Below are positions 1 through 64,000 of a DNA stretch of 64,000 nucleotides, piece after piece. How positions within the stretch are numbered: position 1 is the stretch's first letter; each line of letters begins with the position of its first letter. This DNA comes from a virus. The notes below the pieces were generated by a model. It searched no databases, was not told where the DNA came from, and saw nothing but the letters and a program-made list of their open reading frames with translations. A program made the position numbers and the translations under genes. The stretch lies in the IMG/VR virus record IMGVR_UViG_3300009593_000014, positions 21,155 to 85,154 of that record; one strand, given 5' to 3'.

Positions 1-3000
1 AGAGGATTGATAATGCAACGCGCCACTGCCACCAGAAGCTGAGAATTTAAGGTTCTTTACGTCAGACGCATCATTCACTCCATCAATTATATCAGCGAAG
101 GCATCTATGATTGGGTCAACGATAGCATCTCCCATTCCACTTTCTAATTCGCCTTTTATTTCCGCAAGTTTCGCTTGAAGTATAGGAATTGAGAGAGCCA
201 TATAGGAATCCATCCACTCTAATGCAATTATATCCCATTCAAGAGCGGACTTCCATGTCTCATTTACTTTGTCAAATATGTTTTGGAAGGCGGTGTTTGG
301 ATCAAAGTTTTCTAAGATATTAGTCCAAGTATCAACACTTGTCTGAATAGATGCGCTCACCCCATCCAAGCTTGAGTCAAGAACACCATTCTCACCAAAT
401 GCGCTTTGGAAAGTAGTGTCTGTTATTTGACTTAATGTATCCATCCATGTTTGCCACTCTTCAACAGTTGCAGGAAGTTGTTCTTTTAGTATTTCTACTT
501 GCTCCTGCAATCCTTCACGGATTATTTTTAATCTCTCTGCTTCCAAATCTTTTGCTACATTGATAGCAGCAATAGCCATATCTCTTTCTTTGTTTACTAG
601 ATAATTTTCTCTCTTGTCATCAAGTTTCGTGAGGTTTTCGGCACTTTTTTCTTCATTAATTATGTACTGTACGGATAGGTTCCTAGCGTCTTCAACTCTT
701 CCTTCATATATGGCTAATTGCCTATTGCGTATGAAGTTCTCTTTATCTAAAGCCATTTGGTTAACTATTTCTCTGCGCTTGGACTCATACTGCAGCGTCT
801 TGGTTAGTTCTTCTTCTGCCTTTTTGACTTCTTCTATGGCTTCTATTCGAGCATCGTAAGCGCTTAAGGCAACTTCCGTATACGCATCAAATGCAGCCAT
901 AGCAGCATCAGCTATCCTTGCCAATTCTTCTTTCAATGCGGCTTTCACTTTGTCAACAAATTCATTAACCGCTTGTTGAAAGCCTTTGCCAACGGCATCT
1001 TTTATATCATCAGCAAGCTCTGATTTCTGAGTTTCATTCAAGTCGGTAAACTCGTCAACACCTTCCTCGCCACCTTCACCAACAGCATCAGCAACAGAAT
1101 CAATAAGGTCTGTGCCTCCTATATTCCCCAACAAGCTCCCTACACCTTCGGAAACCGTTCTTGCTAAATCAAAATCCCTTATACCTGACAGAACGTCAGT
1201 TATACTCTTAACCCATCCTGCAGTGGAAACACTCATGTCATCAGCACCTGCTCCGTAATTTTCAACCATCTCAACAAAACCATCAATAAATCCTGTTGCT
1301 GCATCTTTGGCACCGTTTAAAGTGCCTTTTACGTCATCCCCCCAAGATGTCCAATCGAAATCAGGTTTTTCATCTATAAGCCCCACTGCTTCCAAAAGCC
1401 CACCTACGGTTTCAGCAACAACCTCTGCGCCCTTGGCTATCCCTTGACCCATAGTTATAAATGCATCAATTACTTTGAAAGCAAGATCAATGACAAACTT
1501 ATACCATTCACCCAAGACCCTAACCATCAGAACTACGGCCTGCATAATAAGCCTGCCTAGCCAGACAAACGCGTTAGGAATATAATGCCCAACTATCATC
1601 ACTATTTGTTCCGCAATCCAAAGGTGAACATCTACAAATCCCTCAAAGATTGCAGTAATCCAGTAAACTACTGACTGAATCACTCCGGCAAAAGTTTGAA
1701 AATGTTCCTGAACAAAGCCAACAACTTTGCCTATAATCCCGAACACAAACTTCCACATTTTCATAAAGCCCTTCAATATAGGAGGGAGGACTTTGAGTAC
1801 AACATTCATAACTACATCCAAAAAGCCTTCAACAGCGGAAGCTACTTTCTCAAAAATCTCCCCTACAGCATTAATACCAGAGTCTTTGCTTCCATCTCCA
1901 CCTTCCTTCCCAAAGACGGAACCGAATATTTCCATAACCATAGTGCCAATTCTTTTAAAGAAAGCCATAATTTTAGAAAATACTCTCTTAATTATCTCCA
2001 CACCCGGCTTAACAGCCTCACCAAATTGTCCAAGATTGTCTTTAATAACCAGAACAAGGCCAATGATAATAAACAAAATTGAGGTTATACCACCAAACAT
2101 AAAGGCTTTCTTTGCGATTTTACCGGCTACTTTAAAAGCCGTGCCTATAATAAAAGCAGTAGCAACATATGATTTTCTTATTGCATTGTTGGCAAATGAC
2201 ATGCTTCTTAACCAAAACCTACCGGACATGCTTGCTGAGAATCTCTCTACGAGCATTCTCTTAAGAGAACTAATGGTGAACCATTTTTTTATAAACTTAC
2301 TAGCGGCACCAACTTTAGTTAACCATGCCGCACCTGATTTAGTTGCTGCTATTTGCTCTACTACAAATCTCTTCATTGCACTTATGTGGAATACCTTGTT
2401 AATCTTAGCGGCGGCTGCTCTAAATGGACCAATCTTTGGTTTGGGAGGTGCAGGAGGACCATGCATGACTGGTTTAGCAGGACCATGCATTCCCGGTGCC
2501 ATCTCTTCAACCATAACTCCTTGAGCGTTGGTGACGACGTTTGCAGCCGCCCCACCTCTAAATACGGATGTTGATTTTTTTGGAGACTTTGATGCCTCCA
2601 ACAAGCCCGAAGCTTGTTTTTGACCAACTTCACTAAATGCTTTCATTTTCTTAAAAATATTTCCTTGTGTGCCGCTAAGGATCTTGTATTTTGTTGCTAG
2701 ATTGCTAACAAGCCCCCCTTCTTTTATGAGCATCCCCCCAACTTTTCTCATGGGTCCAAGCATCTTGCCTCGGAGAACTGTAGAAACCATCATTGCAGAA
2801 GACATCATTTTCATTTGCGGAACAAAGAAAGCCATAGCACGAGCGACAGTTGCAACAACGATACCCATTTGTGCCAGCATAAATAGCAGTGGGCCCAGTG
2901 CAGCAACAGCGCCAACAATGACTATTATCATTCTCTTAGTTCCTGTATCCATGTTTTGCAACGATGCAACAAAGCGTTGAATTGAAGGTATCAGCCCTTG

Positions 3001-4734
3001 TATTGCTTCATAAAACTGTGCGCCAAATTCTTCCATTAAGTTTCTAAACTGCGACTTAACCTTATCCATCATAGCCGCAGGGCCTGCCAGAACGATCTCA
3101 AGCTCTTGAGCAAAAATCTTTCCAGCCTCAGTAGCGCCCATAGCGTCTATTGCAAGCGCTTTCATTTCTGGAGACAACTTACTGAAAGCCGTGGTCCACA
3201 CTGCGGCATCTGAAGAATTCTCATGCAGCCCTTGACCAAACTTACCCATCGCCTGATCTGCTTTGATAATGTCGGCTCTAAAAGCGTCAATTGAATCTTG
3301 ATCTTTGAAAGCATTCTTAATATCGTTTTGAAAACCATATATATACTCGTTATCTGCTAGTTCTTTACCAAAATCAGCAAATGCACCTTTTCCTCCAAAC
3401 GACATTGCCTGAAAAGCCGTCCCGACACCTTTAATAGAGTCTTCTAAGCTCTCCATCCCCATGACCAATGCAAACAATCTTGAAGCCTGACGTTTACCAA
3501 CTAATTCACCCAAATAAACTAATGCGTCTTTATCGCTAGCGTGCTCAGCAATAAGCTTCATGTTCTCAGCCAATCTGAACATCATCATATTACCTATACC
3601 TAGGTTGGAATGAAATTCCGGCCCTATCATATTTGAAAACTTCTCGGCTGCTTTTGCAGATTTAGTCGTAGGATTGACTAGCCTCTGAATAGAGAATTTT
3701 AATGCGTGAGCAGATTCTGTTGCGTTAAGACCCATCTCTTTCATTCTCGCCAAAAGACCAGTCAAAAAGACTAGCTCTATACCAGCAGCAACAGCGGCAG
3801 GAGATACTTGAGGGAAAGCTTCAGCCAAGTCAGCCATTGACAAGGCTGTCGTGTTTTCCATCATGTTTAACTTAGCAAGCAAACCTCTAACCTTATCTAT
3901 GCGATCACCGGCAGGGTCCATGGCTTTTGTAAGACCAGCAATGTTGGCAATAAAGTCACGACCAACGGATGCTTGAACCTGACCGACTTTTTCGAGTTGG
4001 AGCGTCAATTCAGCATACTCACCAGCCATCTGTTCGATGTTGTTTATACCGTCATTAGAGCCCATCAAGGCAGCGCCCATTTGGGCAAAGTCGGCAGTTA
4101 AACCGGCAACAATAGTTCTACTTACACCAAGCTCTTCCGAAACACGCCGTGTGTTTTCTCTAACCCTATCCATCTCGTCACCGGTTTTACCGAGGATTTT
4201 ACTAGTTCTAACAAGAGCCTTTTCAAAAGAATAAAATGTCTGGATCGCTCTACGCATCCCCATAATAACAGGAAGGCCAAAGCCGACCATCATCTGTCTA
4301 CCTACCCACTGTAGGTTTTTAGCAGTATCCTGTGCTCGCAGAGATACGGAACGAAGGTCTGTGCCCAGTTTTCTCAAAGGCAGAGAAGCCATTTTCACTC
4401 TAGCTACAGCAATCTCTTTGTTAAGGACGCGCCATTCTTTGCTGTTTTTCTTTAGCGCATCACGAGATGCTCTAAGGTCATTGATTTCTACCTTACGAAG
4501 CCCCTTCATGGCTTTCTGATTATTCATCAGATGCTTCATAGTCTTGGCGCTACCCTGCATTATTGCATTTAGACCGCTCTGGATTTCTTTTGAAGACCCC
4601 AAGACCTGATTCAGGGACAGGTTTTGTCTTTTTAAGGTGGCAGTTCCGTTCGAGACCGACAGGAGCAGTTTCTGATACACACCCAACTGGTTCATACCAG
4701 TAATTCTTATATTATGCTCAAAATCTTCTGCCAT
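1..4734 (-). CDS. tail tape measure protein (C-terminus beyond the window)
   Basis: One uninterrupted minus-strand reading frame runs from an ATG at 4734 off the left edge (1578 codons seen). It would set tail length and pass through the tail tube at infection. Residues roughly 130-450 resemble the phage tail tape measure core domain (PhageMinTail type). Several hydrophobic segments follow, the clearest near residue 590, rich in Ile, Val and Ala. The last 450 residues have long Glu/Lys/Ala-rich helices that look coiled-coil. It lies directly downstream of the tail assembly chaperones, the expected position. The stop codon is not in the window, so the true length is unknown. Confidence 0.93.
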   Translation of the reverse strand, partial: MAEDFEHNIRITGMNQLGVYQKLLLSVSNGTATLKRQNLSLNQVLGSSKEIQSGLNAIMQGSAKTMKHLMNNQKAMKGLRKVEINDLRASRDALKKNSKEWRVLNKEIAVARVKMASLPLRKLGTDLRSVSLRAQDTAKNLQWVGRQMMVGFGLPVIMGMRRAIQTFYSFEKALVRTSKILGKTGDEMDRVRENTRRVSEELGVSRTIVAGLTADFAQMGAALMGSNDGINNIEQMAGEYAELTLQLEKVGQVQASVGRDFIANIAGLTKAMDPAGDRIDKVRGLLAKLNMMENTTALSMADLAEAFPQVSPAAVAAGIELVFLTGLLARMKEMGLNATESAHALKFSIQRLVNPTTKSAKAAEKFSNMIGPEFHSNLGIGNMMMFRLAENMKLIAEHASDKDALVYLGELVGKRQASRLFALVMGMESLEDSIKGVGTAFQAMSFGGKGAFADFGKELADNEYIYGFQNDIKNAFKDQDSIDAFRADIIKADQAMGKFGQGLHENSSDAAVWTTAFSKLSPEMKALAIDAMGATEAGKIFAQELEIVLAGPAAMMDKVKSQFRNLMEEFGAQFYEAIQGLIPSIQRFVASLQNMDTGTKRMIIVIVGAVAALGPLLFMLAQMGIVVATVARAMAFFVPQMKMMSSAMMVSTVLRGKMLGPMRKVGGMLIKEGGLVSNLATKYKILSGTQGNIFKKMKAFSEVGQKQASGLLEASKSPKKSTSVFRGGAAANVVTNAQGVMVEEMAPGMHGPAKPVMHGPPAPPKPKIGPFRAAAAKINKVFHISAMKRFVVEQIAATKSGAAWLTKVGAASKFIKKWFTISSLKRMLVERFSASMSGRFWLRSMSFANNAIRKSYVATAFIIGTAFKVAGKIAKKAFMFGGITSILFIIIGLVLVIKDNLGQFGEAVKPGVEIIKRVFSKIMAFFKRIGTMVMEIFGSVFGKEGGDGSKDSGINAVGEIFEKVASAVEGFLDVVMNVVLKVLPPILKGFMKMWKFVFGIIGKVVGFVQEHFQTFAGVIQSVVYWITAIFEGFVDVHLWIAEQIVMIVGHYIPNAFVWLGRLIMQAVVLMVRVLGEWYKFVIDLAFKVIDAFITMGQGIAKGAEVVAETVGGLLEAVGLIDEKPDFDWTSWGDDVKGTLNGAKDAATGFIDGFVEMVENYGAGADDMSVSTAGWVKSITDVLSGIRDFDLARTVSEGVGSLLGNIGGTDLIDSVADAVGEGGEEGVDEFTDLNETQKSELADDIKDAVGKGFQQAVNEFVDKVKAALKEELARIADAAMAAFDAYTEVALSAYDARIEAIEEVKKAEEELTKTLQYESKRREIVNQMALDKENFIRNRQLAIYEGRVEDARNLSVQYIINEEKSAENLTKLDDKRENYLVNKERDMAIAAINVAKDLEAERLKIIREGLQEQVEILKEQLPATVEEWQTWMDTLSQITDTTFQSAFGENGVLDSSLDGVSASIQTSVDTWTNILENFDPNTAFQNIFDKVNETWKSALEWDIIALEWMDSYMALSIPILQAKLAEIKGELESGMGDAIVDPIIDAFADIIDGVNDASDVKNLKFSASGGSGALHYQSS

Positions 4735-4761
4735 TTTCCCACCTATTATATATTATCTCAC

Positions 4762-5435
4762 CTATTCGCTTTCATAACCAAGTCCAATAGGTAGGTGTGA
4801 AATAGTAAATTCACTATCTAGAGCCATGTCAGCACTGCTTGCTGTACGCTCAGGCGGTACTCTATCTGTTAGGGAATCGTACTCCCCAATAGACTCACCA
4901 CCAATAAGCTGAGCTAGAATATCATAGTCGTTATGACGATTAAACCTAACCGTGTCAACTATGTTAATTAACTCAGGCAGCGATATGTTTCTTTCTATAT
5001 CTTCGATGCTCTTCCATGAGCCAACAGAGACAAAAGCCTCCAAAACTAAGTGATGGAGAGGGAAGGTGTGCCAACTGTCTGACTGTCTGGCAACACCTGT
5101 CCCCTCTCCACCTACTCGTTTGGGGCTTCTTCAACCTCGTTACCCATACTTGCGGCCATTAGGCCAGCAAAGCATCGTAGATCCAATGCATCCTCTAGAG
5201 CTTCTTCATCGTTAGCTAAGTCTGGATCAACTTTCTGAAGAGCAATTGCTGCTGCTTTGACCATATTGTCAATATCCTCATCGTTTAATCCTTTAGTTTC
5301 ATCGACGTTAAGTTGGTCTGCAATTTTCATAAAATTACGAAGTTGACGAATGGTAAGAGGATAAACCTTTCTTTCCACTCCATCAGCAAACACTATAACT
5401 TGACCCTCTCGAAGATCTTTGTTTTTTGTAGACAT
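4762..5435 (-). CDS. tail assembly chaperone, frameshifted long product (lambda G-GT type)
   Basis: The long form begins at the same ATG (5435) as the short chaperone, slips back one base at the CCCAAAC heptamer (plus coordinates 5118-5124) and continues to a stop at 4762. The downstream frame is open through the whole overlap and has no ATG near its beginning, only a TTG at 5043, so frameshifting is the simplest way to express it. In lambda the G and GT proteins recruit tape measure and tail tube subunits and are absent from the virion. Position between major tail protein and tape measure is diagnostic. The frameshift is inferred from sequence. Confidence 0.85.
5055..5124 (-). promoter_or_regulatory. 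programmed -1 ribosomal frameshift site with stimulatory stem
   Basis: On the minus strand the heptamer CCCAAAC fits X XXY YYZ in the frame of the short chaperone (codons CCA AAC). Eight bases later begins a strong stem: GGAGAGGG (plus 5102-5109) pairs perfectly with CCCTCTCC (5055-5062), and inside it AGGTGTTGCCA (5088-5098) pairs with TGGCACACCT (5064-5073) with one bulged base. Slippery site, 8-base spacer and stable hairpin are the three standard parts of such a signal. Confidence 0.88.
5112..5435 (-). CDS. tail assembly chaperone, short product (G-like)
   Basis: A 107-residue acidic, mostly helical protein (stop at 5112) encoded between the major tail protein and the tape measure gene. 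Its length, acidity and helical, Ala/Asp/Glu-rich composition match G-like chaperones of siphoviruses. The slippery heptamer lies just before its stop codon, so most ribosomes should make this short form and a minority the long one. A promoter-like sequence lies about 40 bases upstream (5477-5505), suggesting extra transcription of the tail genes from here. Confidence 0.85.
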   Translation of the reverse strand: MSTKNKDLREGQVIVFADGVERKVYPLTIRQLRNFMKIADQLNVDETKGLNDEDIDNMVKAAAIALQKVDPDLANDEEALEDALDLRCFAGLMAASMGNEVEEAPNE

Positions 5436-5476
5436 TTAATTTTCACACCTTTCGTATATTTTCATGTGATATAAAT

Positions 5477-5505
5477 ACTATACCATGAATCTACGTTGAT
5501 ACCAA
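5477..5505 (-). promoter_or_regulatory. promoter for tail chaperone and tape measure genes
   Basis: Minus-strand -35 TTGGTA (5500-5505), 17-base spacer, extended -10 TGG-TATAGT (hexamer 5477-5482). The same TTGGTA plus 17-base arrangement precedes the gene ending at 21955. It lies about 40 bases before the ATG at 5435. Confidence 0.6.
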
Positions 5506-5521
5506 CTAATAAACAGTAATT

Positions 5522-6121
5522 TTAACTGTTTGCAGTTACATCAATAATTTTACCATACTCATAATTTGTATCAGAGCTGTTAGGCAAGATCCTGAATTCA
5601 ACAGGGAATGCCACAGCCTCAGCACGCTTCATTGAGTGAGAGCTTGCTGCGTAAGATACGGCTCTTTTAGTTTGGAATATTCTTTTGAGAGTAGTGCTTG
5701 CGGTTGTACCCGGAGCGTTACCAGTAATTTGAAGAACCTTCTCATACGGATATACATTCTCAATACCAAACTTAAATGTTTTTGTTGCGGATGCACCAGA
5801 AACTGTGTCTAAATCAGTCACAATATCTTGTGTAGCCGAGTCTGTTCCCGAAGAAGTAGACTTGTAGTTCCATGCGTGGGCTAGGTTTGTAAGAGTCGCC
5901 TCAGCAAGAGTCGTCTTAACCATAACCTTCACACGAGATTGGATAACTTTAGCAGCGTCACCAAACTGATCAACTTCAATGTCAACCATATCAGGTTCCC
6001 ATGTTAGTTCTACACCTTCCATGGTAGCCCCAACATCAGTTAAAGAACCAAAAGCGGTTCCTGATTCGCCAATCTCTACTGTTGCTTCACCAACAACTAT
6101 ATTTGCAGTAGTAATAGCCAT
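5522..6121 (-). CDS. major tail protein (tail tube subunit)
   Basis: 199 residues, beginning MAITTANIVVGEATVEIGES, rich in Thr, Val and Ala with the alternating pattern of a beta-rich tail tube subunit. It would polymerise as rings around the tape measure to form the tail tube. Supporting context: it follows the connector genes (gp10-like and terminator-like) and precedes the frameshifted chaperones, the standard siphovirus order. A clear ribosome site, GGAGG, precedes the ATG at 6121. No Ig-like extension is visible. Confidence 0.85.
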   Translation of the reverse strand: MAITTANIVVGEATVEIGESGTAFGSLTDVGATMEGVELTWEPDMVDIEVDQFGDAAKVIQSRVKVMVKTTLAEATLTNLAHAWNYKSTSSGTDSATQDIVTDLDTVSGASATKTFKFGIENVYPYEKVLQITGNAPGTTASTTLKRIFQTKRAVSYAASSHSMKRAEAVAFPVEFRILPNSSDTNYEYGKIIDVTANS

Positions 6122-6138
6122 TATTTTTTCCTCCTATG

Positions 6139-6339
6139 TTATTCTAGAGTGAACATACGTTTTCCACGTTTGTCCCTCCACCTAGATAATTTTTTAGCGT
6201 GCTCTAGAGGCACCTCGCCTTTTCTTCCCCCTACTCCTCTGGCATTTTGCCACTCAAAGTCATATTGAGCTTTACCAATACGAGCAGAAAAACTAGGCGT
6301 TTTTCCCACATATGTAATAGCAGTATATCCTATATTCAT
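6139..6339 (-). CDS. small basic protein of unknown function in the connector region
   Basis: 66 residues from the ATG at 6339; a longer frame reaching 6402 would run into the upstream gene, so the internal start is preferred. Basic C-terminus rich in Arg, Lys and Trp. It lies between the tail terminator candidate and the major tail protein. I do not recognise a family; a minor tail completion role is possible only by position. Confidence 0.5.
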   Translation of the reverse strand: MNIGYTAITYVGKTPSFSARIGKAQYDFEWQNARGVGGRKGEVPLEHAKKLSRWRDKRGKRMFTLE

Positions 6340-6353
6340 TTTTATTGCGAACT

Positions 6354-6836
6354 CTAATCTGCAACATACATGACTGTAAAGTCTAATTGGATAGAGTACC
6401 ATCCCTCCTTTTCAGAAGGCTGAACTGATCTCGATCCAATCAGGCTAGAACTTAGTATACGATTAGTAACATTATTAACATTAACACCTGATTGAACTGT
6501 TGTATCAACGCCCGGACCCCTCGGTCCCCCTCCAACGTCGAACATACTAATAATCTTGTTACTAATCTTAAACAAACGGTCAGCATTAGAATCGTAAATA
6601 ACATACCTTAAACTATCTTGACGTAGTATGTAAGCACTGCTTTCTATATGCCCGGGAATCCAAAAATAAACTAAAAAGGGAGGTTTTGCACTATTTGGTG
6701 CAACCATTGGATATATTTGTAGCTTTTTGCCAGCAACATCTTTTAAACTATAGTTTTCTTTTAATTCATTATTGAAATCATAAACAATAATTTGATCGCT
6801 ATACTCAGGCACTAAAACCACCCCCCTTGCCTTCAC
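6354..6836 (-). CDS. probable tail terminator / tail completion protein
   Basis: About 160 residues from a GTG at 6836, with alternative GTG starts a few codons in. The frame overlaps the end of the gp10-like gene by about 30 bases, suggesting coupled translation. Position between the HK97 gp10-like gene and the major tail protein is where lambda U / SPP1 gp17 type terminators sit, and the length fits. Primary-sequence similarity is weak, so the call is positional. It contains a Gly/Pro-rich loop near residue 100. Confidence 0.55.
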   Translation of the reverse strand: MKARGVVLVPEYSDQIIVYDFNNELKENYSLKDVAGKKLQIYPMVAPNSAKPPFLVYFWIPGHIESSAYILRQDSLRYVIYDSNADRLFKISNKIISMFDVGGGPRGPGVDTTVQSGVNVNNVTNRILSSSLIGSRSVQPSEKEGWYSIQLDFTVMYVAD

Positions 6837-7155
6837 TTGTTCTCTTCAAGGCGTTAGACATTTCTTGAAAGCATTCAGAAAAAATGCCGTCAATCTCTGA
6901 GGAGAACTGTTCTTTGGCAAACCTGCCATAATCATCGTTCTCAACTAATTTAGCAGAGAAGTTAAGATTACTAGCGCTGTGCACAACTGTCCAGTGAATA
7001 GACTCTTCTGGAAACCTTGATGCTAACTTAGTTTCTATTCTTTCAGCCGTTGCCTGAGCATTCTGCTGAAATTCAGACATATAGTCCATTTGTTTCCTAA
7101 TCGCCCTCTCTTGGGCTCTTTTGGCAGAAAGAAGTGCTGGATTGCTGTTTAGCAT
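6805..7155 (-). CDS. HK97 gp10-like head-tail connector / tail completion protein
   Basis: 116 residues with a charged helical N-terminus and a central beta-rich segment, the length and layout usual for HK97 gp10-family tail completion proteins. It starts two bases after the stop of the head-closure candidate and is followed by the tail terminator candidate. It probably joins the tail to the filled head. The family call rests on size, order and general pattern rather than on a strong motif. Confidence 0.6.
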   Translation of the reverse strand: MLNSNPALLSAKRAQERAIRKQMDYMSEFQQNAQATAERIETKLASRFPEESIHWTVVHSASNLNFSAKLVENDDYGRFAKEQFSSEIDGIFSECFQEMSNALKRTSEGKGGGFSA

Positions 7156-7157
7156 GT

Positions 7158-7535
7158 TTACCCTTTCTCCTCGACTACAACACGAGCAATAATGTATATG
7201 TGATGTGTTCTTCCTGAGTATCCGGGCCTTTTAAGCAAAGACAGAACCTCTAACGGTCCCTCTTCAATAACCTCTCCATGACTATCTCTAACATTATATA
7301 GTCTAGAATTATAACTCACTTTAGACTCAAAATGCCTAGGCACAACTATGCTGTACTGGTTGCTTTCGTTTATATACGGACCCGACTTTCTATCTGTACT
7401 TTTAGGTGAAAGCATACCTTTTATAGTTTCGTGAAAATAAAAGTCAGTAGTTACCTGCCCTGATGGGCTATCTGATTCGTTGTAACTATGAACATCTATT
7501 TGATGTGGGAATCTTAAGAAGGTTTCATTTGCCAT
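7158..7535 (-). CDS. probable head closure / stopper protein
   Basis: 125 residues, beta-rich, beginning MANETFLRFPHQIDVHSYNE. Small beta-barrel proteins with an early pattern of this kind, encoded between adaptor and gp10-like genes, are typically head-closure proteins (SPP1 gp16-like) that plug the portal after packaging. Five bases separate it from the adaptor gene upstream. Function is inferred from order and size. Confidence 0.55.
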   Translation of the reverse strand: MANETFLRFPHQIDVHSYNESDSPSGQVTTDFYFHETIKGMLSPKSTDRKSGPYINESNQYSIVVPRHFESKVSYNSRLYNVRDSHGEVIEEGPLEVLSLLKRPGYSGRTHHIYIIARVVVEEKG

Positions 7536-7540
7536 TTAAT

Positions 7541-8488
7541 CTACCCCACATAATCCATTACATATAGTGTGTAATCCATAAGTAATGTATCTGCATCAAC
7601 ATTACCTGTCGATCCATAAAAATCTGAATCAAAGCGATATCTTGTAGTATCCATGTCTACAGAGTGAATTCTGTGGCGGCGATACTCATTATCGTCATTC
7701 ATTAAATCCAATATAAGAAGCTCTGCAGCGTTCTGAACATTGCCGGGAACGAATCTCCACCCGAAAGAACCTGTAACCTTATAGTCGGACTTACTATTAA
7801 ACTTGTTGCTATATGTTCTAGCAACATATGTTTTTCTTGTGTCAGAAACTTTATTCTTAAACCTAACTGAATAAGTCGAACCGAAGTTTCCAACTGAATT
7901 ATATTTTTCTAGATTATTCAATGTTGAATCACTAGAATCGTGTACTGTTTCTGCGTCGCTATCGCCAGAATCAGCAACAACAGTAGTCAAAGTGTCAATA
8001 GGATAAGGCATCCGTAAGTAGCGATTATCAGTGCCGTCCACAATAAAACTTTTTGTACCGTAAAAATCAAAAGACTGTCCACAGTATGTGTCAATAATTC
8101 TCCGAGCTTTTTTCTCAAGTTCATCGAATTTTGCCCCATAAAGTGCTTGTAAATCTGCGTTGTTAGCGAAAAAAGACGCAGAAGTAATATACGGTGTATA
8201 TACATTTAAATAAACCTCACTAGTAAAAGCGGTTCCGCTTTTCTCGTAGGAGAATACAACCTTATGCACTCCGGCTTGAGCCAGAACATAATTATTAGTA
8301 TTAGCTGTAGATTCTCCAAAAGTAACTGAATACTCTCCGGCACTAGCACGAGTACAGGCTGTTGAGGCTTGCACAACACTACTATCGGCAAACTCATGAT
8401 ACAGAGTAGCATTCACTGTATTACTATCAGGATCAGCACCTAAAGATAAAGAAACTGTTTTGCTGGTGTTGATCTTTACATCATCCAT
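7541..8488 (-). CDS. head-tail adaptor with an N-terminal beta-sandwich-like domain
   Basis: 315 residues. Residues about 1-100 are Ser/Thr/Val-rich and look like an immunoglobulin-like or carbohydrate-binding beta domain. From about residue 105 comes a helical segment (NNADLQALYG followed by a charged helix) that fits the phage gp6-like adaptor family that binds the portal. Ordinary adaptors are 100-150 residues, so this one is about twice the usual length because of the added N-terminal domain. It has its own candidate promoter. Confidence 0.6.
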   Translation of the reverse strand: MDDVKINTSKTVSLSLGADPDSNTVNATLYHEFADSSVVQASTACTRASAGEYSVTFGESTANTNNYVLAQAGVHKVVFSYEKSGTAFTSEVYLNVYTPYITSASFFANNADLQALYGAKFDELEKKARRIIDTYCGQSFDFYGTKSFIVDGTDNRYLRMPYPIDTLTTVVADSGDSDAETVHDSSDSTLNNLEKYNSVGNFGSTYSVRFKNKVSDTRKTYVARTYSNKFNSKSDYKVTGSFGWRFVPGNVQNAAELLILDLMNDDNEYRRHRIHSVDMDTTRYRFDSDFYGSTGNVDADTLLMDYTLYVMDYVG

Positions 8489-8508
8489 TTATATTCCTCT
8501 TTTTAAAA

Positions 8509-8539
8509 ACTATACCATTGTGATAATTTTTATTCACAA
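8509..8539 (-). promoter_or_regulatory. promoter with overlapping TTGTGA-N10-TCACAA inverted repeat
   Basis: Extended -10 TGG-TATAGT (hexamer 8509-8514, minus strand) lies about 20 bases before the adaptor ATG. A perfect inverted repeat with arms TTGTGA and TCACAA (8518-8523 and 8534-8539) spans the -35 to -10 spacer, as an operator would. The -35 itself is weak. Confidence 0.45.
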
Positions 8540-8575
8540 AGTATGATATAAGAATATAATATCACTAATCAGGTG

Positions 8576-9121
8576 TTAAAACAAACAGTTTTCTTTGGTT
8601 AAAACAGTCCATGCCCTTATAGCATAGCCCATACCAAAAGTAACCCCATATACGTTGACCATTTTTGCTGGCTTTCTTATTACAGGAACCTGAGTGTGGA
8701 GCATGCCAAAAAGACCTCCCGGCTTGAGTAGTCTCATTCCTTCCTTGACTATCTGAGCAGGCCTTGGGTAAAAACCCTCTGTTCCATACAGGTTTTTTGC
8801 ATATTCAGCTGAATATGGTGGATCGACCATTATAAACTCAAAAGATTCATCTTTAAATGGGGTATTTCTGCAGTCAGCTACAACATCAGGACCAGTCTCA
8901 ATTCTGATATCTAGGGTTGTTCCAGAATGCATAGAACCAGCGCAAAGATGCAACACCTTGTCGGGATCATCGCAACCCCAAGCATCAAGAACCCACTCTA
9001 CAAACCTAAGAGGATAGCCTCCACCTTCAGGAAACTCATTAAAATGATCTGTTAATTTTGGGTTGCCGAACATAATGGGATGCCCTTTTCGAGGAGAGGA
9101 AGGATTATGTCTCTTATCCAT
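8576..9121 (-). CDS. DNA methyltransferase, DPPY type (adenine-N6 or cytosine-N4)
   Basis: 181 residues. The Rossmann-like part contains VLHLCAGS near residue 57 in place of the usual FxGxG loop, an acidic VADCR near residue 82, and the catalytic DPPY at about residue 100, which in this superfamily marks amino methylation of A or C. LLKPGG follows, typical of methyltransferase motif VI. Short for a stand-alone DNA methyltransferase and without an obvious target-recognition domain, so specificity cannot be read. It is adjacent to the XF1762-like gene. An RNA or protein substrate is not excluded. Confidence 0.7.
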   Translation of the reverse strand: MDKRHNPSSPRKGHPIMFGNPKLTDHFNEFPEGGGYPLRFVEWVLDAWGCDDPDKVLHLCAGSMHSGTTLDIRIETGPDVVADCRNTPFKDESFEFIMVDPPYSAEYAKNLYGTEGFYPRPAQIVKEGMRLLKPGGLFGMLHTQVPVIRKPAKMVNVYGVTFGMGYAIRAWTVLTKENCLF

Positions 9122-9135
9122 GATTTAAAAACTTT

Positions 9136-9633
9136 CTAAACATTAAACAATCTTTCATGGTCTATAGTTTTTAACTCCGGTTTTGAATCATTTAGTTGTC
9201 GTGACCATCTTTGTTTTCGACCATTCGGCTGATCGTTCCTTCTAGGTCCACTTGTGTGCTTCCATTCTCTACCAAAAGTTAAGGTTTCAAACTTCCATCC
9301 TGAAGCTTTCAGGCTTGAGCCCATTTCTTCTTCTAAAATGTATGTTTGAATACTCTCAAAACCCATTTCTTTAGCAGCCCTAGCTGCTGCTGAGTAGAGT
9401 TGAGAGCAAGCATTTTTACTACCATCAGTAACGAGCCTAGTAACCTCAACTATTTTGTTAGGATCACAACCACGCGCAACCGGTCTGCCAACAATAACAG
9501 CACCAACCAGAACACCTTCGTCATCGACTAAACCCAAACTAAAGCGATGACCGCGAACAGGTTTGTGGTGTCTATGAGCCTTAGTGACCAAATCATTGGC
9601 AACCTTAAGAGTCACAGGTATTATGCTGTGCAT
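9136..9633 (-). CDS. XF1762-like (GNAT-like fold) protein
   Basis: 165 residues with features I associate with the XF1762 family: AHRHHKPVRGHRFSLGL near the start, VGRPVAR near residue 50, and EVTRLVTDGSKNACSQLY near residue 66. The pattern suggests an acyltransferase-like fold. This family is common in phages, but its reaction is not established to my knowledge. A basic tail with several Arg and Lys could contact nucleic acid. It sits next to the DPPY methyltransferase, so a joint role in nucleic-acid modification is an inference. Confidence 0.65.
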   Translation of the reverse strand: MHSIIPVTLKVANDLVTKAHRHHKPVRGHRFSLGLVDDEGVLVGAVIVGRPVARGCDPNKIVEVTRLVTDGSKNACSQLYSAAARAAKEMGFESIQTYILEEEMGSSLKASGWKFETLTFGREWKHTSGPRRNDQPNGRKQRWSRQLNDSKPELKTIDHERLFNV

Positions 9634-9642
9634 TTTTCTATA

Positions 9643-10353
9643 TTATTCCCAAAGTGCATTCCAAGTAGCAGGACCCACAATGCCATCTCGTGATAGTCTT
9701 GCAGATTTCTGTAGTCTTTTAACTGACCTTAATGTGTTGCGACCAAAAACTCCGTCTGGCACTCCACAATCAAAGCCAACTTCTCCTAAGCGTCTTTGGA
9801 GTACTTTTACTCTTTCTGATCTTTCACGATATCGCATAGGTGTAGAACTTAACTGTTGCTTTATAGCTTCAAGATAAGCGGCTATAGCTTTAAGGTCAAC
9901 CTTAGACTCTTTCTTATCTTCTTTACTCTCAGATAAAGAAGGAGCATCAAACCACCCATCACCATTACGAGGCTGGTGATGCCACCACTCAGAGGCAACC
10001 GTAGGGTGTATTCCATATTCTTTAGCAATATTGTTAACCTCCCAAGTAGATATGCCTGATCCTGTAATCCTAAAGTCTACTGCATAGCAGTACCCATCTT
10101 CTTGTTGCATATGCCATGAGCCACGCCAAAAGTTATTCTTACCGAAGCGTCGATCTGGGTTGGCAGCGAGGTTCCCCCGGCCACTCTTGTATTTTTTATA
10201 TAGGCGCGCCTGAGTCGCATAACTGCGACATCCAGACACAACTTTCACTCTATTTACAATCCTAGCGTCTGCAAAGAAGGCCTCTAGTCTTTTACTAAAG
10301 GTAGGGTGCAGTAAAGACAAGTCAACACTACTACTAGTTACTGGTATAGTCAT
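9643..10353 (-). CDS. endolysin: M15 peptidase plus peptidoglycan-binding domain
   Basis: 236 residues. Residues 35-130 match the D-Ala-D-Ala/L-Ala-D-Glu peptidase M15 fold: SGCRSYATQARLY at 40-52, then zinc ligands His81 (SWHMQ), Asp93 (AVDFR) and a His in SEWWHH (122-126) with Glu122 as the likely catalytic acid. Residues about 175-236 resemble a PG_binding_1 repeat (VKVLQRRLGEVGF, DGIVGPATWNAL). No signal peptide, so release would need a holin; a candidate lies upstream at 13711-14145. It would cut host peptidoglycan stem peptides at lysis. Confidence 0.88.
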   Translation of the reverse strand: MTIPVTSSSVDLSLLHPTFSKRLEAFFADARIVNRVKVVSGCRSYATQARLYKKYKSGRGNLAANPDRRFGKNNFWRGSWHMQQEDGYCYAVDFRITGSGISTWEVNNIAKEYGIHPTVASEWWHHQPRNGDGWFDAPSLSESKEDKKESKVDLKAIAAYLEAIKQQLSSTPMRYRERSERVKVLQRRLGEVGFDCGVPDGVFGRNTLRSVKRLQKSARLSRDGIVGPATWNALWE

Positions 10354-10355
10354 TA

Positions 10356-10580
10356 TTAATTATCTCCTTTTTTTGAAACTTTATCCTCATCATTATCAGA
10401 AACCTCAAGTTCATCCTCATCATTATCAGAAACTTCTTCGTCTGATTGTTGTATAAAGCTCTGTTGTTTAGCCACTATGACGCGAAGAGCAGCAAGCTCA
10501 AGTTGATTCTTGCCTTCTGGAGAATTTTGCAACTCTGCAATTACCTCTTCTGCTGTAGGGTTAAAATTATTTGTATCCAT
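10356..10580 (-). CDS. small acidic protein with a duplicated Ser-Asn-Asp-Glu-Asp segment
   Basis: 74 residues. The C-terminal third repeats VSDNDED twice within about 20 residues, from a DNA-level duplication. It is three bases upstream of the endolysin gene and probably co-transcribed. No family recognised; the helical N-terminus and acidic tail give no functional clue. A lysis-associated role is only suggested by position. Confidence 0.5.
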   Translation of the reverse strand: MDTNNFNPTAEEVIAELQNSPEGKNQLELAALRVIVAKQQSFIQQSDEEVSDNDEDELEVSDNDEDKVSKKGDN

Positions 10581-10642
10581 TAAAAATCCTTTCGATTACT
10601 ATATAATAGTATCATTATAACAGAAAGAATGCAACTTGCGTA

Positions 10643-13600
10643 CTAATCTGCGGTATCTATAGTTAATTTATACCAACCAGTTGTGTTATTGTTGTATACT
10701 TTTGCCTTAACTGTGTACGTTCCTGCAGTTAATTCTCTTGAGATCCAAGCATCCCAACAATTTCCGTCACTTCCGCAGTCATTACCGCAAGAACAACCGT
10801 CATCATCATCTTTTTCTATTAAATTATTGTTGCTATCGTACAGGTAAATGTAAGGATCTCCGTAATCTGCTTCTCCATTGTTAGCATTCCCTGGCCAGCC
10901 ATCACAAGTAAGCTCAGTTTCAGCCAATATGGTTACAGTTGTTGTTTCTGTAATTGTGAAAGTTACTGAGTCCTCGTTGCTGTTGAAGGTCTCAATGTCT
11001 GCAATACAGAAGTCTCCGAACCCTGTCCAGACGGTGTTATTGCCACCTGTTAGTGCGCAATCATTAGACCACGACGAAGTAGAAGATGATGTAGATGTAA
11101 CACTGTATGGATCAGACTCAGTTACTTGAACGTACCCATCACTCCACACAACCGTAGTTATATCTGTATAAGTTGTTACCGTTGTGTCTGTGGTGGTTAT
11201 ATAATCGTGCCAGTATCCATCGGTATCTTCGCTAGTAACCGTATCCGTAGTAGTAGTCGTATTCGTCCCATCCTGTCTCTGTGTCACTGTCGCAGTCCCC
11301 GGAGTCGCACATCCACTCGGTTTGTCCGGTGCTGTCATCGGAATCATCATATTCATACTCTTCGTAGAGTTCATAGTCCTCCTCTGGGTCATCGTATTCG
11401 GATTCGTCATCGAAGTCCCCATCATCATCGGACTCATCGCTCCACTCCCCCTGTTCGTAATCATCGTCCCAATCTGATTCTCCCTCCAGATGCAATCCCG
11501 ATCCGTCGCTATCAGTTCCGTAAACTCCTCCATGTTCACCCCAGTCGTAGTCACTGTCGTGATCTCCGTCGTGGGTTCCCCCCATGTCGTTTCCGTCGTA
11601 ATCTCCCCATTCGTATTCCATGTCTGGATCAGACCAATCGTATTCTCCTTCTCCGTAAAAGTCGTGTATTCCGTCAGTGTCGTAAATATGGTCGTCATCC
11701 ATATCTCCGTCATTGTCCCCCCATTGTCCGTGAAAGTCAGGGTATTCGTCGTAGAGGTACTCGTCGTATTCGGAGTAGTCGTAGTCCATGATCTCATCAT
11801 CAAACTCCTCTCCGTATTCTCCGTACTCACCAGAATCGGGGTCGTAATAGACCCTCCAGCTAAAGGGTCGTCATCACCCCAGTCGTCCCATTCCTCTTCC
11901 TCTAGGTACCACTCTTCATCGTAATCCACTTCATCCCAATACTCATCTTCCCAATACTCATCATCTATCTCCATAAGGATCTCAGTCAAGGACTCTTCAG
12001 GCTCCCAATATTCTTCTTCTTCATATTCTTCAACCCAAGAATCACCAAGCACTTCTTCTAACCTCCCTTCACTTACGGCAATGAAATACTCGGCATCAGT
12101 AGCAACCCAAGCTTCAATTTCATCTTCCTCCTGTACTATTTCCCCAATTTCTTCATCATAATAAACTTCGATAACGAGAGGAGGTGGTTCAAAATCGTCC
12201 TCACTACCTTCCTCTACAATGTAGTCTGTTAAATCAATTTCTATTTCTGCTAACTCCGTACCGTCTTCATCAATGATTCCAATTTCCATTGTTTCAAGCT
12301 CTTCCTCGTTTGTTTCTACATCATCCTCGGAAAATACAACCTCAATCTCTTGCCCCTCGTCTAGTTCAATTTCAGCCTCCAAAGCATCAATAGCAATAGA
12401 AACAGTGGCTTCTGAAACATCTCCAATCTCAAGTGACTCCTCTGAGAAGTTGATCAGGGAGTCTTCTTCGATTAGGAACGGATCATCTGACTTCTCTTCT
12501 TCAAGAGTAGCTTCTACCTGCAGGGATCGTTCTTCATCAAGTATTAGCAGAGAGAATCGATCATTAGATTCTTCTTCAACAATGTCGCTACCTGAAGTGT
12601 TCAATACACCAACATCAGCCGTAAATGTATCTACTGTTGCAGGCAAAGAAACCAATACAGGATCAGATGTGGATGGACCACTAATGAGGTATCTAAATGT
12701 AGCCCCCGGTATTTCATTTAGAAATTCTCCATCATAATAGCCAAGTCTTTGTCCTGTACTGGTCTGAACTTGTAATGTGGCTTGTTTAGAACCCGAAGAA
12801 GCAACTGTAAGTAGTGTTCCTGACTTTGTATCGCCCTCAGTGGGGCAGAAAGGGCAATTAAACGGCGGCTTGCGTGCAGTCATTGGGGTGAGTTCCATTG
12901 ACCCAGCGCCTCCTGACCACGCTGAGGAGGCTTCTGAGGGGTTTGTAGCGGCAAGGGCGTATGTCCACCCAGAATCCGTAACATCTATCCAGCGTTCGCT
13001 TGTAGGCCAGTTAGAGTCATAAATATATATCCTGTAACCAGAGACCGTCTGTTCCACTCTATATGGAGTTACAGCATGCCCTCCTTCGTCAGAATATATA
13101 CCAATAGTAAAACCTGTTGCAGACCCTCCAATAGCAGACTCTTCAAAATCCTCCAAAAGTATCCTAGCTAAATCCATAGGCTCCATTTGTCTGTATACAG
13201 AGGCTCTTTCTTGAACCTCAGGAGCAAACTGTGTAACATACCAAAAAGCAAGTTCAGACATCAAAGCAGGATCATCTTTTACTAGCTGAGACACCTCTTG
13301 CACTTGTTGAAAAGTCTGAATGCTTGACACATCCCCCGAGAGTCTCAGACTCAAAACTGCTAACCCTTCACACAAACCACCCTTCATAGATCTGTTTGCC
13401 TGAGCGATCAACTGCAATATTACAGGGAACGGAGTACATTGGTTATCAACCACGGTCTGACAGACCTGATCGTCACCATACATTCTACGAGCCATATTTA
13501 CTGTTAAGTCAGCGGGAGGCTCTCCACCGCCAAAGTTTTCAAACGAGAATGAATCATCATCTGGAACAAAGGGGATAGCCCAATCCTCTAAGACAACAGA

Positions 13601-13711
13601 TGGATCAGATGTATCTATAGTTGTTGTTGTAGCTTCAGTAGTGCTACTCTTACCTGAGCACCCTGAAAGAATTACACATGTCGCTAGTAACGCAGATAGG
13701 AGTCTTTTCAC
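10643..13711 (-). CDS. large secreted lipoprotein with a papain-like domain and a PPC-like C-terminus
   Basis: 1022 residues. A signal peptide ends in a lipobox (ILSG|Cys18) followed by a Ser/Thr linker, so the protein should be exported and lipid-anchored on an actinobacterial cell. Residues 110-240 have the spacing of a papain-like fold: GGLCEGL (Cys114), EGGHAV (His212) and YDSN (Asp232/Asn234). Residues about 370-640 are extremely acidic, then comes a Thr-rich stretch that looks frame-shifted relative to an acidic alternative frame. The end (GDPYIYLYDS, later LTAGTYTVKAKV) resembles a pre-peptidase C-terminal domain with an inserted Cys/Asp-rich loop. It lies inside the lysis region. Surface exclusion, adhesion or cell-wall roles are possible; none is proven. 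Confidence 0.65.
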   Translation of the reverse strand: MKRLLSALLATCVILSGCSGKSSTTEATTTTIDTSDPSVVLEDWAIPFVPDDDSFSFENFGGGEPPADLTVNMARRMYGDDQVCQTVVDNQCTPFPVILQLIAQANRSMKGGLCEGLAVLSLRLSGDVSSIQTFQQVQEVSQLVKDDPALMSELAFWYVTQFAPEVQERASVYRQMEPMDLARILLEDFEESAIGGSATGFTIGIYSDEGGHAVTPYRVEQTVSGYRIYIYDSNWPTSERWIDVTDSGWTYALAATNPSEASSAWSGGAGSMELTPMTARKPPFNCPFCPTEGDTKSGTLLTVASSGSKQATLQVQTSTGQRLGYYDGEFLNEIPGATFRYLISGPSTSDPVLVSLPATVDTFTADVGVLNTSGSDIVEEESNDRFSLLILDEERSLQVEATLEEEKSDDPFLIEEDSLINFSEESLEIGDVSEATVSIAIDALEAEIELDEGQEIEVVFSEDDVETNEEELETMEIGIIDEDGTELAEIEIDLTDYIVEEGSEDDFEPPPLVIEVYYDEEIGEIVQEEDEIEAWVATDAEYFIAVSEGRLEEVLGDSWVEEYEEEEYWEPEESLTEILMEIDDEYWEDEYWDEVDYDEEWYLEEEEWDDWGDDDPLAGGSITTPILVSTENTERSLMMRSWTTTTPNTTSTSTTNTLTFTDNGGTMTEIWMTTIFTTLTEYTTFTEKENTIGLIQTWNTNGEITTETTWGEPTTEITTVTTTGVNMEEFTELIATDRDCIWRENQIGTMITNRGSGAMSPMMMGTSMTNPNTMTQRRTMNSTKSMNMMIPMTAPDKPSGCATPGTATVTQRQDGTNTTTTTDTVTSEDTDGYWHDYITTTDTTVTTYTDITTVVWSDGYVQVTESDPYSVTSTSSSTSSWSNDCALTGGNNTVWTGFGDFCIADIETFNSNEDSVTFTITETTTVTILAETELTCDGWPGNANNGEADYGDPYIYLYDSNNNLIEKDDDDGCSCGNDCGSDGNCWDAWISRELTAGTYTVKAKVYNNNTTGWYKLTIDTAD
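11229..11850 (-). other. segment with an alternative acidic reading frame inside the lipoprotein gene
   Basis: Within this segment the main frame is Thr/Met-rich, while another minus-strand frame reads as Tyr/Asp/Glu/Gly-rich sequence (for example VYYDPDSGEYGEYGEE) that continues the acidic composition seen just upstream. It stops at about 11229, where the main frame again looks normal. This is what a pair of compensating frameshifts, or a dual-coding segment, would leave. Confidence 0.5.
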
Positions 13712-14145
13712 TACTCATTCCCATAGCGTCCTTTCCGCTTGCGTTGATACAAGAATAGTAGTCCTATAAAAATTACTGCTACTCCTGCTATTATCATCAA
13801 CGTAATTGAACCCGAGGCTGTTGATGGATCAAGACTAAAGTTTTTAGTCCCACCACCCAGTAGGTCACTTCCAACCTGCAGGTCTGCTACGGCAGCTTCT
13901 AACTGGGCTACCTGATCTTTAAGGGCAGCTTCTTCTGCACTGGACTCCCATAGGAACCCAAACGCACCCGAAATAGCTGCTGGCAATCCCAGCACATATG
14001 CGATATTATCTTTAATTTTATCAATAATACCCATGGCTGAACTTGCATCCTTTGTTACTTTTTTTGAGGGCTTATCTCGCCCCTTCTCTAGCATTGCTTC
14101 TTGTAAATGATGCAATGCTTTACCTAAATGTTCTGATTCACTCAT
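13711..14145 (-). CDS. membrane protein, holin candidate
   Basis: 144 residues with a charged N-terminus, a weak hydrophobic stretch near residues 50-68, a coiled-coil-like Ala/Glu/Gln segment, then a strong membrane segment (about 112-134) and a short Lys/Arg-rich tail. Its stop overlaps the start of the lipoprotein gene and its start overlaps the oxygenase gene, so translation is probably coupled. Position in the lysis region makes a holin or holin-like partner plausible; the topology is not diagnostic. Confidence 0.5.
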   Translation of the reverse strand: MSESEHLGKALHHLQEAMLEKGRDKPSKKVTKDASSAMGIIDKIKDNIAYVLGLPAAISGAFGFLWESSAEEAALKDQVAQLEAAVADLQVGSDLLGGGTKNFSLDPSTASGSITLMIIAGVAVIFIGLLFLYQRKRKGRYGNE

Positions 14146-14783
14146 GATCCCTCCATCATTGTTAGTTCTTGCTCTATAAAAGTTGTAATAATTGTTTTAT
14201 GGCCACTCAAAGGAATTTCTCCTCTGTGCGGATACAGCCAATGGACAGGGAAAATCAAAACTCTCCCAGCCTTCGGTTCAACACTTAACCCATGCTTAGT
14301 GAACGTTGTTTCGCCACCAACTTCTACATCATTCAAATACAAAAGAACTGCTAAAAAACGATCCTTTGTTGAATTGAAAGGTCCGCCATCTACATGCTCT
14401 GCATAAAAACCGTGACCTTCTTGATAGCGTTGAAGTTGAAATCCTGTATCACGCAGAGGCCATGCCAGATGAGCCAAACCGTCATATTTACTGACATAGC
14501 AGTTAAGCGCTTTGCTAATACTTTTGTGAAGTTCATCCTCGAACCATCCCAGACTGTATAAACCTTCGCCCAGATTTGCCATAGATAATCCCATATCTGA
14601 AGAATTTTTTATTCTGGTATCTACTCCCATCATAGATTTGCCTTCTGACAAAACATTGGAATCCCACAAGACATCCCAATGCTCAGTCAATGTAGCATCA
14701 ACTTTGCCGCAGATATCAGGATCAACAAACCCATCGCAAACACCTACGCCTGCCCACTTACCTAAAGGAAAATCTATGTTCAT
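14142..14783 (-). CDS. 2-oxoglutarate/Fe(II) oxygenase, prolyl-4-hydroxylase type
   Basis: 213 residues from the ATG at 14783, which overlaps the upstream stop as ATGA; an in-frame ATG at 14840 would add 19 residues inside the upstream gene. The double-stranded beta-helix signature is complete: the H-x-D iron pair in AEHVDGG, the distal His in YPHRGE, and a Lys ten residues later (SGHKTI) that would bind 2-oxoglutarate. GGETTF and FPVHWLYPH are typical of phage and algal P4H-like proteins. It lies just after the big fibre gene, so hydroxylation of a virion protein or of a host target are both possible. Confidence 0.8.
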   Translation of the reverse strand: MNIDFPLGKWAGVGVCDGFVDPDICGKVDATLTEHWDVLWDSNVLSEGKSMMGVDTRIKNSSDMGLSMANLGEGLYSLGWFEDELHKSISKALNCYVSKYDGLAHLAWPLRDTGFQLQRYQEGHGFYAEHVDGGPFNSTKDRFLAVLLYLNDVEVGGETTFTKHGLSVEPKAGRVLIFPVHWLYPHRGEIPLSGHKTIITTFIEQELTMMEGS

Positions 14784-15544
14784 GAGCCTGTCGGCATAAA
14801 CCCAATCAATGCCGTTTTTTGTATTAAAGGAAGCAACCATTCCTCTACTATAGTGCCTGAAATGTCAGGAGGGTCTTCTGCTACCTGAGCATCAGTCTTA
14901 CCTTCCAAATACTTCTGGACCTTATTAGGAGGAACGTTTGTCCAAATCCAATCTCTAACATCATCTGGCATCTCTAACCCTGCAAGCATGTTTCTACAAA
15001 CATCAACCATAGGTTCAGTGGAGCCAAAGTCAGAACCTGCAACTTCCCATTCCATCATTAAGCGTAAAAGTTCCTGTATCGTTCTTGTTCCAGCAGAATG
15101 ACGACCAGCAACCACCCTATTCTCTGCTTCTGAATCAGCCGACTCAATATAAATAACCATTCCACCACATTCTGGGTTACCGAAAACAGCGCCTAGGTAA
15201 GTCAATTCATTAAAAGGTAAATCGTGGTTACCTGTTAAAGAGTATGGTGGAGTATTTGCTCCACAGTTGCATGTTTGAGATGCCTCGTCCCAAAGGTGAA
15301 ATGCCTTAGGGCCGTATTGATTTTGCCCTGAATCGCAACGTCTGTGCATTTCACCATCTGAACCAAGTTCTTCTTGCTCATATATATCAGGTATTAACTG
15401 TACAAAAGCAAAAAAACCTTTAGTGTTATCCACAGTCCAAGTAGAACCGTCTTCAGTAATAGTCCTAGCAGGCAACTTATTGAAGTAACCCACACCACCA
15501 AGATGCTGAGGCTGATCAGCGAACGGAACCATGATCTCTTCCAT
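14780..15544 (-). CDS. unknown protein encoded directly after the collar fibre
   Basis: 254 residues starting at 15544, one base into the end of the fibre gene, so probably translated by coupling. It has a Cys pair in CNCGAN near residue 91 and acidic, Trp-containing stretches; no signal peptide or membrane segment. No family recognised. Position suggests a fibre-associated protein, chaperone or host-range factor, but this is only context. Confidence 0.5.
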   Translation of the reverse strand: MEEIMVPFADQPQHLGGVGYFNKLPARTITEDGSTWTVDNTKGFFAFVQLIPDIYEQEELGSDGEMHRRCDSGQNQYGPKAFHLWDEASQTCNCGANTPPYSLTGNHDLPFNELTYLGAVFGNPECGGMVIYIESADSEAENRVVAGRHSAGTRTIQELLRLMMEWEVAGSDFGSTEPMVDVCRNMLAGLEMPDDVRDWIWTNVPPNKVQKYLEGKTDAQVAEDPPDISGTIVEEWLLPLIQKTALIGFMPTGS

Positions 15545-18500
15545 TAGGTTTTAATAATGAAACCAAATGGTTCCACATCCATAGTTGTATTGACTGTCGC
15601 GGACGACAAAGAGTGGTTATGGTTCGCAGAATTGTTTCCAGTAGTCACATTGTGTGTATGGTTGTGAGTTGGGTCACCAAGAGAAACTGTATGCGAATGA
15701 TTCCCATAACTATTTGTGGTGTGCGTGTGCCAAGAAGAAACATTCCCAGTGGCATTGCTTGTTTGACTACCAGAGTTACTCTTACTGTAATTATGCGAGT
15801 GGTTAGAAGAAGGGTTGCCAGTGTTATGACTATGCGCCCCAGTGTTAGAAGTATTTCCATTATGTGTGTGGTTAGCCGACTGATTACCTGACGTACCATT
15901 ATGAGTATGGTCAGCGGACTGATTACCCAAAGCTAAAGCATCTAAAGAAGAAGAACCAGCCAAAGTAGTAGCAGACGGAGTAGTGCTCAAAGCAATACCC
16001 ATCGCCAACCTATCAACAGGGTTAGGCAAATTAAACGTAGAAGAACCATCACCAGCACCATAACGAGTACCTATAACCGCAAACAAACCAGAATAAGTTG
16101 ATCTTGAAACTGCTGAGCCATCACACTCAAGCCATCCAGTAGGGGCAGAAGACCCAGACCACATGACGACTGCACCTGTAGGGGACCCAGCAGCACCGAT
16201 TCTGTCATCAATAGCAGCGCTAGTCATCAAAGAAGTGTCATTATCAGCAAACGACTCACCAGAAGTCTGAACCGCTGTGATCCCAACCGAATCCATCGTA
16301 ACCGTACCAGACACAGTAAGAGCGCTAAGAGTACCCACACTCGTGAGTGAAGAAGTCACAACATTAGACTTCAACTCCGTACCAGTCAACGTTCCAGCAG
16401 CAGCCGTAACCGTGATATCGCCTGTTCCATCAAAATCAACACCATTAATTGCTCTAGCTGTAGCCAACGCAGTCGCTGTTGCTGCATTCCCTGTTGTGTC
16501 TTGATTAAGCGTTCCAATCACAAAATCTAAAGTATTATCTGCATCCTCATAAGTAACAGCAATGCCTGTCTCAGTATTGCTTGTTACCATTCCGCCTACT
16601 GTGTCAGCAATATATTCGCTTAACGCTGTGCCATTTACAGTTATTGCATCAGCCTCTAGAGTTCCATCAACATCTACATTTCCAGTAACATCTGCATCAC
16701 CCGCAACGCTTAAGCTTGTACCATTAATCAATTGAAGAGTTGTGCTATTCCATCTTCCTGAAATATTTTGAGAACCTGCTTTAACGTGAGCAAATTCTAT
16801 GATGCCATCTTCAGAGCCATCTGATGCGTCTGAAATTTTACCTGTTATTTTCGCATAATTAACTTTTTGATCATTGTCATTTTCACCTTGAAATTTAATT
16901 TGACCAAGATAATCAGCATCGGCTGGTGAAGAACTATTCCTATACAACTCAATTATTGGACCGGCATCACTTCCTGTTTCATAGCTATTTAATGATAAAA
17001 TATCGCCAGCACTGATGTTTCCACCGACACTTAAATTACCAGATGATGGATTGTATGTAAATCCAGCGTCTGACTCTACTCCTTGCGTACCTGAAAATCC
17101 ATCCGCAAATAAAGGATATACAGTCTCATCTGCTGAACTTGACGTAACAGTGATTGATGTCGCCAAAGCCGCTGTACCTGAAGTATCCTGATTAAGGGTG
17201 CCAACAACAAAATCTAAAGTGTTATCGCTATCGTCATAAGTAACAGCAATTCCAGTTTCGGTATTACTTGTGACCATAGCGCCAACAGTATCAGCGATAG
17301 TTTCAGCCAAAGAAGTTCCATCAATAGTTAAAGCATCAGCTTCTAGCGTTCCATCAACATCTACGTTTCCAGATATATCTAACGATGCAGCAACTAATTC
17401 TCCCCCTATAGTAAGATTTCCAGAAGAAGGGTTGTATGTTAATCCAGTGTCAGTCTCTATGTCTTGCGTTCCTGTTGCCGCATCAACAAAGACAGGATAT
17501 ACAGTCTCATCAGTTGAATTATTTGCTGTAACAGTAACTGTAGTAGCCAGAGCCGCTGTACCTGAAGTATCCTGATTACCGGCTGTACTGACTCCCGGAA
17601 GGTCAATATCTGCTGTTCCACTGAAAGAAACTCCACCAATAGTTCTTGGAGTTTCCAGCGCTGTAGCAGTAGCAGCATTTCCAGTAGTATTCTGATTACC
17701 GGCTGAATTAACACCCGGGAGATCAATATTGGAAGTACCATCAAAAGAAACCCCACCAATGCTTCTTGAAGTTTCTAACGCTGTAGCAGTTGCTGCATTA
17801 CCTGTCGCATTGCCTGTCACATTGCCTGTCACATTGCCTGTCACATTGCCTGTAATATTTCCAGCAAAAGAGGTAGATGTTAAAACGTTCGTACTTGGAT
17901 TATAGGTGAGAGTAGAGTCCAACTCTATTCCTTTAGACGACCCAGATCCGTCAACAAAAGCAATGAACACCATTTCGTCTGTAGTTAAATTATTAGTCAC
18001 TGTAACATTAGTAGCAGTTGTAGCAGTTGTAGCCGTAGCAGCGTTGCCCGAAGTGTCTTGGTTACCGGCAGTATTTACACCCGGAAGGTCAATATTTGCT
18101 GTCCCATTGAAAGAAACACCACCAATAGTTCTAGCAGTCTCAAGGGCTGTAGCAGTAGCGGCATTGCCGGTAGTGTCTTGATTGAGAGTGCTCACTACAA
18201 AGTCTAACGTATTGTCAGAATCTTCATAAGTAACTGAAATTCCAGTTTCAGTATTGCTTCCAACCATAGCGCCGATAGTGTCTGCTATATATTCGTTCAA
18301 TGCGGTACCATCTACAGTTATTGCATCTGCTTCTAAAGTACCATCAATATCGGCATTACCAGAAATATTTAAATCAACTATATAGGCTTCTGCCCATTCT
18401 TTTAATGAAGATCCAAGCTTATATCCTTCATCAGCATAAGGCTCAATACCGCTTGAAGTAAATGATACTTCATAGTTACTATTTGCCCTAATATAAATAT

Positions 18501-19422
18501 CACTCTCACATTCAATGAACATATTGCCACCAACAACATGATTTTTGAGATACCAGTTGGAATTATTGTTGTACCCAAAATAACCTAATTCAGTTCCATC
18601 ATCATCTGTAAAAAGAACCTTAGCGCCCTTATTCGTCCCACCTTGATGACCAATCTCAAGCGCCGTGGGATCAGTGTTAGTGGTGCCCCCTCTAACAACC
18701 ACTCTTTTCATTGGGGAAGTTTGGTCAGCAGTAGTGACCCAAAACTCTATATCAGACGGAGTATAGTTATCAGAATAAAAGTTTTCTCCTACTATAGCTT
18801 TAATTGCAGCAGAATGAAAGTACCCACCGCTGGCTGTCTGTCCATAGAAGTCTATTTGCCCATAGACGGAATCGATGTCAAGCCTTGCAGCGCCAGCAGC
18901 CTCAGACTTATAAAAAGCGATGTTACCAGAATGCGCTTCAGTATCACTGGCTACATCTAGTTTAATGCCTGTATTGGCACCACTTTTTGTCATGGTGATT
19001 AAAGAAGAACCATCATAAACAAGATTAGCGTTCCCTCCAAAGCTTCCACTGTTATTAAACTGAATTTGTGTATTTGAACCACCGGGAGAACCACCGCCAC
19101 CAGACTGATTTGCCCACGAAATAGAACCAGAACCATCTGTAACCATTACTTGATCTGCTGAGCCATCAGCAGTTGGCAATGTAAACTCGCCAGTAACTGC
19201 CAAAGAAGCAGCCGTAAAAGCATCGTCAGTTTTAAGAGTGTTTGCGGAGGCTCTGTATAAAGTAGTATCACCTGTAGCAGCACCAGAACTCCAAGTTAAT
19301 TTACCACCAACATCAATAGAAAGTCTAGATTGGCTATCACCAGTAACTTTGGTTCTAATTGCTTCAGAAGCAGCAGATGCTGCATCGTCTATAGAAATTA
19401 CTGTTTTAAATGATTTAGCCAC
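15544..19422 (-). CDS. large tail fibre with collar domain and His-rich tip
   Basis: 1292 residues from a GTG at 19422. Most of it is a repetitive Thr/Ala/Gly-rich shaft in which near-identical blocks recur (TGNAATATALETARTIGGV, LEADAITVDGTAL, SNTETGIAVTY), typical of trimeric phage fibres. Residues about 1115-1170 are a phage tail collar domain (MWSGSSAPTGWLECDGS, then YGAGDGSSTFNLPN). The tip carries many HTH and HSH motifs, as in T4 gp12-like metal-bound tips, and ends in a short hydrophobic strand. It probably binds the host surface. The repeats invite recombination and length change. Confidence 0.88.
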   Translation of the reverse strand: MAKSFKTVISIDDAASAASEAIRTKVTGDSQSRLSIDVGGKLTWSSGAATGDTTLYRASANTLKTDDAFTAASLAVTGEFTLPTADGSADQVMVTDGSGSISWANQSGGGGSPGGSNTQIQFNNSGSFGGNANLVYDGSSLITMTKSGANTGIKLDVASDTEAHSGNIAFYKSEAAGAARLDIDSVYGQIDFYGQTASGGYFHSAAIKAIVGENFYSDNYTPSDIEFWVTTADQTSPMKRVVVRGGTTNTDPTALEIGHQGGTNKGAKVLFTDDDGTELGYFGYNNNSNWYLKNHVVGGNMFIECESDIYIRANSNYEVSFTSSGIEPYADEGYKLGSSLKEWAEAYIVDLNISGNADIDGTLEADAITVDGTALNEYIADTIGAMVGSNTETGISVTYEDSDNTLDFVVSTLNQDTTGNAATATALETARTIGGVSFNGTANIDLPGVNTAGNQDTSGNAATATTATTATNVTVTNNLTTDEMVFIAFVDGSGSSKGIELDSTLTYNPSTNVLTSTSFAGNITGNVTGNVTGNVTGNATGNAATATALETSRSIGGVSFDGTSNIDLPGVNSAGNQNTTGNAATATALETPRTIGGVSFSGTADIDLPGVSTAGNQDTSGTAALATTVTVTANNSTDETVYPVFVDAATGTQDIETDTGLTYNPSSGNLTIGGELVAASLDISGNVDVDGTLEADALTIDGTSLAETIADTVGAMVTSNTETGIAVTYDDSDNTLDFVVGTLNQDTSGTAALATSITVTSSSADETVYPLFADGFSGTQGVESDAGFTYNPSSGNLSVGGNISAGDILSLNSYETGSDAGPIIELYRNSSSPADADYLGQIKFQGENDNDQKVNYAKITGKISDASDGSEDGIIEFAHVKAGSQNISGRWNSTTLQLINGTSLSVAGDADVTGNVDVDGTLEADAITVNGTALSEYIADTVGGMVTSNTETGIAVTYEDADNTLDFVIGTLNQDTTGNAATATALATARAINGVDFDGTGDITVTAAAGTLTGTELKSNVVTSSLTSVGTLSALTVSGTVTMDSVGITAVQTSGESFADNDTSLMTSAAIDDRIGAAGSPTGAVVMWSGSSAPTGWLECDGSAVSRSTYSGLFAVIGTRYGAGDGSSTFNLPNPVDRLAMGIALSTTPSATTLAGSSSLDALALGNQSADHTHNGTSGNQSANHTHNGNTSNTGAHSHNTGNPSSNHSHNYSKSNSGSQTSNATGNVSSWHTHTTNSYGNHSHTVSLGDPTHNHTHNVTTGNNSANHNHSLSSATVNTTMDVEPFGFIIKT
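17809..17856 (-). repeat. four tandem 12-bp repeats in the fibre shaft
   Basis: The plus-strand unit ATTGCCTGTCAC occurs three times exactly and a fourth time with changes at its end. In the protein it gives consecutive Gly-Asn-Val-Thr tetrapeptides. In-frame copy-number change would alter shaft length by four residues per unit. Confidence 0.85.
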
Positions 19423-19476
19423 GACCTCAACCGTCCTTTATAAATTATATCATCTTTTCCTCAGAAAAAATGTTTA

Positions 19477-21039
19477 TTATCCAATTACCACTACTTCGTA
19501 ATCAGTTCCAGTAGCAGGTGCAGAACCAAAATCTATGGTCAATGCACTAGTACTAGTGTGTTTAATGTCTACCTCAACCTCAGCATATGGGCTAGCAGAA
19601 GCATATACAGAAACTATAACGCTTCTAGTGCCCAAGCTGTGAGTGACGGTGTGACTGGTAGTAGTGTCATCACCGGACAGGGTTGCGGTATATCTTGTCA
19701 TAAAGCCAAGACTTGTTTTTGCCGCAGCAGTTGTGGTAGCGTTTGTACCACCATTAGCTACAGGCAGTGTGCCAGTAATATCAGATGTTACATCAATCGT
19801 ATCACGATTAAGAACACCGCTAGACAAAGTAAGGCCTGTGCCTGCAATGGAAGAAGCAACCTTTAGTCCAGACCCACCCACGGACAAGCCGGGATTGGAA
19901 TCAAGATCTATAGCTAATTCATTTCCACTCTTTGAAAGGCCATTTCCTGCAGAAATAGTTGTTGCAGAAGTAAACTTAGTCCAAGTAAGCGAAGTGGTTC
20001 CTAGAGTTATAGGACCATTAGTTGTTAAAACATATTGTGTATCTCCGTTTGCTGTTCCTTCGTTAATCCAACAGAAAGAACCCGGCACAGAGTCTGCACT
20101 GGCGTTAAAGTCAGCTGATCTTGTACCTGCTCCTGAAGCTACGACATCGTAGATGCCGTTTTCGGAAGCGGTTGACTGATCTTTAAGCAATACACGATCA
20201 CCAGTTGCAAGAGTAACACCATCTATGGTGTCTCCGTTCTGGAGATCGGTTGAAATAGTTATTGCAGCAGTGGTTGCAACACGAACAGGCTCTTTAACAG
20301 TTAGCCCCTCTTTTGTTGAATCTACATAAGATTTTGTTGCTGCGTCAGAATCAGAGGTTGGAGTTCCAACACTTGTGACTCTTTGAGAGTTAAACGATAC
20401 CGCAGAAGTTGGAGCAGCCATCTCATCAAGCCTGCTAGTTACCACCTGAGTATCGAAATCAGATATGGTACTTGCTGTTTGCGTTCCGGTATGGTTTGCT
20501 CTAGCAAGATAGTGCGTTCCTTCCTCTCCGTCTAATTTGTCAGCATCAAGAGCAGAGCTTGCGCCATCAACTCCTGTTAGGAGAGATAGAATCTCCGCTC
20601 CTGTCTGATCTGCTGTGGCTCCGTCTTCAACATTAAGCAATGTTCGGACCTCAGCAAGAGTTTTAGTTACAGGGGTGTCATCCGAGGCTGCATATAAAAA
20701 TGTGCCAGCATCAAAGTCTGACTCCATTACTGCCCCCGCAGCGTTTACGTTTGTTGAGTTAGTCGCATCAGCACTTGATGCAACCCCATCTAGTTTTGTT
20801 TTGTCGCTTGATGACATCAACCCATCTACCGAAGTAGTGGCTGCATCGCGGTTTACATACACCCAAGCGCCATTCGCTCTTAAGTATAGTTTGTTATCTC
20901 CCGAATCGTAGTATATTTGACCATTAGATGGAGACCCGGGCGCTGTGCCTAAGCTTTGCACAACTGCATTTCTAAGTTCATTTTTGTTTAGATCCAAATA
21001 GGACTCTAAATCTATTGGTACTAAAAATTTCTTTGCCAT
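19477..21039 (-). CDS. second tail fibre / baseplate-associated protein
   Basis: 520 residues beginning MAKKFLVPIDLESYLDLNKN. An N-terminal part has the pattern GTAPGSPSNGQIYYDSGDNK common in phage fibre shafts, then Thr/Ser/Ala repeats, KSYVDS as in many fibre proteins, and a C-terminal beta-rich region (residues about 430-520) suited to a receptor-binding or trimerisation head. It sits immediately upstream of the collar fibre and both are probably virion components. Confidence 0.75.
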   Translation of the reverse strand: MAKKFLVPIDLESYLDLNKNELRNAVVQSLGTAPGSPSNGQIYYDSGDNKLYLRANGAWVYVNRDAATTSVDGLMSSSDKTKLDGVASSADATNSTNVNAAGAVMESDFDAGTFLYAASDDTPVTKTLAEVRTLLNVEDGATADQTGAEILSLLTGVDGASSALDADKLDGEEGTHYLARANHTGTQTASTISDFDTQVVTSRLDEMAAPTSAVSFNSQRVTSVGTPTSDSDAATKSYVDSTKEGLTVKEPVRVATTAAITISTDLQNGDTIDGVTLATGDRVLLKDQSTASENGIYDVVASGAGTRSADFNASADSVPGSFCWINEGTANGDTQYVLTTNGPITLGTTSLTWTKFTSATTISAGNGLSKSGNELAIDLDSNPGLSVGGSGLKVASSIAGTGLTLSSGVLNRDTIDVTSDITGTLPVANGGTNATTTAAAKTSLGFMTRYTATLSGDDTTTSHTVTHSLGTRSVIVSVYASASPYAEVEVDIKHTSTSALTIDFGSAPATGTDYEVVVIG

Positions 21040-21047
21040 TGTTCCTC

Positions 21048-21611
21048 CTAAATAATAATAGCCTTACCAGCGAATGCGTTTTCAAAAGTAACCACAACTT
21101 GATCAAGTGAGGTGTATGATATATCACCGATAACGTGCGTTCCTGCAGAATCTAAAACATCTACAGATGGATATCGCCCCTGATTATGATTAATCGTCCA
21201 TGTTGATGCAGAAGATGACTGATCAAATACTGTTGTAGAATTAGTAGAAGGGCCAGCCTCAAGTTGAAAATTGAGGATAGCTGCTTCAGTCGTACCAGTA
21301 TTTGTGACAGAACTTCCTACACCACTTGCAACGGTAGATGTTGTTCCTATAGTAATAGTCGCAACTTCACCGCGCGGTCCCTGTGGTCCTGTATCAACTG
21401 CTGTTAATACTTCTCTAGGGGCGGTTGACTCTAGATTTTTAGCGCCATCCTCCACAACGAGAGTTTCGCGGACCTCAGTTATTGAGAGAGTGTTATTGTC
21501 TTCAACTATGTTAAGAGTTTTTGCAGGTTCTTCTACAACGACTGTTTTATCATCTGCGATAACGGTCATTGTTTCTGCTATTTCATTAACTACGATACTT
21601 GTATCAGACAT
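21048..21611 (-). CDS. minor structural protein with a short collagen-like motif
   Basis: 187 residues. The first 70 consist of repeated Val/Thr/Glu strands. GPQGPRG near residue 75 is a short collagen-like Gly-X-Y run, a common linker in phage baseplate and fibre proteins. The C-terminal 60 residues (from FDQSSSASTWTINHNQGR) look like a small beta domain seen at ends of phage structural proteins. Stop/start overlap with the upstream gene suggests coupled translation. Confidence 0.6.
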   Translation of the reverse strand: MSDTSIVVNEIAETMTVIADDKTVVVEEPAKTLNIVEDNNTLSITEVRETLVVEDGAKNLESTAPREVLTAVDTGPQGPRGEVATITIGTTSTVASGVGSSVTNTGTTEAAILNFQLEAGPSTNSTTVFDQSSSASTWTINHNQGRYPSVDVLDSAGTHVIGDISYTSLDQVVVTFENAFAGKAIII

Positions 21612-21955
21612 TACTTAGTAACCTCCGGCGTGATACTTACATTACCCTGAAGCAGTCTTGTGACAGTCCCATCAGAAGCAACTATCTCTAAGTCATAAAC
21701 ACCAGAGTTTGGAGCGGCAAGTGCCGCTGTTGCTGTTGCGCTTATCGTAACAACGATAACACCATTGGAAGCTAAAGTAATATCTCCACCAGCACTTGTT
21801 AAACTAACTAAAGTGCTTGAAGCATCATAGCTTGATCGAACCATCATACGCGCAGTATGTGTACTTAAGTCAACAGCATTACCACCGGACTTATAAGTAA
21901 AAGTTTTAGAAAACGTTGCACCCTGATCGATTGTTAGATTATAGTTAAAAGACAT
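21611..21955 (-). CDS. small structural protein, baseplate upper protein-like
   Basis: 114 residues beginning MSFNYNLTIDQGATFSKTFT. This opening, followed by aliphatic strands and a closing ITPEVTK, is common in short phage structural proteins annotated as BppU-like N-terminal domains. The ATG lies 9 bases after a strong -10 and has no visible Shine-Dalgarno site, so the transcript may be almost leaderless. Confidence 0.6.
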   Translation of the reverse strand: MSFNYNLTIDQGATFSKTFTYKSGGNAVDLSTHTARMMVRSSYDASSTLVSLTSAGGDITLASNGVIVVTISATATAALAAPNSGVYDLEIVASDGTVTRLLQGNVSITPEVTK

Positions 21956-21964
21956 AATACTGTT

Positions 21965-21993
21965 ATTATACCATTTTGTGGTTTTTTTACCAA
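21965..21993 (-). promoter_or_regulatory. strong promoter, nearly leaderless start
   Basis: Minus-strand -35 TTGGTA (21988-21993), 17-base spacer ending in TGG, -10 TATAAT (21965-21970). The ATG at 21955 follows the -10 by 9 bases. Confidence 0.65.
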
Positions 21994-21998
21994 AAGAA

Positions 21999-22376
21999 TT
22001 AGTCCAAACTAATTTGCAAATCGTTAGCTTGAATTGTAAACGTATCGCCAGACGTTACTGAAGCGGAGGATGTTAGCGCTCCATGAAACAAAAGATTACC
22101 AGTTGTTGCGTGGTCAAATACCCCCACATGTGAAACAGTAACAGTAGGCATACTGGTAAAAGAAATTGAACCACTATTTGATATAGTTCCTCCTGAAGCA
22201 GCCGAGAATGTTATACTTTGTCTGTCCACATTAATTTCTGTACCGCCACCAGCGTCAGTAGGTGCGGCACTATAAAGCGCTAAGTACACAGTCGTAGGAC
22301 CGGTGTATGCGCCAGATGAACCCCTCAAAACGTGATCGAGAAGTTCATTTTCCAAATAATTCGTGATGCCAGCCAC
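21999..22376 (-). CDS. phage structural protein (TVYLALYSA family)
   Basis: 125 residues containing TVYLALYSAAPTDAGGGTEI, a pattern often seen in small virion proteins of actinobacterial and other phages, followed by VSHVGVFDHATTGNLLFHGA. The fold is probably a beta-sandwich. It follows the capsid genes and precedes fibre genes, so a head-fibre or tail-tip component is likely; the exact place is unknown. Confidence 0.65.
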   Translation of the reverse strand: MAGITNYLENELLDHVLRGSSGAYTGPTTVYLALYSAAPTDAGGGTEINVDRQSITFSAASGGTISNSGSISFTSMPTVTVSHVGVFDHATTGNLLFHGALTSSASVTSGDTFTIQANDLQISLD

Positions 22377-22381
22377 GATAC

Positions 22382-22651
22382 TTACTCTCCGTAAAATTCT
22401 GTAACAGATTTTTTAGAGGCTTTCTCAAATTGCTCAGTAGCAAGTAGCCTTTCTGCGGCTTCAGCGGGTACAAGTTGATAAGGATGATCTCTTGTGAATT
22501 TAACATCCCCAACGCTATACCCTGCACCATGTCTCATAAACAACATGATCTCTTTAGGAGCGGCAGGCTTTGCAGCAGCTTTGGCAGGTGCCTTGGCAGC
22601 AGGTTTAGCAGCAGGCTTTTTGGTCTCTTCTTTTTTACTTTCTTCAGCCAT
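22382..22651 (-). CDS. Lys/Ala/Pro-rich protein after the capsid gene
   Basis: 89 residues from the ATG at 22651 (a frame 12 codons longer adds a hydrophobic stretch but lies over the promoter-like region). Residues 5-40 consist of alternating Lys, Ala and Pro, as in histone H1-like tails, followed by a compact 45-residue domain. A strong terminator separates it from the major capsid gene upstream. It may be a capsid decoration or DNA-contacting protein, by composition and position only. Confidence 0.5.
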   Translation of the reverse strand: MAEESKKEETKKPAAKPAAKAPAKAAAKPAAPKEIMLFMRHGAGYSVGDVKFTRDHPYQLVPAEAAERLLATEQFEKASKKSVTEFYGE

Positions 22652-22703
22652 AATTAAAATGATAGCACAGTAGAACATTAATAGCAACGCAGAAATTGAA
22701 AAA

Positions 22704-22723
22704 CCCCCACCTTTCGATGGGGG
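22704..22723 (-). terminator. terminator after the major capsid gene
   Basis: Stem CCCCCA / TGGGGG followed on the minus strand by a run of T (GGGGGTTTTT). It lies 30 bases after the capsid gene and would separate the head operon from the genes beyond. Confidence 0.8.
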
Positions 22724-22751
22724 CCTTTCGTAAATTATAAACTAGTTACAA

Positions 22752-23777
22752 TTAAGCTGCTCTAATTCCTACGTTCTTAGCGATTACATAAGAATCTGCA
22801 TTTTCAATGTTTGCAGCCATGCGAGTAAACTGTGTAAACTCAATGGTATCTTTCTTTGGCTTGAATTCACGATAAAGTGTGATTTCACGCTGTATACCCA
22901 CAACATGATTGTTGGGGAATGTTAATGAAATATAACCATGGTTACCAGATGCACCTGAGTGATCACCTGTAACAGTTTCAGGCATAAGTGGAATTTCTAC
23001 TAGAGGAATTCCGAATGGAGCGAGACCAGTTGAACCCGGTCCTCCATTTGCGCCTGCTCCGCCTTGCATTAAACGGTCACCATAGGTTGATCCGGGTGAC
23101 GGTGCACCTTCGGCTCCTGCGGTTGTTGCGTTTGGTGCTTGCATTGACCAGATTGTGTCCTGAACAATACCCGGACCAGCAAAGAACCGAAGTTCATTGC
23201 GGCGTTGGAGGTATTTGTTAGGAAGATTCCGAAGAATCCTATCAAATACTGATCTGCTAGAGTTGTCTCCAGCCTCATCTACGGTTGTTCCGCTAGCTTT
23301 TCCAAGTTTCACGAAACCATCAAGTGCTTTAAGCAAAGCATTTGCTGATGTGGTGTCACCATTGATGAGCAAGTCATCTAAGTCGTTTGACGTTTGACGC
23401 GCCATAACTTGAGCGAGATGATCCTCAAGGGAATCACCTTCGATGTTATCCTCAAGGGATTCGGTGCTTACTTCCCAGTCAAGACGTAGCTTAACTGTGG
23501 AAAGAGCAACCTTTGAAAAGGTTACTGCTGCGTTTGCACCAGTGTCGCTTGCTTCAGTTGCCTTTGCAAGTAGACGAGTCCCTACTGATACTTTGTCAAT
23601 CTCCATTGAATCGCTGCGCATACGCACGACTCTAGACTGTTGCATAAGAACAGACTGATCAACAACGAAATCAATAAAGCGGTTAGCTTGTGCTGGTTTT
23701 AATATACCACCTGAAGCATTTCCTACCACGGAGGTAGTTACTTCGTTTGCTTTTTGAAGTAGTTCTTCATTTGCCAT
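22752..23777 (-). CDS. major capsid protein (HK97 fold)
   Basis: 341 residues. N-terminus with VGNASGGILKPAQANRFIDF and a following helix as in HK97-type capsid proteins of actinophages; central SLEDNIEGDSLEDHL and a long loop with Gly/Pro near residue 230; C-terminal ITLYREFKPKKDTIEFTQFT resembles the P-domain end. It follows the protease-scaffold gene by 12 bases and has a strong GGAGG ribosome site, fitting high expression. Confidence 0.88.
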   Translation of the reverse strand: MANEELLQKANEVTTSVVGNASGGILKPAQANRFIDFVVDQSVLMQQSRVVRMRSDSMEIDKVSVGTRLLAKATEASDTGANAAVTFSKVALSTVKLRLDWEVSTESLEDNIEGDSLEDHLAQVMARQTSNDLDDLLINGDTTSANALLKALDGFVKLGKASGTTVDEAGDNSSRSVFDRILRNLPNKYLQRRNELRFFAGPGIVQDTIWSMQAPNATTAGAEGAPSPGSTYGDRLMQGGAGANGGPGSTGLAPFGIPLVEIPLMPETVTGDHSGASGNHGYISLTFPNNHVVGIQREITLYREFKPKKDTIEFTQFTRMAANIENADSYVIAKNVGIRAA

Positions 23778-23789
23778 TATTATTTCCTC

Positions 23790-25166
23790 CTATGACCTGT
23801 ATCCAAGAGACTTAATTAGATCTTGAGGGAGGAAGAGGTTACCCCAAAAGGCACTCTCTTCTTCAGCAGCTTTTTCAATAACTGCTTCATCATCATCTAT
23901 TTCACTCTCGTCAACACTTTTTTTAATTGCACCGGCATTTTCGACTGTTTCGACTCGTGAGTCAACGTCCTCGACACGCTCGGTGACTTCTTTTGTTACT
24001 TCTTCGATTTTTTCTTCAATCTCAGTTTGATTCTTGCTTACTGTTTCAGTGACTTCAGCTAGCTTTTCTTCGATCAAAGCCTCTACTTTTTCGTTTGAGG
24101 CTTCTGCGAAACTAGCTAGTTTCTCATCAATGACAGTACCAAGAGCCATAGTAATTTCTTCGATATTCATACTATCTCCTTCATCAATATCGTCTGCTTT
24201 AAGCTCAATTTCATCTTGTACCTCAACAGACTTTTCTACTTCCAATAGAGATTCATCACTTGCGCTGATTAGATCTTCCTCTGGAATATCATTTAGCCAA
24301 GTCATAAACCTCCTCAAAAGTGAGATCTTTTCGTTAGATTGTTCATCTAAACTGTTTTCAGACACAACATCTTCAACTGGGGTATCTTTTGATAGCTCAG
24401 CCTCAGTAGTAGTGTCAGTTTCTACGTTGTCCATGTCTTGAACTGTAGCAGAATTATCATTTAATTGCAACTTTTCTGCAACATTTGACTCATCTTCTTC
24501 TGAACTTTCTGATTTACAGTCGCAACCGCCTTCGCTGTCACACTGACAATCGGACCCACATGAGCAATCTCCACTCACAGGCTCTCCTTCATCAGATTTA
24601 ATATCAGTTACGCATACAGTCGTATCGCCAATCTTATAGCATTCTCCATCCACAACGTCAAGAGCATACTGTAGACCTGTCTCGTCAGATTTAACTAACG
24701 TAATGTTGGCGGCAGGGTTTGCTGGATTGTCAACTAAACTTAGTTCACCTAGTTCATAATCAGTAATAACACTGATGGGTTGTCCACGGAATTCTTTGGT
24801 TTCATCAAACTCCCTTTCTAGAACACGACCACCAATAGAAAAAGAACTTAACGTTCCATCCAATACTTTCTCCCAAGTGCTTTGAGCACCTTTGGAGATA
24901 TAAGCTGAAACTTCAATCCCTTTAAAATTAGCACCATTATGATTTATATCCACAGGGCGATGCCCTACTGCTTTACCAACGGCGAGCGGCTGATGCATTT
25001 CGCGGATATTGCCTTGCCAATTGTCAAAAGCCTTAACGGACGCGTCGAAACCAACAACATCTCCAGACTTATCTATATTGTCAGACGTAGCAATACCCAC
25101 AACTATTCTTTCCTCTTTCTTAATCATAGAAATTGGAAACATTAGTTGTAATTTATTATCATGCAT
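23790..25166 (-). CDS. prohead protease fused to a scaffold-like region
   Basis: 458 residues. Residues about 1-180 are an XkdF/HK97-type serine protease: IVVGIATSDNIDKSGDVV near residue 22, a catalytic His candidate in REMHQPLAVG near 60 and Ser in LSSFSIGG near 110, then ELSLVDNPANP. Residues 215-235 hold an unusual cluster of at least eight Cys. Residues about 300-430 are a long Glu/Lys/Val heptad-like coiled coil suited to a scaffold removed during maturation. The fusion explains the absence of a separate scaffold gene between portal and capsid. Confidence 0.82.
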   Translation of the reverse strand: MHDNKLQLMFPISMIKKEERIVVGIATSDNIDKSGDVVGFDASVKAFDNWQGNIREMHQPLAVGKAVGHRPVDINHNGANFKGIEVSAYISKGAQSTWEKVLDGTLSSFSIGGRVLEREFDETKEFRGQPISVITDYELGELSLVDNPANPAANITLVKSDETGLQYALDVVDGECYKIGDTTVCVTDIKSDEGEPVSGDCSCGSDCQCDSEGGCDCKSESSEEDESNVAEKLQLNDNSATVQDMDNVETDTTTEAELSKDTPVEDVVSENSLDEQSNEKISLLRRFMTWLNDIPEEDLISASDESLLEVEKSVEVQDEIELKADDIDEGDSMNIEEITMALGTVIDEKLASFAEASNEKVEALIEEKLAEVTETVSKNQTEIEEKIEEVTKEVTERVEDVDSRVETVENAGAIKKSVDESEIDDDEAVIEKAAEEESAFWGNLFLPQDLIKSLGYRS

Positions 25167-25195
25167 AATTGCCTCCTTATAAAGCTACAATTTTT

Positions 25196-25225
25196 AGCAT
25201 ACCATAAAAATGGCTTTAATTACAA
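25196..25225 (-). promoter_or_regulatory. promoter for protease and capsid genes
   Basis: Minus-strand -35 TTGTAA (25220-25225), 18-base spacer ending in TGG, -10 TATGCT (25196-25201), with the same TGG extension as other promoters in this arm. A good AAGGAGG site precedes the ATG at 25166. Confidence 0.5.
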
Positions 25226-25483
25226 TTATCCCACAGCGTACATGGCTATGGTAACTGATGCTGTTGTAACCTCAAATTTAGTATAATCACCGGGGACGCA
25301 CACATAGGTTGTCCCACCTGCAGGAATCAACACTGATCTGTTACCATTCAGCTTCACGGAAGCTGCGGTAGAAGCATGTGTATTATGGAAATATATTGCG
25401 CTAGTGTGATGAGATAAGCTTACCTCACCATCAGTACTAGCGACTGCTGTGTCTGAATATACTATTGTACTATTTGTGTACAT
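25226..25483 (-). CDS. small beta-rich structural protein
   Basis: 85 residues, Thr/Ser/Val-rich, no charged helix, alternating hydrophobic pattern over its whole length. It lies between portal and protease. Small proteins of this kind are often minor head or neck components; no family is recognised. Confidence 0.5.
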   Translation of the reverse strand: MYTNSTIVYSDTAVASTDGEVSLSHHTSAIYFHNTHASTAASVKLNGNRSVLIPAGGTTYVCVPGDYTKFEVTTASVTIAMYAVG

Positions 25484-25497
25484 ATTCTCCTCCTATA

Positions 25498-27153
25498 TTA
25501 ATCTCTTTCTCGTGGTTGGCTAGATTCTTGACCGGAACCTCGGTCTTCTCTTTCGCCATCACTTGCTGAGTCATCTCCTCTTGGTGGTTCAGAAGCATTA
25601 CTGTTCCCCTCTGGAGCGCCCTCTGGCTTTTTTGGTTCTTTTTCTTCGATGTCTTCTCCTGTAAATGGATCAACGCCAGTTTGCATTAGCAAGTCCATTT
25701 CTTTAAGAACACTTGGGTATGGTAGAACATCATCACCATCTTCCCTGTCTGGTAGTCCGAGAGACTCACGCACCTCGTTGGGTGATATGACAGCAGTGCG
25801 AAGATATCTTTCACGAATCTTTGACTGCACATCTTCGTCTACCAAGTCGATCTGTTCAAATTCAAACTCAACAAGGTCAGTAAATTCCTTAATTATTTGA
25901 TTGATCTTTTTTTCAATAATCTTCTGATCGGGACCCACGACCTGTACCTTGAATGTTTTGTCTGCATCTCTAGATACAGCGAGGTTTGCGTTGTCGTAAA
26001 CCCCCACTTTAGGAGCAGGTACCCTATTAGCTACCAGAATCTCATCACGATTTGATTTTCTAAACTTGTCGAACGAAGCGTCTTGTACGGTATTTTCTAG
26101 CTTTTCAAACCTTAAATCAACGTCACCGCCTAAAGACGCAGGGAGAGGAACAATAAGGGTTCCATGGTTCCTTCCTTTTACTTCTGTTCTAAAATAATTA
26201 ACAAGTTCTTGTTTAGACTTGTTACTTAATTTGGCCCCTTTAAGAATGATAGCATATCTTGGGATAGCTTTATTTTCAAAGTAGTCAATATTGTAATTCT
26301 TGGCGTACTTGTCTCCAAGGATTGCCCCAATAGCAGTGACTGCAGATGGGACTCCGTAGTAGTTGTTTCTTGGAGAGTAGGCTTTGAAATGGATAATTTC
26401 ATTTGGTCTTGCGTCCCCATTTATTGGATCGGCAGTTTCTAGATCCTGAAAGTTCCTAAAGAACACGGACTGTAGCTTTGCATGCTTTGCCATTTGGACG
26501 TAACCATCACGAGTTCTTCTAACTCTGATGTTCAGAGCAGGAACGTGACCTATGTAGCCGATACTTCCAGAGTTAGTTCTGCCAATCTCTAGATACGCAT
26601 TGCCCACTGTTAAGTAGTCAGTCCATAGTTTTATCATCATCTCTACAAAAGTGTCGTCAGAGTTTGACTCATCAAATAAATGATTTAATTTCTTTCTCTC
26701 ACGAGCAATATCTTGACGAACTCTTTCAGATTTTGCGTCAGTGTCTGCTTTTTCAATTCTACGCTTGGTTTTTTCGGAGTTACCAAACCTAAACCCTAAT
26801 GCAACAGTATTTGCTACTCTTGCATTTATAGCCGCATAATGAGATGTATTAGTCTCATACAAGTCAGCTAGTATATTTAAATCATGAGGTGGTTCAACAA
26901 CATCATACAAAGCGTATCCATCAAGAGATTGTGGATCTACATACTTAGAAGAAGAGTCAATACCTGTATTGGCTTTCTTCTCTAGTCTTTGTATTTTTCT
27001 TTTCATCTTTACTGATTGCCTCTTCGGGTCAATCTTTTTAAAAGAGTCTGTTGTTACAACCTCAGACCGAACCTGATGATACGTTACATCATCGATTTCA
27101 ACCTCGGAATCTTCATCATCTTCAATAAAAGAAGTTTTAATCATATCACTCAT
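25498..27153 (-). CDS. portal protein
   Basis: 551 residues. Long charged N-terminus, then the portal core: NARVANTVALGFRFG near residue 110, GNAYLEIGR near 190, PNEIIHFKAYSPRNNYYGVP near 255, and the C-terminal stem with helices around 400-470. It would form the dodecameric ring through which DNA is packaged. The C-terminal 60 residues are a Glu/Pro/Ser-rich disordered tail. It overlaps the start of the upstream gene by four bases. No terminase gene is found next to it in this window. Confidence 0.88.
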   Translation of the reverse strand: MSDMIKTSFIEDDEDSEVEIDDVTYHQVRSEVVTTDSFKKIDPKRQSVKMKRKIQRLEKKANTGIDSSSKYVDPQSLDGYALYDVVEPPHDLNILADLYETNTSHYAAINARVANTVALGFRFGNSEKTKRRIEKADTDAKSERVRQDIARERKKLNHLFDESNSDDTFVEMMIKLWTDYLTVGNAYLEIGRTNSGSIGYIGHVPALNIRVRRTRDGYVQMAKHAKLQSVFFRNFQDLETADPINGDARPNEIIHFKAYSPRNNYYGVPSAVTAIGAILGDKYAKNYNIDYFENKAIPRYAIILKGAKLSNKSKQELVNYFRTEVKGRNHGTLIVPLPASLGGDVDLRFEKLENTVQDASFDKFRKSNRDEILVANRVPAPKVGVYDNANLAVSRDADKTFKVQVVGPDQKIIEKKINQIIKEFTDLVEFEFEQIDLVDEDVQSKIRERYLRTAVISPNEVRESLGLPDREDGDDVLPYPSVLKEMDLLMQTGVDPFTGEDIEEKEPKKPEGAPEGNSNASEPPRGDDSASDGEREDRGSGQESSQPRERD

Positions 27154-27497
27154 CCTGTACCTTTTTTCTTATTAGAAAGTGCTATTATAGTATCCTCAAG
27201 TGGGTCAGGAGTTAGACCTTGATTTAGTCTTTCAACCTGATCGTCACGTTCGGATGCCGAAACTTTTCGAGCGCCATCAATCCACATGACTTGACCGTCT
27301 GTTGATCCAGTCCAGTACCTTGCAGCCTCAGCCACATGTTTTTCTACTTTAGGGTCGTTCATCATGCCTTCAGCACACAAATAATTGCCATCTGCATCTG
27401 CAACAATGCCACCATCGGGCATCTTCCACACACATACGCCAAAAGCTGACTGAGGAACATACAATCTTTTGCCATTTTTTATATATTGGTCACTCAT
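27150..27497 (-). CDS. small conserved pre-portal protein of unknown function
   Basis: 115 residues with KMPDGGIVADADGNYLCAEG near residue 25 and VEKHVAEAARYW near 51, a pattern I associate with small proteins encoded between terminase and portal in actinophages. The ATG at 27497 follows a TAAGAT -10 by 9 bases without a ribosome site, so it may be leaderless. Function unknown. Confidence 0.6.
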   Translation of the reverse strand: MSDQYIKNGKRLYVPQSAFGVCVWKMPDGGIVADADGNYLCAEGMMNDPKVEKHVAEAARYWTGSTDGQVMWIDGARKVSASERDDQVERLNQGLTPDPLEDTIIALSNKKKGTG

Positions 27498-27506
27498 ATC
27501 AAGATA

Positions 27507-27536
27507 ATCTTACCACAATCAATGCAAAAAACCCAA
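27507..27536 (-). promoter_or_regulatory. promoter before the pre-portal and portal genes
   Basis: Minus-strand -35 TTGGGT (27531-27536), 18-base spacer ending TGG, -10 TAAGAT (27507-27512); the ATG follows by 9 bases. Confidence 0.45.
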
Positions 27537-27549
27537 CATAAAAGAACAA

Positions 27550-27726
27550 TTAATCATCAATATCTTCATATTCTTCATAAATCAACACAAAAGTTTCAAA
27601 ATGACCAGAATCGGTGGGCATCATGATACTAGGAGGAGGCTCACAATCAAATGTGAACTCAATTTCCTCTTCAATTCCGCATGAATTTTCGTATATATAT
27701 GTTACTAACTCTTCTTTTTCTTTCAT
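27550..27726 (-). CDS. small acidic protein of unknown function
   Basis: 58 residues, strongly acidic (tail EEYEDIDD), with two Cys and a Pro-Pro-Pro. It starts 3 bases after the stop of the ribonucleotide reductase and is probably translated with it. A glutaredoxin-like role has no support: there is no CxxC. Unrecognised. Confidence 0.5.
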   Translation of the reverse strand: MKEKEELVTYIYENSCGIEEEIEFTFDCEPPPSIMMPTDSGHFETFVLIYEEYEDIDD

Positions 27727-27729
27727 ACC

Positions 27730-29787
27730 CTACAGGGCGCAAGTCACACAGTCAGGATCATCAATCCTACAAGCTTCAACTTCTTCTACACCATCTTCAG
27801 TAGAATCCATGTTGTTTAGCACTTGTTCTGATCTGGAGTTATCTCTATATATAGTAACCCCTTTGCACCCAAGATCATAAGCAAGACGATACAAACGATC
27901 AGTCTGTTCGACTGTAAAGTCTGAAGGACAGTTTGTTGTCTTGCTGATAGCAGAATCAACCCATCGCTGAACTGCTGCTTGAACAGCGACATGTTCCTCT
28001 GGCTTGAGGTCCATCGCTGTGACGCAGTAGTCTGGAAGATCATTGATGTCCAGACCCATATCGTCAATGACTGGTACGGTTTCAATTTCTGTACCTAGTC
28101 TAGAAGTTCTGGTGTACTGCCAGTTAAAGTAAGGCTCAACACCAGTTGAAGTTCCTTTCATTGTCCCAGTAGTTCCTGTGGGAGCAACGGTTAGTAAGCA
28201 TACGTTTCTTATTCCATGTTCTAGCACTGCATCTCGTACATGCTCGGGCATTCCCTTCATGTATCCTGATTTTAGATATTGTTTTCTATCAAGAGCGGGG
28301 AATGATCCTTTTACTTTTGCAAGTTCTACAGATGCCATGTATGAGGACTCCGATATTGTTTTGAAAAGCTCATCTACAAAGACAAGACCATCAGCAGACC
28401 CATACCGTAATTTCATTCTGACCAATAGTTCTCCAAGCCCCATGACTCCGAGCCCAATTCGACGGTTGCCTTCATGGTTTTCCTTGATTGATTCAAAGTG
28501 GTATTCATTAATGCTAACCACGTTGTCAAGCATACGCACTGCTGACTCAATTACTGTATTGAGCTTTTTCCATTCAAACTCAGGAACACCAGACGAGTCA
28601 TCTACGAATGTAGACAAGTCAAGAGCACCCAGCGTGCAAACACCATAAGCCTCAAGAGGCTGTTCTCCACAAGGATTTGTTGCCACCAAAGGAGCGAAGT
28701 ACCAAGAGTTACTCATCTTGTTTGATCTTTCTAAAAAGTGAAGACCCGGTTCGGCAGAAGCCCATGCGGAAGACACTATTGAATCCCATATTTCTTTGGC
28801 TTGCACTGTTTTATAAACAATCACATTTTTTCCAAGAATATCTCTCCAGTAGGAAATGTTCCCATCCCAAAGGTCATTGAATTCAGGATCTTTTGTATCT
28901 GGAAAGACGAGATCCCATGATTCATTGTTTTTGAGAGCTTCCATGAATCCGTCTGAGATACAAACGGACATATTAGCATTCTCAAACTCTCCTGCGGAGT
29001 GTTTTGCTGATATGAACTCTTCGACATCAGGATGCCAATCGTCAATCATCAGCATTGTTGCGCCGCGCCGTGAACCCCCTTGTTCAATAAGCCCTGTAGA
29101 AAGGTTGAACATCTTTCCCCAAGACACAGCGCCACTAGAGATACCGTTAACCCCGATAACAGGAGCGTAGCGAGGGCGTAAAGAAGAAAGGTTAACACCA
29201 ACCCCTCCACCTCTTGAATGCGTTTCCGCCATTTCTTTGACACGATCAAAAATCCCTCCTCTAGAATCCTCTGGACATGGTAGCACAAAACAGTTTTGAA
29301 GTGTTAGTCCTTTTACACCAGCGCCAGCAAGAATACGTCCACCGGGAATAAAGTGATCAAAAAGAATATCTTTGAAGCCCTGCTCAACCGCCGGTGCGAT
29401 ATCTTCTGACTCACATTGAGATAGAGCCTTGGCAACTCTTGCTTTAACTTGATCAACAGTTGTCTCTAATGGTTTAGATATCAAATCAAAATCAACTTGG
29501 TGAGTATCTCCTTGATAGGTCTTTACAGTCGCAGTGCGATTGGTTTGAGAAACCTCTTGCACTATGGATAGTTCCTTAACAGGCCATTTGGGATCTAAAA
29601 CTACGATAGCTAAAACAAGATCGCCTACAGACAAGTCTCCTTTTTCTGCCTTCAGCGTGTATCTATCTAAAAATATTTTATATCCTTGATACCCGCTCTT
29701 TCTAAAAAACGATGGGATTTTTATCTCCGCATCGTCTTGTAATTCGGTCTCATTAGAGACAGTTGTTGTATAGCCTGTTATAGTCAT
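27730..29787 (-). CDS. nrdJ: adenosylcobalamin-dependent (class II) ribonucleotide reductase
   Basis: 685 residues. Converts ribonucleotides to deoxyribonucleotides for phage DNA synthesis using coenzyme B12, without oxygen or a radical subunit. GGRILAGAG (149-157), LQNCFVLP (first active Cys166), HSRGGGVGVNLSSLRP, the catalytic NPCGE (371-375), PTGTTGTMKGTSTGVEP and a C-terminal CVTC redox pair are all present. Residues about 35-110 form a beta-rich N-terminal domain in place of an ATP cone. No NrdA/NrdB pair is seen. A clear AAGGAGG precedes the ATG. A cobalamin-dependent enzyme suggests the host can obtain B12. Confidence 0.95.
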   Translation of the reverse strand: MTITGYTTTVSNETELQDDAEIKIPSFFRKSGYQGYKIFLDRYTLKAEKGDLSVGDLVLAIVVLDPKWPVKELSIVQEVSQTNRTATVKTYQGDTHQVDFDLISKPLETTVDQVKARVAKALSQCESEDIAPAVEQGFKDILFDHFIPGGRILAGAGVKGLTLQNCFVLPCPEDSRGGIFDRVKEMAETHSRGGGVGVNLSSLRPRYAPVIGVNGISSGAVSWGKMFNLSTGLIEQGGSRRGATMLMIDDWHPDVEEFISAKHSAGEFENANMSVCISDGFMEALKNNESWDLVFPDTKDPEFNDLWDGNISYWRDILGKNVIVYKTVQAKEIWDSIVSSAWASAEPGLHFLERSNKMSNSWYFAPLVATNPCGEQPLEAYGVCTLGALDLSTFVDDSSGVPEFEWKKLNTVIESAVRMLDNVVSINEYHFESIKENHEGNRRIGLGVMGLGELLVRMKLRYGSADGLVFVDELFKTISESSYMASVELAKVKGSFPALDRKQYLKSGYMKGMPEHVRDAVLEHGIRNVCLLTVAPTGTTGTMKGTSTGVEPYFNWQYTRTSRLGTEIETVPVIDDMGLDINDLPDYCVTAMDLKPEEHVAVQAAVQRWVDSAISKTTNCPSDFTVEQTDRLYRLAYDLGCKGVTIYRDNSRSEQVLNNMDSTEDGVEEVEACRIDDPDCVTCAL

Positions 29788-29897
29788 TATTCCTCCTTAA
29801 CGCATCAGAATGATGCTTTTTCAAAACTCTTGTCGAGTGCAGAACTAATATCATATCACCTATGAATTTTTAATCCAATAGTTTTTGAAAAGATTTA

Positions 29898-30893
29898 TTA
29901 CAAATCTAGATTCTCAACTATGCGTTCCGCAATTGAGTCCCACGAATGCTCATTCTGGATTATTCTAGCACCTCTTAGGGCTTTTGTTTTATGATCTAAA
30001 TAATCATCGGTAACTTCTTCCATCAAGGAAACCAGCATTTCATAGTCTGGCTTTATAGCTTTAGGAGCACCGCTACCGTAAGAGTCGAAATCAAGATCAA
30101 CCTCCGGCATGTAGTCTTCAACACTAACCCACTCTCCACTAAGTGGCATTGACAAATCTGCATACTCTGAGCATCCTGTCTCATTAGTGCAGATTGTTGG
30201 CATGCCTGTGGCTATTGCCTGAAAGGGGATCATTCCGAAGCCCTCTCCGGTTGTGGGGTAGACCATACAATGACAATTGTTATAAAGATTCACCAGAGAC
30301 TCTCTCTCTAGGTAAGTGTCTATAACTGTTATCTGAGGGTGTGGCATAGGCAACTTATTTGCATTACTTACTTTCAATATTAAGTGATAATCATCATTGC
30401 CTTCAAATAGTTCCAAGAATGCCTTAACAACAAGATCAGCATTCTTTCTAGGTAGCTCTCCACCTACATGTAAGAAATAGAACTTTTCACCTATCTCCCT
30501 ATTAACAACCTTCCAGTCTGAATGTATGCCATGAGGAACTACTTTTATAGGGACTTCTATTCCCATACTTTCATACACATCTTTACACCAAGATGATGTA
30601 GCCCATATCTGATCGCACTTCTCCATGTTGTACTTCCAAGTATCAGGTATGCTTGTATATTCCCAAGGAGTATAACCTACATTCTTTTTACCTATCGTCT
30701 GGTAGTAAAATGGAAGGCAGTAGTTAACATGCCAAGCAGTTCCTTCTGCATTCCATATAACTTTCTGACCTAGTTTTTCTAATGCTTCAAATAAGCTTAG
30801 AGACACCTCTGTATAGCCAGAGCTTCTCCATACTGCACCTGACAGGTCTGTATCCTGCGGTGTAAACCATGATATATCTTTTCTTAAACCCAT
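29898..30893 (-). CDS. GT4-family glycosyltransferase
   Basis: 331 residues with a GT-B fold: LHVGGELPRKN near residue 155 (donor-domain start), and the GT4 signature YPTTGEGFGMIPFQAIATGMP near 215-235 with the E-x7-E type acidic pair, ending in HSWDSIAERIV. It would transfer a nucleotide-activated sugar to a cell-surface or phage component. The plus-strand GT at 33294-34424 is a related enzyme with the same final HTWDRVA motif, so the two probably act in one pathway. Confidence 0.85.
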   Translation of the reverse strand: MGLRKDISWFTPQDTDLSGAVWRSSGYTEVSLSLFEALEKLGQKVIWNAEGTAWHVNYCLPFYYQTIGKKNVGYTPWEYTSIPDTWKYNMEKCDQIWATSSWCKDVYESMGIEVPIKVVPHGIHSDWKVVNREIGEKFYFLHVGGELPRKNADLVVKAFLELFEGNDDYHLILKVSNANKLPMPHPQITVIDTYLERESLVNLYNNCHCMVYPTTGEGFGMIPFQAIATGMPTICTNETGCSEYADLSMPLSGEWVSVEDYMPEVDLDFDSYGSGAPKAIKPDYEMLVSLMEEVTDDYLDHKTKALRGARIIQNEHSWDSIAERIVENLDL

Positions 30894-31090
30894 GTAATAA
30901 TATCTACTCCTAGTTCTTCTAGTATTAAAGCATCCTCTTCAAGCATCCAGTACTGAATAGGTCTTCTGCACCACTGGCATCTAGTAACGCCTAAGTACTC
31001 ATCGTTGATCTCAATTACAGAAATGTAAGTTTCATCAATTACCGGAGTTGGTGGACAATCTACGCATTCAGCTAAGGCTATGTATTTCAT
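30884..31090 (-). CDS. small zinc-ribbon protein
   Basis: 68 residues with two Cys pairs: CVDCPP near residue 9 and CQWC near 38, spaced as a zinc ribbon. It is the first minus-strand gene after the divergent control region and its end overlaps the glycosyltransferase start. Unknown role; could be a small regulator. Confidence 0.55.
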   Translation of the reverse strand: MKYIALAECVDCPPTPVIDETYISVIEINDEYLGVTRCQWCRRPIQYWMLEEDALILEELGVDIITWV

Positions 31091-31100
31091 TCTTCCTCTT

Positions 31101-31116
31101 TACTAGTATACTAGTA
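31101..31116. promoter_or_regulatory. 16-bp palindrome in the divergent control region
   Basis: TACTAGTATACTAGTA is a perfect palindrome, followed by a further partial copy. It lies in the 190-bp region between the divergent left and right arms, just upstream of the minus-strand gene start at 31090. A likely operator for a dimeric regulator. Confidence 0.5.
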
Positions 31117-31312
31117 TACTTAGTATATTTAGTAATGAAACAATATTGATTATTATTTTTAATGTTTAATATTGTTGTTTGAGGCAAGCCAGCATGCTAA
31201 GCAATTGATCCTACTAGTGATATTTTGATTTCGTGCAATAAAATTAATATTGTAACATAATTGTAATATTCTATTTTTTATCATGAACGGTTTGAAAACT
31301 AAAATCACATGG

Positions 31313-31318
31313 TATACT
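31313..31318 (+). promoter_or_regulatory. -10 element for a leaderless transcript
   Basis: TATACT lies 6 bases before the ATG at 31325, so transcription would begin at or next to the start codon. The -35 is weak (TTGAAA at 15 bases). Confidence 0.5.
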
Positions 31319-31324
31319 TTTCTC

Positions 31325-31513
31325 ATGGATACAAAAAGAATCGCAATGCTTGTTAGCTTTTGTTGGATGGCAGGACTGTCTTTAGTAGCATGGATAGCTT
31401 TAAAAATAAACGGTACTGTGGTAAACTACTTAAGTATACTGCTTCTAATCAATGTAGCATATATGTTTTGGGCACCTATAGGATTGATGACAGCGAAGCC
31501 TGACAAAAAATAA
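31325..31513 (+). CDS. small membrane protein
   Basis: 62 residues from the ATG at 31325; an upstream in-frame ATG at 31283 would lie before the promoter. Two hydrophobic segments (about residues 5-27 and 33-54) joined by a short loop, ending in a Lys-rich tail. First gene of the rightward arm; no family recognised. Small two-segment proteins here could be holins or exclusion proteins, unproven. Confidence 0.55.
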   Translation: MDTKRIAMLVSFCWMAGLSLVAWIALKINGTVVNYLSILLLINVAYMFWAPIGLMTAKPDKK

Positions 31514-31521
31514 GGAGTAAC

Positions 31522-31866
31522 ATGAAAATCACACCAGCAACAGGAGAGGATGTCTCGGAAGTTGAAGGTATGTCCCTTACAGTTAAGCTTTTGCCCGATC
31601 TAAATGGAGGCATTGTTCCTGTTTACTATATAGCATCTCCATGTGAAGATTTTGGAATATCTATCGACTCCCTCAGAGCGTTAGTTGCTGGTTTAGAACT
31701 TGCAGCAGACGGTGTGGACTCTATGATAACCAATCTGCTGTCCTCTTTCAGAGAAGCAGCAATGCAAGAATTTCATAACCTAGGACTTCCAGAAGGACCA
31801 GTAGAGATTGATAAAATAATTCAATTCATAGCTCAACTAGAGCATGATGATGAAGATAAAGAATAG
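31522..31866 (+). CDS. acidic protein of unknown function
   Basis: 114 residues, acidic C-terminus, no Cys, mixed alpha/beta appearance. AAGGAG precedes the ATG at an optimal distance. It is followed closely by a zinc-ribbon protein gene. Unrecognised. Confidence 0.6.
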   Translation: MKITPATGEDVSEVEGMSLTVKLLPDLNGGIVPVYYIASPCEDFGISIDSLRALVAGLELAADGVDSMITNLLSSFREAAMQEFHNLGLPEGPVEIDKIIQFIAQLEHDDEDKE

Positions 31867-31878
31867 TCGGTTCAAGAA

Positions 31879-32190
31879 ATGAAAGACCAAGTAGAGTATG
31901 GATCAGGAAGGGTTTTTGGAAGGGTAATAAAAGACTTCCCATATAAAGAAAGAGACTGCGGGCTATGCGACAGAAGAATGCAGTTAGTAAACGCAATCCA
32001 CTCCGATCAAGACATCCACCACTACAAAGCAATCTATGTATGCGGATATGAAAACTGCCCTGCATTCGATTATGAAGGCAGAAAGGCGTTTGTAAAGTTA
32101 TACTATGCCTCAGAAGAGGCTTACAGCGTATTTGAAGATGTCCTGCTTCCGGTCTATGGACGCAGAGAAAAGACGGACGATGAAGACTAG
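31879..32190 (+). CDS. zinc-binding protein of unknown function
   Basis: 103 residues with CGLCDRR near residue 27 and CGYENC near 55, two Cys pairs that could bind one zinc in a ribbon. Basic N-terminus, aromatic-rich middle, acidic end. Probably co-transcribed with its neighbours. Unrecognised; may bind nucleic acid. Confidence 0.6.
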   Translation: MKDQVEYGSGRVFGRVIKDFPYKERDCGLCDRRMQLVNAIHSDQDIHHYKAIYVCGYENCPAFDYEGRKAFVKLYYASEEAYSVFEDVLLPVYGRREKTDDED

Positions 32191-32192
32191 AG

Positions 32193-32318
32193 ATGCGAAT
32201 GAAGATACCTTCAGGGCTTGAGCAGTTGTTTTGGACTTTCGTCCTGATGTTGCCAATCATGGCGTTCACTACCCTATATATGTTATGGGTAAAGTTTGGG
32301 TGTGACGCTTGTTCTTGA
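32193..32318 (+). CDS. 41-residue single-pass membrane protein
   Basis: ATG at 32193, three bases after the previous stop. Residues about 11-33 are a continuous hydrophobic segment; the end has two Cys (CDAC). Very short, so the call rests on spacing and the clear membrane segment. Confidence 0.45.
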   Translation: MRMKIPSGLEQLFWTFVLMLPIMAFTTLYMLWVKFGCDACS

Positions 32319-32403
32319 AATTACTTTTGGGATAATAAACCAATCAGAGCTATGATGTAATCACACCCTTAATAAAAGATATACAAGATGTCGCACAAGG
32401 GTC

Positions 32404-32655
32404 TTGGGAGTCAAATTGGATATTTTAAATATTTATGGTCTTATAGGGGTTGTAATTGCAAATACTAGTGCTATAATAATAGTGTACTTAAAAAACAAAA
32501 GAGCCAATTCCGAAAACTACGGTATAAAAAACGGTAGAGGAAATCTCTTTCAACAAGTCGGAAAGTTACAGGATGACATGGTAGAAATCAGGGAAGACGT
32601 AGCTGAAGTTAAAGGGGCCATGCGTGTACTGCTCTCCGACAAAGAAGCTAAGTAG
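32404..32655 (+). CDS. membrane-anchored coiled-coil protein
   Basis: About 83 residues from a TTG at 32404. One membrane segment (about residues 8-28), a basic linker, then a helix with heptad-like Met/Ile/Val spacing (residues 50-80). This layout resembles small phage XhlA-like lysis or exclusion proteins, but the identity is not established. The start codon is uncertain. Confidence 0.45.
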   Translation: MGVKLDILNIYGLIGVVIANTSAIIIVYLKNKRANSENYGIKNGRGNLFQQVGKLQDDMVEIREDVAEVKGAMRVLLSDKEAK

Positions 32656-32969
32656 AAATAAAAAAAGTTTATTTTATTGCAGCTGTATCGAGAACTAGCC
32701 GGAACCAGGCAAAAAATACACAATCCAGGTAGCTTTTTAAGATACTTCATGCTATACTTTCTAATAGAAAGTCCTGTGGGATATAGTTCAGCTTCGGCTC
32801 TACTGCTTACTCATGGGGCTTTTTGCTTGACAAGATGTGCCATTTAAAGATATTATCTATATATAGGGAAGTACTGTGTGTATGGGCCTCTTGTCGGTGC
32901 AAACAAGTAAGCAAGGATAGTTGATTCCATCTTAGCCTAGAGAAGTTCGATTCTTCTCCTTCCCACAAA
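32656..32969 (+). other. 314-bp gap: promoter with palindrome and structured, possibly transcribed sequence
   Basis: No convincing gene. It holds a TATACT -10 (32753-32758) overlapped by a 15-bp palindrome (CTTTCTA-A-TAGAAAG, 32757-32771), a hairpin with a TTCG loop (AGC-TTCG-GCT near 32790), and at 32941-32957 a perfect tRNA-like T arm (AGAAG-TTCGATT-CTTCT) followed by CCTTCCC, which pairs over six bases with GGGAAG at 32866-32871. The rest does not fold as a normal tRNA. A small RNA or decayed tRNA is possible. Confidence 0.3.
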
Positions 32970-33263
32970 ATGAAAAAAGAAGATCTAGAAATCAAAGTTT
33001 GGATAGATCAAGACTTGTGCACCGGAGATGGGTTGTGTGCTGAAATAGCACCGGCAGTTTTTCAAATGCATGATGACGGACTAGCTTATGTAAAAGAAAA
33101 AGACTGGCCTACCATCTACGGACCAGACGGAGCGCCCAAAGGCGAACCTGCTCTAAAGATGGCTGAAGGGTTGGCTGTAGTAGAGTCTGAAGATGTAGAG
33201 GCAACCATTGAGTCGGCAGAAGAGTGCCCCGGTGAATGTATCTTTATTGAATTGATGAACTAA
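32970..33263 (+). CDS. ferredoxin, [3Fe-4S]/[4Fe-4S] actinobacterial type
   Basis: 97 residues. CTGDGLC (Cys-x5-Cys) near residue 17 and EECPGEC near 85 give the cluster ligands of the single-cluster ferredoxins that serve P450s and other enzymes in actinobacteria. Usual proteins are 65-80 residues; this has an insert of about 25 residues (around 40-65). It would carry single electrons. It is encoded just before sugar-modifying genes, including a DegT-fold enzyme of the dehydratase type, whose relatives use iron-sulfur electrons, so a link is a reasonable inference. Confidence 0.8.
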   Translation: MKKEDLEIKVWIDQDLCTGDGLCAEIAPAVFQMHDDGLAYVKEKDWPTIYGPDGAPKGEPALKMAEGLAVVESEDVEATIESAEECPGECIFIELMN

Positions 33264-33280
33264 GCGCATCAATATTTTGA

Positions 33281-33286
33281 TATACT
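33281..33286 (+). promoter_or_regulatory. -10 element for a leaderless glycosyltransferase transcript
   Basis: TATACT 7 bases before the ATG at 33294, without a ribosome site between. The region around it is AT-rich. The same TATACT-to-ATG spacing occurs at 31313. Confidence 0.55.
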
Positions 33287-33293
33287 TAATATT

Positions 33294-34424
33294 ATGTCTA
33301 TCAATGTTTACCCGATGAGGGATGATCTGCTCAAAGCCTTGACCGAAGGTCAGGCAATATATTGGAACTCATCAACCTACTCTCCAAAAGAGGGCTATGG
33401 TTACGCATACTATAAATACACTCAGGCATTAAACAAGTTAGGAATTCACTGCATAACTCAATCAGACTTTGCACCAGAGCTAATAGATCTCTCTCATATT
33501 GTCAAATACGAAATGCTGTACGATGAAGGTCTTGAGCCTCCTTTGATTAACCACTGCCTACCTGAAATGTACTTACACACTAATTCTTACAATATAGGAA
33601 TGACATACTGGGAGACAGACGCTGTTCCAAATCACTGGATAGATTTTATGTACCGAATGGATGAAATATGGACTTCATCAAAGTATGTAAAGGATGTTTA
33701 CCTAAAACAAAATGTAAACGAAAAGATATTTGACTTCAATCAAGGAATTGATCCAGAGATATATAAAGTAAATTTCAATGAACCAGAAAGAGAACAGTTT
33801 ACTTTTTTATCGTTCGGATCTCCCTCGTCTAGAAAGAATGCTCAATACACATACGATGCATTTATGGAACTCTTCGGGGGTGATGAAAGATATCATCTCA
33901 TAATTAAATCATCTGGACCTTCGGATGTCAGGAATATACAAGAAGGAGTAAACCTAGGTGCTGTAAAGAATAGCTCTCAAGTAACAGTAATTGAAGAAAT
34001 GCTGTCGGAAGAAGAAGTTGCTCAGCTATTAAGAAGCGTGCATTGTTTGGTGTACCCAACATCAGGAGAAGGGTGGGGATTGGTTCCCTATTCCGCAATA
34101 GCCAGCGGGACCCCTACAATATGTACCAACGCTACGGCGTGCGAAGAGTATGCCGAGCTATCAATACCAATAGACTACACATGGAAAGAGCCATGGCAGG
34201 CTGCCGGTGTCTATTCTCATGGTGGGAAGTGGGCAATGCCTGACTTAAATCAACTTAGGGAAAAAATGCAAAGCGTTACTGAAAACTACGATGCATACAA
34301 AAGCATGACTATTAGATCAGCACAGACTTTGCAAAATACACATACTTGGGATAGGGTTGCTTTGAAAATGGGAAAACATTTGGTAGACTCTGGAATTATA
34401 AGCCAAATAAAAGTAGGAAAGTAG
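33294..34424 (+). CDS. GT4-family glycosyltransferase
   Basis: 376 residues, GT-B fold: LSFGSPSSRKNAQYTYDAF near residue 165 and the GT4 signature LVYPTSGEGWGLVPYSAIAS near 250, then HTWDRVA near the end. It is related to the enzyme at 29898-30893. With the aminotransferase-fold protein, CAP59-like transferase and FkbM methyltransferase downstream it forms a plus-strand sugar cluster, probably for a surface glycan or for glycosylating phage or host components. Confidence 0.85.
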   Translation: MSINVYPMRDDLLKALTEGQAIYWNSSTYSPKEGYGYAYYKYTQALNKLGIHCITQSDFAPELIDLSHIVKYEMLYDEGLEPPLINHCLPEMYLHTNSYNIGMTYWETDAVPNHWIDFMYRMDEIWTSSKYVKDVYLKQNVNEKIFDFNQGIDPEIYKVNFNEPEREQFTFLSFGSPSSRKNAQYTYDAFMELFGGDERYHLIIKSSGPSDVRNIQEGVNLGAVKNSSQVTVIEEMLSEEEVAQLLRSVHCLVYPTSGEGWGLVPYSAIASGTPTICTNATACEEYAELSIPIDYTWKEPWQAAGVYSHGGKWAMPDLNQLREKMQSVTENYDAYKSMTIRSAQTLQNTHTWDRVALKMGKHLVDSGIISQIKVGK

Positions 34425-34431
34425 AAAAATT

Positions 34432-35613
34432 ATGAGCAACATTAAATGGCCCCTCATAAACAACACAATAGAAGACAATCAAAAGTCTATAATGGCTGAC
34501 TTCATTATGAACTCAGATCGCTTCACTCAGGGCGAAAAGGTTAAAGAGTTTGAAAAAAAATGGTCTAAGTGGCAAGGTGCAAAACATTCTGTATTTGTTA
34601 ATTCTGGAAGCTCAGCAAACTTAATATTACTAGACGCTATAAAAGAACTCTACTTTCCAGAGAGAACTCCAAACATACTAGTACCTGCATGCACATGGTC
34701 AACAACACTTTCGCCTTTAATTACTTTGGGCTACAATCCTGTATTTTGTGATGTAAGCCTTAGTGACTATGGTTTTGACGTTACTGGTCGAAGCAGCCAG
34801 CCGGGACATCGGGTTGTGAGTGAAGACATAGACATTATATTTTTTACCCATCTACTGGGGCTTCCATCAAACGTTTCTTTGATGAAAAGTCTTTTCCCTA
34901 ACGCAATGGTGCTTGAAGATTGTTGCGAGGCTCATGGTGCATTAGTGAATGGCAATAAAGTTGGAAACCATGGTCAAGGCTCTACTTTTAGTTTTTACTA
35001 CGGACACCACATGACAACAATAGAGGGCGGCATGGTGTCAACAAATAACGACATACTATATGATAAGCTACTAGCAAAAAGATCTCATGGACTCGCTCGG
35101 GAAACTGAGCAACTGAAGTCCGTTAGTAAAAATTATTCAGACATTGACCCGAGATTTCTTTTTTTAACAACAGGATACAATGTCAGGAGTACTGAATTAA
35201 ATGCGGTACTTGGAATACACCAGTTAGACGACCTAGATGAATCCATATCAAAAAGACGTTCAAATTTTATAACATTCCGAACCATACTTCAAGATATTGG
35301 TGACATGTTCTTGTTTCCCAAAACAATTGGGAATAGTTCTTTTGCACTACCTTTCATGTGCAAGGACGTAGATAAAAACAAGCTAGAGTCGTATTTGCAA
35401 TCTCAAGGAATTGAGACCAGACCATTCTTGGCTGGCAATATGCTTCGTCAACCTTTTCTACATTATTTAGATAATGATCCAAAAGACTATCCAAATGCGG
35501 AGTTTTTACATAATAATTGTTTCTACATAGGAAACAATCAACACATCGGACTAAAAGAACTAAACTGGCTGAATGGAGTGCTGCGTGAATTTTTTAATAT
35601 GCACAATAGTTAG
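34432..35613 (+). CDS. DegT/DnrJ-fold PLP sugar enzyme with His in place of catalytic Lys (ColD/RfbH-like)
   Basis: 393 residues with the fold-type I PLP domain: NSGSSANLI (58-66), PACTWSTTLSP (85-95), LEDCCEAHGA (161-170, Asp that binds the pyridine nitrogen). In aminotransferases of this family the next motif holds the Schiff-base Lys; here it reads FSFYYGHHMTTIEGG (186-200), with two His. The sugar 3-dehydratases ColD and RfbH/E1 share this change, so removal of the C3 hydroxyl of a 4-keto sugar is the likely reaction rather than amination. The neighbouring ferredoxin would suit an E1-type electron need. Confidence 0.82.
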   Translation: MSNIKWPLINNTIEDNQKSIMADFIMNSDRFTQGEKVKEFEKKWSKWQGAKHSVFVNSGSSANLILLDAIKELYFPERTPNILVPACTWSTTLSPLITLGYNPVFCDVSLSDYGFDVTGRSSQPGHRVVSEDIDIIFFTHLLGLPSNVSLMKSLFPNAMVLEDCCEAHGALVNGNKVGNHGQGSTFSFYYGHHMTTIEGGMVSTNNDILYDKLLAKRSHGLARETEQLKSVSKNYSDIDPRFLFLTTGYNVRSTELNAVLGIHQLDDLDESISKRRSNFITFRTILQDIGDMFLFPKTIGNSSFALPFMCKDVDKNKLESYLQSQGIETRPFLAGNMLRQPFLHYLDNDPKDYPNAEFLHNNCFYIGNNQHIGLKELNWLNGVLREFFNMHNS

Positions 35614-36292
35614 AAATCGTGCCCAACGACTACCTATGTGGGAAAGTCAACTATCAGAACTAACAAAAATGCGACCCGATGACTCTTTTGAGCTATCTGT
35701 TTACGAAAACGACTCAGATGATGATTCCTTGGCTACTTTGATGTCTTTTGGTTATGAAGGATTTGACGCTGTTCGTATAAAAACCGAAACACTTAACACA
35801 CCATATTTTGGAAGCGTTCAGGACTCAGAAAGAGTGCGACTGCTTGCCAATGCAAGAAACCAATGCTTAGACTATCACAATCTAAAGAAATTTGATAAAA
35901 TAATTTTTGTTGAACCCGATGTTGAATATAAGATACCAGAAGTGTTGGAAATAATTAACCTAGATGCTGACATAGCTTCAGGCAAGACAGTGACCTTCGG
36001 TTCAGATATAGTTTACGACACTTGGGCAACCAGACTAAACTGGCTAGATAAGGAATGGGACAACACATACACCGGATCAGGCTGGATAAAAGTATGGTCA
36101 ACATTTAATGGGTTCTGCGTATACAACGCCGAGCCGTTTTATTTACACAATGCAAGATTTTCAGGCGGGGATTGTGATACAGTACAGATATGTAAAGAAT
36201 TTCAAAACTTAGGGTATAGTGATGTTTACTTCAATATGGACATTGAAATACTTCACCATACTGACAGTACTGAATATCAAATAGGAATATAG
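35573..36292 (+). CDS. CAP59/GT2-like glycosyltransferase
   Basis: About 239 residues; an in-frame GTG at 35585 is an alternative start, and the frame overlaps the previous gene by about 40 bases. NFLICTIVRNRAQRLPMW opens a GT-A type nucleotide-binding domain; IIFVEPDVEY near residue 110 holds a DxD-like acidic site; later FNGFCVYNAEPF and SGGDCDTVQIC resemble CAP59-type mannosyltransferases. It probably adds a sugar made or modified by the neighbouring enzymes. Confidence 0.7.
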   Translation: MECCVNFLICTIVRNRAQRLPMWESQLSELTKMRPDDSFELSVYENDSDDDSLATLMSFGYEGFDAVRIKTETLNTPYFGSVQDSERVRLLANARNQCLDYHNLKKFDKIIFVEPDVEYKIPEVLEIINLDADIASGKTVTFGSDIVYDTWATRLNWLDKEWDNTYTGSGWIKVWSTFNGFCVYNAEPFYLHNARFSGGDCDTVQICKEFQNLGYSDVYFNMDIEILHHTDSTEYQIGI

Positions 36293-36305
36293 AAATGAGG
36301 AGGAA

Positions 36306-37298
36306 ATGATAGATGGGTTGGCTTTACACCCCCGACACTTATCAGTCTGCTCTGGTATCGGGGGAATCGACCTTGGACTTGAAGCAGCACTCGGAATTCG
36401 CACCGTGGGTCACATCGAAAGGGACGCTTTCGCAGCGAGCATTCTCGTGGAGAGGATGGTTGAACAGACCTTGGATTTCGCGCCTATTTGGGACGATATC
36501 AAGACCTTCGATGGCTCAGGATGGAGTGGATGTGTGGACATCCTATCTGCGGGAATCCCATGTCAGTCTTTTTCGCATGCCGGTAACAGGAAGGGAACAG
36601 ATGACCCAAGATGGCTTTGGCCTGACGTTTATAGAATTAGTAAGGACTGCAGGCCGGGCCAGATCTTTATTGAAAACACACCGGGACTTGTCAAAAAAGG
36701 ACTTTATGAAGTTCTCTTCGATCTTGCCGAAATGGGGTACAATGCGGAATGGGGAGTGTTCAACGCAAGTGACGCATCCGCGCCCCATAGAAGACAACGC
36801 TTATTCCTTTTGGCCCACCACAGCGAACTCGACCTACAGCCATGGATTGAACAGGCCAGCGCTTGCACAGAGCTTAGATACAGTGCCATGGGCGACTCCT
36901 ACTGCGAATATCTGGAAAGAGACTGGTCCAAACATAGACTGGGATATGCGAGACCAGAACAGGATAACGAATTTAGCGGTTCAGGCAAAGCTATGGCCTA
37001 CTCCAATCACAGTGGACAGTTTAGGAGGCCATCGTCTGACCGGGAAAAACAAAGACGCAAAAAACATTGGTCTTTCTCTTACGGACGCTTCCCACCTGCA
37101 CGAAACGACGCAGAAGGATGGTCAAGATGGGTCGAACGAGGACTACCTAAACCCATCATTCGTGGAGGCAATGATGGGTCTGCCCATAGGGTGGACAGAC
37201 TTCGGACCCTTGGAAATTCAGTAGTACCACAATGCGTAACATTGGCATATACTGTATTATTAGATAGAATGTCTAGTGAACCACAACCAGTGAGGTAA
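36306..37298 (+). CDS. DNA cytosine-5 methyltransferase
   Basis: 330 residues with the C5-methyltransferase motifs in order: HLSVCSGIGGIDLG (motif I, 11-24), IPCQSF with catalytic Cys86 (motif IV), ENTPG (123-127, usually ENV), HRRQRLF (161-167, motif VIII) and RTLGNSVVPQ near 305 (motif X). It would methylate phage DNA against host restriction. The target-recognition region (about 175-290) is poorly conserved in look. The ATG at 36306 is only 2 bases after AGGAGG. An almost equally long second frame lies inside this gene. Confidence 0.9.
   Translation: MIDGLALHPRHLSVCSGIGGIDLGLEAALGIRTVGHIERDAFAASILVERMVEQTLDFAPIWDDIKTFDGSGWSGCVDILSAGIPCQSFSHAGNRKGTDDPRWLWPDVYRISKDCRPGQIFIENTPGLVKKGLYEVLFDLAEMGYNAEWGVFNASDASAPHRRQRLFLLAHHSELDLQPWIEQASACTELRYSAMGDSYCEYLERDWSKHRLGYARPEQDNEFSGSGKAMAYSNHSGQFRRPSSDREKQRRKKHWSFSYGRFPPARNDAEGWSRWVERGLPKPIIRGGNDGSAHRVDRLRTLGNSVVPQCVTLAYTVLLDRMSSEPQPVR
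36313..37224 (+). CDS. overlapping +1-frame protein of the MxWLYTP / LNPxFVExMMGxPxGWTD family
   Basis: 303 codons open in the +1 frame, entirely inside the methyltransferase gene. The product begins MGWLYTPDT and carries motifs I recognise from a phage/prophage family commonly found near cytosine methyltransferases: SRPSMAQDGVDVWTSYLR, PKWGTMRNGEC near residue 172, two WPTP repeats, and LNPSFVEAMMGLPIGWTDF near the end. The ATG at 36313 is 9 bases from AGGAGG, a better spacing than the outer start. The family's function is unknown to me. The alternative is that it is a chance shadow, but family motifs across the whole length argue against that. Confidence 0.6.
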   Translation: MGWLYTPDTYQSALVSGESTLDLKQHSEFAPWVTSKGTLSQRAFSWRGWLNRPWISRLFGTISRPSMAQDGVDVWTSYLRESHVSLFRMPVTGREQMTQDGFGLTFIELVRTAGRARSLLKTHRDLSKKDFMKFSSILPKWGTMRNGECSTQVTHPRPIEDNAYSFWPTTANSTYSHGLNRPALAQSLDTVPWATPTANIWKETGPNIDWDMRDQNRITNLAVQAKLWPTPITVDSLGGHRLTGKNKDAKNIGLSLTDASHLHETTQKDGQDGSNEDYLNPSFVEAMMGLPIGWTDFGPLEIQ

Positions 37299-37300
37299 AA

Positions 37301-37456
37301 ATGCCAAAAGTAAATACAAAGAAAAAAAAGCCAATCCTTGCACATTGCTTAAGGTGTGGATGGTATATTGGTAGAAAGATACTATCAAGGGACAACAACG
37401 AATGCCCGATATGCGAAGAAGAGATCGAGGAGAATTTTAAATGGATGGAAGAATAG
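37301..37456 (+). CDS. 51-residue zinc-ribbon protein
   Basis: ATG at 37301, 2 bases after the methyltransferase stop. Lys-rich start, then CLRC (residues 16-19) and CPIC (35-38), a short zinc ribbon, with an acidic tail. Overlaps the FkbM start by 16 bases. Possibly a nucleic-acid binding accessory protein. Confidence 0.55.
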   Translation: MPKVNTKKKKPILAHCLRCGWYIGRKILSRDNNECPICEEEIEENFKWMEE

Positions 37457-38085
37457 GGGCATACTTTAATTCAAAATTTGTAGAACTTATTGACCCTAGC
37501 CTTGTAAATACCATATTTGAATTAGGAGCAGGAGATGGGCTAGACGCTATTAAGCTGAGTGAGTTTTATGACGCTGATGTTTGTGGCTTTGAATGCAACG
37601 CCAACCTATTAAAAATATGTACAGATAGGATTCTTGATTTCGATAGGGTTCGTCTAGAGCCTCAAGCAGTCTGGAGCGAAACAAAGATAATACCTTACTA
37701 TCCAGTCATTAACGGAAACGACTCTGCTTCGTCTTGCTTCATGGCGGCTGATGCCTATCCATACGAACACTATATACAAGAAGAAACAACAGTTGAGGCA
37801 ATAGCCCTAATGGACTTCATAGATAGTACAGATATCAAACCAGACATGCTGTGCATCGATCTTCAGGGGGCAGAAGAGCATGCGCTCATAGGTATGGGAC
37901 AGTACTTGGAAGATGTAAAGTATATAATAACAGAAGGACAGACCTCCTGCATGTATCACGGAGCATCAACAATCTTTGATATAGGACACCTACTGACTCA
38001 GTGCGGTTTTGTAATGAAACACTCCGAGTCAGTAAACGAATGGTACGGAGATTATTTATTTGTAAACGAAGAGAAAGTGAATTAA
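37441..38085 (+). CDS. FkbM-family SAM methyltransferase
   Basis: 214 residues. FELGAGDGLDAIKLSE (about 22-37) is the SAM-binding loop, GFECNA the acidic end of strand 2, and IKPDMLCIDLQGAEEHAL near 145 is the characteristic FkbM motif IV region. These enzymes methylate sugar or polyketide hydroxyls. With the glycosyltransferases upstream it probably methylates a glycan, a common way to mask or alter surface sugars. Confidence 0.85.
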   Translation: MDGRIGAYFNSKFVELIDPSLVNTIFELGAGDGLDAIKLSEFYDADVCGFECNANLLKICTDRILDFDRVRLEPQAVWSETKIIPYYPVINGNDSASSCFMAADAYPYEHYIQEETTVEAIALMDFIDSTDIKPDMLCIDLQGAEEHALIGMGQYLEDVKYIITEGQTSCMYHGASTIFDIGHLLTQCGFVMKHSESVNEWYGDYLFVNEEKVN

Positions 38086-38086
38086 C

Positions 38087-38419
38087 ATGGAAGATATAAC
38101 ACACCCAGAAAATAATAACATTTCAAGAAAAGACGGAAGTCAATTCTGGTATGAACTTAGCGAAGCCAATCCTGATGCCATTCTTTTTGATGGACCGGGC
38201 GATGATGATTTTTTTGATTCATGCATCGTAGGTTACGCTTGGAGAATAAATATGGAACCTGTTGTTGTTTATGATGAAGAAAAAATGATAGAAGTAATGA
38301 TGTTTGAAGGAGAGCTATCCTATGAAGAAGCAGTCGAATATTTATCTTTTAATACTTTTGGCAGTTGGTTTGGAGATGGAACTCCTCTTATATTGAGATC
38401 ATCAAAGAATGTACTGTAA
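38087..38419 (+). CDS. acidic protein of unknown function
   Basis: 110 residues, Asp/Glu-rich (ILFDGPGDDDFFDS near residue 36). Its stop overlaps the start of the DpdA-like gene as TAATG, so the two are translationally linked. No family recognised. It might be a partner of the transglycosylase. Confidence 0.55.
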   Translation: MEDITHPENNNISRKDGSQFWYELSEANPDAILFDGPGDDDFFDSCIVGYAWRINMEPVVVYDEEKMIEVMMFEGELSYEEAVEYLSFNTFGSWFGDGTPLILRSSKNVL

Positions 38420-39165
38420 TGAAGGAAGCGGAGTTTTTCTTAGGCTGCCCCGAGCCTTATTGGTTGCGTAGAGATGATGTCACTGGTCCCTTCTTTGTGT
38501 CCAGACCGAGATTAGCAAGGCTTAAGAATCTTCATAAATCCAAACACAAATGGGCACTAGATTCAGGCGGGTTTACGCAGTTACATCAGCATGGGGCTTG
38601 GACAATCTCCTCGCAAGAATATGCCAACTTTGTAAAAAGATGTGACGACGAGATTGGCAATCTAGAATGGGTAGCGCCACAAGACTGGATGTGTGAAGAA
38701 ACAGCACTTCGTAAGAGTGGGTTAACCGTTAAGGAGCATCAAGATCGAACGGTTGATAACTTCTTAGATCTTAGACAAAAACTAGGCTCACTTGTTATTC
38801 CAGTCCTTCAGGGGTGGGATCGTGATGATTATCTAAAGTGCTGTGATTTATACGAGAAAGCCGGTGTGGATCTATCTTTAGAAAATGTTATAGGCTTAGG
38901 AAGCGTCTGCAGAAGGAATGCAGACAAAGAAATATCTGAGATAATCGACACTCTGCAGCCACTTAATCTTCACGGTTTTGGAATTAAAGGAAAATCCTAT
39001 GTAGACAACTACAATAAATTAGTATCTGCAGACTCAATGGCTTGGTCATTTACCGCTAGGCATTCAGATCCATTGCCCAACTGTAGCCATAGGAAATGCA
39101 GTTGGTGCTATGAATATGCAGACCTTTGGAGGGGTCGGATACTGAGTAGACTTGCGCCTGTTTGA
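38419..39165 (+). CDS. DpdA-like (TGT-fold) DNA transglycosylase
   Basis: 248 residues from the ATG at 38419. ALDSGGFTQL near residue 44 matches the DSGGFQ active-site loop of tRNA-guanine transglycosylases; APQDWMCEE near 89 and VIPVLQGWDRDDY near 130 follow as in phage DpdA proteins; CSHRKCSWCYE near 222 gives the zinc ligands. DpdA enzymes exchange guanine in DNA for a 7-deazaguanine base, protecting phage DNA from restriction. No preQ0 synthesis genes (folE, queD, queE) are in the window, so the base would come from the host or from genes elsewhere. Confidence 0.78.
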   Translation: MKEAEFFLGCPEPYWLRRDDVTGPFFVSRPRLARLKNLHKSKHKWALDSGGFTQLHQHGAWTISSQEYANFVKRCDDEIGNLEWVAPQDWMCEETALRKSGLTVKEHQDRTVDNFLDLRQKLGSLVIPVLQGWDRDDYLKCCDLYEKAGVDLSLENVIGLGSVCRRNADKEISEIIDTLQPLNLHGFGIKGKSYVDNYNKLVSADSMAWSFTARHSDPLPNCSHRKCSWCYEYADLWRGRILSRLAPV

Positions 39166-39211
39166 TATTCGGTGTATCATTGCATAGCAAGAAAAAGGAA
39201 GGAAGTCTATT

Positions 39212-39514
39212 ATGAGTGATATTTGCCCAGAAAGTATGGAAAAACTAGTATTTGCTGGTGAATCAATTACTATCAAGCTTGACTTTTGGTTCGATTCCGA
39301 TCATTTTGATGACCAAGAAGAGGTTGATGAAGCTATAAGCTTCTGTCAGACAGGAGAGTTCGCATTCTGGGTTCAAGAAGCCGCAGATGCTCTGGTAGCC
39401 TCCGCTATGCACGAGTTTACGAGCACATACTCCGACTCTCCAGTTGCGAACTTGGAAAAACCATTAGGCATTACGATGTCTGCAGATATAACTTATGGCG
39501 GACCTCGTGATTAA
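39212..39514 (+). CDS. unknown protein between DpdA-like and PP-loop genes
   Basis: 100 residues, acidic, with a beta-rich start (GESITIKLDFWFDSDHF) and a helical C-terminal half. A GGAAGGAAG ribosome site lies upstream; its stop overlaps the PP-loop start (TAATGAG). Unrecognised; linkage suggests a role with the PP-loop protein. Confidence 0.55.
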   Translation: MSDICPESMEKLVFAGESITIKLDFWFDSDHFDDQEEVDEAISFCQTGEFAFWVQEAADALVASAMHEFTSTYSDSPVANLEKPLGITMSADITYGGPRD

Positions 39515-40314
39515 TGAGAACATTTAGCTTCGGTGGCGGTGTCCAATCAACTGCTGTATTGGCATTACAAGCTTTAGGCGAACTACCTAAACCATACGAT
39601 GTGTATTTGTTCTCCAACGTAGGCAACGATAGTGAAGATCCTGAAACTATATCTTACTTTCACAACCACCACCTGCCTTTTGCTGAGAAGCATGGGATAC
39701 GCATAATTGAATTAATCAAGGAAAGCCGGGGCAGAGAGAATGAGACACTATGGGAGCAACTTCACCGAATGGAAGTTAGGTCTATCCAGATACCTGCATA
39801 CAGGGTAGGAAAAGGACCCGGGGGTAGAAAATGCACCAGAGATTACAAGATTCGTGTAGTTAGGAAATGGCAAAGACAAAACGGATCATCTAAAGATAAC
39901 CCTGTAGTGATGGGGTTAGGAATTAGTGTAGATGAGATCCAAAGAGCACGAACCAGTTCCCGACATGAGGACCAGATACTAGAATATCCCTTAATTGACC
40001 TAGGAATGGACCGTGACGACTGCTTTGAAGTCATAAAAAGAGCAGGATTACCCACTCCTCCACGTTCAGCGTGCTTCTTTTGCCCCTTTCACAGTAAAAA
40101 AGCGTGGATAGATCAAAAAGAAAACCGTCCAGAGCTATTCGCTAAGTCAGTAGCGCTGGAGAAAGTCCTATTGGAACGGTGTGAAATACATGGAAAAGAA
40201 CCAGAATACCTTAGCAGATACGGTGTTCCTTTAGATGAAGCCTTCTCCGAATATGGAAACATCCCCGATGATGACGGTCCCGAAGGATGCGAAGAAGCAA
40301 GCTGCTTTACCTAA
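39514..40314 (+). CDS. PP-loop ATPase (PAPS reductase/QueC-like superfamily)
   Basis: 266 residues. FSFGGGVQSTAVLAL at the N-terminus is a PP-loop variant that binds ATP and activates substrates by adenylation. KCTRDYKIR near residue 108 and PRSACFFCPFHSKKAW near 185 add conserved Cys, as in phage proteins labelled phosphoadenosine phosphosulfate reductase. True PAPS reductases have a C-terminal ECGxH, which is absent. Next to a DpdA-like gene the likely role is nucleotide base or DNA modification (QueC-like or sulfur-related); the substrate is unknown. Confidence 0.7.
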   Translation: MRTFSFGGGVQSTAVLALQALGELPKPYDVYLFSNVGNDSEDPETISYFHNHHLPFAEKHGIRIIELIKESRGRENETLWEQLHRMEVRSIQIPAYRVGKGPGGRKCTRDYKIRVVRKWQRQNGSSKDNPVVMGLGISVDEIQRARTSSRHEDQILEYPLIDLGMDRDDCFEVIKRAGLPTPPRSACFFCPFHSKKAWIDQKENRPELFAKSVALEKVLLERCEIHGKEPEYLSRYGVPLDEAFSEYGNIPDDDGPEGCEEASCFT

Positions 40315-40836
40315 TCGGCGGCGCGGCGGCCCCCCTTTTCTTTTTTTGAAAAAATTTTTATTTCTAAGTAACAAAACTTATTGCCAATTTTGGGCCGTGA
40401 CTTAGCATTCCCCCCATTCCCCCATCCCCATTGCCTTAAAAAAGCATTAACAACATCTTTTAAACCTTCCAGAAAATCAATAAAAATAATGTAGCGCAGA
40501 CATTATATAGCACCAAAATATTTCCCCACGACCCCTATCCCACAATGCTCTCACAGCCACACACAGCCCCTCTAAGGACATCCTACACACAACAGAGGTA
40601 GACACCCTTGAAGCAAGCCAAGCTAAGCAAAATACTCTGAAAAAATAAAAAAAATAACACCCCGAAAAAGGAGGCCCCGCCCCCGCCCCATAGAAGCATA
40701 ATTCCAAAAAAACAAACAAAGTTTTTCCAAAATTTAGTACATATTTAAGAAGACCTGCATATATAAAAATAAAAAATAGAATTACTGTACAACCAGTACC
40801 CATAACCCCACTACACGTCTACCCCCCTCCTCATAA
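40315..40836. other. gene-free boundary region, 520 bp
   Basis: A GC-rich run (GGCGGCGCGGCGGCC) followed by C and T runs closes the modification arm and may act as a terminator. Beyond it lies low-complexity DNA with C-rich tracts. A minus-strand frame at 40477-40803 has a composition like random C/T-rich sequence and is not called. Confidence 0.4.
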
Positions 40837-40970
40837 GCTGTGGTTCGTGGCTCGCTCGCTCGCTTCCTTTAACATCAGGAAGATATAAGTTTGGGCTGGT
40901 AAAAAAATTAGTGTGTATTTATAACAGTTATTATGTTTAAAAATAAATAAAAGAAATTTGTGTTAAAAGG

Positions 40971-40998
40971 TTGACATAGTTGTTTGATGCTATATAAT
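40971..40998 (+). promoter_or_regulatory. consensus sigma-70/SigA promoter
   Basis: TTGACA (40971-40976), 16-base spacer, TATAAT (40993-40998). The strongest plus-strand promoter in the window; it drives the gene at 41032. Confidence 0.8.
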
Positions 40999-41031
40999 GA
41001 ACTTATCAAACAAAAGGCAGAGGAGCCAACA

Positions 41032-41361
41032 ATGCAAAAAGCAATGCGAAATATGACATCAGGAAACAACATAGAATGGTTGTCATTAGGCCGTGAATTC
41101 AACACGGCACAGTTCACAGGAACTCTTACCCATACTAACTTAATGAATGGTCACAGAGACGGAAACATACTAGGTGTAACAACTATAGAAGATAACGTAG
41201 CAATCACTAACTACATACAGTTTCCACATACTGAATCAATCAATGAGTGGATGAACAAAGAGGTTACACTAACTGCCTCAGTCAAGACCAGAAGACTACA
41301 ACACGCAGAAGAAGAAACCTATCTTCACACTGCTAACGCTTGGTCAATACGCTTAGCATAG
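41032..41361 (+). CDS. unknown small protein, first cassette
   Basis: 109 residues from the ATG at 41032, preceded by GAGGAG; a longer frame from 40984 would include the -10. Neutral, Thr/Asn-rich, beta-rich appearance, no membrane segment. Own promoter and terminator, so it is a single-gene unit. Unrecognised. Confidence 0.6.
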   Translation: MQKAMRNMTSGNNIEWLSLGREFNTAQFTGTLTHTNLMNGHRDGNILGVTTIEDNVAITNYIQFPHTESINEWMNKEVTLTASVKTRRLQHAEEETYLHTANAWSIRLA

Positions 41362-41377
41362 TTAACCAAAGAATAGA

Positions 41378-41405
41378 GACCGGCCCTTATGGGTCGGTCT
41401 TTTTT
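41378..41405 (+). terminator. intrinsic terminator
   Basis: Stem GACCGGCCC / GGGTCGGTC with loop TTAT and a T run; one G-T pair. Confidence 0.85.
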
Positions 41406-41597
41406 CTTTTGTATAGGGTATTCGATAAGCACTAGATCCAGGAGCTCCGCCTATCTGCCTGTGGTTCGTGGCTCGCTCGCTCGCTTCCTTTAACGTCAGG
41501 AAGATATGAATGGGGCAGTAGCTAGACTTAAGTATGTATTTGTAACTAGATATATGGTTAAAAGAAATAGTTAAAGTTTTTAGTTGCAAGGTTGGTA

Positions 41598-41626
41598 TTG
41601 ACTGTCAAATTTGTAAACTAGATATA
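41598..41626 (+). promoter_or_regulatory. promoter
   Basis: TTGACT (41598-41603), 17-base spacer, GATATA (41621-41626), 26 bases before the ATG at 41652. Confidence 0.6.
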
Positions 41627-41651
41627 TCGGCAAGAGTAAAGGATAAAACAA

Positions 41652-41948
41652 ATGCCACTAATAATAATAAACAAGACAGAAGAAATACCGGAAGAATGGA
41701 AGCAGCAAGACGGAAGATACCAAACACCAATGGTAATGGTTGACTTTGGCAACGTGCACAGTAATGGTGGTTTCGGTACTCACTTAACATTGGCCCCAAC
41801 AGTAGAGACCAGCGAATGGCGCAACGCTTATGGAATAGAGTTCCATCATGATGCAGGCGCTTATCGTCAAGTAACATCTGCACCGTGTAAGTTTATCGGC
41901 ATAGCACAAAACGACGGTTCCATCTTCTGGACTTATATTCCACAATAG
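41652..41948 (+). CDS. unknown small protein, second cassette
   Basis: 98 residues, no Cys pair, mixed alpha/beta look with His- and Gly-rich middle (SNGGFGTHLTLAPT). Flanked by its own promoter and terminator. Unrecognised. Confidence 0.6.
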   Translation: MPLIIINKTEEIPEEWKQQDGRYQTPMVMVDFGNVHSNGGFGTHLTLAPTVETSEWRNAYGIEFHHDAGAYRQVTSAPCKFIGIAQNDGSIFWTYIPQ

Positions 41949-41963
41949 GACAAAAGAGAGAAG

Positions 41964-41990
41964 CCGGCCCTTAATAGGGCCGGTTTTTTT
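41964..41990 (+). terminator. intrinsic terminator
   Basis: Perfect 8-bp stem CCGGCCCT / AGGGCCGG, loop TAAT, T run. Confidence 0.9.
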
Positions 41991-42126
41991 CGTTATATAG
42001 GGTGTTCGAGAAGCGTCTATTATTGAAGCTTCCCTGTCTTGCTGTGGTTCTTGGCTCGCTCGCTCGCTTCCTTTAACGTCAGGGGAATAGTAGTTTGGGC
42101 TGGACTAAGATTTAATACATAAATGA

Positions 42127-42155
42127 TTGCAAAACTAGACTTAAGACTATAAGAT
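42127..42155 (+). promoter_or_regulatory. promoter
   Basis: TTGCAA (42127-42132), 17-base spacer, TAAGAT (42150-42155), 31 bases before the ATG at 42187. Confidence 0.5.
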
Positions 42156-42186
42156 AAAAATATCAACAAAAATAAAGGATAAAGAT

Positions 42187-42363
42187 ATGACAATAACCAA
42201 TAAACAAGTACAGATATTCAACACGGTGGCTAATCAACCCCGCTGTTGGCACTGCGAGGAGGATCTCTATTCTGACCATGAGACCGCTCATAGAGAGTTC
42301 GTAATAACAATGCATCATGCCTTCCATATCGCGTGCTACTTCGACCACACAAACGATCAATAA
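42187..42363 (+). CDS. 58-residue zinc-binding protein
   Basis: ATG preceded by AAAGGATAAAG. CWHC near residue 20 and paired His and Cys near the end (HHAFHIACYF) could bind zinc in a treble-clef or HNH-like manner, though the catalytic set is incomplete. Part of the cassette series; the next repeat element starts right after its stop. Confidence 0.55.
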   Translation: MTITNKQVQIFNTVANQPRCWHCEEDLYSDHETAHREFVITMHHAFHIACYFDHTNDQ

Positions 42364-42457
42364 GGCTGTGTTTCGTGGCTCGCTCGCTCTCTCCCTTTAA
42401 CGTCAGGGGAATTTAGGCATATAGATACGGTGTTTTTAATAGGTATTTATTAAATGC

Positions 42458-42463
42458 TTGACA
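42458..42463 (+). promoter_or_regulatory. -35 element before the 42519 gene
   Basis: A consensus TTGACA with an AT-rich region after it, but no good -10 at normal spacing. Weak call. Confidence 0.3.
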
Positions 42464-42518
42464 AGACTATAACTATTAAATTAATCTGTAATTTATAAGC
42501 AACAGATGAGGAGACATC

Positions 42519-42683
42519 ATGGCTAAATATAAAGAAACCAAATGGGATATAAAGCCTAGTTACGACTATGAGGGTAAATGGGAAGTGTTCCATATTGGAC
42601 ATAGTAACTACGTTCGTAGCGTACACGACACACACGCTGAAGCATTAGCAGAAGCGCGGAGACTAGACAGGGAGAATAGATAA
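42519..42683 (+). CDS. 54-residue protein of unknown function
   Basis: ATG at 42519 preceded by GAGGAGAC. Aromatic N-terminal half and a C-terminal helix (HAEALAEARRLDREN) typical of small phage DUF proteins. Stop overlaps the next start (TAATG), so the two are translated together. Confidence 0.6.
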   Translation: MAKYKETKWDIKPSYDYEGKWEVFHIGHSNYVRSVHDTHAEALAEARRLDRENR

Positions 42684-42790
42684 TGTTAGATCCGATTTAT
42701 AGACGGCGTAGGATCGCTGTCAGCGCTTTATTGGCAGTGTTCGTATTCTGGTTCTCATATCTAGGCGGGGAACTGCTTAGTAGCCTTTAA
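42683..42790 (+). CDS. 35-residue membrane protein
   Basis: Starts on the stop of the previous gene. Four Arg precede one membrane segment (residues about 12-30), giving a clear N-in topology. Tiny membrane proteins like this are common in actinophage early regions; function unknown. Confidence 0.5.
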   Translation: MLDPIYRRRRIAVSALLAVFVFWFSYLGGELLSSL

Positions 42791-42920
42791 CCAGCAGGCT
42801 GTGTTTCGTGGCCCGCTCACTCTCTCCCTTTAACGTCAGAGAAACTATATACAAGGACATTATAGCTTTAATACATAATCCCCAACCGCTCGCTGTTGTT
42901 CGTTGGCTCGCTAAACCGCA

Positions 42921-42941
42921 AGATTGTGCATGCATGCGCAA
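42921..42941. promoter_or_regulatory. GCATGC dyad elements (family)
   Basis: TTGTGCATGCATGCGCAA is a near-perfect 18-bp dyad. Related dyads follow the repeat element near 43623-43645, 44445-44467, 45040-45060, 47158-47180 and 47816-47836 (arms TGTGTGCA / TGCACACA). Their place upstream of each promoter suggests operators. Confidence 0.55.
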
Positions 42942-42989
42942 AGGCTTTTAATAAACATTGGTGAATAGATAGAACTTAAAAATAATGAC

Positions 42990-43019
42990 TTGACTTGATC
43001 TAATCAGTTATGCCATAAT
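42990..43019 (+). promoter_or_regulatory. promoter, leaderless start of paralogue A1
   Basis: TTGACT (42990-42995), 18-base spacer, CATAAT (43014-43019); the ATG at 43026 follows by 6 bases. Confidence 0.6.
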
Positions 43020-43025
43020 TTCTTT

Positions 43026-43442
43026 ATGGCGATATCACCACTACCAAACAGCAACGCCCCGCTCATCGTTGCAGCTCCGGTAGCAATTAGTAGAGCAGGA
43101 AGGAAACGTGATCTTATGGCAACGGATTGGGGTCAAGCAATTGACCTATCCGAGATTGCAAAGTCTCGTCGTGGCGCAACAGCGACCTACGAGCAGGGAC
43201 TACTTGACGCACTTACTGAGGCATTCAGTAACGGTCAAGCACTTGCAGTGTCACCATTGGCAGTTCTTCAAGAGTCTTTTAAGACTGACGAAGAATACGC
43301 CAATGCGAAACAAGCCAACGCTGCAGAGATCAGGAAGCACTTCAACCGCTTGGTTGAATTGGGACTGATCGCTGACGGTTCAAAGGTGTCCATAAATTGG
43401 CACCCAGAGACCGGCGTTCCACAAGTTTCGCTTAAAGGGTGA
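43026..43442 (+). CDS. cassette-array protein, subtype A, copy 1
   Basis: 138 residues. An N-terminal leader of about 30 residues (MAISPLPNSN...) precedes the shared core WGQAIDLSEIAKSRRGATAT, EQGLLDAL, NGQALAV, then the A-type end with NAAEIRKHFNRLVE and SINWHPETGVPQVSL. The start at 43026 is kept because the copy at 45839 has the same leader, even in DNA (GATATCACCACT). A compact alpha/beta fold with a basic helix could bind DNA or RNA; the family is unknown to me. Confidence 0.75.
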   Translation: MAISPLPNSNAPLIVAAPVAISRAGRKRDLMATDWGQAIDLSEIAKSRRGATATYEQGLLDALTEAFSNGQALAVSPLAVLQESFKTDEEYANAKQANAAEIRKHFNRLVELGLIADGSKVSINWHPETGVPQVSLKG

Positions 43443-43473
43443 TTCTCGGTCCATCTGACTCTTAAACGAGGAA

Positions 43474-43508
43474 CCGGAGTGACTAGCAAGCACTTGGCAA
43501 CAGAACAA
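43474..43508 (+). other. conserved 3-prime element of subtype A genes
   Basis: GGAGTGACTAGCAAGCACTT and the following GGCAACAGAACAAA lie between the stop codon and the terminator. Identical sequence follows copy A2 (46281-46316); copy A3 (about 49178-49213) has a diverged version in which AGTG/CACT becomes AGTCGC/GCGACT, keeping a stem. Confidence 0.65.
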
Positions 43509-43514
43509 ACTACT

Positions 43515-43550
43515 AAAGAAGACCGGCTCGGGGGAGCCGGTCTTCTTCTT
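43515..43550 (+). terminator. intrinsic terminator
   Basis: Perfect 14-bp stem (43515-43528 with 43533-43546), loop GGGG, T-rich end. Confidence 0.9.
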
Positions 43551-43712
43551 TGTGTGGGTGCATATCAGGAGCTGCAGCTGCAACGAGTTCTGCTGTTGTT
43601 CGTTTGCTCGCTAAACCGCCAGATTGTGCATGCATGCATGGCAATATTTAATACGAATAGTTATGCAGCTAGAACTTAAATAAGGATTATCTACTGTCGT
43701 AAAATTCAAATG

Positions 43713-43742
43713 TTGTTGTTTGTGTTAATAGTTGGATACGAT
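43713..43742 (+). promoter_or_regulatory. promoter
   Basis: TTGTTG (43713-43718), 18-base spacer, TACGAT (43737-43742). The TTGTTG-TTT start recurs at 44534 and 46592. Confidence 0.5.
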
Positions 43743-43787
43743 CAGTTTTGTCATATTAAAAACATTTAACTTTGGAGGTTAAAAATT

Positions 43788-44297
43788 ATGAACGTTTACG
43801 GATCAGGAGGAGGGCTAGTAAATCTAAACGGTTTACATGATGGCGCAATGCCTCTTATGTGGAAATTAGCCTGTATACATATCGGGCTAGATATTGCACC
43901 CCTATTTAGAGGGTTCGCTATTGCTAAGACCCTTAATGATGTTTATTACGTCTACACCATGAATAGCGATAATGGTGTTAATTGGTGTATTGACTCATTT
44001 GTCGTCTATGACGAATATGGCGAGGGAATGCTGAACTGCCTTATGCACGTTCAGGCTGATGTAGCAGACCTACAAGAAGTAATAGATGGTGGCGGCAAAC
44101 GAGCGATATGGCTCGCTGACTACAATCCAGATAGCGGTGTTGACATTGGTTATGTAGATGAGAGGGAAGTAGAGGAAGCAGATATTTCTGTAGAAGATTA
44201 TGCCCGCTTCTATATCGGTCTTACCCAAGCGATCATTCAGCATGGCAATAGAGAAGATGGCGCTATCAGTTTTGATTGGACTAAGACAATTCCATAA
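43788..44297 (+). CDS. unknown protein inserted in the paralogue array
   Basis: 169 residues, preceded by GGAGGTT. Not related to the A/B family. A hydrophobic N-terminal third (residues 25-50), then acidic segments (VDEREVEEADISVEDYARFY). It uses the same promoter and terminator style as the paralogues and is bounded by repeat elements. Unrecognised. Confidence 0.65.
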   Translation: MNVYGSGGGLVNLNGLHDGAMPLMWKLACIHIGLDIAPLFRGFAIAKTLNDVYYVYTMNSDNGVNWCIDSFVVYDEYGEGMLNCLMHVQADVADLQEVIDGGGKRAIWLADYNPDSGVDIGYVDEREVEEADISVEDYARFYIGLTQAIIQHGNREDGAISFDWTKTIP

Positions 44298-44307
44298 GGC
44301 ACCTAAC

Positions 44308-44346
44308 AAAGACCCTCATGTTGCAGCTGCAGCGTGAGGGTCTTTT
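44308..44346 (+). terminator. intrinsic terminator
   Basis: Stem AAAGACCCTCA / TGAGGGTCTTT with a 16-base loop containing GCAGCTGC, followed by T residues. Confidence 0.85.
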
Positions 44347-44533
44347 TTGCTTTATGGGGTCTTGTCTTGAGTGTTCGAGGAGCCACTATTCCGACCAGCA
44401 GGTGGAAAATAGGGCTGTTGTTCGTTTGCTCGCTAAACCGCAAAATTGTGCATGCGTGCATGGCAATATTTAATGCGAATAGTTATTCAGCTGGAACTTA
44501 AATAAGGATTACCAGGTTCGAGAAAGTTGGATG

Positions 44534-44562
44534 TTGTTGTTTATATTAAAAATATGTATCCT
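44534..44562 (+). promoter_or_regulatory. promoter of paralogue B1
   Basis: TTGTTG (44534-44539), 17-base spacer, TATCCT (44557-44562). Confidence 0.5.
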
Positions 44563-44599
44563 CGGATATGTCATATTCAACTAAGAGAAAGGTTATGAC

Positions 44600-44929
44600 A
44601 TGGCAACATTAGACAACTGGGGAGAAGCAATAGATCTCTCCGAAATTAAGAAAGCGAAACGGGGTGCGACTGTTCATTTAGAACAGGGGCTTCTTGACTT
44701 CCTTTCTAAAACTTTAAGTGCTGGTCAAGCAGTAGCACTTACTGGTTTCACTATTGACCCTAAAAAATTCCCTGATGAGAAAGACGCAGGCAATGAACGC
44801 CAGCGCATTGGGGCAGTTATTCGTCGGCATGTTAATCATCTTCGTGATGAAGGATTAATCCCTGATGAGAAAGTGTCTATTAATTGGCACCCAGAAGCGG
44901 ACTATCCGCAGATTAGTTTCAAGTCTTAA
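44600..44929 (+). CDS. cassette-array protein, subtype B, copy 1
   Basis: 109 residues: NWGEAIDLSEIKKAKRGATV, EQGLLDFL, AGQAVALTGF, DPKKF, then the B-type NERQRIGAVIRRHVNHLRDE and VSINWHPEADYPQISF. The Arg-rich helix (RQRIGAVIRRHVNHLR) would be the most likely nucleic-acid contact. Lacks the A-type leader and the B-type leader hairpin. Own promoter and terminator. Confidence 0.75.
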   Translation: MATLDNWGEAIDLSEIKKAKRGATVHLEQGLLDFLSKTLSAGQAVALTGFTIDPKKFPDEKDAGNERQRIGAVIRRHVNHLRDEGLIPDEKVSINWHPEADYPQISFKS

Positions 44930-44944
44930 CTAATCCACTCGCTT

Positions 44945-44977
44945 AAGGCCCTCATGCTCCGGCATGAGGGCCTTTTG
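44945..44977 (+). terminator. intrinsic terminator
   Basis: Perfect 13-bp stem AAGGCCCTCATGC / GCATGAGGGCCTT, loop TCCG, T run. Confidence 0.92.
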
Positions 44978-45128
44978 CGTTTATGGGGTAAGTCCCAGGA
45001 CTAGAACGCTGTTGTTCGTTGGCTCGCTGACCGCCCAATTGTGCATACATGCGCGATGGTTTTTAATACGAATAGTTATGTAGTTAGTACTGAATTAGGA
45101 ACTATCGATAACCGAGAAAGTTAAATCG

Positions 45129-45158
45129 TTGTGTTTAGTTTAAAAGTTTGGTTACAAT
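45129..45158 (+). promoter_or_regulatory. promoter of paralogue B2
   Basis: TTGTGT (45129-45134), 18-base spacer, TACAAT (45153-45158). The B4 copy has the same spacer sequence. Confidence 0.6.
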
Positions 45159-45177
45159 CTCAAGAGTAAACATAACC

Positions 45178-45192
45178 GCCACCAGATGTGGC
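45178..45192 (+). promoter_or_regulatory. leader hairpin of subtype B genes
   Basis: GCCAC-CAGAT-GTGGC in the conserved leader GAGTAAACAYAACC...AGAAAG, 16 bases before the ATG. The same stem with loop TAT lies at 47298-47310 and with loop CTTT at 47941-47954. The stem is constant and the loop changes. Confidence 0.7.
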
Positions 45193-45207
45193 AGAAAGAG
45201 AAAAACA

Positions 45208-45537
45208 ATGGCAACAATGGATAACTGGGGTGAAGCAATAGACATCTCAGAAATTAAGAAAGCGAAAAGGGGTGCAACCGTTCAGCTTGAGCAGGGGCTC
45301 CTCGATTTTTTGCAAACCACGCTTGGCGCTGGTCAAGCAGTGGCGCTCACTGGATTTCAGATAGACCCTAAAAAGTTTTCTGACGAAAAAGATGCTGGCA
45401 ATGAACGCCAACGTATCGGTGCAGTGATCCGTAGGCACGTTAATTATCTTCGTGATGAGCAACTAATAGCCAACGAAAAAGTGTCAATCAATTGGCACCC
45501 TGAAGAAGACTATCCTCAGATTAGTTTTAAATCTTAA
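45208..45537 (+). CDS. cassette-array protein, subtype B, copy 2
   Basis: 109 residues from the ATG at 45208; a longer GTG frame from 45148 would cross the promoter. Over 80 percent identical by eye to copies B1 and B4, with the same core and the helix RQRIGAVIRRHVNYLRDE. Conserved leader with hairpin. Confidence 0.75.
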   Translation: MATMDNWGEAIDISEIKKAKRGATVQLEQGLLDFLQTTLGAGQAVALTGFQIDPKKFSDEKDAGNERQRIGAVIRRHVNYLRDEQLIANEKVSINWHPEEDYPQISFKS

Positions 45538-45553
45538 ATAGTCTCTTTCACTT

Positions 45554-45587
45554 AAAGCCCTCATGCTCCGGCATGAGGGCTTTTTGC
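45554..45587 (+). terminator. intrinsic terminator
   Basis: Perfect 13-bp stem AAAGCCCTCATGC / GCATGAGGGCTTT, loop TCCG, T run; nearly the same as that after B1. Confidence 0.92.
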
Positions 45588-45838
45588 TTTTTCCAACCAG
45601 CAGGTGGAAAAGTTGGGCTGGTAAAAGTTGGGGTTCTCATGGATTAAAGTTTGGAACTTTGCTAGTCCCAGGACTAGAAGCCTGTCGTTCGTTGGCTCGC
45701 TGACCGCAAAATTTAGTATGAACTTATGGCAATTTTTAATAGGAATAGTTCTGTAGCTAGTCCTGAACTAGGAACTATCGAGAACTTAAGAAAATAAAAT
45801 ATGTTTGAAAATATAAATTATGACGATAGGAATAAGGC

Positions 45839-46258
45839 ATGGAGATATCACCACTCAATAGAACTAGCGCCACGCCCATCGCTGACGCTATTGGGCAACC
45901 ACTAGGGCAGGAAGGATACTTGATTGCATTGGCAACTTCATGGGGGTCATCTATTGACCTTAGTGAGATCGTTAAAGCCTCTCGTGGCGCTACGGCGACA
46001 TATGAGGAAGGCTTGCTTGATGCTCTTGCTGAAACACTCGGTAAGGGTCAAGCATTAGCGTGCACACCTATGGCGGTACTTGCTTCTGACTACGCAGAAG
46101 AAGACGATTACCGCAATGCTAAGCAAACTAATGCGGCAGAATTGCGTAAGCACTTTAACCGCTTGGTGGAACTCAAAAAAGTTCCTGCTGGTTCTAAGAT
46201 TTCTATAAATTGGAATCCCGAAACCGGCGTGCCTCAAGTTTCGCTTAACAACAAATAG
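45839..46258 (+). CDS. cassette-array protein, subtype A, copy 2
   Basis: 139 residues. Leader MEISPLNRTSATPI as in copy A1, then WGSSIDLSEIVKASRGATAT, EEGLLDAL, KGQALACTP, NAAELRKHFNRLVE and SINWNPETGVPQVSL (Asn for the usual His). The 3-prime element of A genes follows. No clear promoter; TTGAAA near 45803 is possible. Confidence 0.75.
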   Translation: MEISPLNRTSATPIADAIGQPLGQEGYLIALATSWGSSIDLSEIVKASRGATATYEEGLLDALAETLGKGQALACTPMAVLASDYAEEDDYRNAKQTNAAELRKHFNRLVELKKVPAGSKISINWNPETGVPQVSLNNK

Positions 46259-46321
46259 GCAACTCACAATATGAGCAAGACTCGGAGTGACTAGCAAGCA
46301 CTTGGCAACAGAACAAAACTC

Positions 46322-46350
46322 AAGCCCCTCGCAGACGCGAGGGGCTTCTT
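46322..46350 (+). terminator. intrinsic terminator
   Basis: Perfect 11-bp stem AAGCCCCTCGC / GCGAGGGGCTT, loop AGAC. Confidence 0.9.
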
Positions 46351-46591
46351 ACTTTCTATGGGTTAATAGCCTCGCCTCGAGAACTGTATCGCTGTTCCTG
46401 GATCTAGGGCTGTCGTTCGTTGGCTCGCTTCCTTATAACTTTTAACGGTAGGAAAAATTGTTGTTCTCCCTGGTATGAATTAAGTGGATATTTCAAAACG
46501 ATAGTTAATCGTCCTGGTCTAAGACAAAACACTAACTGATTAAGCAGCAGGAGCTGAATTAGGAACTATTGACTACCGAAAAAATTAAATG

Positions 46592-46620
46592 TTGTTGTTT
46601 ATCTTAAAAGCCTGTATCTT
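46592..46620 (+). promoter_or_regulatory. promoter of paralogue B3
   Basis: TTGTTG (46592-46597), 17-base spacer, TATCTT (46615-46620). Confidence 0.5.
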
Positions 46621-46664
46621 CATATATTCAATAAACAACTATTAAACCTTAAGGAGGTTTTGTT

Positions 46665-46985
46665 ATTGACAATCAATGGGGCGAGGCCATAGACCCCTCG
46701 GAAATAAAGAAAGCAAAGAGAGGTGCGACTGTTCAACTAGAGCAGGGGCTACTTGACTTTTTGCAGGAAATACTCAACAACGGACAAGCGGCACAAGTCA
46801 CGGCTTACAAGATTGATCATAAAAAGTTCAAGACTGAAGATGCTGTAGCCAATGAGAAACAAAGAATCGGTGCAGTAATTCGCCGTCACGTTTCTCATCT
46901 CCGTGATGAGAAATTAATCGCCAATGCTAAAGTTTCGACTAATTGGCATCCTGAAGAAGATTATCCGCAGGTTTCATTCTCGTAG
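46665..46985 (+). CDS. cassette-array protein, subtype B, copy 3, probable AUU start
   Basis: 106 codons. The homologous frame begins DNQWGEAIDPSEIKKAKRGA and continues through the B core to YPQVSFS. There is no ATG, GTG or TTG in frame before the core; an ideal AAGGAGG (46651-46657) is 7 bases before ATT at 46665, exactly where homologues have ATG. AUU starts are rare (infC is the known example). A TTG at 46666 is in another frame and stops after a few codons. Either a true AUU start or a recently weakened gene. Confidence 0.65.
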   Translation: MDNQWGEAIDPSEIKKAKRGATVQLEQGLLDFLQEILNNGQAAQVTAYKIDHKKFKTEDAVANEKQRIGAVIRRHVSHLRDEKLIANAKVSTNWHPEEDYPQVSFS

Positions 46986-47000
46986 ATAATCTTCTCCCTT

Positions 47001-47055
47001 AAAGCCCCCTCATAGGTTCCTGTCAGCACTAGATCCTTTCTGAGGGGGCTTTTTG
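47001..47055 (+). terminator. intrinsic terminator with long loop
   Basis: Stem AAAGCCCCCTCA / TGAGGGGGCTTT, 28-base loop, T run. Confidence 0.85.
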
Positions 47056-47068
47056 GCGTTTATGGGGG

Positions 47069-47120
47069 AAGTTGGGGATCTCGTCTGTTTTTGGAAGTTG
47101 GGGATCTCGTCTGTTTTTGG
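47069..47120 (+). repeat. 26-bp exact tandem duplication
   Basis: AAGTTGGGGATCTCGTCTGT plus TTTTGG occurs twice in direct succession, a recent duplication between terminator and repeat element. Confidence 0.9.
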
Positions 47121-47248
47121 ATCTTGGGCTGTCGTTCGTTGGCTCGCTGACCACAAAATTGTGCATGCATGCATGACAATGTTTAATATGAATATTTCTG
47201 TAGCTAGTACTGAATTATGAACTATCGACTACCGAGAAACTTAATTAG

Positions 47249-47278
47249 TTGCATTTAGTTTAAAAGTTTGATTACAAT
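47249..47278 (+). promoter_or_regulatory. promoter of paralogue B4
   Basis: TTGCAT (47249-47254), 18-base spacer, TACAAT (47273-47278), followed by the B leader hairpin at 47298-47310. Confidence 0.6.
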
Positions 47279-47325
47279 GTCAAGAGTAAACACAACCGCC
47301 ACTATGTGGCAGAAGGATAAAGACA

Positions 47326-47655
47326 ATGGCAACAATGGATAACTGGGGAGAGGCAATAGACATCTCCGAAGTTAAAAAGGCAAAAAGGGGTGCGACTGTT
47401 CAACTAGAGCAGGGGCTACTTGACTTTTTGCAAACCACGCTTGGCAATGGTCAAGCAGTAGCACTTACTGGATTTCAGATAGACCCTAAGAAGTTTTCTG
47501 ATGAAAAAGATGCAGGCAACGAACGTCAGCGCATCGGTGCAGTAATTCGCAGGCACGTCAATCATCTTCGTGATGAGCAACTGATTGCTAACGAGAAGGT
47601 ATCCATCAACTGGCACCCAGAAGAGGATTACCCACAGATCAGCTTTAAATCTTAA
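47326..47655 (+). CDS. cassette-array protein, subtype B, copy 4
   Basis: 109 residues, almost the same as copy B2 (NWGEAIDISEVKKAKRGATV, NGQAVALTGFQIDPKKF, RQRIGAVIRRHVNHLRDE, YPQISFKS). Conserved promoter and leader hairpin, so this cassette and B2 look like a recent duplication with drift mainly outside the gene. Confidence 0.75.
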   Translation: MATMDNWGEAIDISEVKKAKRGATVQLEQGLLDFLQTTLGNGQAVALTGFQIDPKKFSDEKDAGNERQRIGAVIRRHVNHLRDEQLIANEKVSINWHPEEDYPQISFKS

Positions 47656-47673
47656 CTGGTCCCCTCGCTTAAG

Positions 47674-47702
47674 ACCCTCACGCTACGGCGTGGGGGTTTT
47701 TT
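47674..47702 (+). terminator. intrinsic terminator
   Basis: Stem CCCTCACGC / GCGTGGGGG with one G-T pair, T run. Confidence 0.85.
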
Positions 47703-47891
47703 GCGTTTATGGGGTAAGTTTTGGAAAGCTGGTGGAATACCAGTCCCTCGAACACTATAAGCCTTGTCCCAGGACTAGAACGCTGTCGTTCGTTGGCTCG
47801 CTTCCCGCGAAAATTGTGTGCACATATGCACACATTGAGTACATATTTATAGTTAAAAATATATCTATTCCTGGTACTAGAAGTTTGGTAG

Positions 47892-47921
47892 TTGCGTTTG
47901 GCTTTGAACTATGTTTATAAT
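47892..47921 (+). promoter_or_regulatory. promoter of paralogue B5
   Basis: TTGCGT (47892-47897), 18-base spacer, TATAAT (47916-47921), then the leader hairpin at 47941-47954. Confidence 0.65.
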
Positions 47922-47972
47922 TTAAAGAGTAAACACAACCGCCACCTTTGTGGCAGAAAGTAGAGTAAAAAC

Positions 47973-48302
47973 ATGAGTACCAATTGGGGGAGCGTTATAG
48001 ACGTTTCCGAAGTTCAGAAGGCAAGCAGGGGGGCGACTGTTCAACTAGATCAAAGCCTCCTTGACTTCCTTTGTGAAGCCTTAAGCGCCGGGCAAGCAGC
48101 CGCGCTTACTGCCTACCGAGTAGATCCTAAAATATTCTCTAGCGAGAAGGATATGGCAAACGAGAAACAACGGATAGGCGCGGTAATCCGTAGGCATGTC
48201 AACAACCTTCGTCATGATGGTTTGATAGCCGAAGGCAAAGTATCAATTCATTGGCACCCAGAAGGCGGATACCCGCAAGTACAACTGCTTAGTTATTCCT
48301 AA
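47973..48302 (+). CDS. cassette-array protein, subtype B, copy 5
   Basis: 109 residues, the most diverged B copy: NWGSVIDVSEVQKASRGATV, DQSLLDFLCEALSAGQAAALT, RQRIGAVIRRHVNNLRHDGL? with a changed ending (GYPQVQLLSYS) and His for Asn in SIHWHPE. All core positions are kept, so it should still fold. Confidence 0.75.
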   Translation: MSTNWGSVIDVSEVQKASRGATVQLDQSLLDFLCEALSAGQAAALTAYRVDPKIFSSEKDMANEKQRIGAVIRRHVNNLRHDGLIAEGKVSIHWHPEGGYPQVQLLSYS

Positions 48303-48318
48303 GCAGATCCCTTCACTC

Positions 48319-48350
48319 GAAGCCCTCACGCTACGGCGTGGGGGCTTCTT
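48319..48350 (+). terminator. intrinsic terminator
   Basis: Stem GAAGCCCTCACGC / GCGTGGGGGCTTC with one G-T pair. Confidence 0.88.
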
Positions 48351-48702
48351 GGCGTTTATGGGTAAGTTTTCGGAAGCTGGTGGAAGACAAACGCTGTCGT
48401 TCGTGGCTCGCTTCCTTATAACTTTTTGCGGTAGGAAAATTTGTTATAGCTATTGCCTGACTTTAATGCATGCCCCGGAAAGTGTTTTGAAAGAATAATG
48501 CTCCCCCTGGTGGTTAAAACTTTTTAGATGGTGTATTAGTCCACCGAAGTTCAATTTTGTTTCAATGGTGGCTTCTCAGAACCGACTTTTTTGCATTAAA
48601 TGTCTTAATTGAAAGTATTTCAAATAAATAGACCTTCCTCGAATATTAAAGAATTTGAAAAAAAGTGTGTTAATTCTTGATTATGAAGGTAACTTATTTC
48701 AT

Positions 48703-49143
48703 ATGGATATAACTTATTCACTTAGCAATCCGAGAAGCCCTATGATGACCGGCGCTCAAATAGCTATGCAACCAAATAGGTCTGTGGAGCATAATTCTTT
48801 TATGGGAAATCCTATATCTGATGAGTGGGGCGAAATAATTGACCTCGGTGCCATTGCGAAATCTCGCAGGGGTGCCGTTGCTAGTTATGAGCAAGGCTTG
48901 CTAGATGCTTTGACCAAGGCTTTTAAAGCCGGTCAAGCTTTGAGTGTTACTCCGTTCACGGTTCTTGAGTCTGACTATAAGTCAGAAGAAGAATTTAAGA
49001 ACGCTAAGCAATCCTATGCAGCCGAAATCCGCAAACACTTCCGCCACCTAGTGGTTACTGAAGTAGTTGCGGAAGGTTCCAAGGTTGCCATTAATTGGCA
49101 CCCTGAAACCGGCGTGCCTCAAGTTTCGCTTAGAAGCTCTTAG
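48703..49143 (+). CDS. cassette-array protein, subtype A, copy 3
   Basis: 146 residues from the ATG at 48703 (a longer frame begins at 48655). Leader MDITYSLSNPRSPM aligns with MEISPLNRTSATPI of copy A2 and is about 15 residues longer; core WGEIIDLGAIAKSRRGAVAS, EQGLLDALTKAF, AGQALSVTP, then AAEIRKHFRHLVV and AINWHPETGVPQVSL. The start is set by the leader homology. Last gene of the array. Confidence 0.7.
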   Translation: MDITYSLSNPRSPMMTGAQIAMQPNRSVEHNSFMGNPISDEWGEIIDLGAIAKSRRGAVASYEQGLLDALTKAFKAGQALSVTPFTVLESDYKSEEEFKNAKQSYAAEIRKHFRHLVVTEVVAEGSKVAINWHPETGVPQVSLRSS

Positions 49144-49177
49144 ACTCATCAAAAACTGAACCCCTTGAGGGTGAACG

Positions 49178-49213
49178 GAGTCGCCACTAGCGACTTGGCA
49201 CCAGAACCAAACT
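49178..49213 (+). other. 3-prime element of subtype A gene, diverged copy
   Basis: AGTCGC-CACTA-GCGACT is a perfect 6-bp stem, followed by TTGGCACCAGAACCAAA. Compare 43474-43508. Confidence 0.65.
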
Positions 49214-49234
49214 AGTAAAGCGTAATATCCACCA

Positions 49235-49263
49235 AGCCCCTCGCAGATGCGAGGGGCTTCTTA
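49235..49263 (+). terminator. intrinsic terminator
   Basis: Perfect 11-bp stem AAGCCCCTCGC / GCGAGGGGCTT, loop AGAT; nearly the same as after copy A2. Confidence 0.9.
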
Positions 49264-49402
49264 CTTTATAAATGTCTCAGCTGCAATTTTTATGTGGCAC
49301 CTCTCAAGGCTCAAGGGCTGTCGTTCGTGGCTCGCCCAATGACGGTGTTGAATACTAATGAAAATTAATATAACTATAGATTATATTGAGTAGACATATC
49401 CC

Positions 49403-49439
49403 TAGCGTAGCTTCGCTATCGTGCCGGAGTCACGATAGC
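49403..49439. promoter_or_regulatory. two mutually exclusive hairpins
   Basis: TAGCG-TAGCTT-CGCTA (49403-49418) and the perfect 9-bp stem GCTATCGTG / CACGATAGC (49415-49439) share the bases GCTA, so only one can form. No T run follows on either strand. Confidence 0.65.
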
Positions 49440-49520
49440 AAAAATCTTTAATATATATTTATTATATAGAGTGCATATTTTTCCCCACACACACCTTTTA
49501 TATGTTTTATACATAATTGG

Positions 49521-49561
49521 CCGGGTATTCCGAAGGAACCTGAAAGGCAAACTTGTGCCCG
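49521..49561. repeat. three-way-junction repeat, copy 1
   Basis: Outer stem CGGGTA / TGCCCG (one G-T pair), inner hairpins TTCC-GAA-GGAA and CCT-GAA-AGG. Confidence 0.75.
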
Positions 49562-49629
49562 CAAAATATTATTAATCCTTAAGCATTATATTGTGTATAT
49601 ATTTTTCCCCACAAATAGCTTTTAGTTTG

Positions 49630-49671
49630 GCGGGTATTCCGAAGGAACCCGAAGGGCAAACTTGTACCCGC
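49630..49671. repeat. three-way-junction repeat, copy 2
   Basis: Outer stem GCGGGTA / TACCCGC, inner hairpins TTCC-GAA-GGAA and CCC-GAA-GGG. Confidence 0.8.
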
Positions 49672-49739
49672 AAAATATTATTAATACTTAACCATTATAT
49701 TGTATGTATATTTTTCCCCACGAATTACTATTAATCTTT

Positions 49740-49780
49740 GCGGGTATTCGACGAAGGAGAAGGCGCAGCCCTTGTACCCG
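49740..49780. repeat. three-way-junction repeat, copy 3
   Basis: Outer stem CGGGTA / TACCCG, inner hairpins TTCG-A-CGAA and GGC-GCA-GCC; sequence differs from copies 1 and 2 but the same architecture is kept. Confidence 0.75.
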
Positions 49781-50818
49781 AAAAATTATTGTTAATTATT
49801 TCCGTTAATTTAATGCGCTATTTCCTAACACTTTTTGTTATTAATAATTATTATTAAAAAGTATTATCTTTAATGGTTTGGCATTATAGGGTGGGTATAT
49901 ATTTCCCCACAAATATAAACTTTTTTTATATGTTCCAAGATGAACGGAATTAGTTATAGATAAGTGTGGGCGATATATATTACAAGTTACACCTATGTAA
50001 TTTTAAAGATAAGTATTGGAAGCTATTGTTAGAGATATAAGTTGGCGATTAGGTTGGCTGATAATATATAAAAGATATTTATATAGATATCCCTACACGA
50101 TAAATCTACTCTTTATTCCTTATCTGTTTTTATCAAAGGTATCTGTAATTAGTATAAATGTAGGTCTGAAATGTTAGAGTTATTTTCCCCCATTATTTTT
50201 ACGGTCCAAAGTTAAAGCAATTGAAACGGAATAAGTTTATTGCAATCTCTAAACGATATCTATCAGAGGAAGAAATGAAAGATAAAAAATATTAATAATA
50301 AATACTATTAACTAGAATTATTTTTATAACGGAGACATTATACGGCCCACATTTAATTCCCCGGCCAACCCTAATATAAATAAATAAAATATATATATAA
50401 TCGGACCTAAGTGTCTATTCTCTATAGAGAGAGTAACAATAAATACCCTCCCAGAACCTACATAAAAGCTTTAATAAATACAAAAAGAAATAAATAAAGT
50501 TTATTTAATTACAATACATCTGTGAAAACCTATTAAAATAGGTAATATTATAAGTGTTTGTTTTATATGACCAGTCAGATGCTATCGTTATTTTAATCTG
50601 AGAGGCTATTTAAGTGCTCTGTGGGGGGTTTTGAGATAGTTTTTATGTTTAATATCATCTAGGGAGAAACAATCTTCTCTATGGATTACTCTATGGGTTA
50701 TAACTATTCTTATCCCCCGATTTCGTTGTCGCACTTAATTTTAATAATTAGCAATTTGAATGCATGCCCGCGTTAGCTTTAATTTCTAATTCAGAATAAT
50801 AATTTTGGGCATAAAAAA

Positions 50819-50852
50819 TCCCGACTACAATTTCTCATAGTCGGGACTTTTA
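50819..50852 (-). terminator. terminator of the right-hand minus-strand block
   Basis: Perfect 9-bp stem TCCCGACTA / TAGTCGGGA, with A run on one side and T run on the other, so it can end transcription in both directions. Confidence 0.88.
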
Positions 50853-50934
50853 TCTAATCTTATTCAGTTATATTTATTCAGGGACCGTGAATATATTTTT
50901 ATGTGATACAACTGATAAGTTAGAGCTTTAAATA

Positions 50935-51162
50935 TTATTCTTCGTCGTCAAAATAATTGAGTTGTTCTATCTCCCCCATATATCCATCAACACATCTCCA
51001 ACCCTTATACAAATAAGTAAAATTACCTTCACTATCTATTTCATCAAAATCCGGTAATTCTATTTTATCTATATCAGTTTCTTTTCCAAAATATTGATAT
51101 GTAAATGATACTTGATATTGAAATACAGGTTCATCTCTATATAGTTTTGCTACTCCAACCAT
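50935..51162 (-). CDS. unknown small acidic protein
   Basis: 75 residues, beta-rich start and acidic end (YFDDEE). Last gene of the minus-strand block; start overlaps the previous stop by one base. Unrecognised. Confidence 0.6.
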   Translation of the reverse strand: MVGVAKLYRDEPVFQYQVSFTYQYFGKETDIDKIELPDFDEIDSEGNFTYLYKGWRCVDGYMGEIEQLNYFDDEE

Positions 51163-51482
51163 TATTCTACCTTATCACTTAATTTGTAAACATTACTTTT
51201 AGTTAATAATTCAGATTCAATACCCCACTCTACAGGTTTATCTATATCGCCTAGTTGATTTTTTCTATCATCAGATATGTCTATATCTACAAGACATTTT
51301 ACATGATCAAACATTAATTTAAACATTAGTTCATCTGGAATGTCTATGTTATATTCCACACATATCCTAAAGAAGTTCTTAGTTTTTTCTGGTAATGTGT
51401 ACCATAAATATTCATAAGATTCTTCATCTACTTCTCCACCTTCAAGAAAATTTATTGCTGCTTCGTGTATATTCATTTTCAT
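51162..51482 (-). CDS. unknown acidic helical protein
   Basis: 106 residues, helical look, acidic, one Cys pair not close together. Two bases after the previous gene. Unrecognised. Confidence 0.6.
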   Translation of the reverse strand: MKMNIHEAAINFLEGGEVDEESYEYLWYTLPEKTKNFFRICVEYNIDIPDELMFKLMFDHVKCLVDIDISDDRKNQLGDIDKPVEWGIESELLTKSNVYKLSDKVE

Positions 51483-51484
51483 AA

Positions 51485-51760
51485 TTATTCATCCTCATTA
51501 TTGTTATTAATAGCTTCATTTAATTCTCTTACCCCAGCAATAAAACCTGGTCCATTACCTTCTGGATCTTGTAATATATCTAATCTAGCAACAAAGGTTG
51601 TATCTTTATCTTCAACCTCTACTTCTATATAAGGATAAACATCATCATATTCTATTACTGCTTCTGCTTTACTTATTTTTGCACCAAACAAAACGTCTAA
51701 CTCTTTATTCATCATGTCTGATTGTGCTTTTAATAACTCGTGGTAACTTTCAAAATTCAT
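51485..51760 (-). CDS. unknown small acidic protein
   Basis: 91 residues, helical N-terminus, beta middle, acidic tail (NNNNEDE). Tightly packed between neighbours. Unrecognised. Confidence 0.6.
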   Translation of the reverse strand: MNFESYHELLKAQSDMMNKELDVLFGAKISKAEAVIEYDDVYPYIEVEVEDKDTTFVARLDILQDPEGNGPGFIAGVRELNEAINNNNEDE

Positions 51761-51761
51761 C

Positions 51762-52469
51762 TTAAGCCTTCCTTTCGGGCTTTACTATATCTATTACTTG
51801 ATTTACTGTTGCATCTTTAAAATTGCTTCTCATATCTTGATACCTTTTTATTCTTGATACATTTACGTTAACATGATCTATAACGTGATTAATAAAATCA
51901 GTATCATTTTTGACACCTTCATCTATATCTTCAGTTATTATCTTAGTGGCAAGATCTAAATCTTGATCTTCATCAACTATAGTTTCATTTCTAACAATAG
52001 GTTCAAATGTTTCTATTACATTATAATTTATAGGTAAATAATTACCATATTCAATCATCCATTTATCACCATCTTCTCCACACCAAACAATATATCCTTC
52101 TATTAATTCTGATACGAATTCAAAGAATAAATCTTCTGCACCTATTTTAGAATGATAACTAAAATTAACTAAACTTCCATCTAAGTCATGATCAAATTCA
52201 AAACCTAAATGATTAAGAACATATTCAACAAATGCTGGATTATCATCTAATAATTCTTTATCATAATCTTCTGGCATCCATGAATACCAATAAGTACTTT
52301 CTCCTTTAATAGGACTAAAACTACCACCTTCTTTTAAACAATTAAACATAGGTGCATTCATTGCCCTCCATCTAATTGCAATCTTATCAAAATTTTCTGC
52401 TGGTATTCTTAAGGTTTCTTCTTGTACTTCAACATAGTAACCCATATTATCTACCCTTTCTCCAACCAT
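51762..52469 (-). CDS. unknown acidic protein with aromatic-rich N-terminal half
   Basis: 235 residues; an ATG at 52445 (MGYYVEV) inside the frame is a likely alternative start, since the upstream gene ends at 52447. YWYSWMPEDYDKELL near residue 60 and EFDHDLDGSLVNFSYHSKIG near 100 look like the DUF-type proteins of phage early regions that begin MGYYVE. Function unknown. Confidence 0.6.
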   Translation of the reverse strand: MVGERVDNMGYYVEVQEETLRIPAENFDKIAIRWRAMNAPMFNCLKEGGSFSPIKGESTYWYSWMPEDYDKELLDDNPAFVEYVLNHLGFEFDHDLDGSLVNFSYHSKIGAEDLFFEFVSELIEGYIVWCGEDGDKWMIEYGNYLPINYNVIETFEPIVRNETIVDEDQDLDLATKIITEDIDEGVKNDTDFINHVIDHVNVNVSRIKRYQDMRSNFKDATVNQVIDIVKPERKA

Positions 52470-52710
52470 TTTTTAAATGAGGTTGGCAATTAGCTTTGCT
52501 TAAAAGTATTTCTTTTAAGGCTTCTACTGATTTCTTTTTATTAATAAAAGATCTTCCATAAGTTTGAGAATCACCTAATTCTTTTTCATCTTCCCATAGG
52601 TCATTCATAACTTCAATTCTATCTTCAACAGCATTCATTAATGCATACCATTGAACTTCTGTTAACTCTAAATCTAATTTCACCCTTCTAGGTGATTGTT
52701 TTGTTTTCAT
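52447..52710 (-). CDS. unknown basic/helical protein
   Basis: 87 residues from the ATG at 52710 (a longer frame adds a hydrophobic stretch over non-coding AT-rich DNA). LTEVQWYALMNAVEDRIE starts a long helix typical of small phage proteins; Lys/Arg-rich ends. Unrecognised. Confidence 0.55.
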   Translation of the reverse strand: MKTKQSPRRVKLDLELTEVQWYALMNAVEDRIEVMNDLWEDEKELGDSQTYGRSFINKKKSVEALKEILLSKANCQPHLKNGWRKGR

Positions 52711-52800
52711 AAAAATATAACTTTCTAAATAAATAAAATATGTATTCCAATATAATATTATTGTAACAACAATAAATAATTTAACTTCCAATAATAAAAA

Positions 52801-53340
52801 CTATTTACAAACCCAATGTCTAGGTCCACCTCCTTCATAAAATAACCAACTAGCAACTCCAACATTAGCAATAGGATCTAATATATCAAAACCTTCAAAG
52901 CCTGCTTTAATAGATCTCTCTTCCCAAAATTTAGGTAAATGTTGAAACCAACCAGAAGCATTTGATGTTATATGAATAGCATCACTATAAGTATCATCTT
53001 TATGTGCACTAGACTCACAAAAAGTAATTCTAAATGCCCACTCCCAATCTTCTTCTAAAAAATACTCATGTATTAATTCTTCTAAAGTAGGTTCAGAAAT
53101 ATCTTCAACTGTGGTTGTAGTTATAGTTTCTAGAATACTTAAATCTAATCCTTCATAAATAGTTGTACTCGTAGTCGTACTAGTAGTCGTACTAGTAGTT
53201 TCAACACTATAAGATATATTTTGCGTTAACACTTCTGGAGAAGTTAATTCTTTACGATCATTTTCACATTTACTCAAAGCAAATATTCCCAGAACTAAAG
53301 CAACAACTAATATCCAAGTTATTTTCTTATACTCTTCCAT
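52801..53340 (-). CDS. membrane-anchored or secreted lytic transglycosylase-like protein
   Basis: 179 residues. N-terminal membrane segment or signal (residues 8-24), then a Thr/Ser linker (TTSTTTSTTTSTT, typical of actinobacterial exported proteins), then a lysozyme-like domain: FCESSAH near residue 108 with the catalytic Glu, ASGWFQHLPKFW near 128, NVGVASWLFYEGG near 160 and a final HWVC. It may help lysis or cut a path for DNA through peptidoglycan. The usual SLT domain is somewhat longer, so the fold call is moderate. Confidence 0.7.
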   Translation of the reverse strand: MEEYKKITWILVVALVLGIFALSKCENDRKELTSPEVLTQNISYSVETTSTTTSTTTSTTIYEGLDLSILETITTTTVEDISEPTLEELIHEYFLEEDWEWAFRITFCESSAHKDDTYSDAIHITSNASGWFQHLPKFWEERSIKAGFEGFDILDPIANVGVASWLFYEGGGPRHWVCK

Positions 53341-53347
53341 TACTTAC

Positions 53348-53701
53348 CTACCTATAAAAACCTTCACCAGAAAATGGTACTAATTGTTCATCATCTAATC
53401 TAGACATATCAACTCCAATTAACTCTATTATCTCGCTGAGAGACATATTGTCAACATTAGGATTATCTTCTTGCTTCCACTTTATACTTCTAATCCTTCT
53501 TCTTTGATTTTCAGATAATCCACCCCATATTCCAAATTTAGAACTATTTCTTAAAGAATATTCTAAACAAGGTTTAGATACAGGGCAATTTTGACAAACA
53601 TATTTTACTTCTAATGTTCCTCCACGATCAGGAAAAAACTTATCTGTAGGGATATTCTCTTCTTTACATTTAGCTTTATCAAACCACCTGTTCATAACCA
53701 T
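53348..53701 (-). CDS. WhiB-family transcription regulator
   Basis: About 117 residues from the ATG at 53701 or 53695; longer starts would overlap the upstream gene. Four Cys in WhiB spacing (AKC, then C-x2-C-x5-C in VCQNCPVSKPC) bind a [4Fe-4S] cluster; FFPDRGG precedes them and the turn GIWGG with the basic QRRRIRS follows, as in all Wbl proteins. Wbl proteins act with the primary sigma factor; phage copies such as TM4 WhiB can repress host whiB genes and block superinfection. This is the best evidence for an actinobacterial host. Confidence 0.92.
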   Translation of the reverse strand: MVMNRWFDKAKCKEENIPTDKFFPDRGGTLEVKYVCQNCPVSKPCLEYSLRNSSKFGIWGGLSENQRRRIRSIKWKQEDNPNVDNMSLSEIIELIGVDMSRLDDEQLVPFSGEGFYR

Positions 53702-53930
53702 AATTAATACCTGTTCTCTTTTGTAACCACATATAATCTCTTTCAACATTGAGTAAATAGTTATTAGCAGCAATTAAAGCTTTATTTCTACTTGGATAAG
53801 AACACGAACGCATACTGCATTGTTGTTCTATATCTTTATCTTTTTCTCCCAAGCAAAAATCAATCTCATAAAAATAAACTGTCTTACCATCATCATAAGT
53901 TACTTCAGTAATTTCAAAACTTTCTATCAT
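53679..53930 (-). CDS. unknown small protein
   Basis: 83 residues, beta start (EITEVTYDDGKTVYFYEIDF), then a Cys/Ser segment and a helix. Ends inside the WhiB start region. Unrecognised. Confidence 0.6.
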   Translation of the reverse strand: MIESFEITEVTYDDGKTVYFYEIDFCLGEKDKDIEQQCSMRSCSYPSRNKALIAANNYLLNVERDYMWLQKRTGINYGYEQVV

Positions 53931-53967
53931 AATATATTCCTTTTTATATCAAAAAACTTACAATATC

Positions 53968-54114
53968 TTACAAATATCTACCAGAATCGGTAATATTTGA
54001 TTTAATTCCTGCAGAAGTTTTCTTATTCTTCATTTCTTTTATTCTCTCTTCTTGAATTCTAAGATATTCTTCTCTAGTCATTGCTTCATTATTTAACGGT
54101 TGAATTGTACTCAT
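53968..54114 (-). CDS. 48-residue basic helical protein
   Basis: Begins on the upstream stop (TAATG). A charged helix (TREEYLRIQEERIKEMKNKK) in the middle. Too short to assign. Confidence 0.5.
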   Translation of the reverse strand: MSTIQPLNNEAMTREEYLRIQEERIKEMKNKKTSAGIKSNITDSGRYL

Positions 54115-54839
54115 TATTCTATTCCTTCCAATTTAATTTGTCCTGTACATTCTTTTTTCTTCTCTTCAAAGAGAATTAAATCATCAACTATAAGTTCACC
54201 ATTATTTATTTGTTCTTCAATATACTCAGGGTAAATTTCTAAAACTTCTTCATCAGTTAAACATAACTGCTCTTCAATTTCATATAAAAATGTACTTACA
54301 ATATCTAAACGATCATCAATAAAACGATCTTCTTTTATATCAAAATAGTTAAGGATTTCTTCAGCCTTTTCTAATTTCATTTCGGTTAACTCTTCCCAAT
54401 ATTCATCTTCATTGAAAATAGGATAATCTTCTAAACAATTATGAAACCAACAAATTATTCTAAAGGAGTCAGCAATATTATCTATTACTAAACCTCTATC
54501 TAAATCTTTTAATACCTTAACAATTACTCTGTCAATTTCACCAACAGCCCAATGTTTATAATTTTCTGTATCAAGATCATCTTTATCTATATCAAAAATA
54601 TCATCTTTAATGATACCTAAAGAGTCAGCTTTAAATATTCTTATTAAAGCGTTCCAATTATGTTTATCATAAAGTCTTGACTGAGAATGATAATCTATTC
54701 CACCAAAACCCCAAGTATTAAACATATCCGATCTTCCCCAATGACCAAAATCTTCAGGTTTAGTTATAGATTGACGAGCCATTTTTAATAATTGCTCATC
54801 TTCTATAACATCAATATCTTCTCTAGTTAATTTATCCAT
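54114..54839 (-). CDS. unknown acidic protein
   Basis: 241 residues, strongly acidic, mostly helical, with an Asp-Asp-Arg pattern near residue 175 (KEDRFIDDRLD). It overlaps its neighbours at both ends. Unrecognised; similar acidic proteins lie all along this arm. Confidence 0.6.
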   Translation of the reverse strand: MDKLTREDIDVIEDEQLLKMARQSITKPEDFGHWGRSDMFNTWGFGGIDYHSQSRLYDKHNWNALIRIFKADSLGIIKDDIFDIDKDDLDTENYKHWAVGEIDRVIVKVLKDLDRGLVIDNIADSFRIICWFHNCLEDYPIFNEDEYWEELTEMKLEKAEEILNYFDIKEDRFIDDRLDIVSTFLYEIEEQLCLTDEEVLEIYPEYIEEQINNGELIVDDLILFEEKKKECTGQIKLEGIE

Positions 54840-54957
54840 TTTTTTCTAGCCACTCCCAGCCTGTATTAAATTTATTTTGTAAAGTTTGACAACTATTATC
54901 CCAATGGTCAGGGTCAAATTCTTCTTCATCTTCAAATTCTTTTTCATCTTCACTCAT
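54832..54957 (-). CDS. 41-residue acidic protein
   Basis: ATG at 54957. The first half is almost only Glu and Asp, then WDNSCQTLQNKFNTGWEWLE. Overlaps the next start by 8 bases, as others here do. Confidence 0.45.
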   Translation of the reverse strand: MSEDEKEFEDEEEFDPDHWDNSCQTLQNKFNTGWEWLEKNG

Positions 54958-55387
54958 TATTTTCTTCCTCCACTTTACTAGTGTCTATATTAAAAACGCT
55001 ATCTAATCCTGTATCTCTTATTAACTCCATAACTTGATCGTAACTTTTACTATCAAGATCTGATCCAAAAAGTGATTCAATATCTGGTAATACATTTGCA
55101 TAAAAATGATAAGCATAATGTTGCATCATTTCGTTTTCCTCTAATCCCATAGATTCTGCACAAATATCTATTAAAAATTTACAATGACTTAATACAGAAC
55201 CTATAACTAGTTGAGGATTTTTAGCAATTTCTCCATACGATGCAATATAGTCAATCATATTATTAGAAGAATTATTACCTTTTGCTACAAAAGATTGTAT
55301 TAATCCCAAAGAAAGTAAATATGAATCTTTAACTACTTCACCAAACTCTCGAAATTCATCTATCTTATCTTTATTATTATCTTCCAT
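54950..55387 (-). CDS. unknown helical protein
   Basis: 145 residues, helical, with a Met/Cys-rich middle. Overlaps both neighbours by one to eight bases, part of one long operon. Unrecognised. Confidence 0.6.
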   Translation of the reverse strand: MEDNNKDKIDEFREFGEVVKDSYLLSLGLIQSFVAKGNNSSNNMIDYIASYGEIAKNPQLVIGSVLSHCKFLIDICAESMGLEENEMMQHYAYHFYANVLPDIESLFGSDLDSKSYDQVMELIRDTGLDSVFNIDTSKVEEENNE

Positions 55388-55590
55388 TAGTATATATCCT
55401 TAATCTTTGCTGTTTCTATTTCCTGTATAAAACCTTCACTCATGTTTCTCCAGTTAATACTTCCATCAGAATGTTTAATATTTGCATAAAATATTTCTGC
55501 TGCTTCTTCTTCACTTTCTGCTTCAACTGTTATTTCAAATTCAGCTAATACTTCAAAGCATATAGAATATTCTGTACTTTCGTTACTCAT
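55387..55590 (-). CDS. unknown small acidic protein
   Basis: 67 residues; FEITVEAESEEEAAEIFYAN resembles the small DpnD/PcfM-like beta-alpha proteins in which a strand is followed by an EEA helix. Tentative. Confidence 0.5.
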   Translation of the reverse strand: MSNESTEYSICFEVLAEFEITVEAESEEEAAEIFYANIKHSDGSINWRNMSEGFIQEIETAKIKDIY

Positions 55591-55724
55591 TATGGTTTAC
55601 CTTGTCCTTTATATTTTTTCTTATATAATTTTGAACTTTTCATTTTAGAACTACCCTTTTTCGCATGGACACCGGGTCTCTTAACTTTTTTTCTAATAAT
55701 ATGTTCATATGTTTTTCTTCTCAT
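55590..55724 (-). CDS. 44-residue very basic protein (RPGVHAKKGSSK family)
   Basis: ATG at 55724. KRPGVHAKKGSSKMKSSK and KYKGQGK, almost all Lys, Arg, Ser and Gly. I have the impression that this small motif is common in phages of aquatic bacteria. It may bind nucleic acid; unproven. Confidence 0.6.
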   Translation of the reverse strand: MRRKTYEHIIRKKVKRPGVHAKKGSSKMKSSKLYKKKYKGQGKP

Positions 55725-55726
55725 AA

Positions 55727-56422
55727 TTATTCATCTCCAAATCTTGATTCAACAATCCATTCTAAATTACCCATTCTATTATCTACAGTTTCAATCATAT
55801 CTACAGTATCAGTACCTAAACATTCTCCATTTTGATATTCATCAAAACCCATAAAATTCATTCCTGGTTCAGAAAAATAAAGATAAAAATTAATATCACG
55901 AAATACACTACTAATAAATTGTATTCCATTTGAAGGCGGACTCCATGCACTTTGAAAATCTATAACTGCATATTTAAATTGTTGATCTAATGCAACAGAA
56001 GGGTCCAAAATAACTTTATTACCATTATCATAGTCTAAAGTATAAAGTTTATTTGACTTCAAGTAATCATTTAAAATATAATCACTATCAGTTAATCTTC
56101 CTTCATAGTCACCCCATTTAGTGCCCCAATTATCATTACACCAACTATACCAATCTGCATGACCATAAAGTTTTACATTTAATGCCTTCGCTTTACCTTC
56201 ATCATCATCTTCTTCAGGTGACAAAAAATTAGCTTTAACATTTTTTAATTCCTCTGGACAAGGATAAAGGTTTTCTAATATCTTTACTGGATGAATATCA
56301 CCATAAAAAGATTCCATTTGCTTAATTGCTTCTTCATCTCTAACAGTAATTTGAGATATAAAATCATCTATAGCACTAGCATATCCAACAATTAATAATT
56401 CATTTTCGCAATGGTTTGGCAT
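55727..56422 (-). CDS. Api92-like (DUF1281) ferredoxin-like fold protein
   Basis: 231 residues. Starts MPNHCENELLIVG as Api92-family proteins do, has WCNDNWGTKWGDYEG near residue 92 and FQSAWSPPSNGIQ near 156, the two signature regions. Common in phages and plasmids; molecular function unknown. Confidence 0.8.
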   Translation of the reverse strand: MPNHCENELLIVGYASAIDDFISQITVRDEEAIKQMESFYGDIHPVKILENLYPCPEELKNVKANFLSPEEDDDEGKAKALNVKLYGHADWYSWCNDNWGTKWGDYEGRLTDSDYILNDYLKSNKLYTLDYDNGNKVILDPSVALDQQFKYAVIDFQSAWSPPSNGIQFISSVFRDINFYLYFSEPGMNFMGFDEYQNGECLGTDTVDMIETVDNRMGNLEWIVESRFGDE

Positions 56423-56424
56423 TT

Positions 56425-56628
56425 TTATTTCTCCTCTATAATTTCATACATATCGCCTTCTGCTGTTATTAATGATAAATTAGAACCACTGTCCCATTTT
56501 ATACTAACAACTTCATCTCCAATATGATCTGTTCTAATTTTTGTAATAATACCCTCATCACCTCTTTTTAATTGAGTGTAAGGGTCACTTGTAAACATTA
56601 ATTTTACTCTTTTTCCTACTTCGGACAT
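56425..56628 (-). CDS. DUF4314-like small protein
   Basis: 67 residues. GKRVKLMFTSDPYTQLKRGD followed by a turn and IKWDSGSNLSLI is the DUF4314 pattern, an SH3-like small barrel. Function unknown. Confidence 0.75.
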   Translation of the reverse strand: MSEVGKRVKLMFTSDPYTQLKRGDEGIITKIRTDHIGDEVVSIKWDSGSNLSLITAEGDMYEIIEEK

Positions 56629-56763
56629 TTAAATTTTCTCCTTAATATATTCCGTTGCGCATTCGTCATGAAAATCTCTACCACTTACTTTTCTATTTTC
56701 AGAATCTAATAAATATTCTTCACATAGAAAGCAATTGAGATAATCCATTAAATTATCATTCAT
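56629..56763 (-). CDS. 44-residue zinc-finger-like protein
   Basis: ATG at 56763. CFLC near residue 12 and FHDEC near 34 would bind zinc. Between DUF4314-like and the next gene with one-base to eight-base overlaps. Confidence 0.5.
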   Translation of the reverse strand: MNDNLMDYLNCFLCEEYLLDSENRKVSGRDFHDECATEYIKEKI

Positions 56764-57100
56764 CATTTGATTCATATTCACACCATTCCTTTAATGCTTT
56801 AACAATACCTTGTGCTTGAAAGCCTCTTCCACTAAATGAACGATATTCTATATTTAAGTCATATGCTAATCGTTCAAGAAAAGTCAAATTATAAACTCCA
56901 TCAATATATTCTACTGGTTCGCCAGTAACATTATCAAATAAAGTATATTTACCTTCACCAGAATATTGTCTATTAGTAATACTTTCTACATCAAAATAAT
57001 CTTTATAGAATTCTGGAGCAAATATAGTATGCCCATCTCCTACAATTATTTCGTCATCAATTGCTTTTCTTATATGTTCTTTGGAATATTTTGTTTCCAT
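56756..57100 (-). CDS. unknown protein
   Basis: 114 residues, mixed charge, aromatic-rich. Ends with Cys and an acidic tail. No family recognised. Confidence 0.55.
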   Translation of the reverse strand: METKYSKEHIRKAIDDEIIVGDGHTIFAPEFYKDYFDVESITNRQYSGEGKYTLFDNVTGEPVEYIDGVYNLTFLERLAYDLNIEYRSFSGRGFQAQGIVKALKEWCEYESNDE

Positions 57101-57101
57101 T

Positions 57102-57743
57102 TTATTTTTCCTCTTCTGTTGTTGTATTTTCTTTAAGTTTTTCTTCTAATGCTCTTTCTAAAAGAACCATTCTATTTTCTGTAATTACTTCATCTACATT
57201 TATATGTTTAGTAAGTAATGTTATTAAAGCTGATTTAGCAGACTCACCAACATTACATAAACCATTAGGATTATCTGGTACTGTTTCTAATAAATCTGAT
57301 ACTTGTTCTCTAACAACTAATTCAATACTATTACTAGTTATAGTATCTGTATTTTCATAGGAATCTTCAAACCAACCATTAAAATAATCTTGAAAGTATT
57401 CTTGAATTTTATCTTCAAAATCATAGTCGCGTAGATAATCTTCAATTTTATCTCTAGTATCTTCTTTATCATAATACTTTGATGCTATAACTTCTTCAAA
57501 TTCTTCAAAGCTTTGATCTAGTTTATCTTTAATCTTATCTTCAATTTCTCTATTTAATATACTTGCTAAAGTATCATCTAAAGTAGATTGATTATTATTT
57601 AAATAATGATCTATTCTTTGATTAATTATTTTAGTAAAAGCTGGTGATATTAATAACCTTGCCAGCAATACTTCATAATCAACTTTAATGGCTTCTTCAT
57701 TTATAGCCTCTCCAAATGTCTTATCTATTTCACTCATTTTCAT
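57102..57743 (-). CDS. unknown acidic helical protein
   Basis: 213 residues, long charged helices (residues 60-125 repeat Glu/Asp/Lys with Ile/Leu/Phe in heptad-like spacing), so it may form a coiled coil. Unrecognised. Confidence 0.6.
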   Translation of the reverse strand: MKMSEIDKTFGEAINEEAIKVDYEVLLARLLISPAFTKIINQRIDHYLNNNQSTLDDTLASILNREIEDKIKDKLDQSFEEFEEVIASKYYDKEDTRDKIEDYLRDYDFEDKIQEYFQDYFNGWFEDSYENTDTITSNSIELVVREQVSDLLETVPDNPNGLCNVGESAKSALITLLTKHINVDEVITENRMVLLERALEEKLKENTTTEEEK

Positions 57744-58062
57744 TTTCCTTTTCTAGGTTGTTTTTTATTATTTCTTCGTGATCTAACCAATTAGCATCAA
57801 CTTCTCTTATAGTAACTCCATGAGGGTTATAAAAATATTCTTTATCTACTCCTGGAACTCCATCTTTACTGCTATATTTAAAAACACGAGCAAACCAATT
57901 ATTAGGTCTAAATCCATGTGTTCTTTCACAAATATTATTTGCAGTAGAAACTGCTAACATTGGTGTATTTTTATTACTACTGTTAGCTGGAACTTTAACG
58001 GCATATCTATATTCAACTATATAATAATCTTCATATGATGCCATTAAAATATCCAGATCCAT
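57730..58062 (-). CDS. unknown protein
   Basis: About 110 residues; an ATG seven codons in (MASYEDYYIVEYRYAV) is a possible start. Beta-rich N-terminus, CERTHGFRPNNWFARVF in the middle, acidic tail. Unrecognised. Confidence 0.55.
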   Translation of the reverse strand: MDLDILMASYEDYYIVEYRYAVKVPANSSNKNTPMLAVSTANNICERTHGFRPNNWFARVFKYSSKDGVPGVDKEYFYNPHGVTIREVDANWLDHEEIIKNNLEKENENE

Positions 58063-58157
58063 GTATGATAACCTATATAACCTACACTTAACAATATTAT
58101 CAAATAAGCCAAACTTATATATATACTATCTTGTCTATTTTTAATTAATTTAAACAT
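58044..58157 (-). CDS. 37-residue membrane protein
   Basis: ATG at 58157; hydrophobic from residue 13 to the end with Trp-rich C-terminus. Overlaps the next start by about 19 bases. Confidence 0.4.
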   Translation of the reverse strand: MFKLIKNRQDSIYISLAYLIILLSVGYIGYHTWIWIF

Positions 58158-58175
58158 AATTCTTCCTTTCATCTT

Positions 58176-58307
58176 TTAAAAACTCAATAATAACAATACC
58201 CATAAAAAACCCATTATTAAAATAACAGGTAAAATCATTACTATAATTGGCGAAAATAGAAATAATACAATCAGCCATCTAAATACTACCCATATAAAAT
58301 CTCCCAT
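58176..58307 (-). CDS. 43-residue membrane protein
   Basis: ATG at 58307, three bases after the upstream stop. Two hydrophobic segments around a Pro turn, almost no charge. Could be a small holin-like or antiholin peptide; unproven. Confidence 0.4.
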   Translation of the reverse strand: MGDFIWVVFRWLIVLFLFSPIIVMILPVILIMGFLWVLLLLSF

Positions 58308-58310
58308 ATC

Positions 58311-58760
58311 TTACTCCAATATCTTATTCCAATAGGGTACAGATGAGTCATGACGATTAATTAACTTTCTCCATAACTTTCTATATCTAGCTTTAAAATG
58401 TTTTTGCCAAGAAGGTTTAATCCCACCTAAATCTATATCTTCATCCATGCAATATAAAAGTTTTACTGCTTCAACAAAAGGATTAGGTTTTTCTTCAAAC
58501 AAAACATCTTGAATTTCTATTTCATAATCACTTAAATAATCTACAGCACCACCAACTACTTCTTCTAATTCTGTATAAATAACATGAATTAGATACCATA
58601 ATAAATGAAACCCAGCATCGTCAGAATAACCTAAAAGGTTTAATTTTCTTAAAACGTCCTGAGAATTGTAATTATTTAAGTCCCCAAACATATGAGAAAT
58701 GATATGTAAAGCATTTAATGCCTCATTAACATCTTTCATACCTTCTGGTACTTTTTTCAT
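58311..58760 (-). CDS. unknown helical protein
   Basis: 149 residues, helical, with a basic C-terminal third (HFKARYRKLWRKLINRHD) after an acidic centre. Unrecognised. Confidence 0.6.
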   Translation of the reverse strand: MKKVPEGMKDVNEALNALHIISHMFGDLNNYNSQDVLRKLNLLGYSDDAGFHLLWYLIHVIYTELEEVVGGAVDYLSDYEIEIQDVLFEEKPNPFVEAVKLLYCMDEDIDLGGIKPSWQKHFKARYRKLWRKLINRHDSSVPYWNKILE

Positions 58761-58772
58761 TTAGTTCCTTTC

Positions 58773-59111
58773 TTAATCAAAACGGTTATACCATCTCTTT
58801 CTAGTTTCTACCCAATCTACCCACCAACCTTCACAAACATGATTAGGTTTATCATTAGGATCTTTATCTTCTAATGGTGTAGGTATTTTAATTTGATCTA
58901 AACAATTAGAATTACAATAAGGACAACCTATTTCTTTAGGATAATAATAAAGATCCCTATAAGTTTTAACTATTGCTCTTGGTCCATCTGTATGTCCCCA
59001 TTTTTCATTTAAAGCGTCAATGATTTTTTTAGCTTTAACATAAGGTTCATTGTCAACAATACTTTGAGCCCTACTTTCTAATTCTTCTTGTTCGCTTGAA
59101 AAACTAGTCAT
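58773..59111 (-). CDS. zinc-binding protein of unknown function
   Basis: 112 residues. CPYCNSNC near residue 63 and a later Cys (HVCEGWW) could hold zinc; the N-terminal 55 residues are helical. The aromatic C-terminus is unusual. Unrecognised. Confidence 0.55.
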   Translation of the reverse strand: MTSFSSEQEELESRAQSIVDNEPYVKAKKIIDALNEKWGHTDGPRAIVKTYRDLYYYPKEIGCPYCNSNCLDQIKIPTPLEDKDPNDKPNHVCEGWWVDWVETRKRWYNRFD

Positions 59112-59412
59112 CTAATTCATCTTCATCATAAATAAATTTAATTTCAAGTGACTCTACTCTGTTAGTGCTATCATTAAAATTAACATAAACAGGATAATAA
59201 CCATCACCGTAACCAGTACTTGTAACTATTGCTAAATTATTCATAATAGGTCCAAAATTATCTTTTATTGAAACCTCACAAATCTCTTCATATAGTTTTA
59301 TCATACTTAATGATTTACTTGGACTATCTTCTCTAACATAACATGGATCTATTAATATTAATTGACCTGAATCAACTGCACAATGACCCGCTAATTTTCT
59401 TTTTATACTCAT
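59104..59412 (-). CDS. small protein with IDPCYV motif
   Basis: 102 residues. SGQLILIDPCYV near residue 15 and STGYGDGYYPVYV near 65 match a widespread group of small proteins (DUF4241-like) thought to be beta-sandwiches. Role unknown. Confidence 0.65.
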   Translation of the reverse strand: MSIKRKLAGHCAVDSGQLILIDPCYVREDSPSKSLSMIKLYEEICEVSIKDNFGPIMNNLAIVTSTGYGDGYYPVYVNFNDSTNRVESLEIKFIYDEDELDD

Positions 59413-59567
59413 TTCATTATCCTATTCTTTTTGTGTGGTAATAATTTTGTTGGTTGACAATGCTTTTGACAAATACAGAAATATTCATCTTTATGGCAAT
59501 TACATTTGCTATTCTTAATTCCCCTGCATGGACAACCAACAAGGTTTTCTTCTAACAATTTTTTCAT
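59409..59567 (-). CDS. 52-residue Cys-rich protein
   Basis: ATG at 59567. Seven Cys in CPC, CNC, CIC and a single Cys, plus several His, probably binding two metal ions. Overlaps the next start. Unrecognised. Confidence 0.5.
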   Translation of the reverse strand: MKKLLEENLVGCPCRGIKNSKCNCHKDEYFCICQKHCQPTKLLPHKKNRIMK

Positions 59568-59600
59568 AACTTATCCTATTCTATGTCTTTTAGATATATA

Positions 59601-59651
59601 ATTAAGGGTGGTGGGGAAAGACAAAAACATAAAAAACCCACCACCCTTAAT
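59601..59651. terminator. 15-bp perfect inverted repeat, terminator or mRNA hairpin
   Basis: ATTAAGGGTGGTGGG (59601-59615) pairs with CCCACCACCCTTAAT (59637-59651), loop of 21 bases. It divides the right-hand block at the only gap of about 190 bp. No T run directly after it on the minus strand. Smaller repeats follow to 59700. Confidence 0.6.
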
Positions 59652-59753
59652 ATATTGCGATAGTATCTATATCGCCCATTACTTTAATGTAATACTATAG
59701 ATACAATCAACAATTAATTTTAACTTTTGAACGCCCCTGAAACTTTTTTATTC

Positions 59754-59915
59754 TTAACGTACATTTTTAGTAGATATTTTGGAACCACTATCACTAAAAT
59801 CCTGGACCTTAACTTTATAAGTATCTTTCATATTTTTCAATATCTTCTCACATGCAGCATTAGCTTTACGAGAATTGTTATAGTTTCTTATAATAGATGC
59901 TATATTTTTAGTCAT
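59754..59915 (-). CDS. 53-residue basic protein
   Basis: ATG at 59915 overlapping the upstream stop (ATGA). Lys-rich, NYNNSRKANAACEKILKNM helix then a Ser/Lys strand. Could be an AP2-like or small DNA-binding fold; not assigned. Confidence 0.5.
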   Translation of the reverse strand: MTKNIASIIRNYNNSRKANAACEKILKNMKDTYKVKVQDFSDSGSKISTKNVR

Positions 59916-60064
59916 GACGTTCTCCATAAATGATCAACTAGTCTTTTATATTCAATATATCTAATATAATCTTCTGTAGATTTACATTGTTTACTTTCAA
60001 GATCTTGCAAAAATAATCTCATTCGCATTCTTTCTTTATTACTTAATGGTTCAAGATAGGACAT
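59912..60064 (-). CDS. 50-residue helical protein
   Basis: ATG at 60064. Helical, Arg/Lys/Met-rich. Overlaps both neighbours. Confidence 0.5.
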   Translation of the reverse strand: MSYLEPLSNKERMRMRLFLQDLESKQCKSTEDYIRYIEYKRLVDHLWRTS

Positions 60065-60494
60065 ATAATTTCGCCTCCATAATAGGTTCTATTTGTAATT
60101 CTGCATATCTTTTCCAAATATCATAAAATGCATCACCTTCTTCAATAGGTATTTCTTTTCTATCATACCAAGGCAAATAAATAAAAGTAAGGCTTTTAAT
60201 ACTCCATTCATCTAATGCACCCATTTCGTTATAATGTAAATAACATTCTACTTCTAAAGACTCTTGTGGTCCTCCAGTAGAAAAAACTATATTAAATGTT
60301 TGAGTCATATCTATACATAAAACTTCATATAATTTGTTAAATGTATCTTCCGATTTTTCATCATCATCTTCAAGTAATCCTAAATAACTTTCATCTAAAT
60401 CATTAAAGAGATCGTTATATCTAATAGAAAATCTTTCAAAAGACTCTATTGCTTCTAAATCGTTTTTTTCTTTACCTAAATGTTGTATTCCCAT
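60051..60494 (-). CDS. unknown acidic protein
   Basis: 147 residues; acidic helical first half, then a beta-rich second half (YNEMGALDEWSIKSLTFIYLP). Unrecognised. Confidence 0.6.
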   Translation of the reverse strand: MGIQHLGKEKNDLEAIESFERFSIRYNDLFNDLDESYLGLLEDDDEKSEDTFNKLYEVLCIDMTQTFNIVFSTGGPQESLEVECYLHYNEMGALDEWSIKSLTFIYLPWYDRKEIPIEEGDAFYDIWKRYAELQIEPIMEAKLYVLS

Positions 60495-60496
60495 TT

Positions 60497-60823
60497 TTAA
60501 CCTTCCTTACAAAGAGCATATCTTTGTCCTGTTTTTTTATATAAATCTACATATGATCTTAATGGTTTAATCCAACCATCAATATCTTTATGAACTTCTT
60601 TATGACATTTATCGCATAAAGTAATTAAATTATTTTCTCTATCTCTACCACCAATACTTACTGGTCTAATATGATGAACTTGTAGTTTAGAATTAAGTTC
60701 AAACGATTTCTTTAAACAAATCCTACACCTATACTCATCTCTTCTTCTAATTTTATCTTTAAAAGCTGGATCTACAAACCTTCTAGGTTTACCAGATCTA
60801 CTATTACTATTTTCTATTCTCAC
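60497..60823 (-). CDS. HNH endonuclease
   Basis: 108 residues. CRIC (33-36), VHHIRPVSIGG (49-59), NNLITLCDKCHKEVH (64-78): complete HNH beta-beta-alpha-metal site with two zinc-ribbon Cys pairs. No intron-type DNA-binding domain. In many phages such proteins aid packaging; in early regions they may be free-standing homing enzymes. Confidence 0.85.
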   Translation of the reverse strand: MRIENSNSRSGKPRRFVDPAFKDKIRRRDEYRCRICLKKSFELNSKLQVHHIRPVSIGGRDRENNLITLCDKCHKEVHKDIDGWIKPLRSYVDLYKKTGQRYALCKEG

Positions 60824-60829
60824 AAAACA

Positions 60830-61114
60830 TCACACTACCTTTACATAGTTTATATTCTTATTGTTTCCTATAAGCCTATTAAAAGCTGAACCTATAGAAT
60901 TACTAAACAATATTTCACTAATAGTATTATTAGGAACGTTTGGATAGAAATACTCTGTGCCAATTTTAAATAAAACAGTCATACTTGAAGAATTATCTCC
61001 AACAGATCTTACATTATTTTCTACAGGATTAGGTCTAACTCTAATCGTAATTTTTTCTAGAACAGAACTGTCTCTAGCATCAACAATTATTTCTCTTAAA
61101 TCATCGTCGTACAT
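60830..61114 (-). CDS. unknown small protein
   Basis: 94 residues, beta-rich, resembling KTSC-like small domains only loosely (TEYFYPNVPNNTISEILFSN). Unrecognised. Confidence 0.5.
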   Translation of the reverse strand: MYDDDLREIIVDARDSSVLEKITIRVRPNPVENNVRSVGDNSSSMTVLFKIGTEYFYPNVPNNTISEILFSNSIGSAFNRLIGNNKNINYVKVV

Positions 61115-61336
61115 TTATTTCTCCATTTCAAAATCAAGTTCGCTATGATTTAATCCACTACATTGTTTCATAGCCTCTTTTGCATTATTATATGTAAACC
61201 TTATTTTAGTTTTTTCATCATCTTGATGTGTGTCTATAATACAAAATTTACTATTAATAACTTTAACAATATATCTACGTTTTCTTGATCGTCTTATTTC
61301 GCTACGATCTATATCTTTATCATTAAAATAACTCAT
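61115..61336 (-). CDS. unknown small basic protein
   Basis: 73 residues; IRRSRKRRYIVKVINSKFCI near the start is strongly basic and could bind nucleic acid. Overlaps the start of its neighbour. Unrecognised. Confidence 0.5.
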   Translation of the reverse strand: MSYFNDKDIDRSEIRRSRKRRYIVKVINSKFCIIDTHQDDEKTKIRFTYNNAKEAMKQCSGLNHSELDFEMEK

Positions 61337-63117
61337 TACACTTCCTCTCTTGATTTAGCTATTTCTTTATCTATTTCTTTTCTCTCATTTTCATATGATA
61401 CTTGATATTTTTGGCTAACTAAATCACCAATTCTTGTATCTGCAACATCTCTAAATTCTCTCGAATAATCTCCCGCACCAGAAATATGATGATCCAATTC
61501 ATGAATTAAAGTAGCAATTAAAGCGTTAATTTCATCCTCTTTTATTATGCTTTCGTTAATTAAAATAGTAGGCTTAAATTCATCATCAAGTTGATCAATA
61601 TAATCTTCTAAATCTTCTGGATCAAATAAATCACGACGACTAATGCTTAATCTTGTCATAGCATCTAAATTAATTGCTTTTCCTCTAATGTTTGCATTCT
61701 TTTCAGTAGTCTTCATTACTTCTACTTTTACTTTTTTAATTCTGGGATCATAGTCACAAACTATATTCAATGCATAATCAAAAATCTTTTTAGTAACACC
61801 AGTTACTTCTTTAATTGGATAATTAATTTTTTCACTAAGCATATTTTTATTTAGATAGTTCTTACCACCGCTATGTTCAATTAAATTAGCAACAGCACCA
61901 CTAACAACTATTGGTAATGCACCAATTTCAGTTAATGCTGTAAATAAATCTTGACCTAAATCGTTATTAACATCTTCATTAACAAAACAAATCCTATATA
62001 GACCATCTTCATCTTGATCGTCATCTATATATTTATCTTTCATCGTATTGTAAAATTCAATAGCAAAACTATTAGGCATTTCACCTTCTGGATATTCATC
62101 TGATTTATCTATATCTACTTCTATAATATCATCATTATCATAACTCCAAGGATATACTGTAAAGTAATTGTTATTACCCCATTCATAAATATCAGTAATC
62201 TCAGGATCGGAATTACAGAAATAATTTAAACTATCAAATCTCTCAGGATCGACATAATTCATATTAAATTTTGATGTAAATCCTTTTGTCTCTATAATAT
62301 ACTGAATAACATTGTTAGAGAAATCTGAATTATAATGTCCATTATGTAAAAACATATTACAAACTTGTCTTAATTCAGTATTTAAAGGATTAACTAATCT
62401 TCTATCTTCACCCATTTCGACATATGGTAAATCATAATCAAACAATGAATAAAAAATATCATCTTCATCATGTTCTGATACATCACCATTAAGTAATTCA
62501 AGACCATAAACTAAAACACCTTTATGATATATACGAAGATTTTTATCATCATTATCTAATTTATGATAAATCTTACCACCTTTATTACTGGTGAATATTG
62601 GTTCTCTATTAAAAGAAAAATACTTATCAAAATTATATACAATTTCTAATAATTCTGGTGCCGCTGTTAAATAAACAGAAAACTTACCTTCTACTGGTTC
62701 TCCAATTTCATTAACTATTTCTATACTATAATCTTCACCAAATTCTAAATGTGCATCTATAGCATTAGCAAAAGCTTCACGAAATACCATAAAAGGATTT
62801 TGCCAACCTATTGCTCCAGCATTTATTGAAAAAGAAGATGGCTTTAAATACTCATCTTTATAGTCAAAATTAACTATATCTATATCTGAATTTTCATCTC
62901 TTACAATTTTATAAGACATTGTATAACTACCGTTAGCATCATTGCCAACATTTATCCATTCCCAACCTTTTCTTAATGCAAAAATAGGAGCAAATTTTGA
63001 ACCTGAACCAAATTGTCCAATTGTTTTTTCATTATCTGCTTTAGTGGATACTCCTAATACTTCTAAATATAATCTTGGCACACTTTCTGCCGTATTTGTA
63101 ATCTTAATATATTTCAT
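61336..63117 (-). CDS. rIIA-like ATP-binding protein with C-terminal HExxH domain
   Basis: 593 residues. IGQFGSGSKFAPI (33-45) looks like the G2 box of a GHKL ATPase and REAFANAIDA (113-122) like the N box, here in reversed order compared with classical GHKL proteins. Near residue 545 the motif LIHELDHHISG gives HExxH, the zinc site of metallopeptidases, with EFRDVADTRIGDL following. Large phages have related rIIA-like proteins that combine these parts. rIIA of T4 protects against RexAB exclusion; the role here is unknown. Confidence 0.7.
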   Translation of the reverse strand: MKYIKITNTAESVPRLYLEVLGVSTKADNEKTIGQFGSGSKFAPIFALRKGWEWINVGNDANGSYTMSYKIVRDENSDIDIVNFDYKDEYLKPSSFSINAGAIGWQNPFMVFREAFANAIDAHLEFGEDYSIEIVNEIGEPVEGKFSVYLTAAPELLEIVYNFDKYFSFNREPIFTSNKGGKIYHKLDNDDKNLRIYHKGVLVYGLELLNGDVSEHDEDDIFYSLFDYDLPYVEMGEDRRLVNPLNTELRQVCNMFLHNGHYNSDFSNNVIQYIIETKGFTSKFNMNYVDPERFDSLNYFCNSDPEITDIYEWGNNNYFTVYPWSYDNDDIIEVDIDKSDEYPEGEMPNSFAIEFYNTMKDKYIDDDQDEDGLYRICFVNEDVNNDLGQDLFTALTEIGALPIVVSGAVANLIEHSGGKNYLNKNMLSEKINYPIKEVTGVTKKIFDYALNIVCDYDPRIKKVKVEVMKTTEKNANIRGKAINLDAMTRLSISRRDLFDPEDLEDYIDQLDDEFKPTILINESIIKEDEINALIATLIHELDHHISGAGDYSREFRDVADTRIGDLVSQKYQVSYENERKEIDKEIAKSREEV

Positions 63118-63141
63118 TGTCTTTATTCCTATCTGTTGTTT

Positions 63142-63351
63142 TTATTTATTGTTTCTTATTTCTTTTAATTTTTCTTCTGAATCTAAATCCCTGCCTGCTT
63201 CGTAATGCCATTTATTGAATTTTAATTCATCTTTGAATAATTCGCCTAATTTCTCTAATAAAAATCTAGCTTCAAATTCATCATCTACCTCTAAGAGTAA
63301 ATTTACTCTCCAAAGTTCTTTATCTCCAAATTTATTTGAATCAATTATCAT
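63142..63351 (-). CDS. unknown small protein
   Basis: 69 residues, WRVNLLLEVDDEFEARFLLEKL: strand then helix, acidic then basic. May start at the ATG at 63351. Unrecognised. Confidence 0.5.
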   Translation of the reverse strand: MIIDSNKFGDKELWRVNLLLEVDDEFEARFLLEKLGELFKDELKFNKWHYEAGRDLDSEEKLKEIRNNK

Positions 63352-63628
63352 TATTTTCCATTTCTCTTGTTTTATCTTTTAGTAAAAGACAATCTATAAA
63401 GTTATATGTTAGGTTAACTAAATCTTTTAATACATTTTGAAGTCCACCGTAATCAGTAGTTTTTACTACTGGTCCCATAAACATTCTTGCATTTATACCT
63501 TTACTTTCATCTTCAACTATTATTGAATAGGCTTCTAGTGATCCTATTATGTCTTGTAAATATATATCAAAACCTCTATATCGAGTCTTAATACATTCAC
63601 TATAATCTACTGGTTCTAATTCTTCCAT
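63341..63628 (-). CDS. unknown small protein
   Basis: 95 residues, mixed alpha/beta, overlapping the next gene by 11 bases. Unrecognised. Confidence 0.5.
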   Translation of the reverse strand: MEELEPVDYSECIKTRYRGFDIYLQDIIGSLEAYSIIVEDESKGINARMFMGPVVKTTDYGGLQNVLKDLVNLTYNFIDCLLLKDKTREMENNDN

Positions 63629-63674
63629 TTTTTCTCCAATACTTTATTTTTAATAAGCTGGTAATATCTATACT

Positions 63675-63917
63675 TTAAAATAACACTACTGAACATGATA
63701 AACATTTTTTACGACCATTATGTGTAGTAAATATTCTATCACTATTTACTGCAAATGTATCTCCACAAAAGTTACAAATAATATTAACATTTTGTTCATG
63801 TTTACAATTTAATAATCTATCTTTACTAGCTAGATCCCAGATCTTTTTATCTGCATCATATATAATATAATTATTACAATGCACACACTGTACATTATCT
63901 TCAGCTTTAATTACCAT
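63675..63917 (-). CDS. zinc-ribbon protein
   Basis: 80 residues with CVHC near residue 11, CNFC near 48 and CLSC near 73, giving one or two zinc ribbons. Probably a nucleic-acid binding protein. Start overlaps the upstream partial gene. Confidence 0.55.
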   Translation of the reverse strand: MVIKAEDNVQCVHCNNYIIYDADKKIWDLASKDRLLNCKHEQNVNIICNFCGDTFAVNSDRIFTTHNGRKKCLSCSVVLF

Positions 63918-64000
63918 GTCATTTGCTCTCCTTTAATCTCTCGAATAAATTCCATTGCATCTGCTTCATCTATTTGTTTAACATATTGAACAGCAGATAC
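63911..64000 (-). CDS. C-terminal end of a gene continuing beyond the window
   Basis: 29 codons open to the right edge, ending TAA at 63911. Reads VSAVQYVKQIDEADAMEF and on. Too short to identify. Confidence 0.4.
   Translation of the reverse strand, partial: VSAVQYVKQIDEADAMEFIREIKGEQMTW

What the first reader, a model, noticed from the sequence alone, without database searches (positions are those of the whole stretch)
36306..37298. Two full-length proteins from one stretch of DNA: cytosine methyltransferase and an overprinted +1-frame protein
The outer frame has all C5-methyltransferase motifs. The +1 frame is open for 303 codons inside it and encodes a protein with family motifs (MGWLYTP, WGTMRNGEC, two WPTP, LNPSFVEAMMGLPIGWTDF) that I recognise from separate phage proteins near methyltransferases. 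AGGAGG is 9 bases from the inner ATG but 2 from the outer. In the poorly conserved target-recognition part of the methyltransferase the inner frame is the one with strong motifs, so constraint seems to switch frames. Same-strand overlap of over 900 bases is rare.
Basis: partly seen in the sequence, partly recalled or inferred. Interest (0 to 1): 0.92.

Follow-up and report, generated by a model that had tools for sequence, protein, structure and literature searches.

The report
Two-part DNA methyltransferase in overlapping frames
One stretch of a phage genome is read in two frames from two adjacent start codons, and the two proteins look like the two halves (catalytic part and DNA-recognition part) of a single DNA-methylating enzyme; the pairing is widespread in phages, but its general type was already known from one bacterial enzyme.

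Summary
The outer frame (36306-37298, 330 aa) is a C5-cytosine methyltransferase with motifs I-VIII and X. The +1 frame (36313-37224, 303 aa) is a genuine second gene. None of 50,000 synonymous recodings left the +1 frame open for 303 codons. In about 320 related loci the inner protein almost always lies in +1 of a methyltransferase, over up to about 1.4 kb. In 70 homologous pairs constraint switches frames: the outer frame dominates over motifs I-VIII, the inner over the recognition/motif IX part. Control genes show no such pattern.

The inner protein is not an unrelated overprinted protein. It is most likely the beta subunit of a split methyltransferase: alpha is the catalytic large domain (I-VIII + X); beta carries the target-recognition domain and motif IX. 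Relatives swap parts between frames: motif X moves into beta while alpha stops after motif VIII, or motif IX sits in alpha just before motif X.

This is the architecture described for M.EcoHK31I. New here: beta extends to alpha's start, the two starts share one ribosome-binding site, motif X is mobile between frames, and the arrangement is widespread in phages. No beta without alpha was found. Expression and methylation are untested.

The parts
36298..36303 (+). Shine-Dalgarno AGGAGG serving both starts (2 nt to alpha ATG, 9 nt to beta ATG)
   Evidence: sequence; in 88 dereplicated relatives with an SD-like site the commonest spacing is 4 nt to alpha and 8 nt to beta
36306..37298 (+). alpha subunit: C5-cytosine methyltransferase catalytic (large) domain, motifs I-VIII and X, 330 aa
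   Evidence: PF00145 6.8e-34, PHROG_363 2e-59; model pLDDT 77 matches M.HhaI/M.HaeIII over about 170-186 columns only
36313..37224 (+). beta subunit: +1-frame protein, 303 aa, recognition-domain part plus motif IX
   Evidence: PHROG_1008 'DNA methyltransferase' 3.6e-20; +1 overlap in about 320 loci; frame-specific constraint
36339..36374 (+). motif I (outer frame, LSVCSGIGGIDL)
   Evidence: translation, alignment A4
36552..36596 (+). motif IV with catalytic Cys86 (GIPCQSFSHAGNRKG); Cys codon 36561-36563
   Evidence: invariant G83, P85, C86, S90 in 63 relatives
36666..36689 (+). motif VI (FIENTPGL)
   Evidence: invariant E123, N124
36780..36815 (+). motif VIII (APHRRQRLFLLA)
   Evidence: invariant H161, R163, R165
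36808..37122 (+). inner-frame recognition-domain region with WPTT/WATP/WPTP repeats; the outer frame here is a poorly conserved, low-confidence linker
   Evidence: constraint dominated by inner frame; outer model pLDDT mostly below 50 for residues 194-259
37147..37203 (+). motif IX equivalent in inner frame (LNPSFVEAMMGLPIGWTDF)
   Evidence: near-invariant L279, N280, P281, V284, E285, M288, G289, P291, W294; HHalign places it on canonical motif IX RLTPRECARLMGFPD; in the MTase frame in L041/L045/L049
37197..37265 (+). motif X in outer frame (RLRTLGNSVVPQCVTLAYTVLLD)
   Evidence: invariant G303, near-invariant N304, P308; found in the beta frame in L104, L230, L258, L323, L349

Best explanation
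A two-subunit C5-cytosine DNA methyltransferase encoded by two almost fully overlapping genes. One ribosome-binding site feeds two adjacent start codons (36306 and 36313). Frame 0 yields alpha, the SAM-binding catalytic large domain (motifs I-VIII and X). Frame +1 yields beta, which carries the target-recognition domain and motif IX. Together they would form one methyltransferase that modifies the phage's own DNA, probably to evade host restriction. Shown by sequence: both frames are coding, the motifs are divided between them, and relatives exchange parts between frames. Inferred: that both proteins are translated, that they form a complex, the methylation, and its biological role. The N-terminal half of beta, which overlaps motifs I-VIII, is under modest but detectable protein constraint; its job is not known and is most likely an extension that helps beta dock on alpha.
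For: Chance excluded: 0 of 50,000 recodings; over 147 dereplicated relatives the +1 frame of motifs I-VIII has 42 stops against 380 expected, 133 loci with none, while the +2 frame has 1027. Universality: 324 inner hits in +1 of an MTase, including loci fetched by the outer protein alone. Constraint, 70 pairs: 5' half outer dNN/dSN 0.25, inner dNN/dNS 0.60 and dSN/dSS 0.45; 3' half outer 0.65, inner 0.36. Control of 54 flanking single-gene pairs: sham +1 frame 0.75 and 0.75. Window against its closest relative L079: differences by outer codon position 34/26/44 in the 5' part and 46/34/29 in the 3' part. Domain complementarity: the alpha model matches only the large domain of M.HhaI, and the region between VIII and X is largely low-confidence. 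Part exchange: 245 loci have IX in +1 and X in frame 0; L104, L230, L258, L323 and L349 have IX and X in beta, with alpha ending 8-11 codons after motif VIII in four of them and 50 in L258; L041/L045/L049 have IX in frame with X in alpha. Paired starts: 61 of 88 are 4 nt apart, sharing an SD. Literature: M.EcoHK31I large subunit I-VIII and X, small subunit IX; M.AquI I-VIII / IX-X (PMC3404938).
Against: No expression or activity data. The beta model is poor (pLDDT 54, only the motif IX helix confident), and beta has no Pfam, NCBIfam or PDB match, so its recognition-domain role rests on position, constraint and motif exchange rather than a detected fold. The HHalign hit to motif IX is short and weak (E 0.0076, probability 5%). 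The cited paper places the predicted TRD of M.EcoHK31I in the larger subunit, unlike my assignment here. The 70 pairs are not fully independent, and SS sites are few and near saturation in the 5' half.
Confidence: 0.87

Rival explanations
1. Alpha is a complete, self-sufficient methyltransferase with a degenerate recognition region, and beta is an accessory protein with another function (for example a specificity modifier or an inhibitor of host restriction) that happens to be overprinted.
For: Alpha has all catalytic motifs plus X; the N-terminal half of beta is constrained without a known function.
Against: Alpha lacks an identifiable recognition domain and motif IX, and its region between VIII and X evolves almost freely (outer dNS/dSS 0.72 against 0.24 in control genes). 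In L104 and L349 motif X itself moves into beta while alpha ends after motif VIII, leaving alpha incomplete. No beta without alpha was found.
Confidence: 0.07
2. One polypeptide is made by programmed frameshifting: the ribosome shifts to +1 after motif VIII and back before motif X, rebuilding a monomeric methyltransferase.
For: The order I-VIII (frame 0), TRD-IX (+1), X (0) is that of a monomer read through two shifts.
Against: Both frames are open throughout, with no stop forcing a shift. Beta has its own start next to alpha's with a shared SD in most relatives, and +1 stops are avoided upstream of any shift point (42 against 380). In Firecracker alpha and beta are annotated as two genes with separate starts. 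I did not scan for slippery sequences.
Confidence: 0.03
3. The inner frame is a non-coding shadow: an open +1 frame caused by codon bias and by conservation of the outer protein.
For: No inner homologue without an overlapping outer gene was found; N-terminal near-invariant inner residues lie over outer motifs.
Against: Inner-frame constraint exceeds the outer in the 3' half and exceeds the sham-frame control in both halves; stop avoidance 9-fold; motif IX is conserved where the outer frame is not.
Confidence: 0.02

Closest known systems
M.EcoHK31I (two-polypeptide C5-methyltransferase, YGGCCR; Lee et al. 1995 NAR 23:103, as summarised in PMC3404938)
   Same: Two polypeptides; large subunit with motifs I-VIII and X, small subunit with motif IX. 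From my own memory, not checked here: its beta gene is nested in alpha in another frame.
   Different: Beta here is 303 aa rather than about 176 aa (memory), runs from alpha's start nearly to its end, shares an SD with alpha, and seems to carry the recognition domain as well, whereas the cited summary places the predicted TRD in the large subunit. Sequence homology to M.EcoHK31I could not be tested.
M.AquI (two-polypeptide C5-methyltransferase, CYCGRG)
   Same: Natural split between motif VIII and the recognition domain. The Firecracker gp6/gp5 pair, L323, L104 and L230 show this division (beta with TRD, IX and X).
   Different: In the window motif X stays in alpha, so the split follows structural domains instead of linear order; the overlap is 912 nt.
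Paenibacillus larvae phage overlapping 'DNA cytosine methyltransferase' genes (e.g. Bloom gp56/gp57)
   Same: Two annotated overlapping genes, beta in +1, PHROG_1008-type.
   Different: Beta is shorter (234 aa) and starts about 200 nt into the annotated alpha; about 27% identical to the window's beta.
Monomeric C5-MTases (M.HhaI, M.HaeIII, Dcm-type)
   Same: Alpha matches their large domain; motif order is the same if both frames are read.
   Different: One polypeptide with TRD and motif IX in the same frame.

Membership tests
C5-cytosine DNA methyltransferase (PF00145) | Motifs I, IV (PC), VI (ENV/ENx), VIII (QRRxR-like), X with catalytic Cys | tested here: met
   PF00145 6.8e-34; invariant or near-invariant G17, P85, C86, E123, N124, R163, R165, G303 in 63 relatives; M.HhaI fold match E 3e-14
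C5-cytosine DNA methyltransferase (PF00145) | Motif IX and recognition domain in the same polypeptide | tested here: not met
   Motif IX-like LNPSFVEAMMGLPIGW is in the +1 frame; linker in alpha low-confidence
M.EcoHK31I-type split C5-MTase | Alpha has I-VIII and X; beta has IX | tested here: met
   Motif placement in the window and in 245 loci; definition from PMC3404938
M.EcoHK31I-type split C5-MTase | Both polypeptides needed for methylation | not testable with these tools
   needs expression and an activity assay
M.EcoHK31I-type split C5-MTase | Sequence homology to M.EcoHK31I alpha and beta | not tested
   The M.EcoHK31I sequences and primary paper were not available
M.AquI-type split C5-MTase | Alpha I-VIII, beta IX and X | tested here: not met
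   Motif X is in frame 0 in the window; met in relatives L104, L230, L258, L323, L349
De novo overprinted gene (unrelated function) | New-frame protein unrelated to the host protein's function | tested here: not met
   Beta's C-terminal part is interchangeable in position with motif IX/X of monomer-like and M.AquI-like relatives; the N-terminal half could be such an extension

The most novel reading that the evidence does not exclude
A large, previously unrecognised class of phage enzymes in which the two structural domains of one methyltransferase are encoded on the same DNA in different frames over their whole length. The N-terminal half of beta would be a de novo overprinted domain with its own role, and motif X has moved between frames several times, giving a natural system for studying how a protein splits into overlapping genes.
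Probability: 0.4. Interest if true: 0.8.

Novelty: new variant of a known kind. Interest (0 to 1): 0.62.

Why it matters
It shows that near-complete same-strand overlap of two constrained genes (912 nt here, up to about 1.4 kb in relatives) is the normal state of a widespread phage enzyme family rather than a curiosity. It explains a common phage protein family (PHROG_1008) as the missing half of a methyltransferase. It also exposes a systematic annotation error: in the public records inspected, gene callers usually kept alpha or beta and dropped the other. The relatives with motif X or IX in different frames make the evolution of overlapping genes and of split enzymes directly testable.

Tried and rejected
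Chance open frame: rejected. Shadow of outer conservation: rejected with a control for the method, which showed that the measures sit at about 0.75 rather than 1 in single genes, so raw values below 1 are not evidence by themselves. Unrelated overprinted protein: rejected on motif exchange between frames. Programmed double frameshift: judged unlikely, not excluded by experiment. Beta fold: AlphaFold model too poor (pLDDT 54) to search, so no fold search was made for it. PDB sequence search with the beta profile: nothing. Pfam/NCBIfam/PADLOC for beta: nothing. HHalign of beta against canonical MTases: weak, but aligned exactly on motif IX. Plasmid search with the window's beta: one weak hit; with L170 beta, eight plasmid records. 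The primary M.EcoHK31I paper is not held; literature searches found no description of this family as overlapping genes in phages, but the library is only part of the literature.

Full report
OBSERVATION. The outer ORF (36306-37298, 330 aa) and the +1 ORF (36313-37224, 303 aa) are present as described and share 912 nt. AGGAGG at 36298-36303 lies 2 nt before the outer ATG and 9 nt before the inner ATG. Keeping the outer protein and recoding it synonymously with the phage's codon usage, none of 50,000 sequences had a +1 frame open for 303 codons (mean 88, maximum 254); within-gene synonymous shuffles gave none of 20,000. The 24 other genes of at least 200 codons in the window have at most 105 open +1 codons.

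FAMILIES. The outer protein is a C5-cytosine methyltransferase (PF00145 6.8e-34; PHROG_363 2e-59). The inner protein has no Pfam, NCBIfam, PADLOC or PDB match but belongs to PHROG_1008, annotated 'DNA methyltransferase' (3.6e-20; 75 of 76 members of its alignment match it).

RELATIVES. Scans of viral and genome contigs with inner and outer proteins gave about 320 loci. Profile searches of all frames found the inner family in frame +1 of the methyltransferase in 324 cases, in the same ORF in 12, in +2 once, and never without an overlapping outer frame. This includes 102 loci fetched with the outer protein or its alignment rather than the inner one, though only the best hits are listed. Overlaps of translated ORFs reach 1428 nt (L075). 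The closest relative, L079, is 61% identical in the inner protein. Public records are inconsistent: both genes are annotated in Bloom and Firecracker, alpha only in ABMM1, Yong-M2-251 and others, beta only, as 'hypothetical protein', in DosHalletts, Vibrio 1.291.O and phPA-G although an open alpha frame is there.

CONSTRAINT. In a +1 overlap, outer codon position 3 is inner position 2 and outer position 1 is inner position 3. Window against L079: differences at outer positions 1/2/3 are 34/26/44 over motifs I-VIII and 46/34/29 over the recognition part. Pooled over 70 pairs: 0.158/0.088/0.290 in the 5' part and 0.304/0.155/0.198 in the 3' part. OLGenie-like ratios: 5' outer dNN/dSN 0.25 (0.23-0.27), inner dNN/dNS 0.60 (0.56-0.64), inner dSN/dSS 0.45 (0.39-0.51); 3' outer 0.65 (0.59-0.71), inner 0.36 (0.32-0.40). 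The control matters: in 54 pairs of ordinary flanking genes the real frame gives 0.24 and the sham +1 frame 0.75 (0.64-0.82) and 0.75 (0.67-0.86), not 1. Against that baseline the inner frame is strongly constrained in the 3' part and modestly but detectably in the 5' part. In 147 dereplicated relatives the +1 frame over motifs I-VIII has 42 stops against 380 expected from synonymous shuffles; 133 loci have none, while the +2 frame has 1027 stops.

WHAT IT IS. Across 63 relatives the outer frame keeps motifs I, IV, VI, VIII and X; between VIII and X it is poorly conserved, and its model is largely low-confidence there (pLDDT mostly under 50 for residues 194-259, with short better patches). The confident part matches only the large domain of M.HhaI and M.HaeIII, over about 170-186 columns. 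The inner frame's most conserved element, LNPxFVExMMGxPxGWT, falls where motif IX should be, directly upstream of outer-frame motif X; HHalign puts it on canonical motif IX (RLTPRECARLMGFPD), though weakly (E 0.0076).

PART EXCHANGE. Relatives divide the same parts differently. 245 loci have IX in +1 and X in frame 0, like the window. In L104, L230, L323 and L349 (Firecracker gp6/gp5) alpha stops 8-11 codons after motif VIII and beta carries TRD, IX and X; in L258 alpha stops 50 codons after. In L041, L045 and L049 the IX-like element is in frame with X in the outer protein, while in L041 and L045 a shorter +1 frame still carries the LPTP recognition region. Whichever frame holds them, the sum is one methyltransferase. 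This is the main reason for reading the inner protein as a subunit of the same enzyme rather than an unrelated overprint.

STARTS. In 139 of 154 dereplicated loci the +1 frame is open to within 60 nt of alpha's start. Of 88 with an SD-like site and paired starts, 61 have the starts exactly 4 nt apart; the commonest SD spacings are 4 nt to alpha and 8 nt to beta. The window has the 7-nt variant (2 and 9). One ribosome-binding site therefore probably serves both (inference).

COMPARISON. C5-MTases made of two polypeptides are known: M.AquI (I-VIII / IX-X) and M.EcoHK31I (I-VIII and X / IX) (PMC3404938). [quoted passage not shown] That M.EcoHK31I's beta gene is nested in alpha is my recollection; the primary paper was not available. 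The window's pair works like M.EcoHK31I; sequence membership was not tested. Differences: full-length beta, paired starts, recognition region apparently in beta, mobile motif X and wide phage distribution.

LIMITS. No expression, complex or methylation data. The beta model is poor (pLDDT 54). The role of beta's N-terminal half is unknown. Literature searches found no description of this family as overlapping genes, but only open-licence papers are held.

Noticed in passing
window 38365-39165 (+): DpdA (DeoxyPurine in DNA protein A, PF23859 7.9e-73), a 7-deazaguanine DNA-insertion enzyme, about 1 kb downstream of the methyltransferase pair: the phage may carry two kinds of DNA modification.
   Followed up: partly
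window 33294-36292 and 37441-38085 (+): Glycosyltransferase, DegT aminotransferase, CAP59-like mannosyltransferase and an FkbM-type methyltransferase flank the pair: a sugar-modification cassette on the strand opposite the structural genes.
   Followed up: partly
L073, L074, L104, L230 (inner frame): The beta recognition region holds a variable number of [WL]PTPxxxD-like units, with beta length from about 160 to 475 aa, which looks like modular gain and loss of recognition segments.
   Followed up: no
window 10643-13711 (-): A 1022-aa gene without PHROG match has a 212-codon open run in its +2 frame; probably bias, not examined.
   Followed up: no
L349-L355, L055: Public phage records mostly annotate only one partner of the overlapping pair (alpha or beta), so half of the enzyme is missing from their annotation.
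   Followed up: partly
L056 2495-2788: Alpha frame is interrupted after 97 aa while beta stays open; sequencing error or a broken alpha, not resolved.
   Followed up: no

What the first reader, a model, noticed from the sequence alone, without database searches (positions are those of the whole stretch)
38087..40314. Candidate 7-deazaguanine or related DNA modification cassette
A DpdA/TGT-like protein is translationally coupled to an acidic unknown and followed by a small unknown and a PP-loop ATPase with extra Cys pairs, itself translationally coupled. Known phage systems pair DpdA with preQ0 synthesis genes, which are absent here, so the substrate source and the PP-loop role are open. A sulfur-bearing or otherwise new modified base is conceivable.
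Basis: partly seen in the sequence, partly recalled or inferred. Interest (0 to 1): 0.72.

Follow-up and report, generated by a model that had tools for sequence, protein, structure and literature searches.

The report
DpdA paired with SspD-like PP-loop enzyme
A phage of actinobacteria carries a gene that swaps guanines in DNA for a modified base, next to an ATP-using enzyme related to DNA-sulfur enzymes, and the same pairing turns up in other phages and in bacterial chromosomes, so it is probably a DNA-modification module with an unidentified product.

Summary
The cassette is real: acidic ORF (38087-38419), DpdA (38419-39165), small ORF (39212-39514), PP-loop protein (39514-40314), with two TAATG overlaps. 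The transglycosylase is a true DpdA (Pfam E 1e-72, TGT fold). It belongs to the known "singleton DpdA" group of actinophages, whose substrate source is an open question in the literature. The phage is an actinophage (two WhiB genes). QueC, QueD and the importer YhhQ are absent from its 85-kb record.

New here: the PP-loop is a recurrent DpdA partner. In a related phage the two genes overlap and fill the slot that holds a Mom + methyltransferase pair in the window phage. In 13 of 150 Pseudonocardiaceae genomes the order is PP-loop, YhhQ (in 12), DpdA, usually after DNA methyltransferases. The PP-loop tree needs at least two separate origins of the link. The PP-loop matches SspD (DNA phosphorothioation), folds like PAPS reductase and [4Fe-4S] thiolases, and has five invariant cysteines; it is not QueC. 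YhhQ, the preQ0 importer, lies beside many of these DpdAs.

Best reading: salvaged 7-deazaguanine is put into phage DNA by DpdA, and the PP-loop enzyme adds an ATP-dependent step, perhaps with sulfur. The chemistry is inferred.

The parts
38419..39165 (+). DpdA, TGT-fold base-exchange enzyme (248 aa)
   Evidence: PF23859 E 1e-72; AlphaFold pLDDT 95.2; VIA Z 18.8 to archaeosine TGT 1iq8, 17.8 to DpdA 7ui4; D48, D89, D205, H185 invariant in 61 homologues
39514..40314 (+). PP-loop ATP pyrophosphatase, PAPS-reductase/SspD-like (266 aa)
   Evidence: PHROG 424 E 1.8e-35; SspD E 4.8e-18; model pLDDT 88.8; VIA Z 12.5 to PAPS reductase, 10.7 NcsA, 10.6 LarE; five invariant Cys
39212..39514 (+). Small unknown ORF between DpdA and PP-loop, start-stop coupled to the PP-loop
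   Evidence: no phage homologue, none in fetched loci; role unknown
38087..38419 (+). Acidic ORF coupled to DpdA, PHROG 13182; probably incidental
36306..37298 (+). C5-cytosine DNA methyltransferase, same strand, upstream; same kind of gene lies beside other DpdA/PP-loop loci
   Evidence: PF00145 E 6.8e-34; C5 genes at other DpdA loci
9136..9633 (-). Mom-like DNA modification gene in the slot that the PP-loop+DpdA pair fills in related phage L106
   Evidence: PF25680 E 5.1e-7; PHROG 1384 E 3.1e-33; synteny with L106
8576..9121 (-). Methyltransferase-like partner of the Mom gene in that slot
   Evidence: PHROG 3816 DNA methyltransferase E 1.2e-13; Methyltransf_11 E 7.6e-5

Best explanation
It is a phage DNA-modification module of two working enzymes. 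DpdA exchanges guanines in the phage's own DNA for a 7-deazaguanine base of the preQ0 kind, taken from the infected cell because this phage has neither synthesis genes nor an importer. The PP-loop enzyme uses ATP to carry out a second step of the same pathway, on the base before or after insertion or on the DNA next to it; from its kinship with SspD and its conserved cysteines, sulfur transfer is the most likely chemistry. The likely benefit is escape from host restriction. Shown: family membership of both proteins, their recurrent physical pairing, the DNA-modification company they keep, and YhhQ next to many sister DpdAs. Inferred: substrate, product, order of steps and purpose.
For: DpdA by profile and fold. 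Related phage L106 has PP-loop and DpdA overlapping between endolysin and a head gene, where the window phage has a Mom + methyltransferase pair on the same synteny, so the pair moves together and swaps with another DNA-modification module. In 150 Pseudonocardiaceae genomes 31 have DpdA, 29 the PP-loop, 16 both (hypergeometric p 3e-6); 13 have them side by side where about 0.008 pairs are expected. Order PP-loop, YhhQ, DpdA in 12 of those 13, usually after N6/N4 and C5 DNA methyltransferases. PP-loop tree: two separate DpdA-linked clades, at least two changes forced. Other PAPS-type PP-loops beside DpdA in L150/L153 and at a second locus of G060. YhhQ at DpdA in up to 25 of 118 non-redundant groups, Pfam Vut_1 confirmed. 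QueC-QueD-DpdA operon in L140 suggests that this DpdA clade takes preQ0-type substrate. SspD match; fold near [4Fe-4S] thiolases.
Against: No chemistry was measured. Mycobacteriophage Orion, of the group whose cluster B1 DpdAs are about 44% identical to this one, had no detectable 7-deazaguanine, in a host without preQ0 (PMC6884629). This PP-loop family is common in phages without DpdA: of 80 fetched PP-loop loci none had DpdA. Most DpdA loci lack it. The 13 bacterial cassettes are one homologous family, so they are not 13 independent events. The host of this phage, and whether it has preQ0, is unknown. SspA, SspB and SspC are not seen in the record.
Confidence: 0.55

Rival explanations
1. The PP-loop protein replaces QueC: it makes the preQ0-type base from 7-carboxy-7-deazaguanine of the host, so the product is ordinary dPreQ0 or dADG.
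For: QueC is also a PP-loop ATPase and sits beside DpdA in L127 and L140, where the SspD-like gene does not.
Against: The QueC profile does not match and fold and family matches point to PAPS reductase/SspD. Twelve cassettes have YhhQ, which by established knowledge imports preQ0, the finished base. Nine of 13 cassette genomes also carry a full-length QueC, though in a different gene cluster.
Confidence: 0.17
2. DpdA works alone; the PP-loop gene is a sulfur-metabolism gene (as 'PAPS reductase' genes of phages are usually annotated) that lies nearby by chance.
For: The PP-loop family is widespread in phages without DpdA; gene order varies.
Against: Recurrent adjacency in two PP-loop lineages and in several PP-loop subfamilies; conserved operon with YhhQ.
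Confidence: 0.15
3. Two independent DNA marks travel together: DpdA changes bases and the SspD-like enzyme, with host sulfur donors, makes backbone phosphorothioates.
For: SspD match E 4.8e-18; the bacterial cassette already bundles methyltransferases with DpdA, so stacked marks are plausible.
Against: No SspA/B/C found in the record; why the link is to DpdA in particular is unexplained.
Confidence: 0.1
4. The DpdA is inactive or acts on tRNA, and the DNA is unmodified.
For: Orion DNA lacked modification (PMC6884629).
Against: Catalytic-type Asp residues and the Zn-site pattern are conserved; 248 aa with no tRNA-binding C-terminal domain; only the DpdA Pfam model matches; neighbours of relatives are DNA methyltransferases.
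Confidence: 0.08

Closest known systems
Singleton DpdA of mycobacteriophages (clusters K, B1; Orion) in PMC6884629
   Same: Same DpdA clade, 44-47% identical, no preQ0 genes
   Different: The mycobacteriophage loci inspected have no PP-loop or YhhQ annotated next to DpdA
Phage preQ0/dG+ pathways (Rosebush, CAjan, 9g)
   Same: DpdA inserts the base into phage DNA
   Different: Those phages encode FolE/QueD/QueE/QueC; QueC and QueD were tested and are absent here
Bacterial Dpd restriction-modification cluster
   Same: DpdA of TGT fold; solved DpdA 7ui4 aligns at Z 17.8
   Different: No DpdB/DpdC neighbours; a PP-loop and, in bacteria, YhhQ and methyltransferases instead
SspABCD / Dnd phosphorothioation (SspD, DndC)
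   Same: The PP-loop protein matches SspD at E 4.8e-18
   Different: SspA, SspB, SspC not found; partner is DpdA
PHROG 424 'PAPS reductase' genes of phages (P23-77, HTVC034P)
   Same: Same family
   Different: No DpdA next to those inspected

Membership tests
DpdA (PF23859) | Match to the family profile above curated cut-off | tested here: met
   245 bits against cut-off 27, E 1e-72
DpdA (PF23859) | TGT fold | tested here: met
   Z 17.8 to DpdA 7ui4, 18.8 to archaeosine TGT, 229-233 residues aligned
DpdA (PF23859) | Conserved catalytic-type Asp and Zn-site residues | tested here: met
   D48, D89, D205, H185 invariant; H224, C227, C230 nearly so. Their equivalence to TGT catalytic residues is by motif, from own knowledge
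DpdA (PF23859) | Inserts a 7-deazaguanine base into DNA | not testable with these tools
   Needs nucleoside mass spectrometry
tRNA-guanine transglycosylase | Match to a tRNA TGT profile | tested here: not met
   DpdA is the only Pfam hit up to E 0.1
Phage preQ0/dG+ biosynthesis group | QueC and QueD in the phage genome | tested here: not met
   No match in the 85,154-bp record; the record may be incomplete
Phage preQ0/dG+ biosynthesis group | FolE and QueE in the phage genome | tested here: inconclusive
   Not among displayed families; two families not displayed; not searched singly
QueC | PP-loop protein matches QueC profile | tested here: not met
   No Pfam hit for P0002; no QueC in record
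PAPS/APS reductase (CysH) | PF01507 match and alignment to a true APS reductase | tested here: not met
   No PF01507 hit; hhalign to two APS reductases not significant, although the fold is shared (Z 12.5)
SspD | Match to the SspD profile | tested here: met
   E 4.8e-18 over residues 104-219; PADLOC cut-offs not shown
Ssp phosphorothioation system | SspA, SspB, SspC alongside SspD | tested here: not met
   No such PADLOC hit in the scanned ORFs
Bacterial Dpd cluster | DpdB and DpdC next to DpdA | tested here: not met
   Neighbours are other families; one unlocated ORF elsewhere in the window matches DpdF at E 8.9e-10

The most novel reading that the evidence does not exclude
A sulfur-bearing 7-deazaguanine in DNA: DpdA inserts a salvaged preQ0-type base and the SspD-like, Fe-S type PP-loop enzyme thiolates it, a DNA base not yet described, shared by phages and by mobile modification islands of actinobacteria.
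Probability: 0.25. Interest if true: 0.87.

Novelty: new variant of a known kind. Interest (0 to 1): 0.62.

Why it matters
What the many DpdA genes without preQ0 synthesis genes use as substrate has been open since 2019 (PMC6884629, which saw no correlation of YhhQ with any phage group). Here YhhQ sits beside many of them and an SspD-like PP-loop enzyme beside others, in conserved operons of culturable actinobacteria. That makes both questions, substrate source and final product, directly testable without the uncultured phage, and points to a possible new DNA modification.

Tried and rejected
Acidic ORF as a partner: rejected as probable, no homologue at other DpdA loci. Small ORF P0004: no homologue found. 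A CysH-like role: hhalign to APS reductases not significant; QueC pair likewise, both with shallow two-sequence templates, so weak tests. QueC was also not among the listed fold matches of the PP-loop model, which excludes nothing. Sequence search of PDB with the DpdA profile gave nothing. The only solved sequence relative of the PP-loop is 'PptA' (21fy, E 4.4e-7); no paper on it was found. Literature searches for DpdA with PP-loop or PAPS reductase found no description of the pairing; the library is limited and the 2024 review on deazaguanines is not held. A careful DpdA tree did not finish in time; the quick tree was used. YhhQ count of 25 groups is an upper estimate: the profile was built here from seven seeds, one of them doubtful. 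Completeness of the record could not be judged.

Full report
Observation. DpdA starts at ATG 38419, overlapping the stop of the acidic ORF (TAATG); the PP-loop gene starts at 39514, overlapping the stop of the small ORF in the same way. The record is a linear virus contig of 85,154 bases, of which the window is 21155-85154. Two WhiB genes, found only in actinobacteria and their phages by established knowledge, and best DpdA matches in mycobacteriophages make it an actinophage, although its G+C is only 38.7%.

DpdA. The protein matches PF23859 at E 1e-72 and no tRNA TGT model. Its model (pLDDT 95) has the TGT fold. Asp48, Asp89, Asp205 and His185 are invariant in 61 homologues and a His/Cys metal-site pattern at 224-230 nearly so. 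About 400 phage records carry relatives, nearly all mycobacteriophages. This is the 'singleton' group of PMC6884629: DpdA without preQ0 genes, modification status unpredictable, and one member (Orion) measured as unmodified in a host without preQ0. So the absence of preQ0 genes is not new in itself.

Substrate. In this clade one phage contig (L140) has QueC, QueD and DpdA in one operon and another (L127) has QueC next to DpdA. A YhhQ-type transporter (PF02592), the known preQ0 importer, stands directly upstream of DpdA in many phage and bacterial loci: up to 25 of 118 non-redundant groups by a profile made here, several confirmed by Pfam. Both point to a preQ0-type substrate. The window phage has neither QueC, QueD nor YhhQ, so it must take the base from the host, if at all.

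The PP-loop partner. The protein belongs to PHROG 424 and matches SspD, the PP-loop component of the Ssp DNA phosphorothioation system, at E 4.8e-18; the bacterial cassette protein matches the same model at E 8e-11. Its model (pLDDT 89) is nearest to PAPS reductase (Z 12.5), GMP synthetase, and the [4Fe-4S] sulfur enzymes NcsA, LarE and TtuA (Z about 10-11); rows within 1 Z are tied, so the fold does not pick one function. C107, C170, C187, C190 and C259 are invariant in 57 homologues; C264 is in 52. The pattern C-T-x-x-Y-K plus C-x-x-C resembles the iron-sulfur ligand motifs of the APS reductase of G039 (C-C-x-x-R-K and C-x-x-C), but profile alignment did not support this formally, so it is a resemblance only.

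Recurrent pairing. In L106, a phage with syntenic genes mostly 45-82% identical, the PP-loop gene (3704-4501, 55% identical) overlaps the DpdA ORF (60% identical), and the two stand between endolysin and a head gene. In the window phage the same slot holds a Mom-like gene and a methyltransferase-like gene (8576-9633), while DpdA and the PP-loop lie 29 kb away. The pair therefore appears to move as a unit and to exchange places with another DNA-modification module. In L150/L153 a different PAPS-type gene follows DpdA with a 4-base overlap and a C5 methyltransferase comes next.

Bacterial cassettes. Of 150 Pseudonocardiaceae genomes, 31 have this DpdA, 29 the PP-loop, 16 both (expected about 6; p 3e-6), and 13 have the PP-loop just upstream of DpdA on the same strand, against 0.008 expected from random placement. 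In 12 of these 13 the gene between is YhhQ; in one (G039) there is none. Upstream lie an unknown protein, an N6/N4-type and a C5-type DNA methyltransferase in most; downstream often a site-specific recombinase. The 13 are one homologous, probably mobile family and count as one origin. The PP-loop tree puts the window/L106 genes and the bacterial cassette genes in two separate clades, with at least two changes forced. A second DpdA locus in G060 (a pseudogene) has yet another PP-loop type upstream. Full-length QueC occurs in 9 of the 13 cassette genomes against 18 of the other 137 (p 2.5e-5), about 46-51 kb from the cassette in four of them, but beside other genes, so no link to the cassette is claimed beyond co-occurrence.

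Mechanism. Best-supported: base exchange in phage DNA by DpdA with a preQ0-type base from the cell, plus an ATP-dependent step by the SspD-like enzyme. Shown are the families, the pairing and the company of DNA-modification genes. The identity of the second step is inferred. Sulfur transfer is favoured by the SspD match and the cysteines; amidation in the manner of QueC is the main chemical alternative; a separate backbone mark is possible.

Limits. No chemistry was measured, the host is unknown, the record may be incomplete, trees are quick trees, and gene calls in G+C-rich loci were made by simple rules. The PP-loop family is common without DpdA, so its activity cannot depend on DpdA everywhere.

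Verdict. A real, recurrent module: a known DpdA kind with a newly recognised SspD-like PP-loop partner and, in relatives, a preQ0 importer. New variant of a known kind.

Noticed in passing
window 8576-9633 (-): Mom-like gene plus methyltransferase-like gene between endolysin and a head gene: a second DNA-modification module in the same phage.
   Followed up: partly
window 43026-49143 (+): About seven or eight diverged copies of a roughly 110-140 aa gene ('NWGEAIDLSEI.KA.RGATV.LEQGLLDFL'), with terminator-like hairpins and repeated 'TTCGTTGGCTCGCT' stretches between them; no PHROG match for the copy tested.
   Followed up: partly
window 40837-42871 (+): Five copies of a 74-base repeat 'GCTGTGGTTCGTGGCTCGCTCGCTCGCTTCCTTTAACGTCAGG' after the cassette.
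   Followed up: no
window 32970-36292 (+): Ferredoxin, glycosyltransferases and a DegT aminotransferase in a row, upstream of the C5 methyltransferase.
   Followed up: no
window, one ORF of alignment A4 (21051-63917): One ORF matches the PADLOC DpdF model at E 8.9e-10; which ORF was not determined.
   Followed up: no
L265 2261-3415 and homologues in L261-L275: A 385-aa protein without Pfam, PHROG or PADLOC match begins the bacterial methyltransferase/PP-loop/YhhQ/DpdA cassette in all 15 loci.
   Followed up: partly
L282 and L283: Full-length QueC-family gene about 46-51 kb from the cassette, in several cassette genomes, beside genes that are not the preQ0 pathway.
   Followed up: partly
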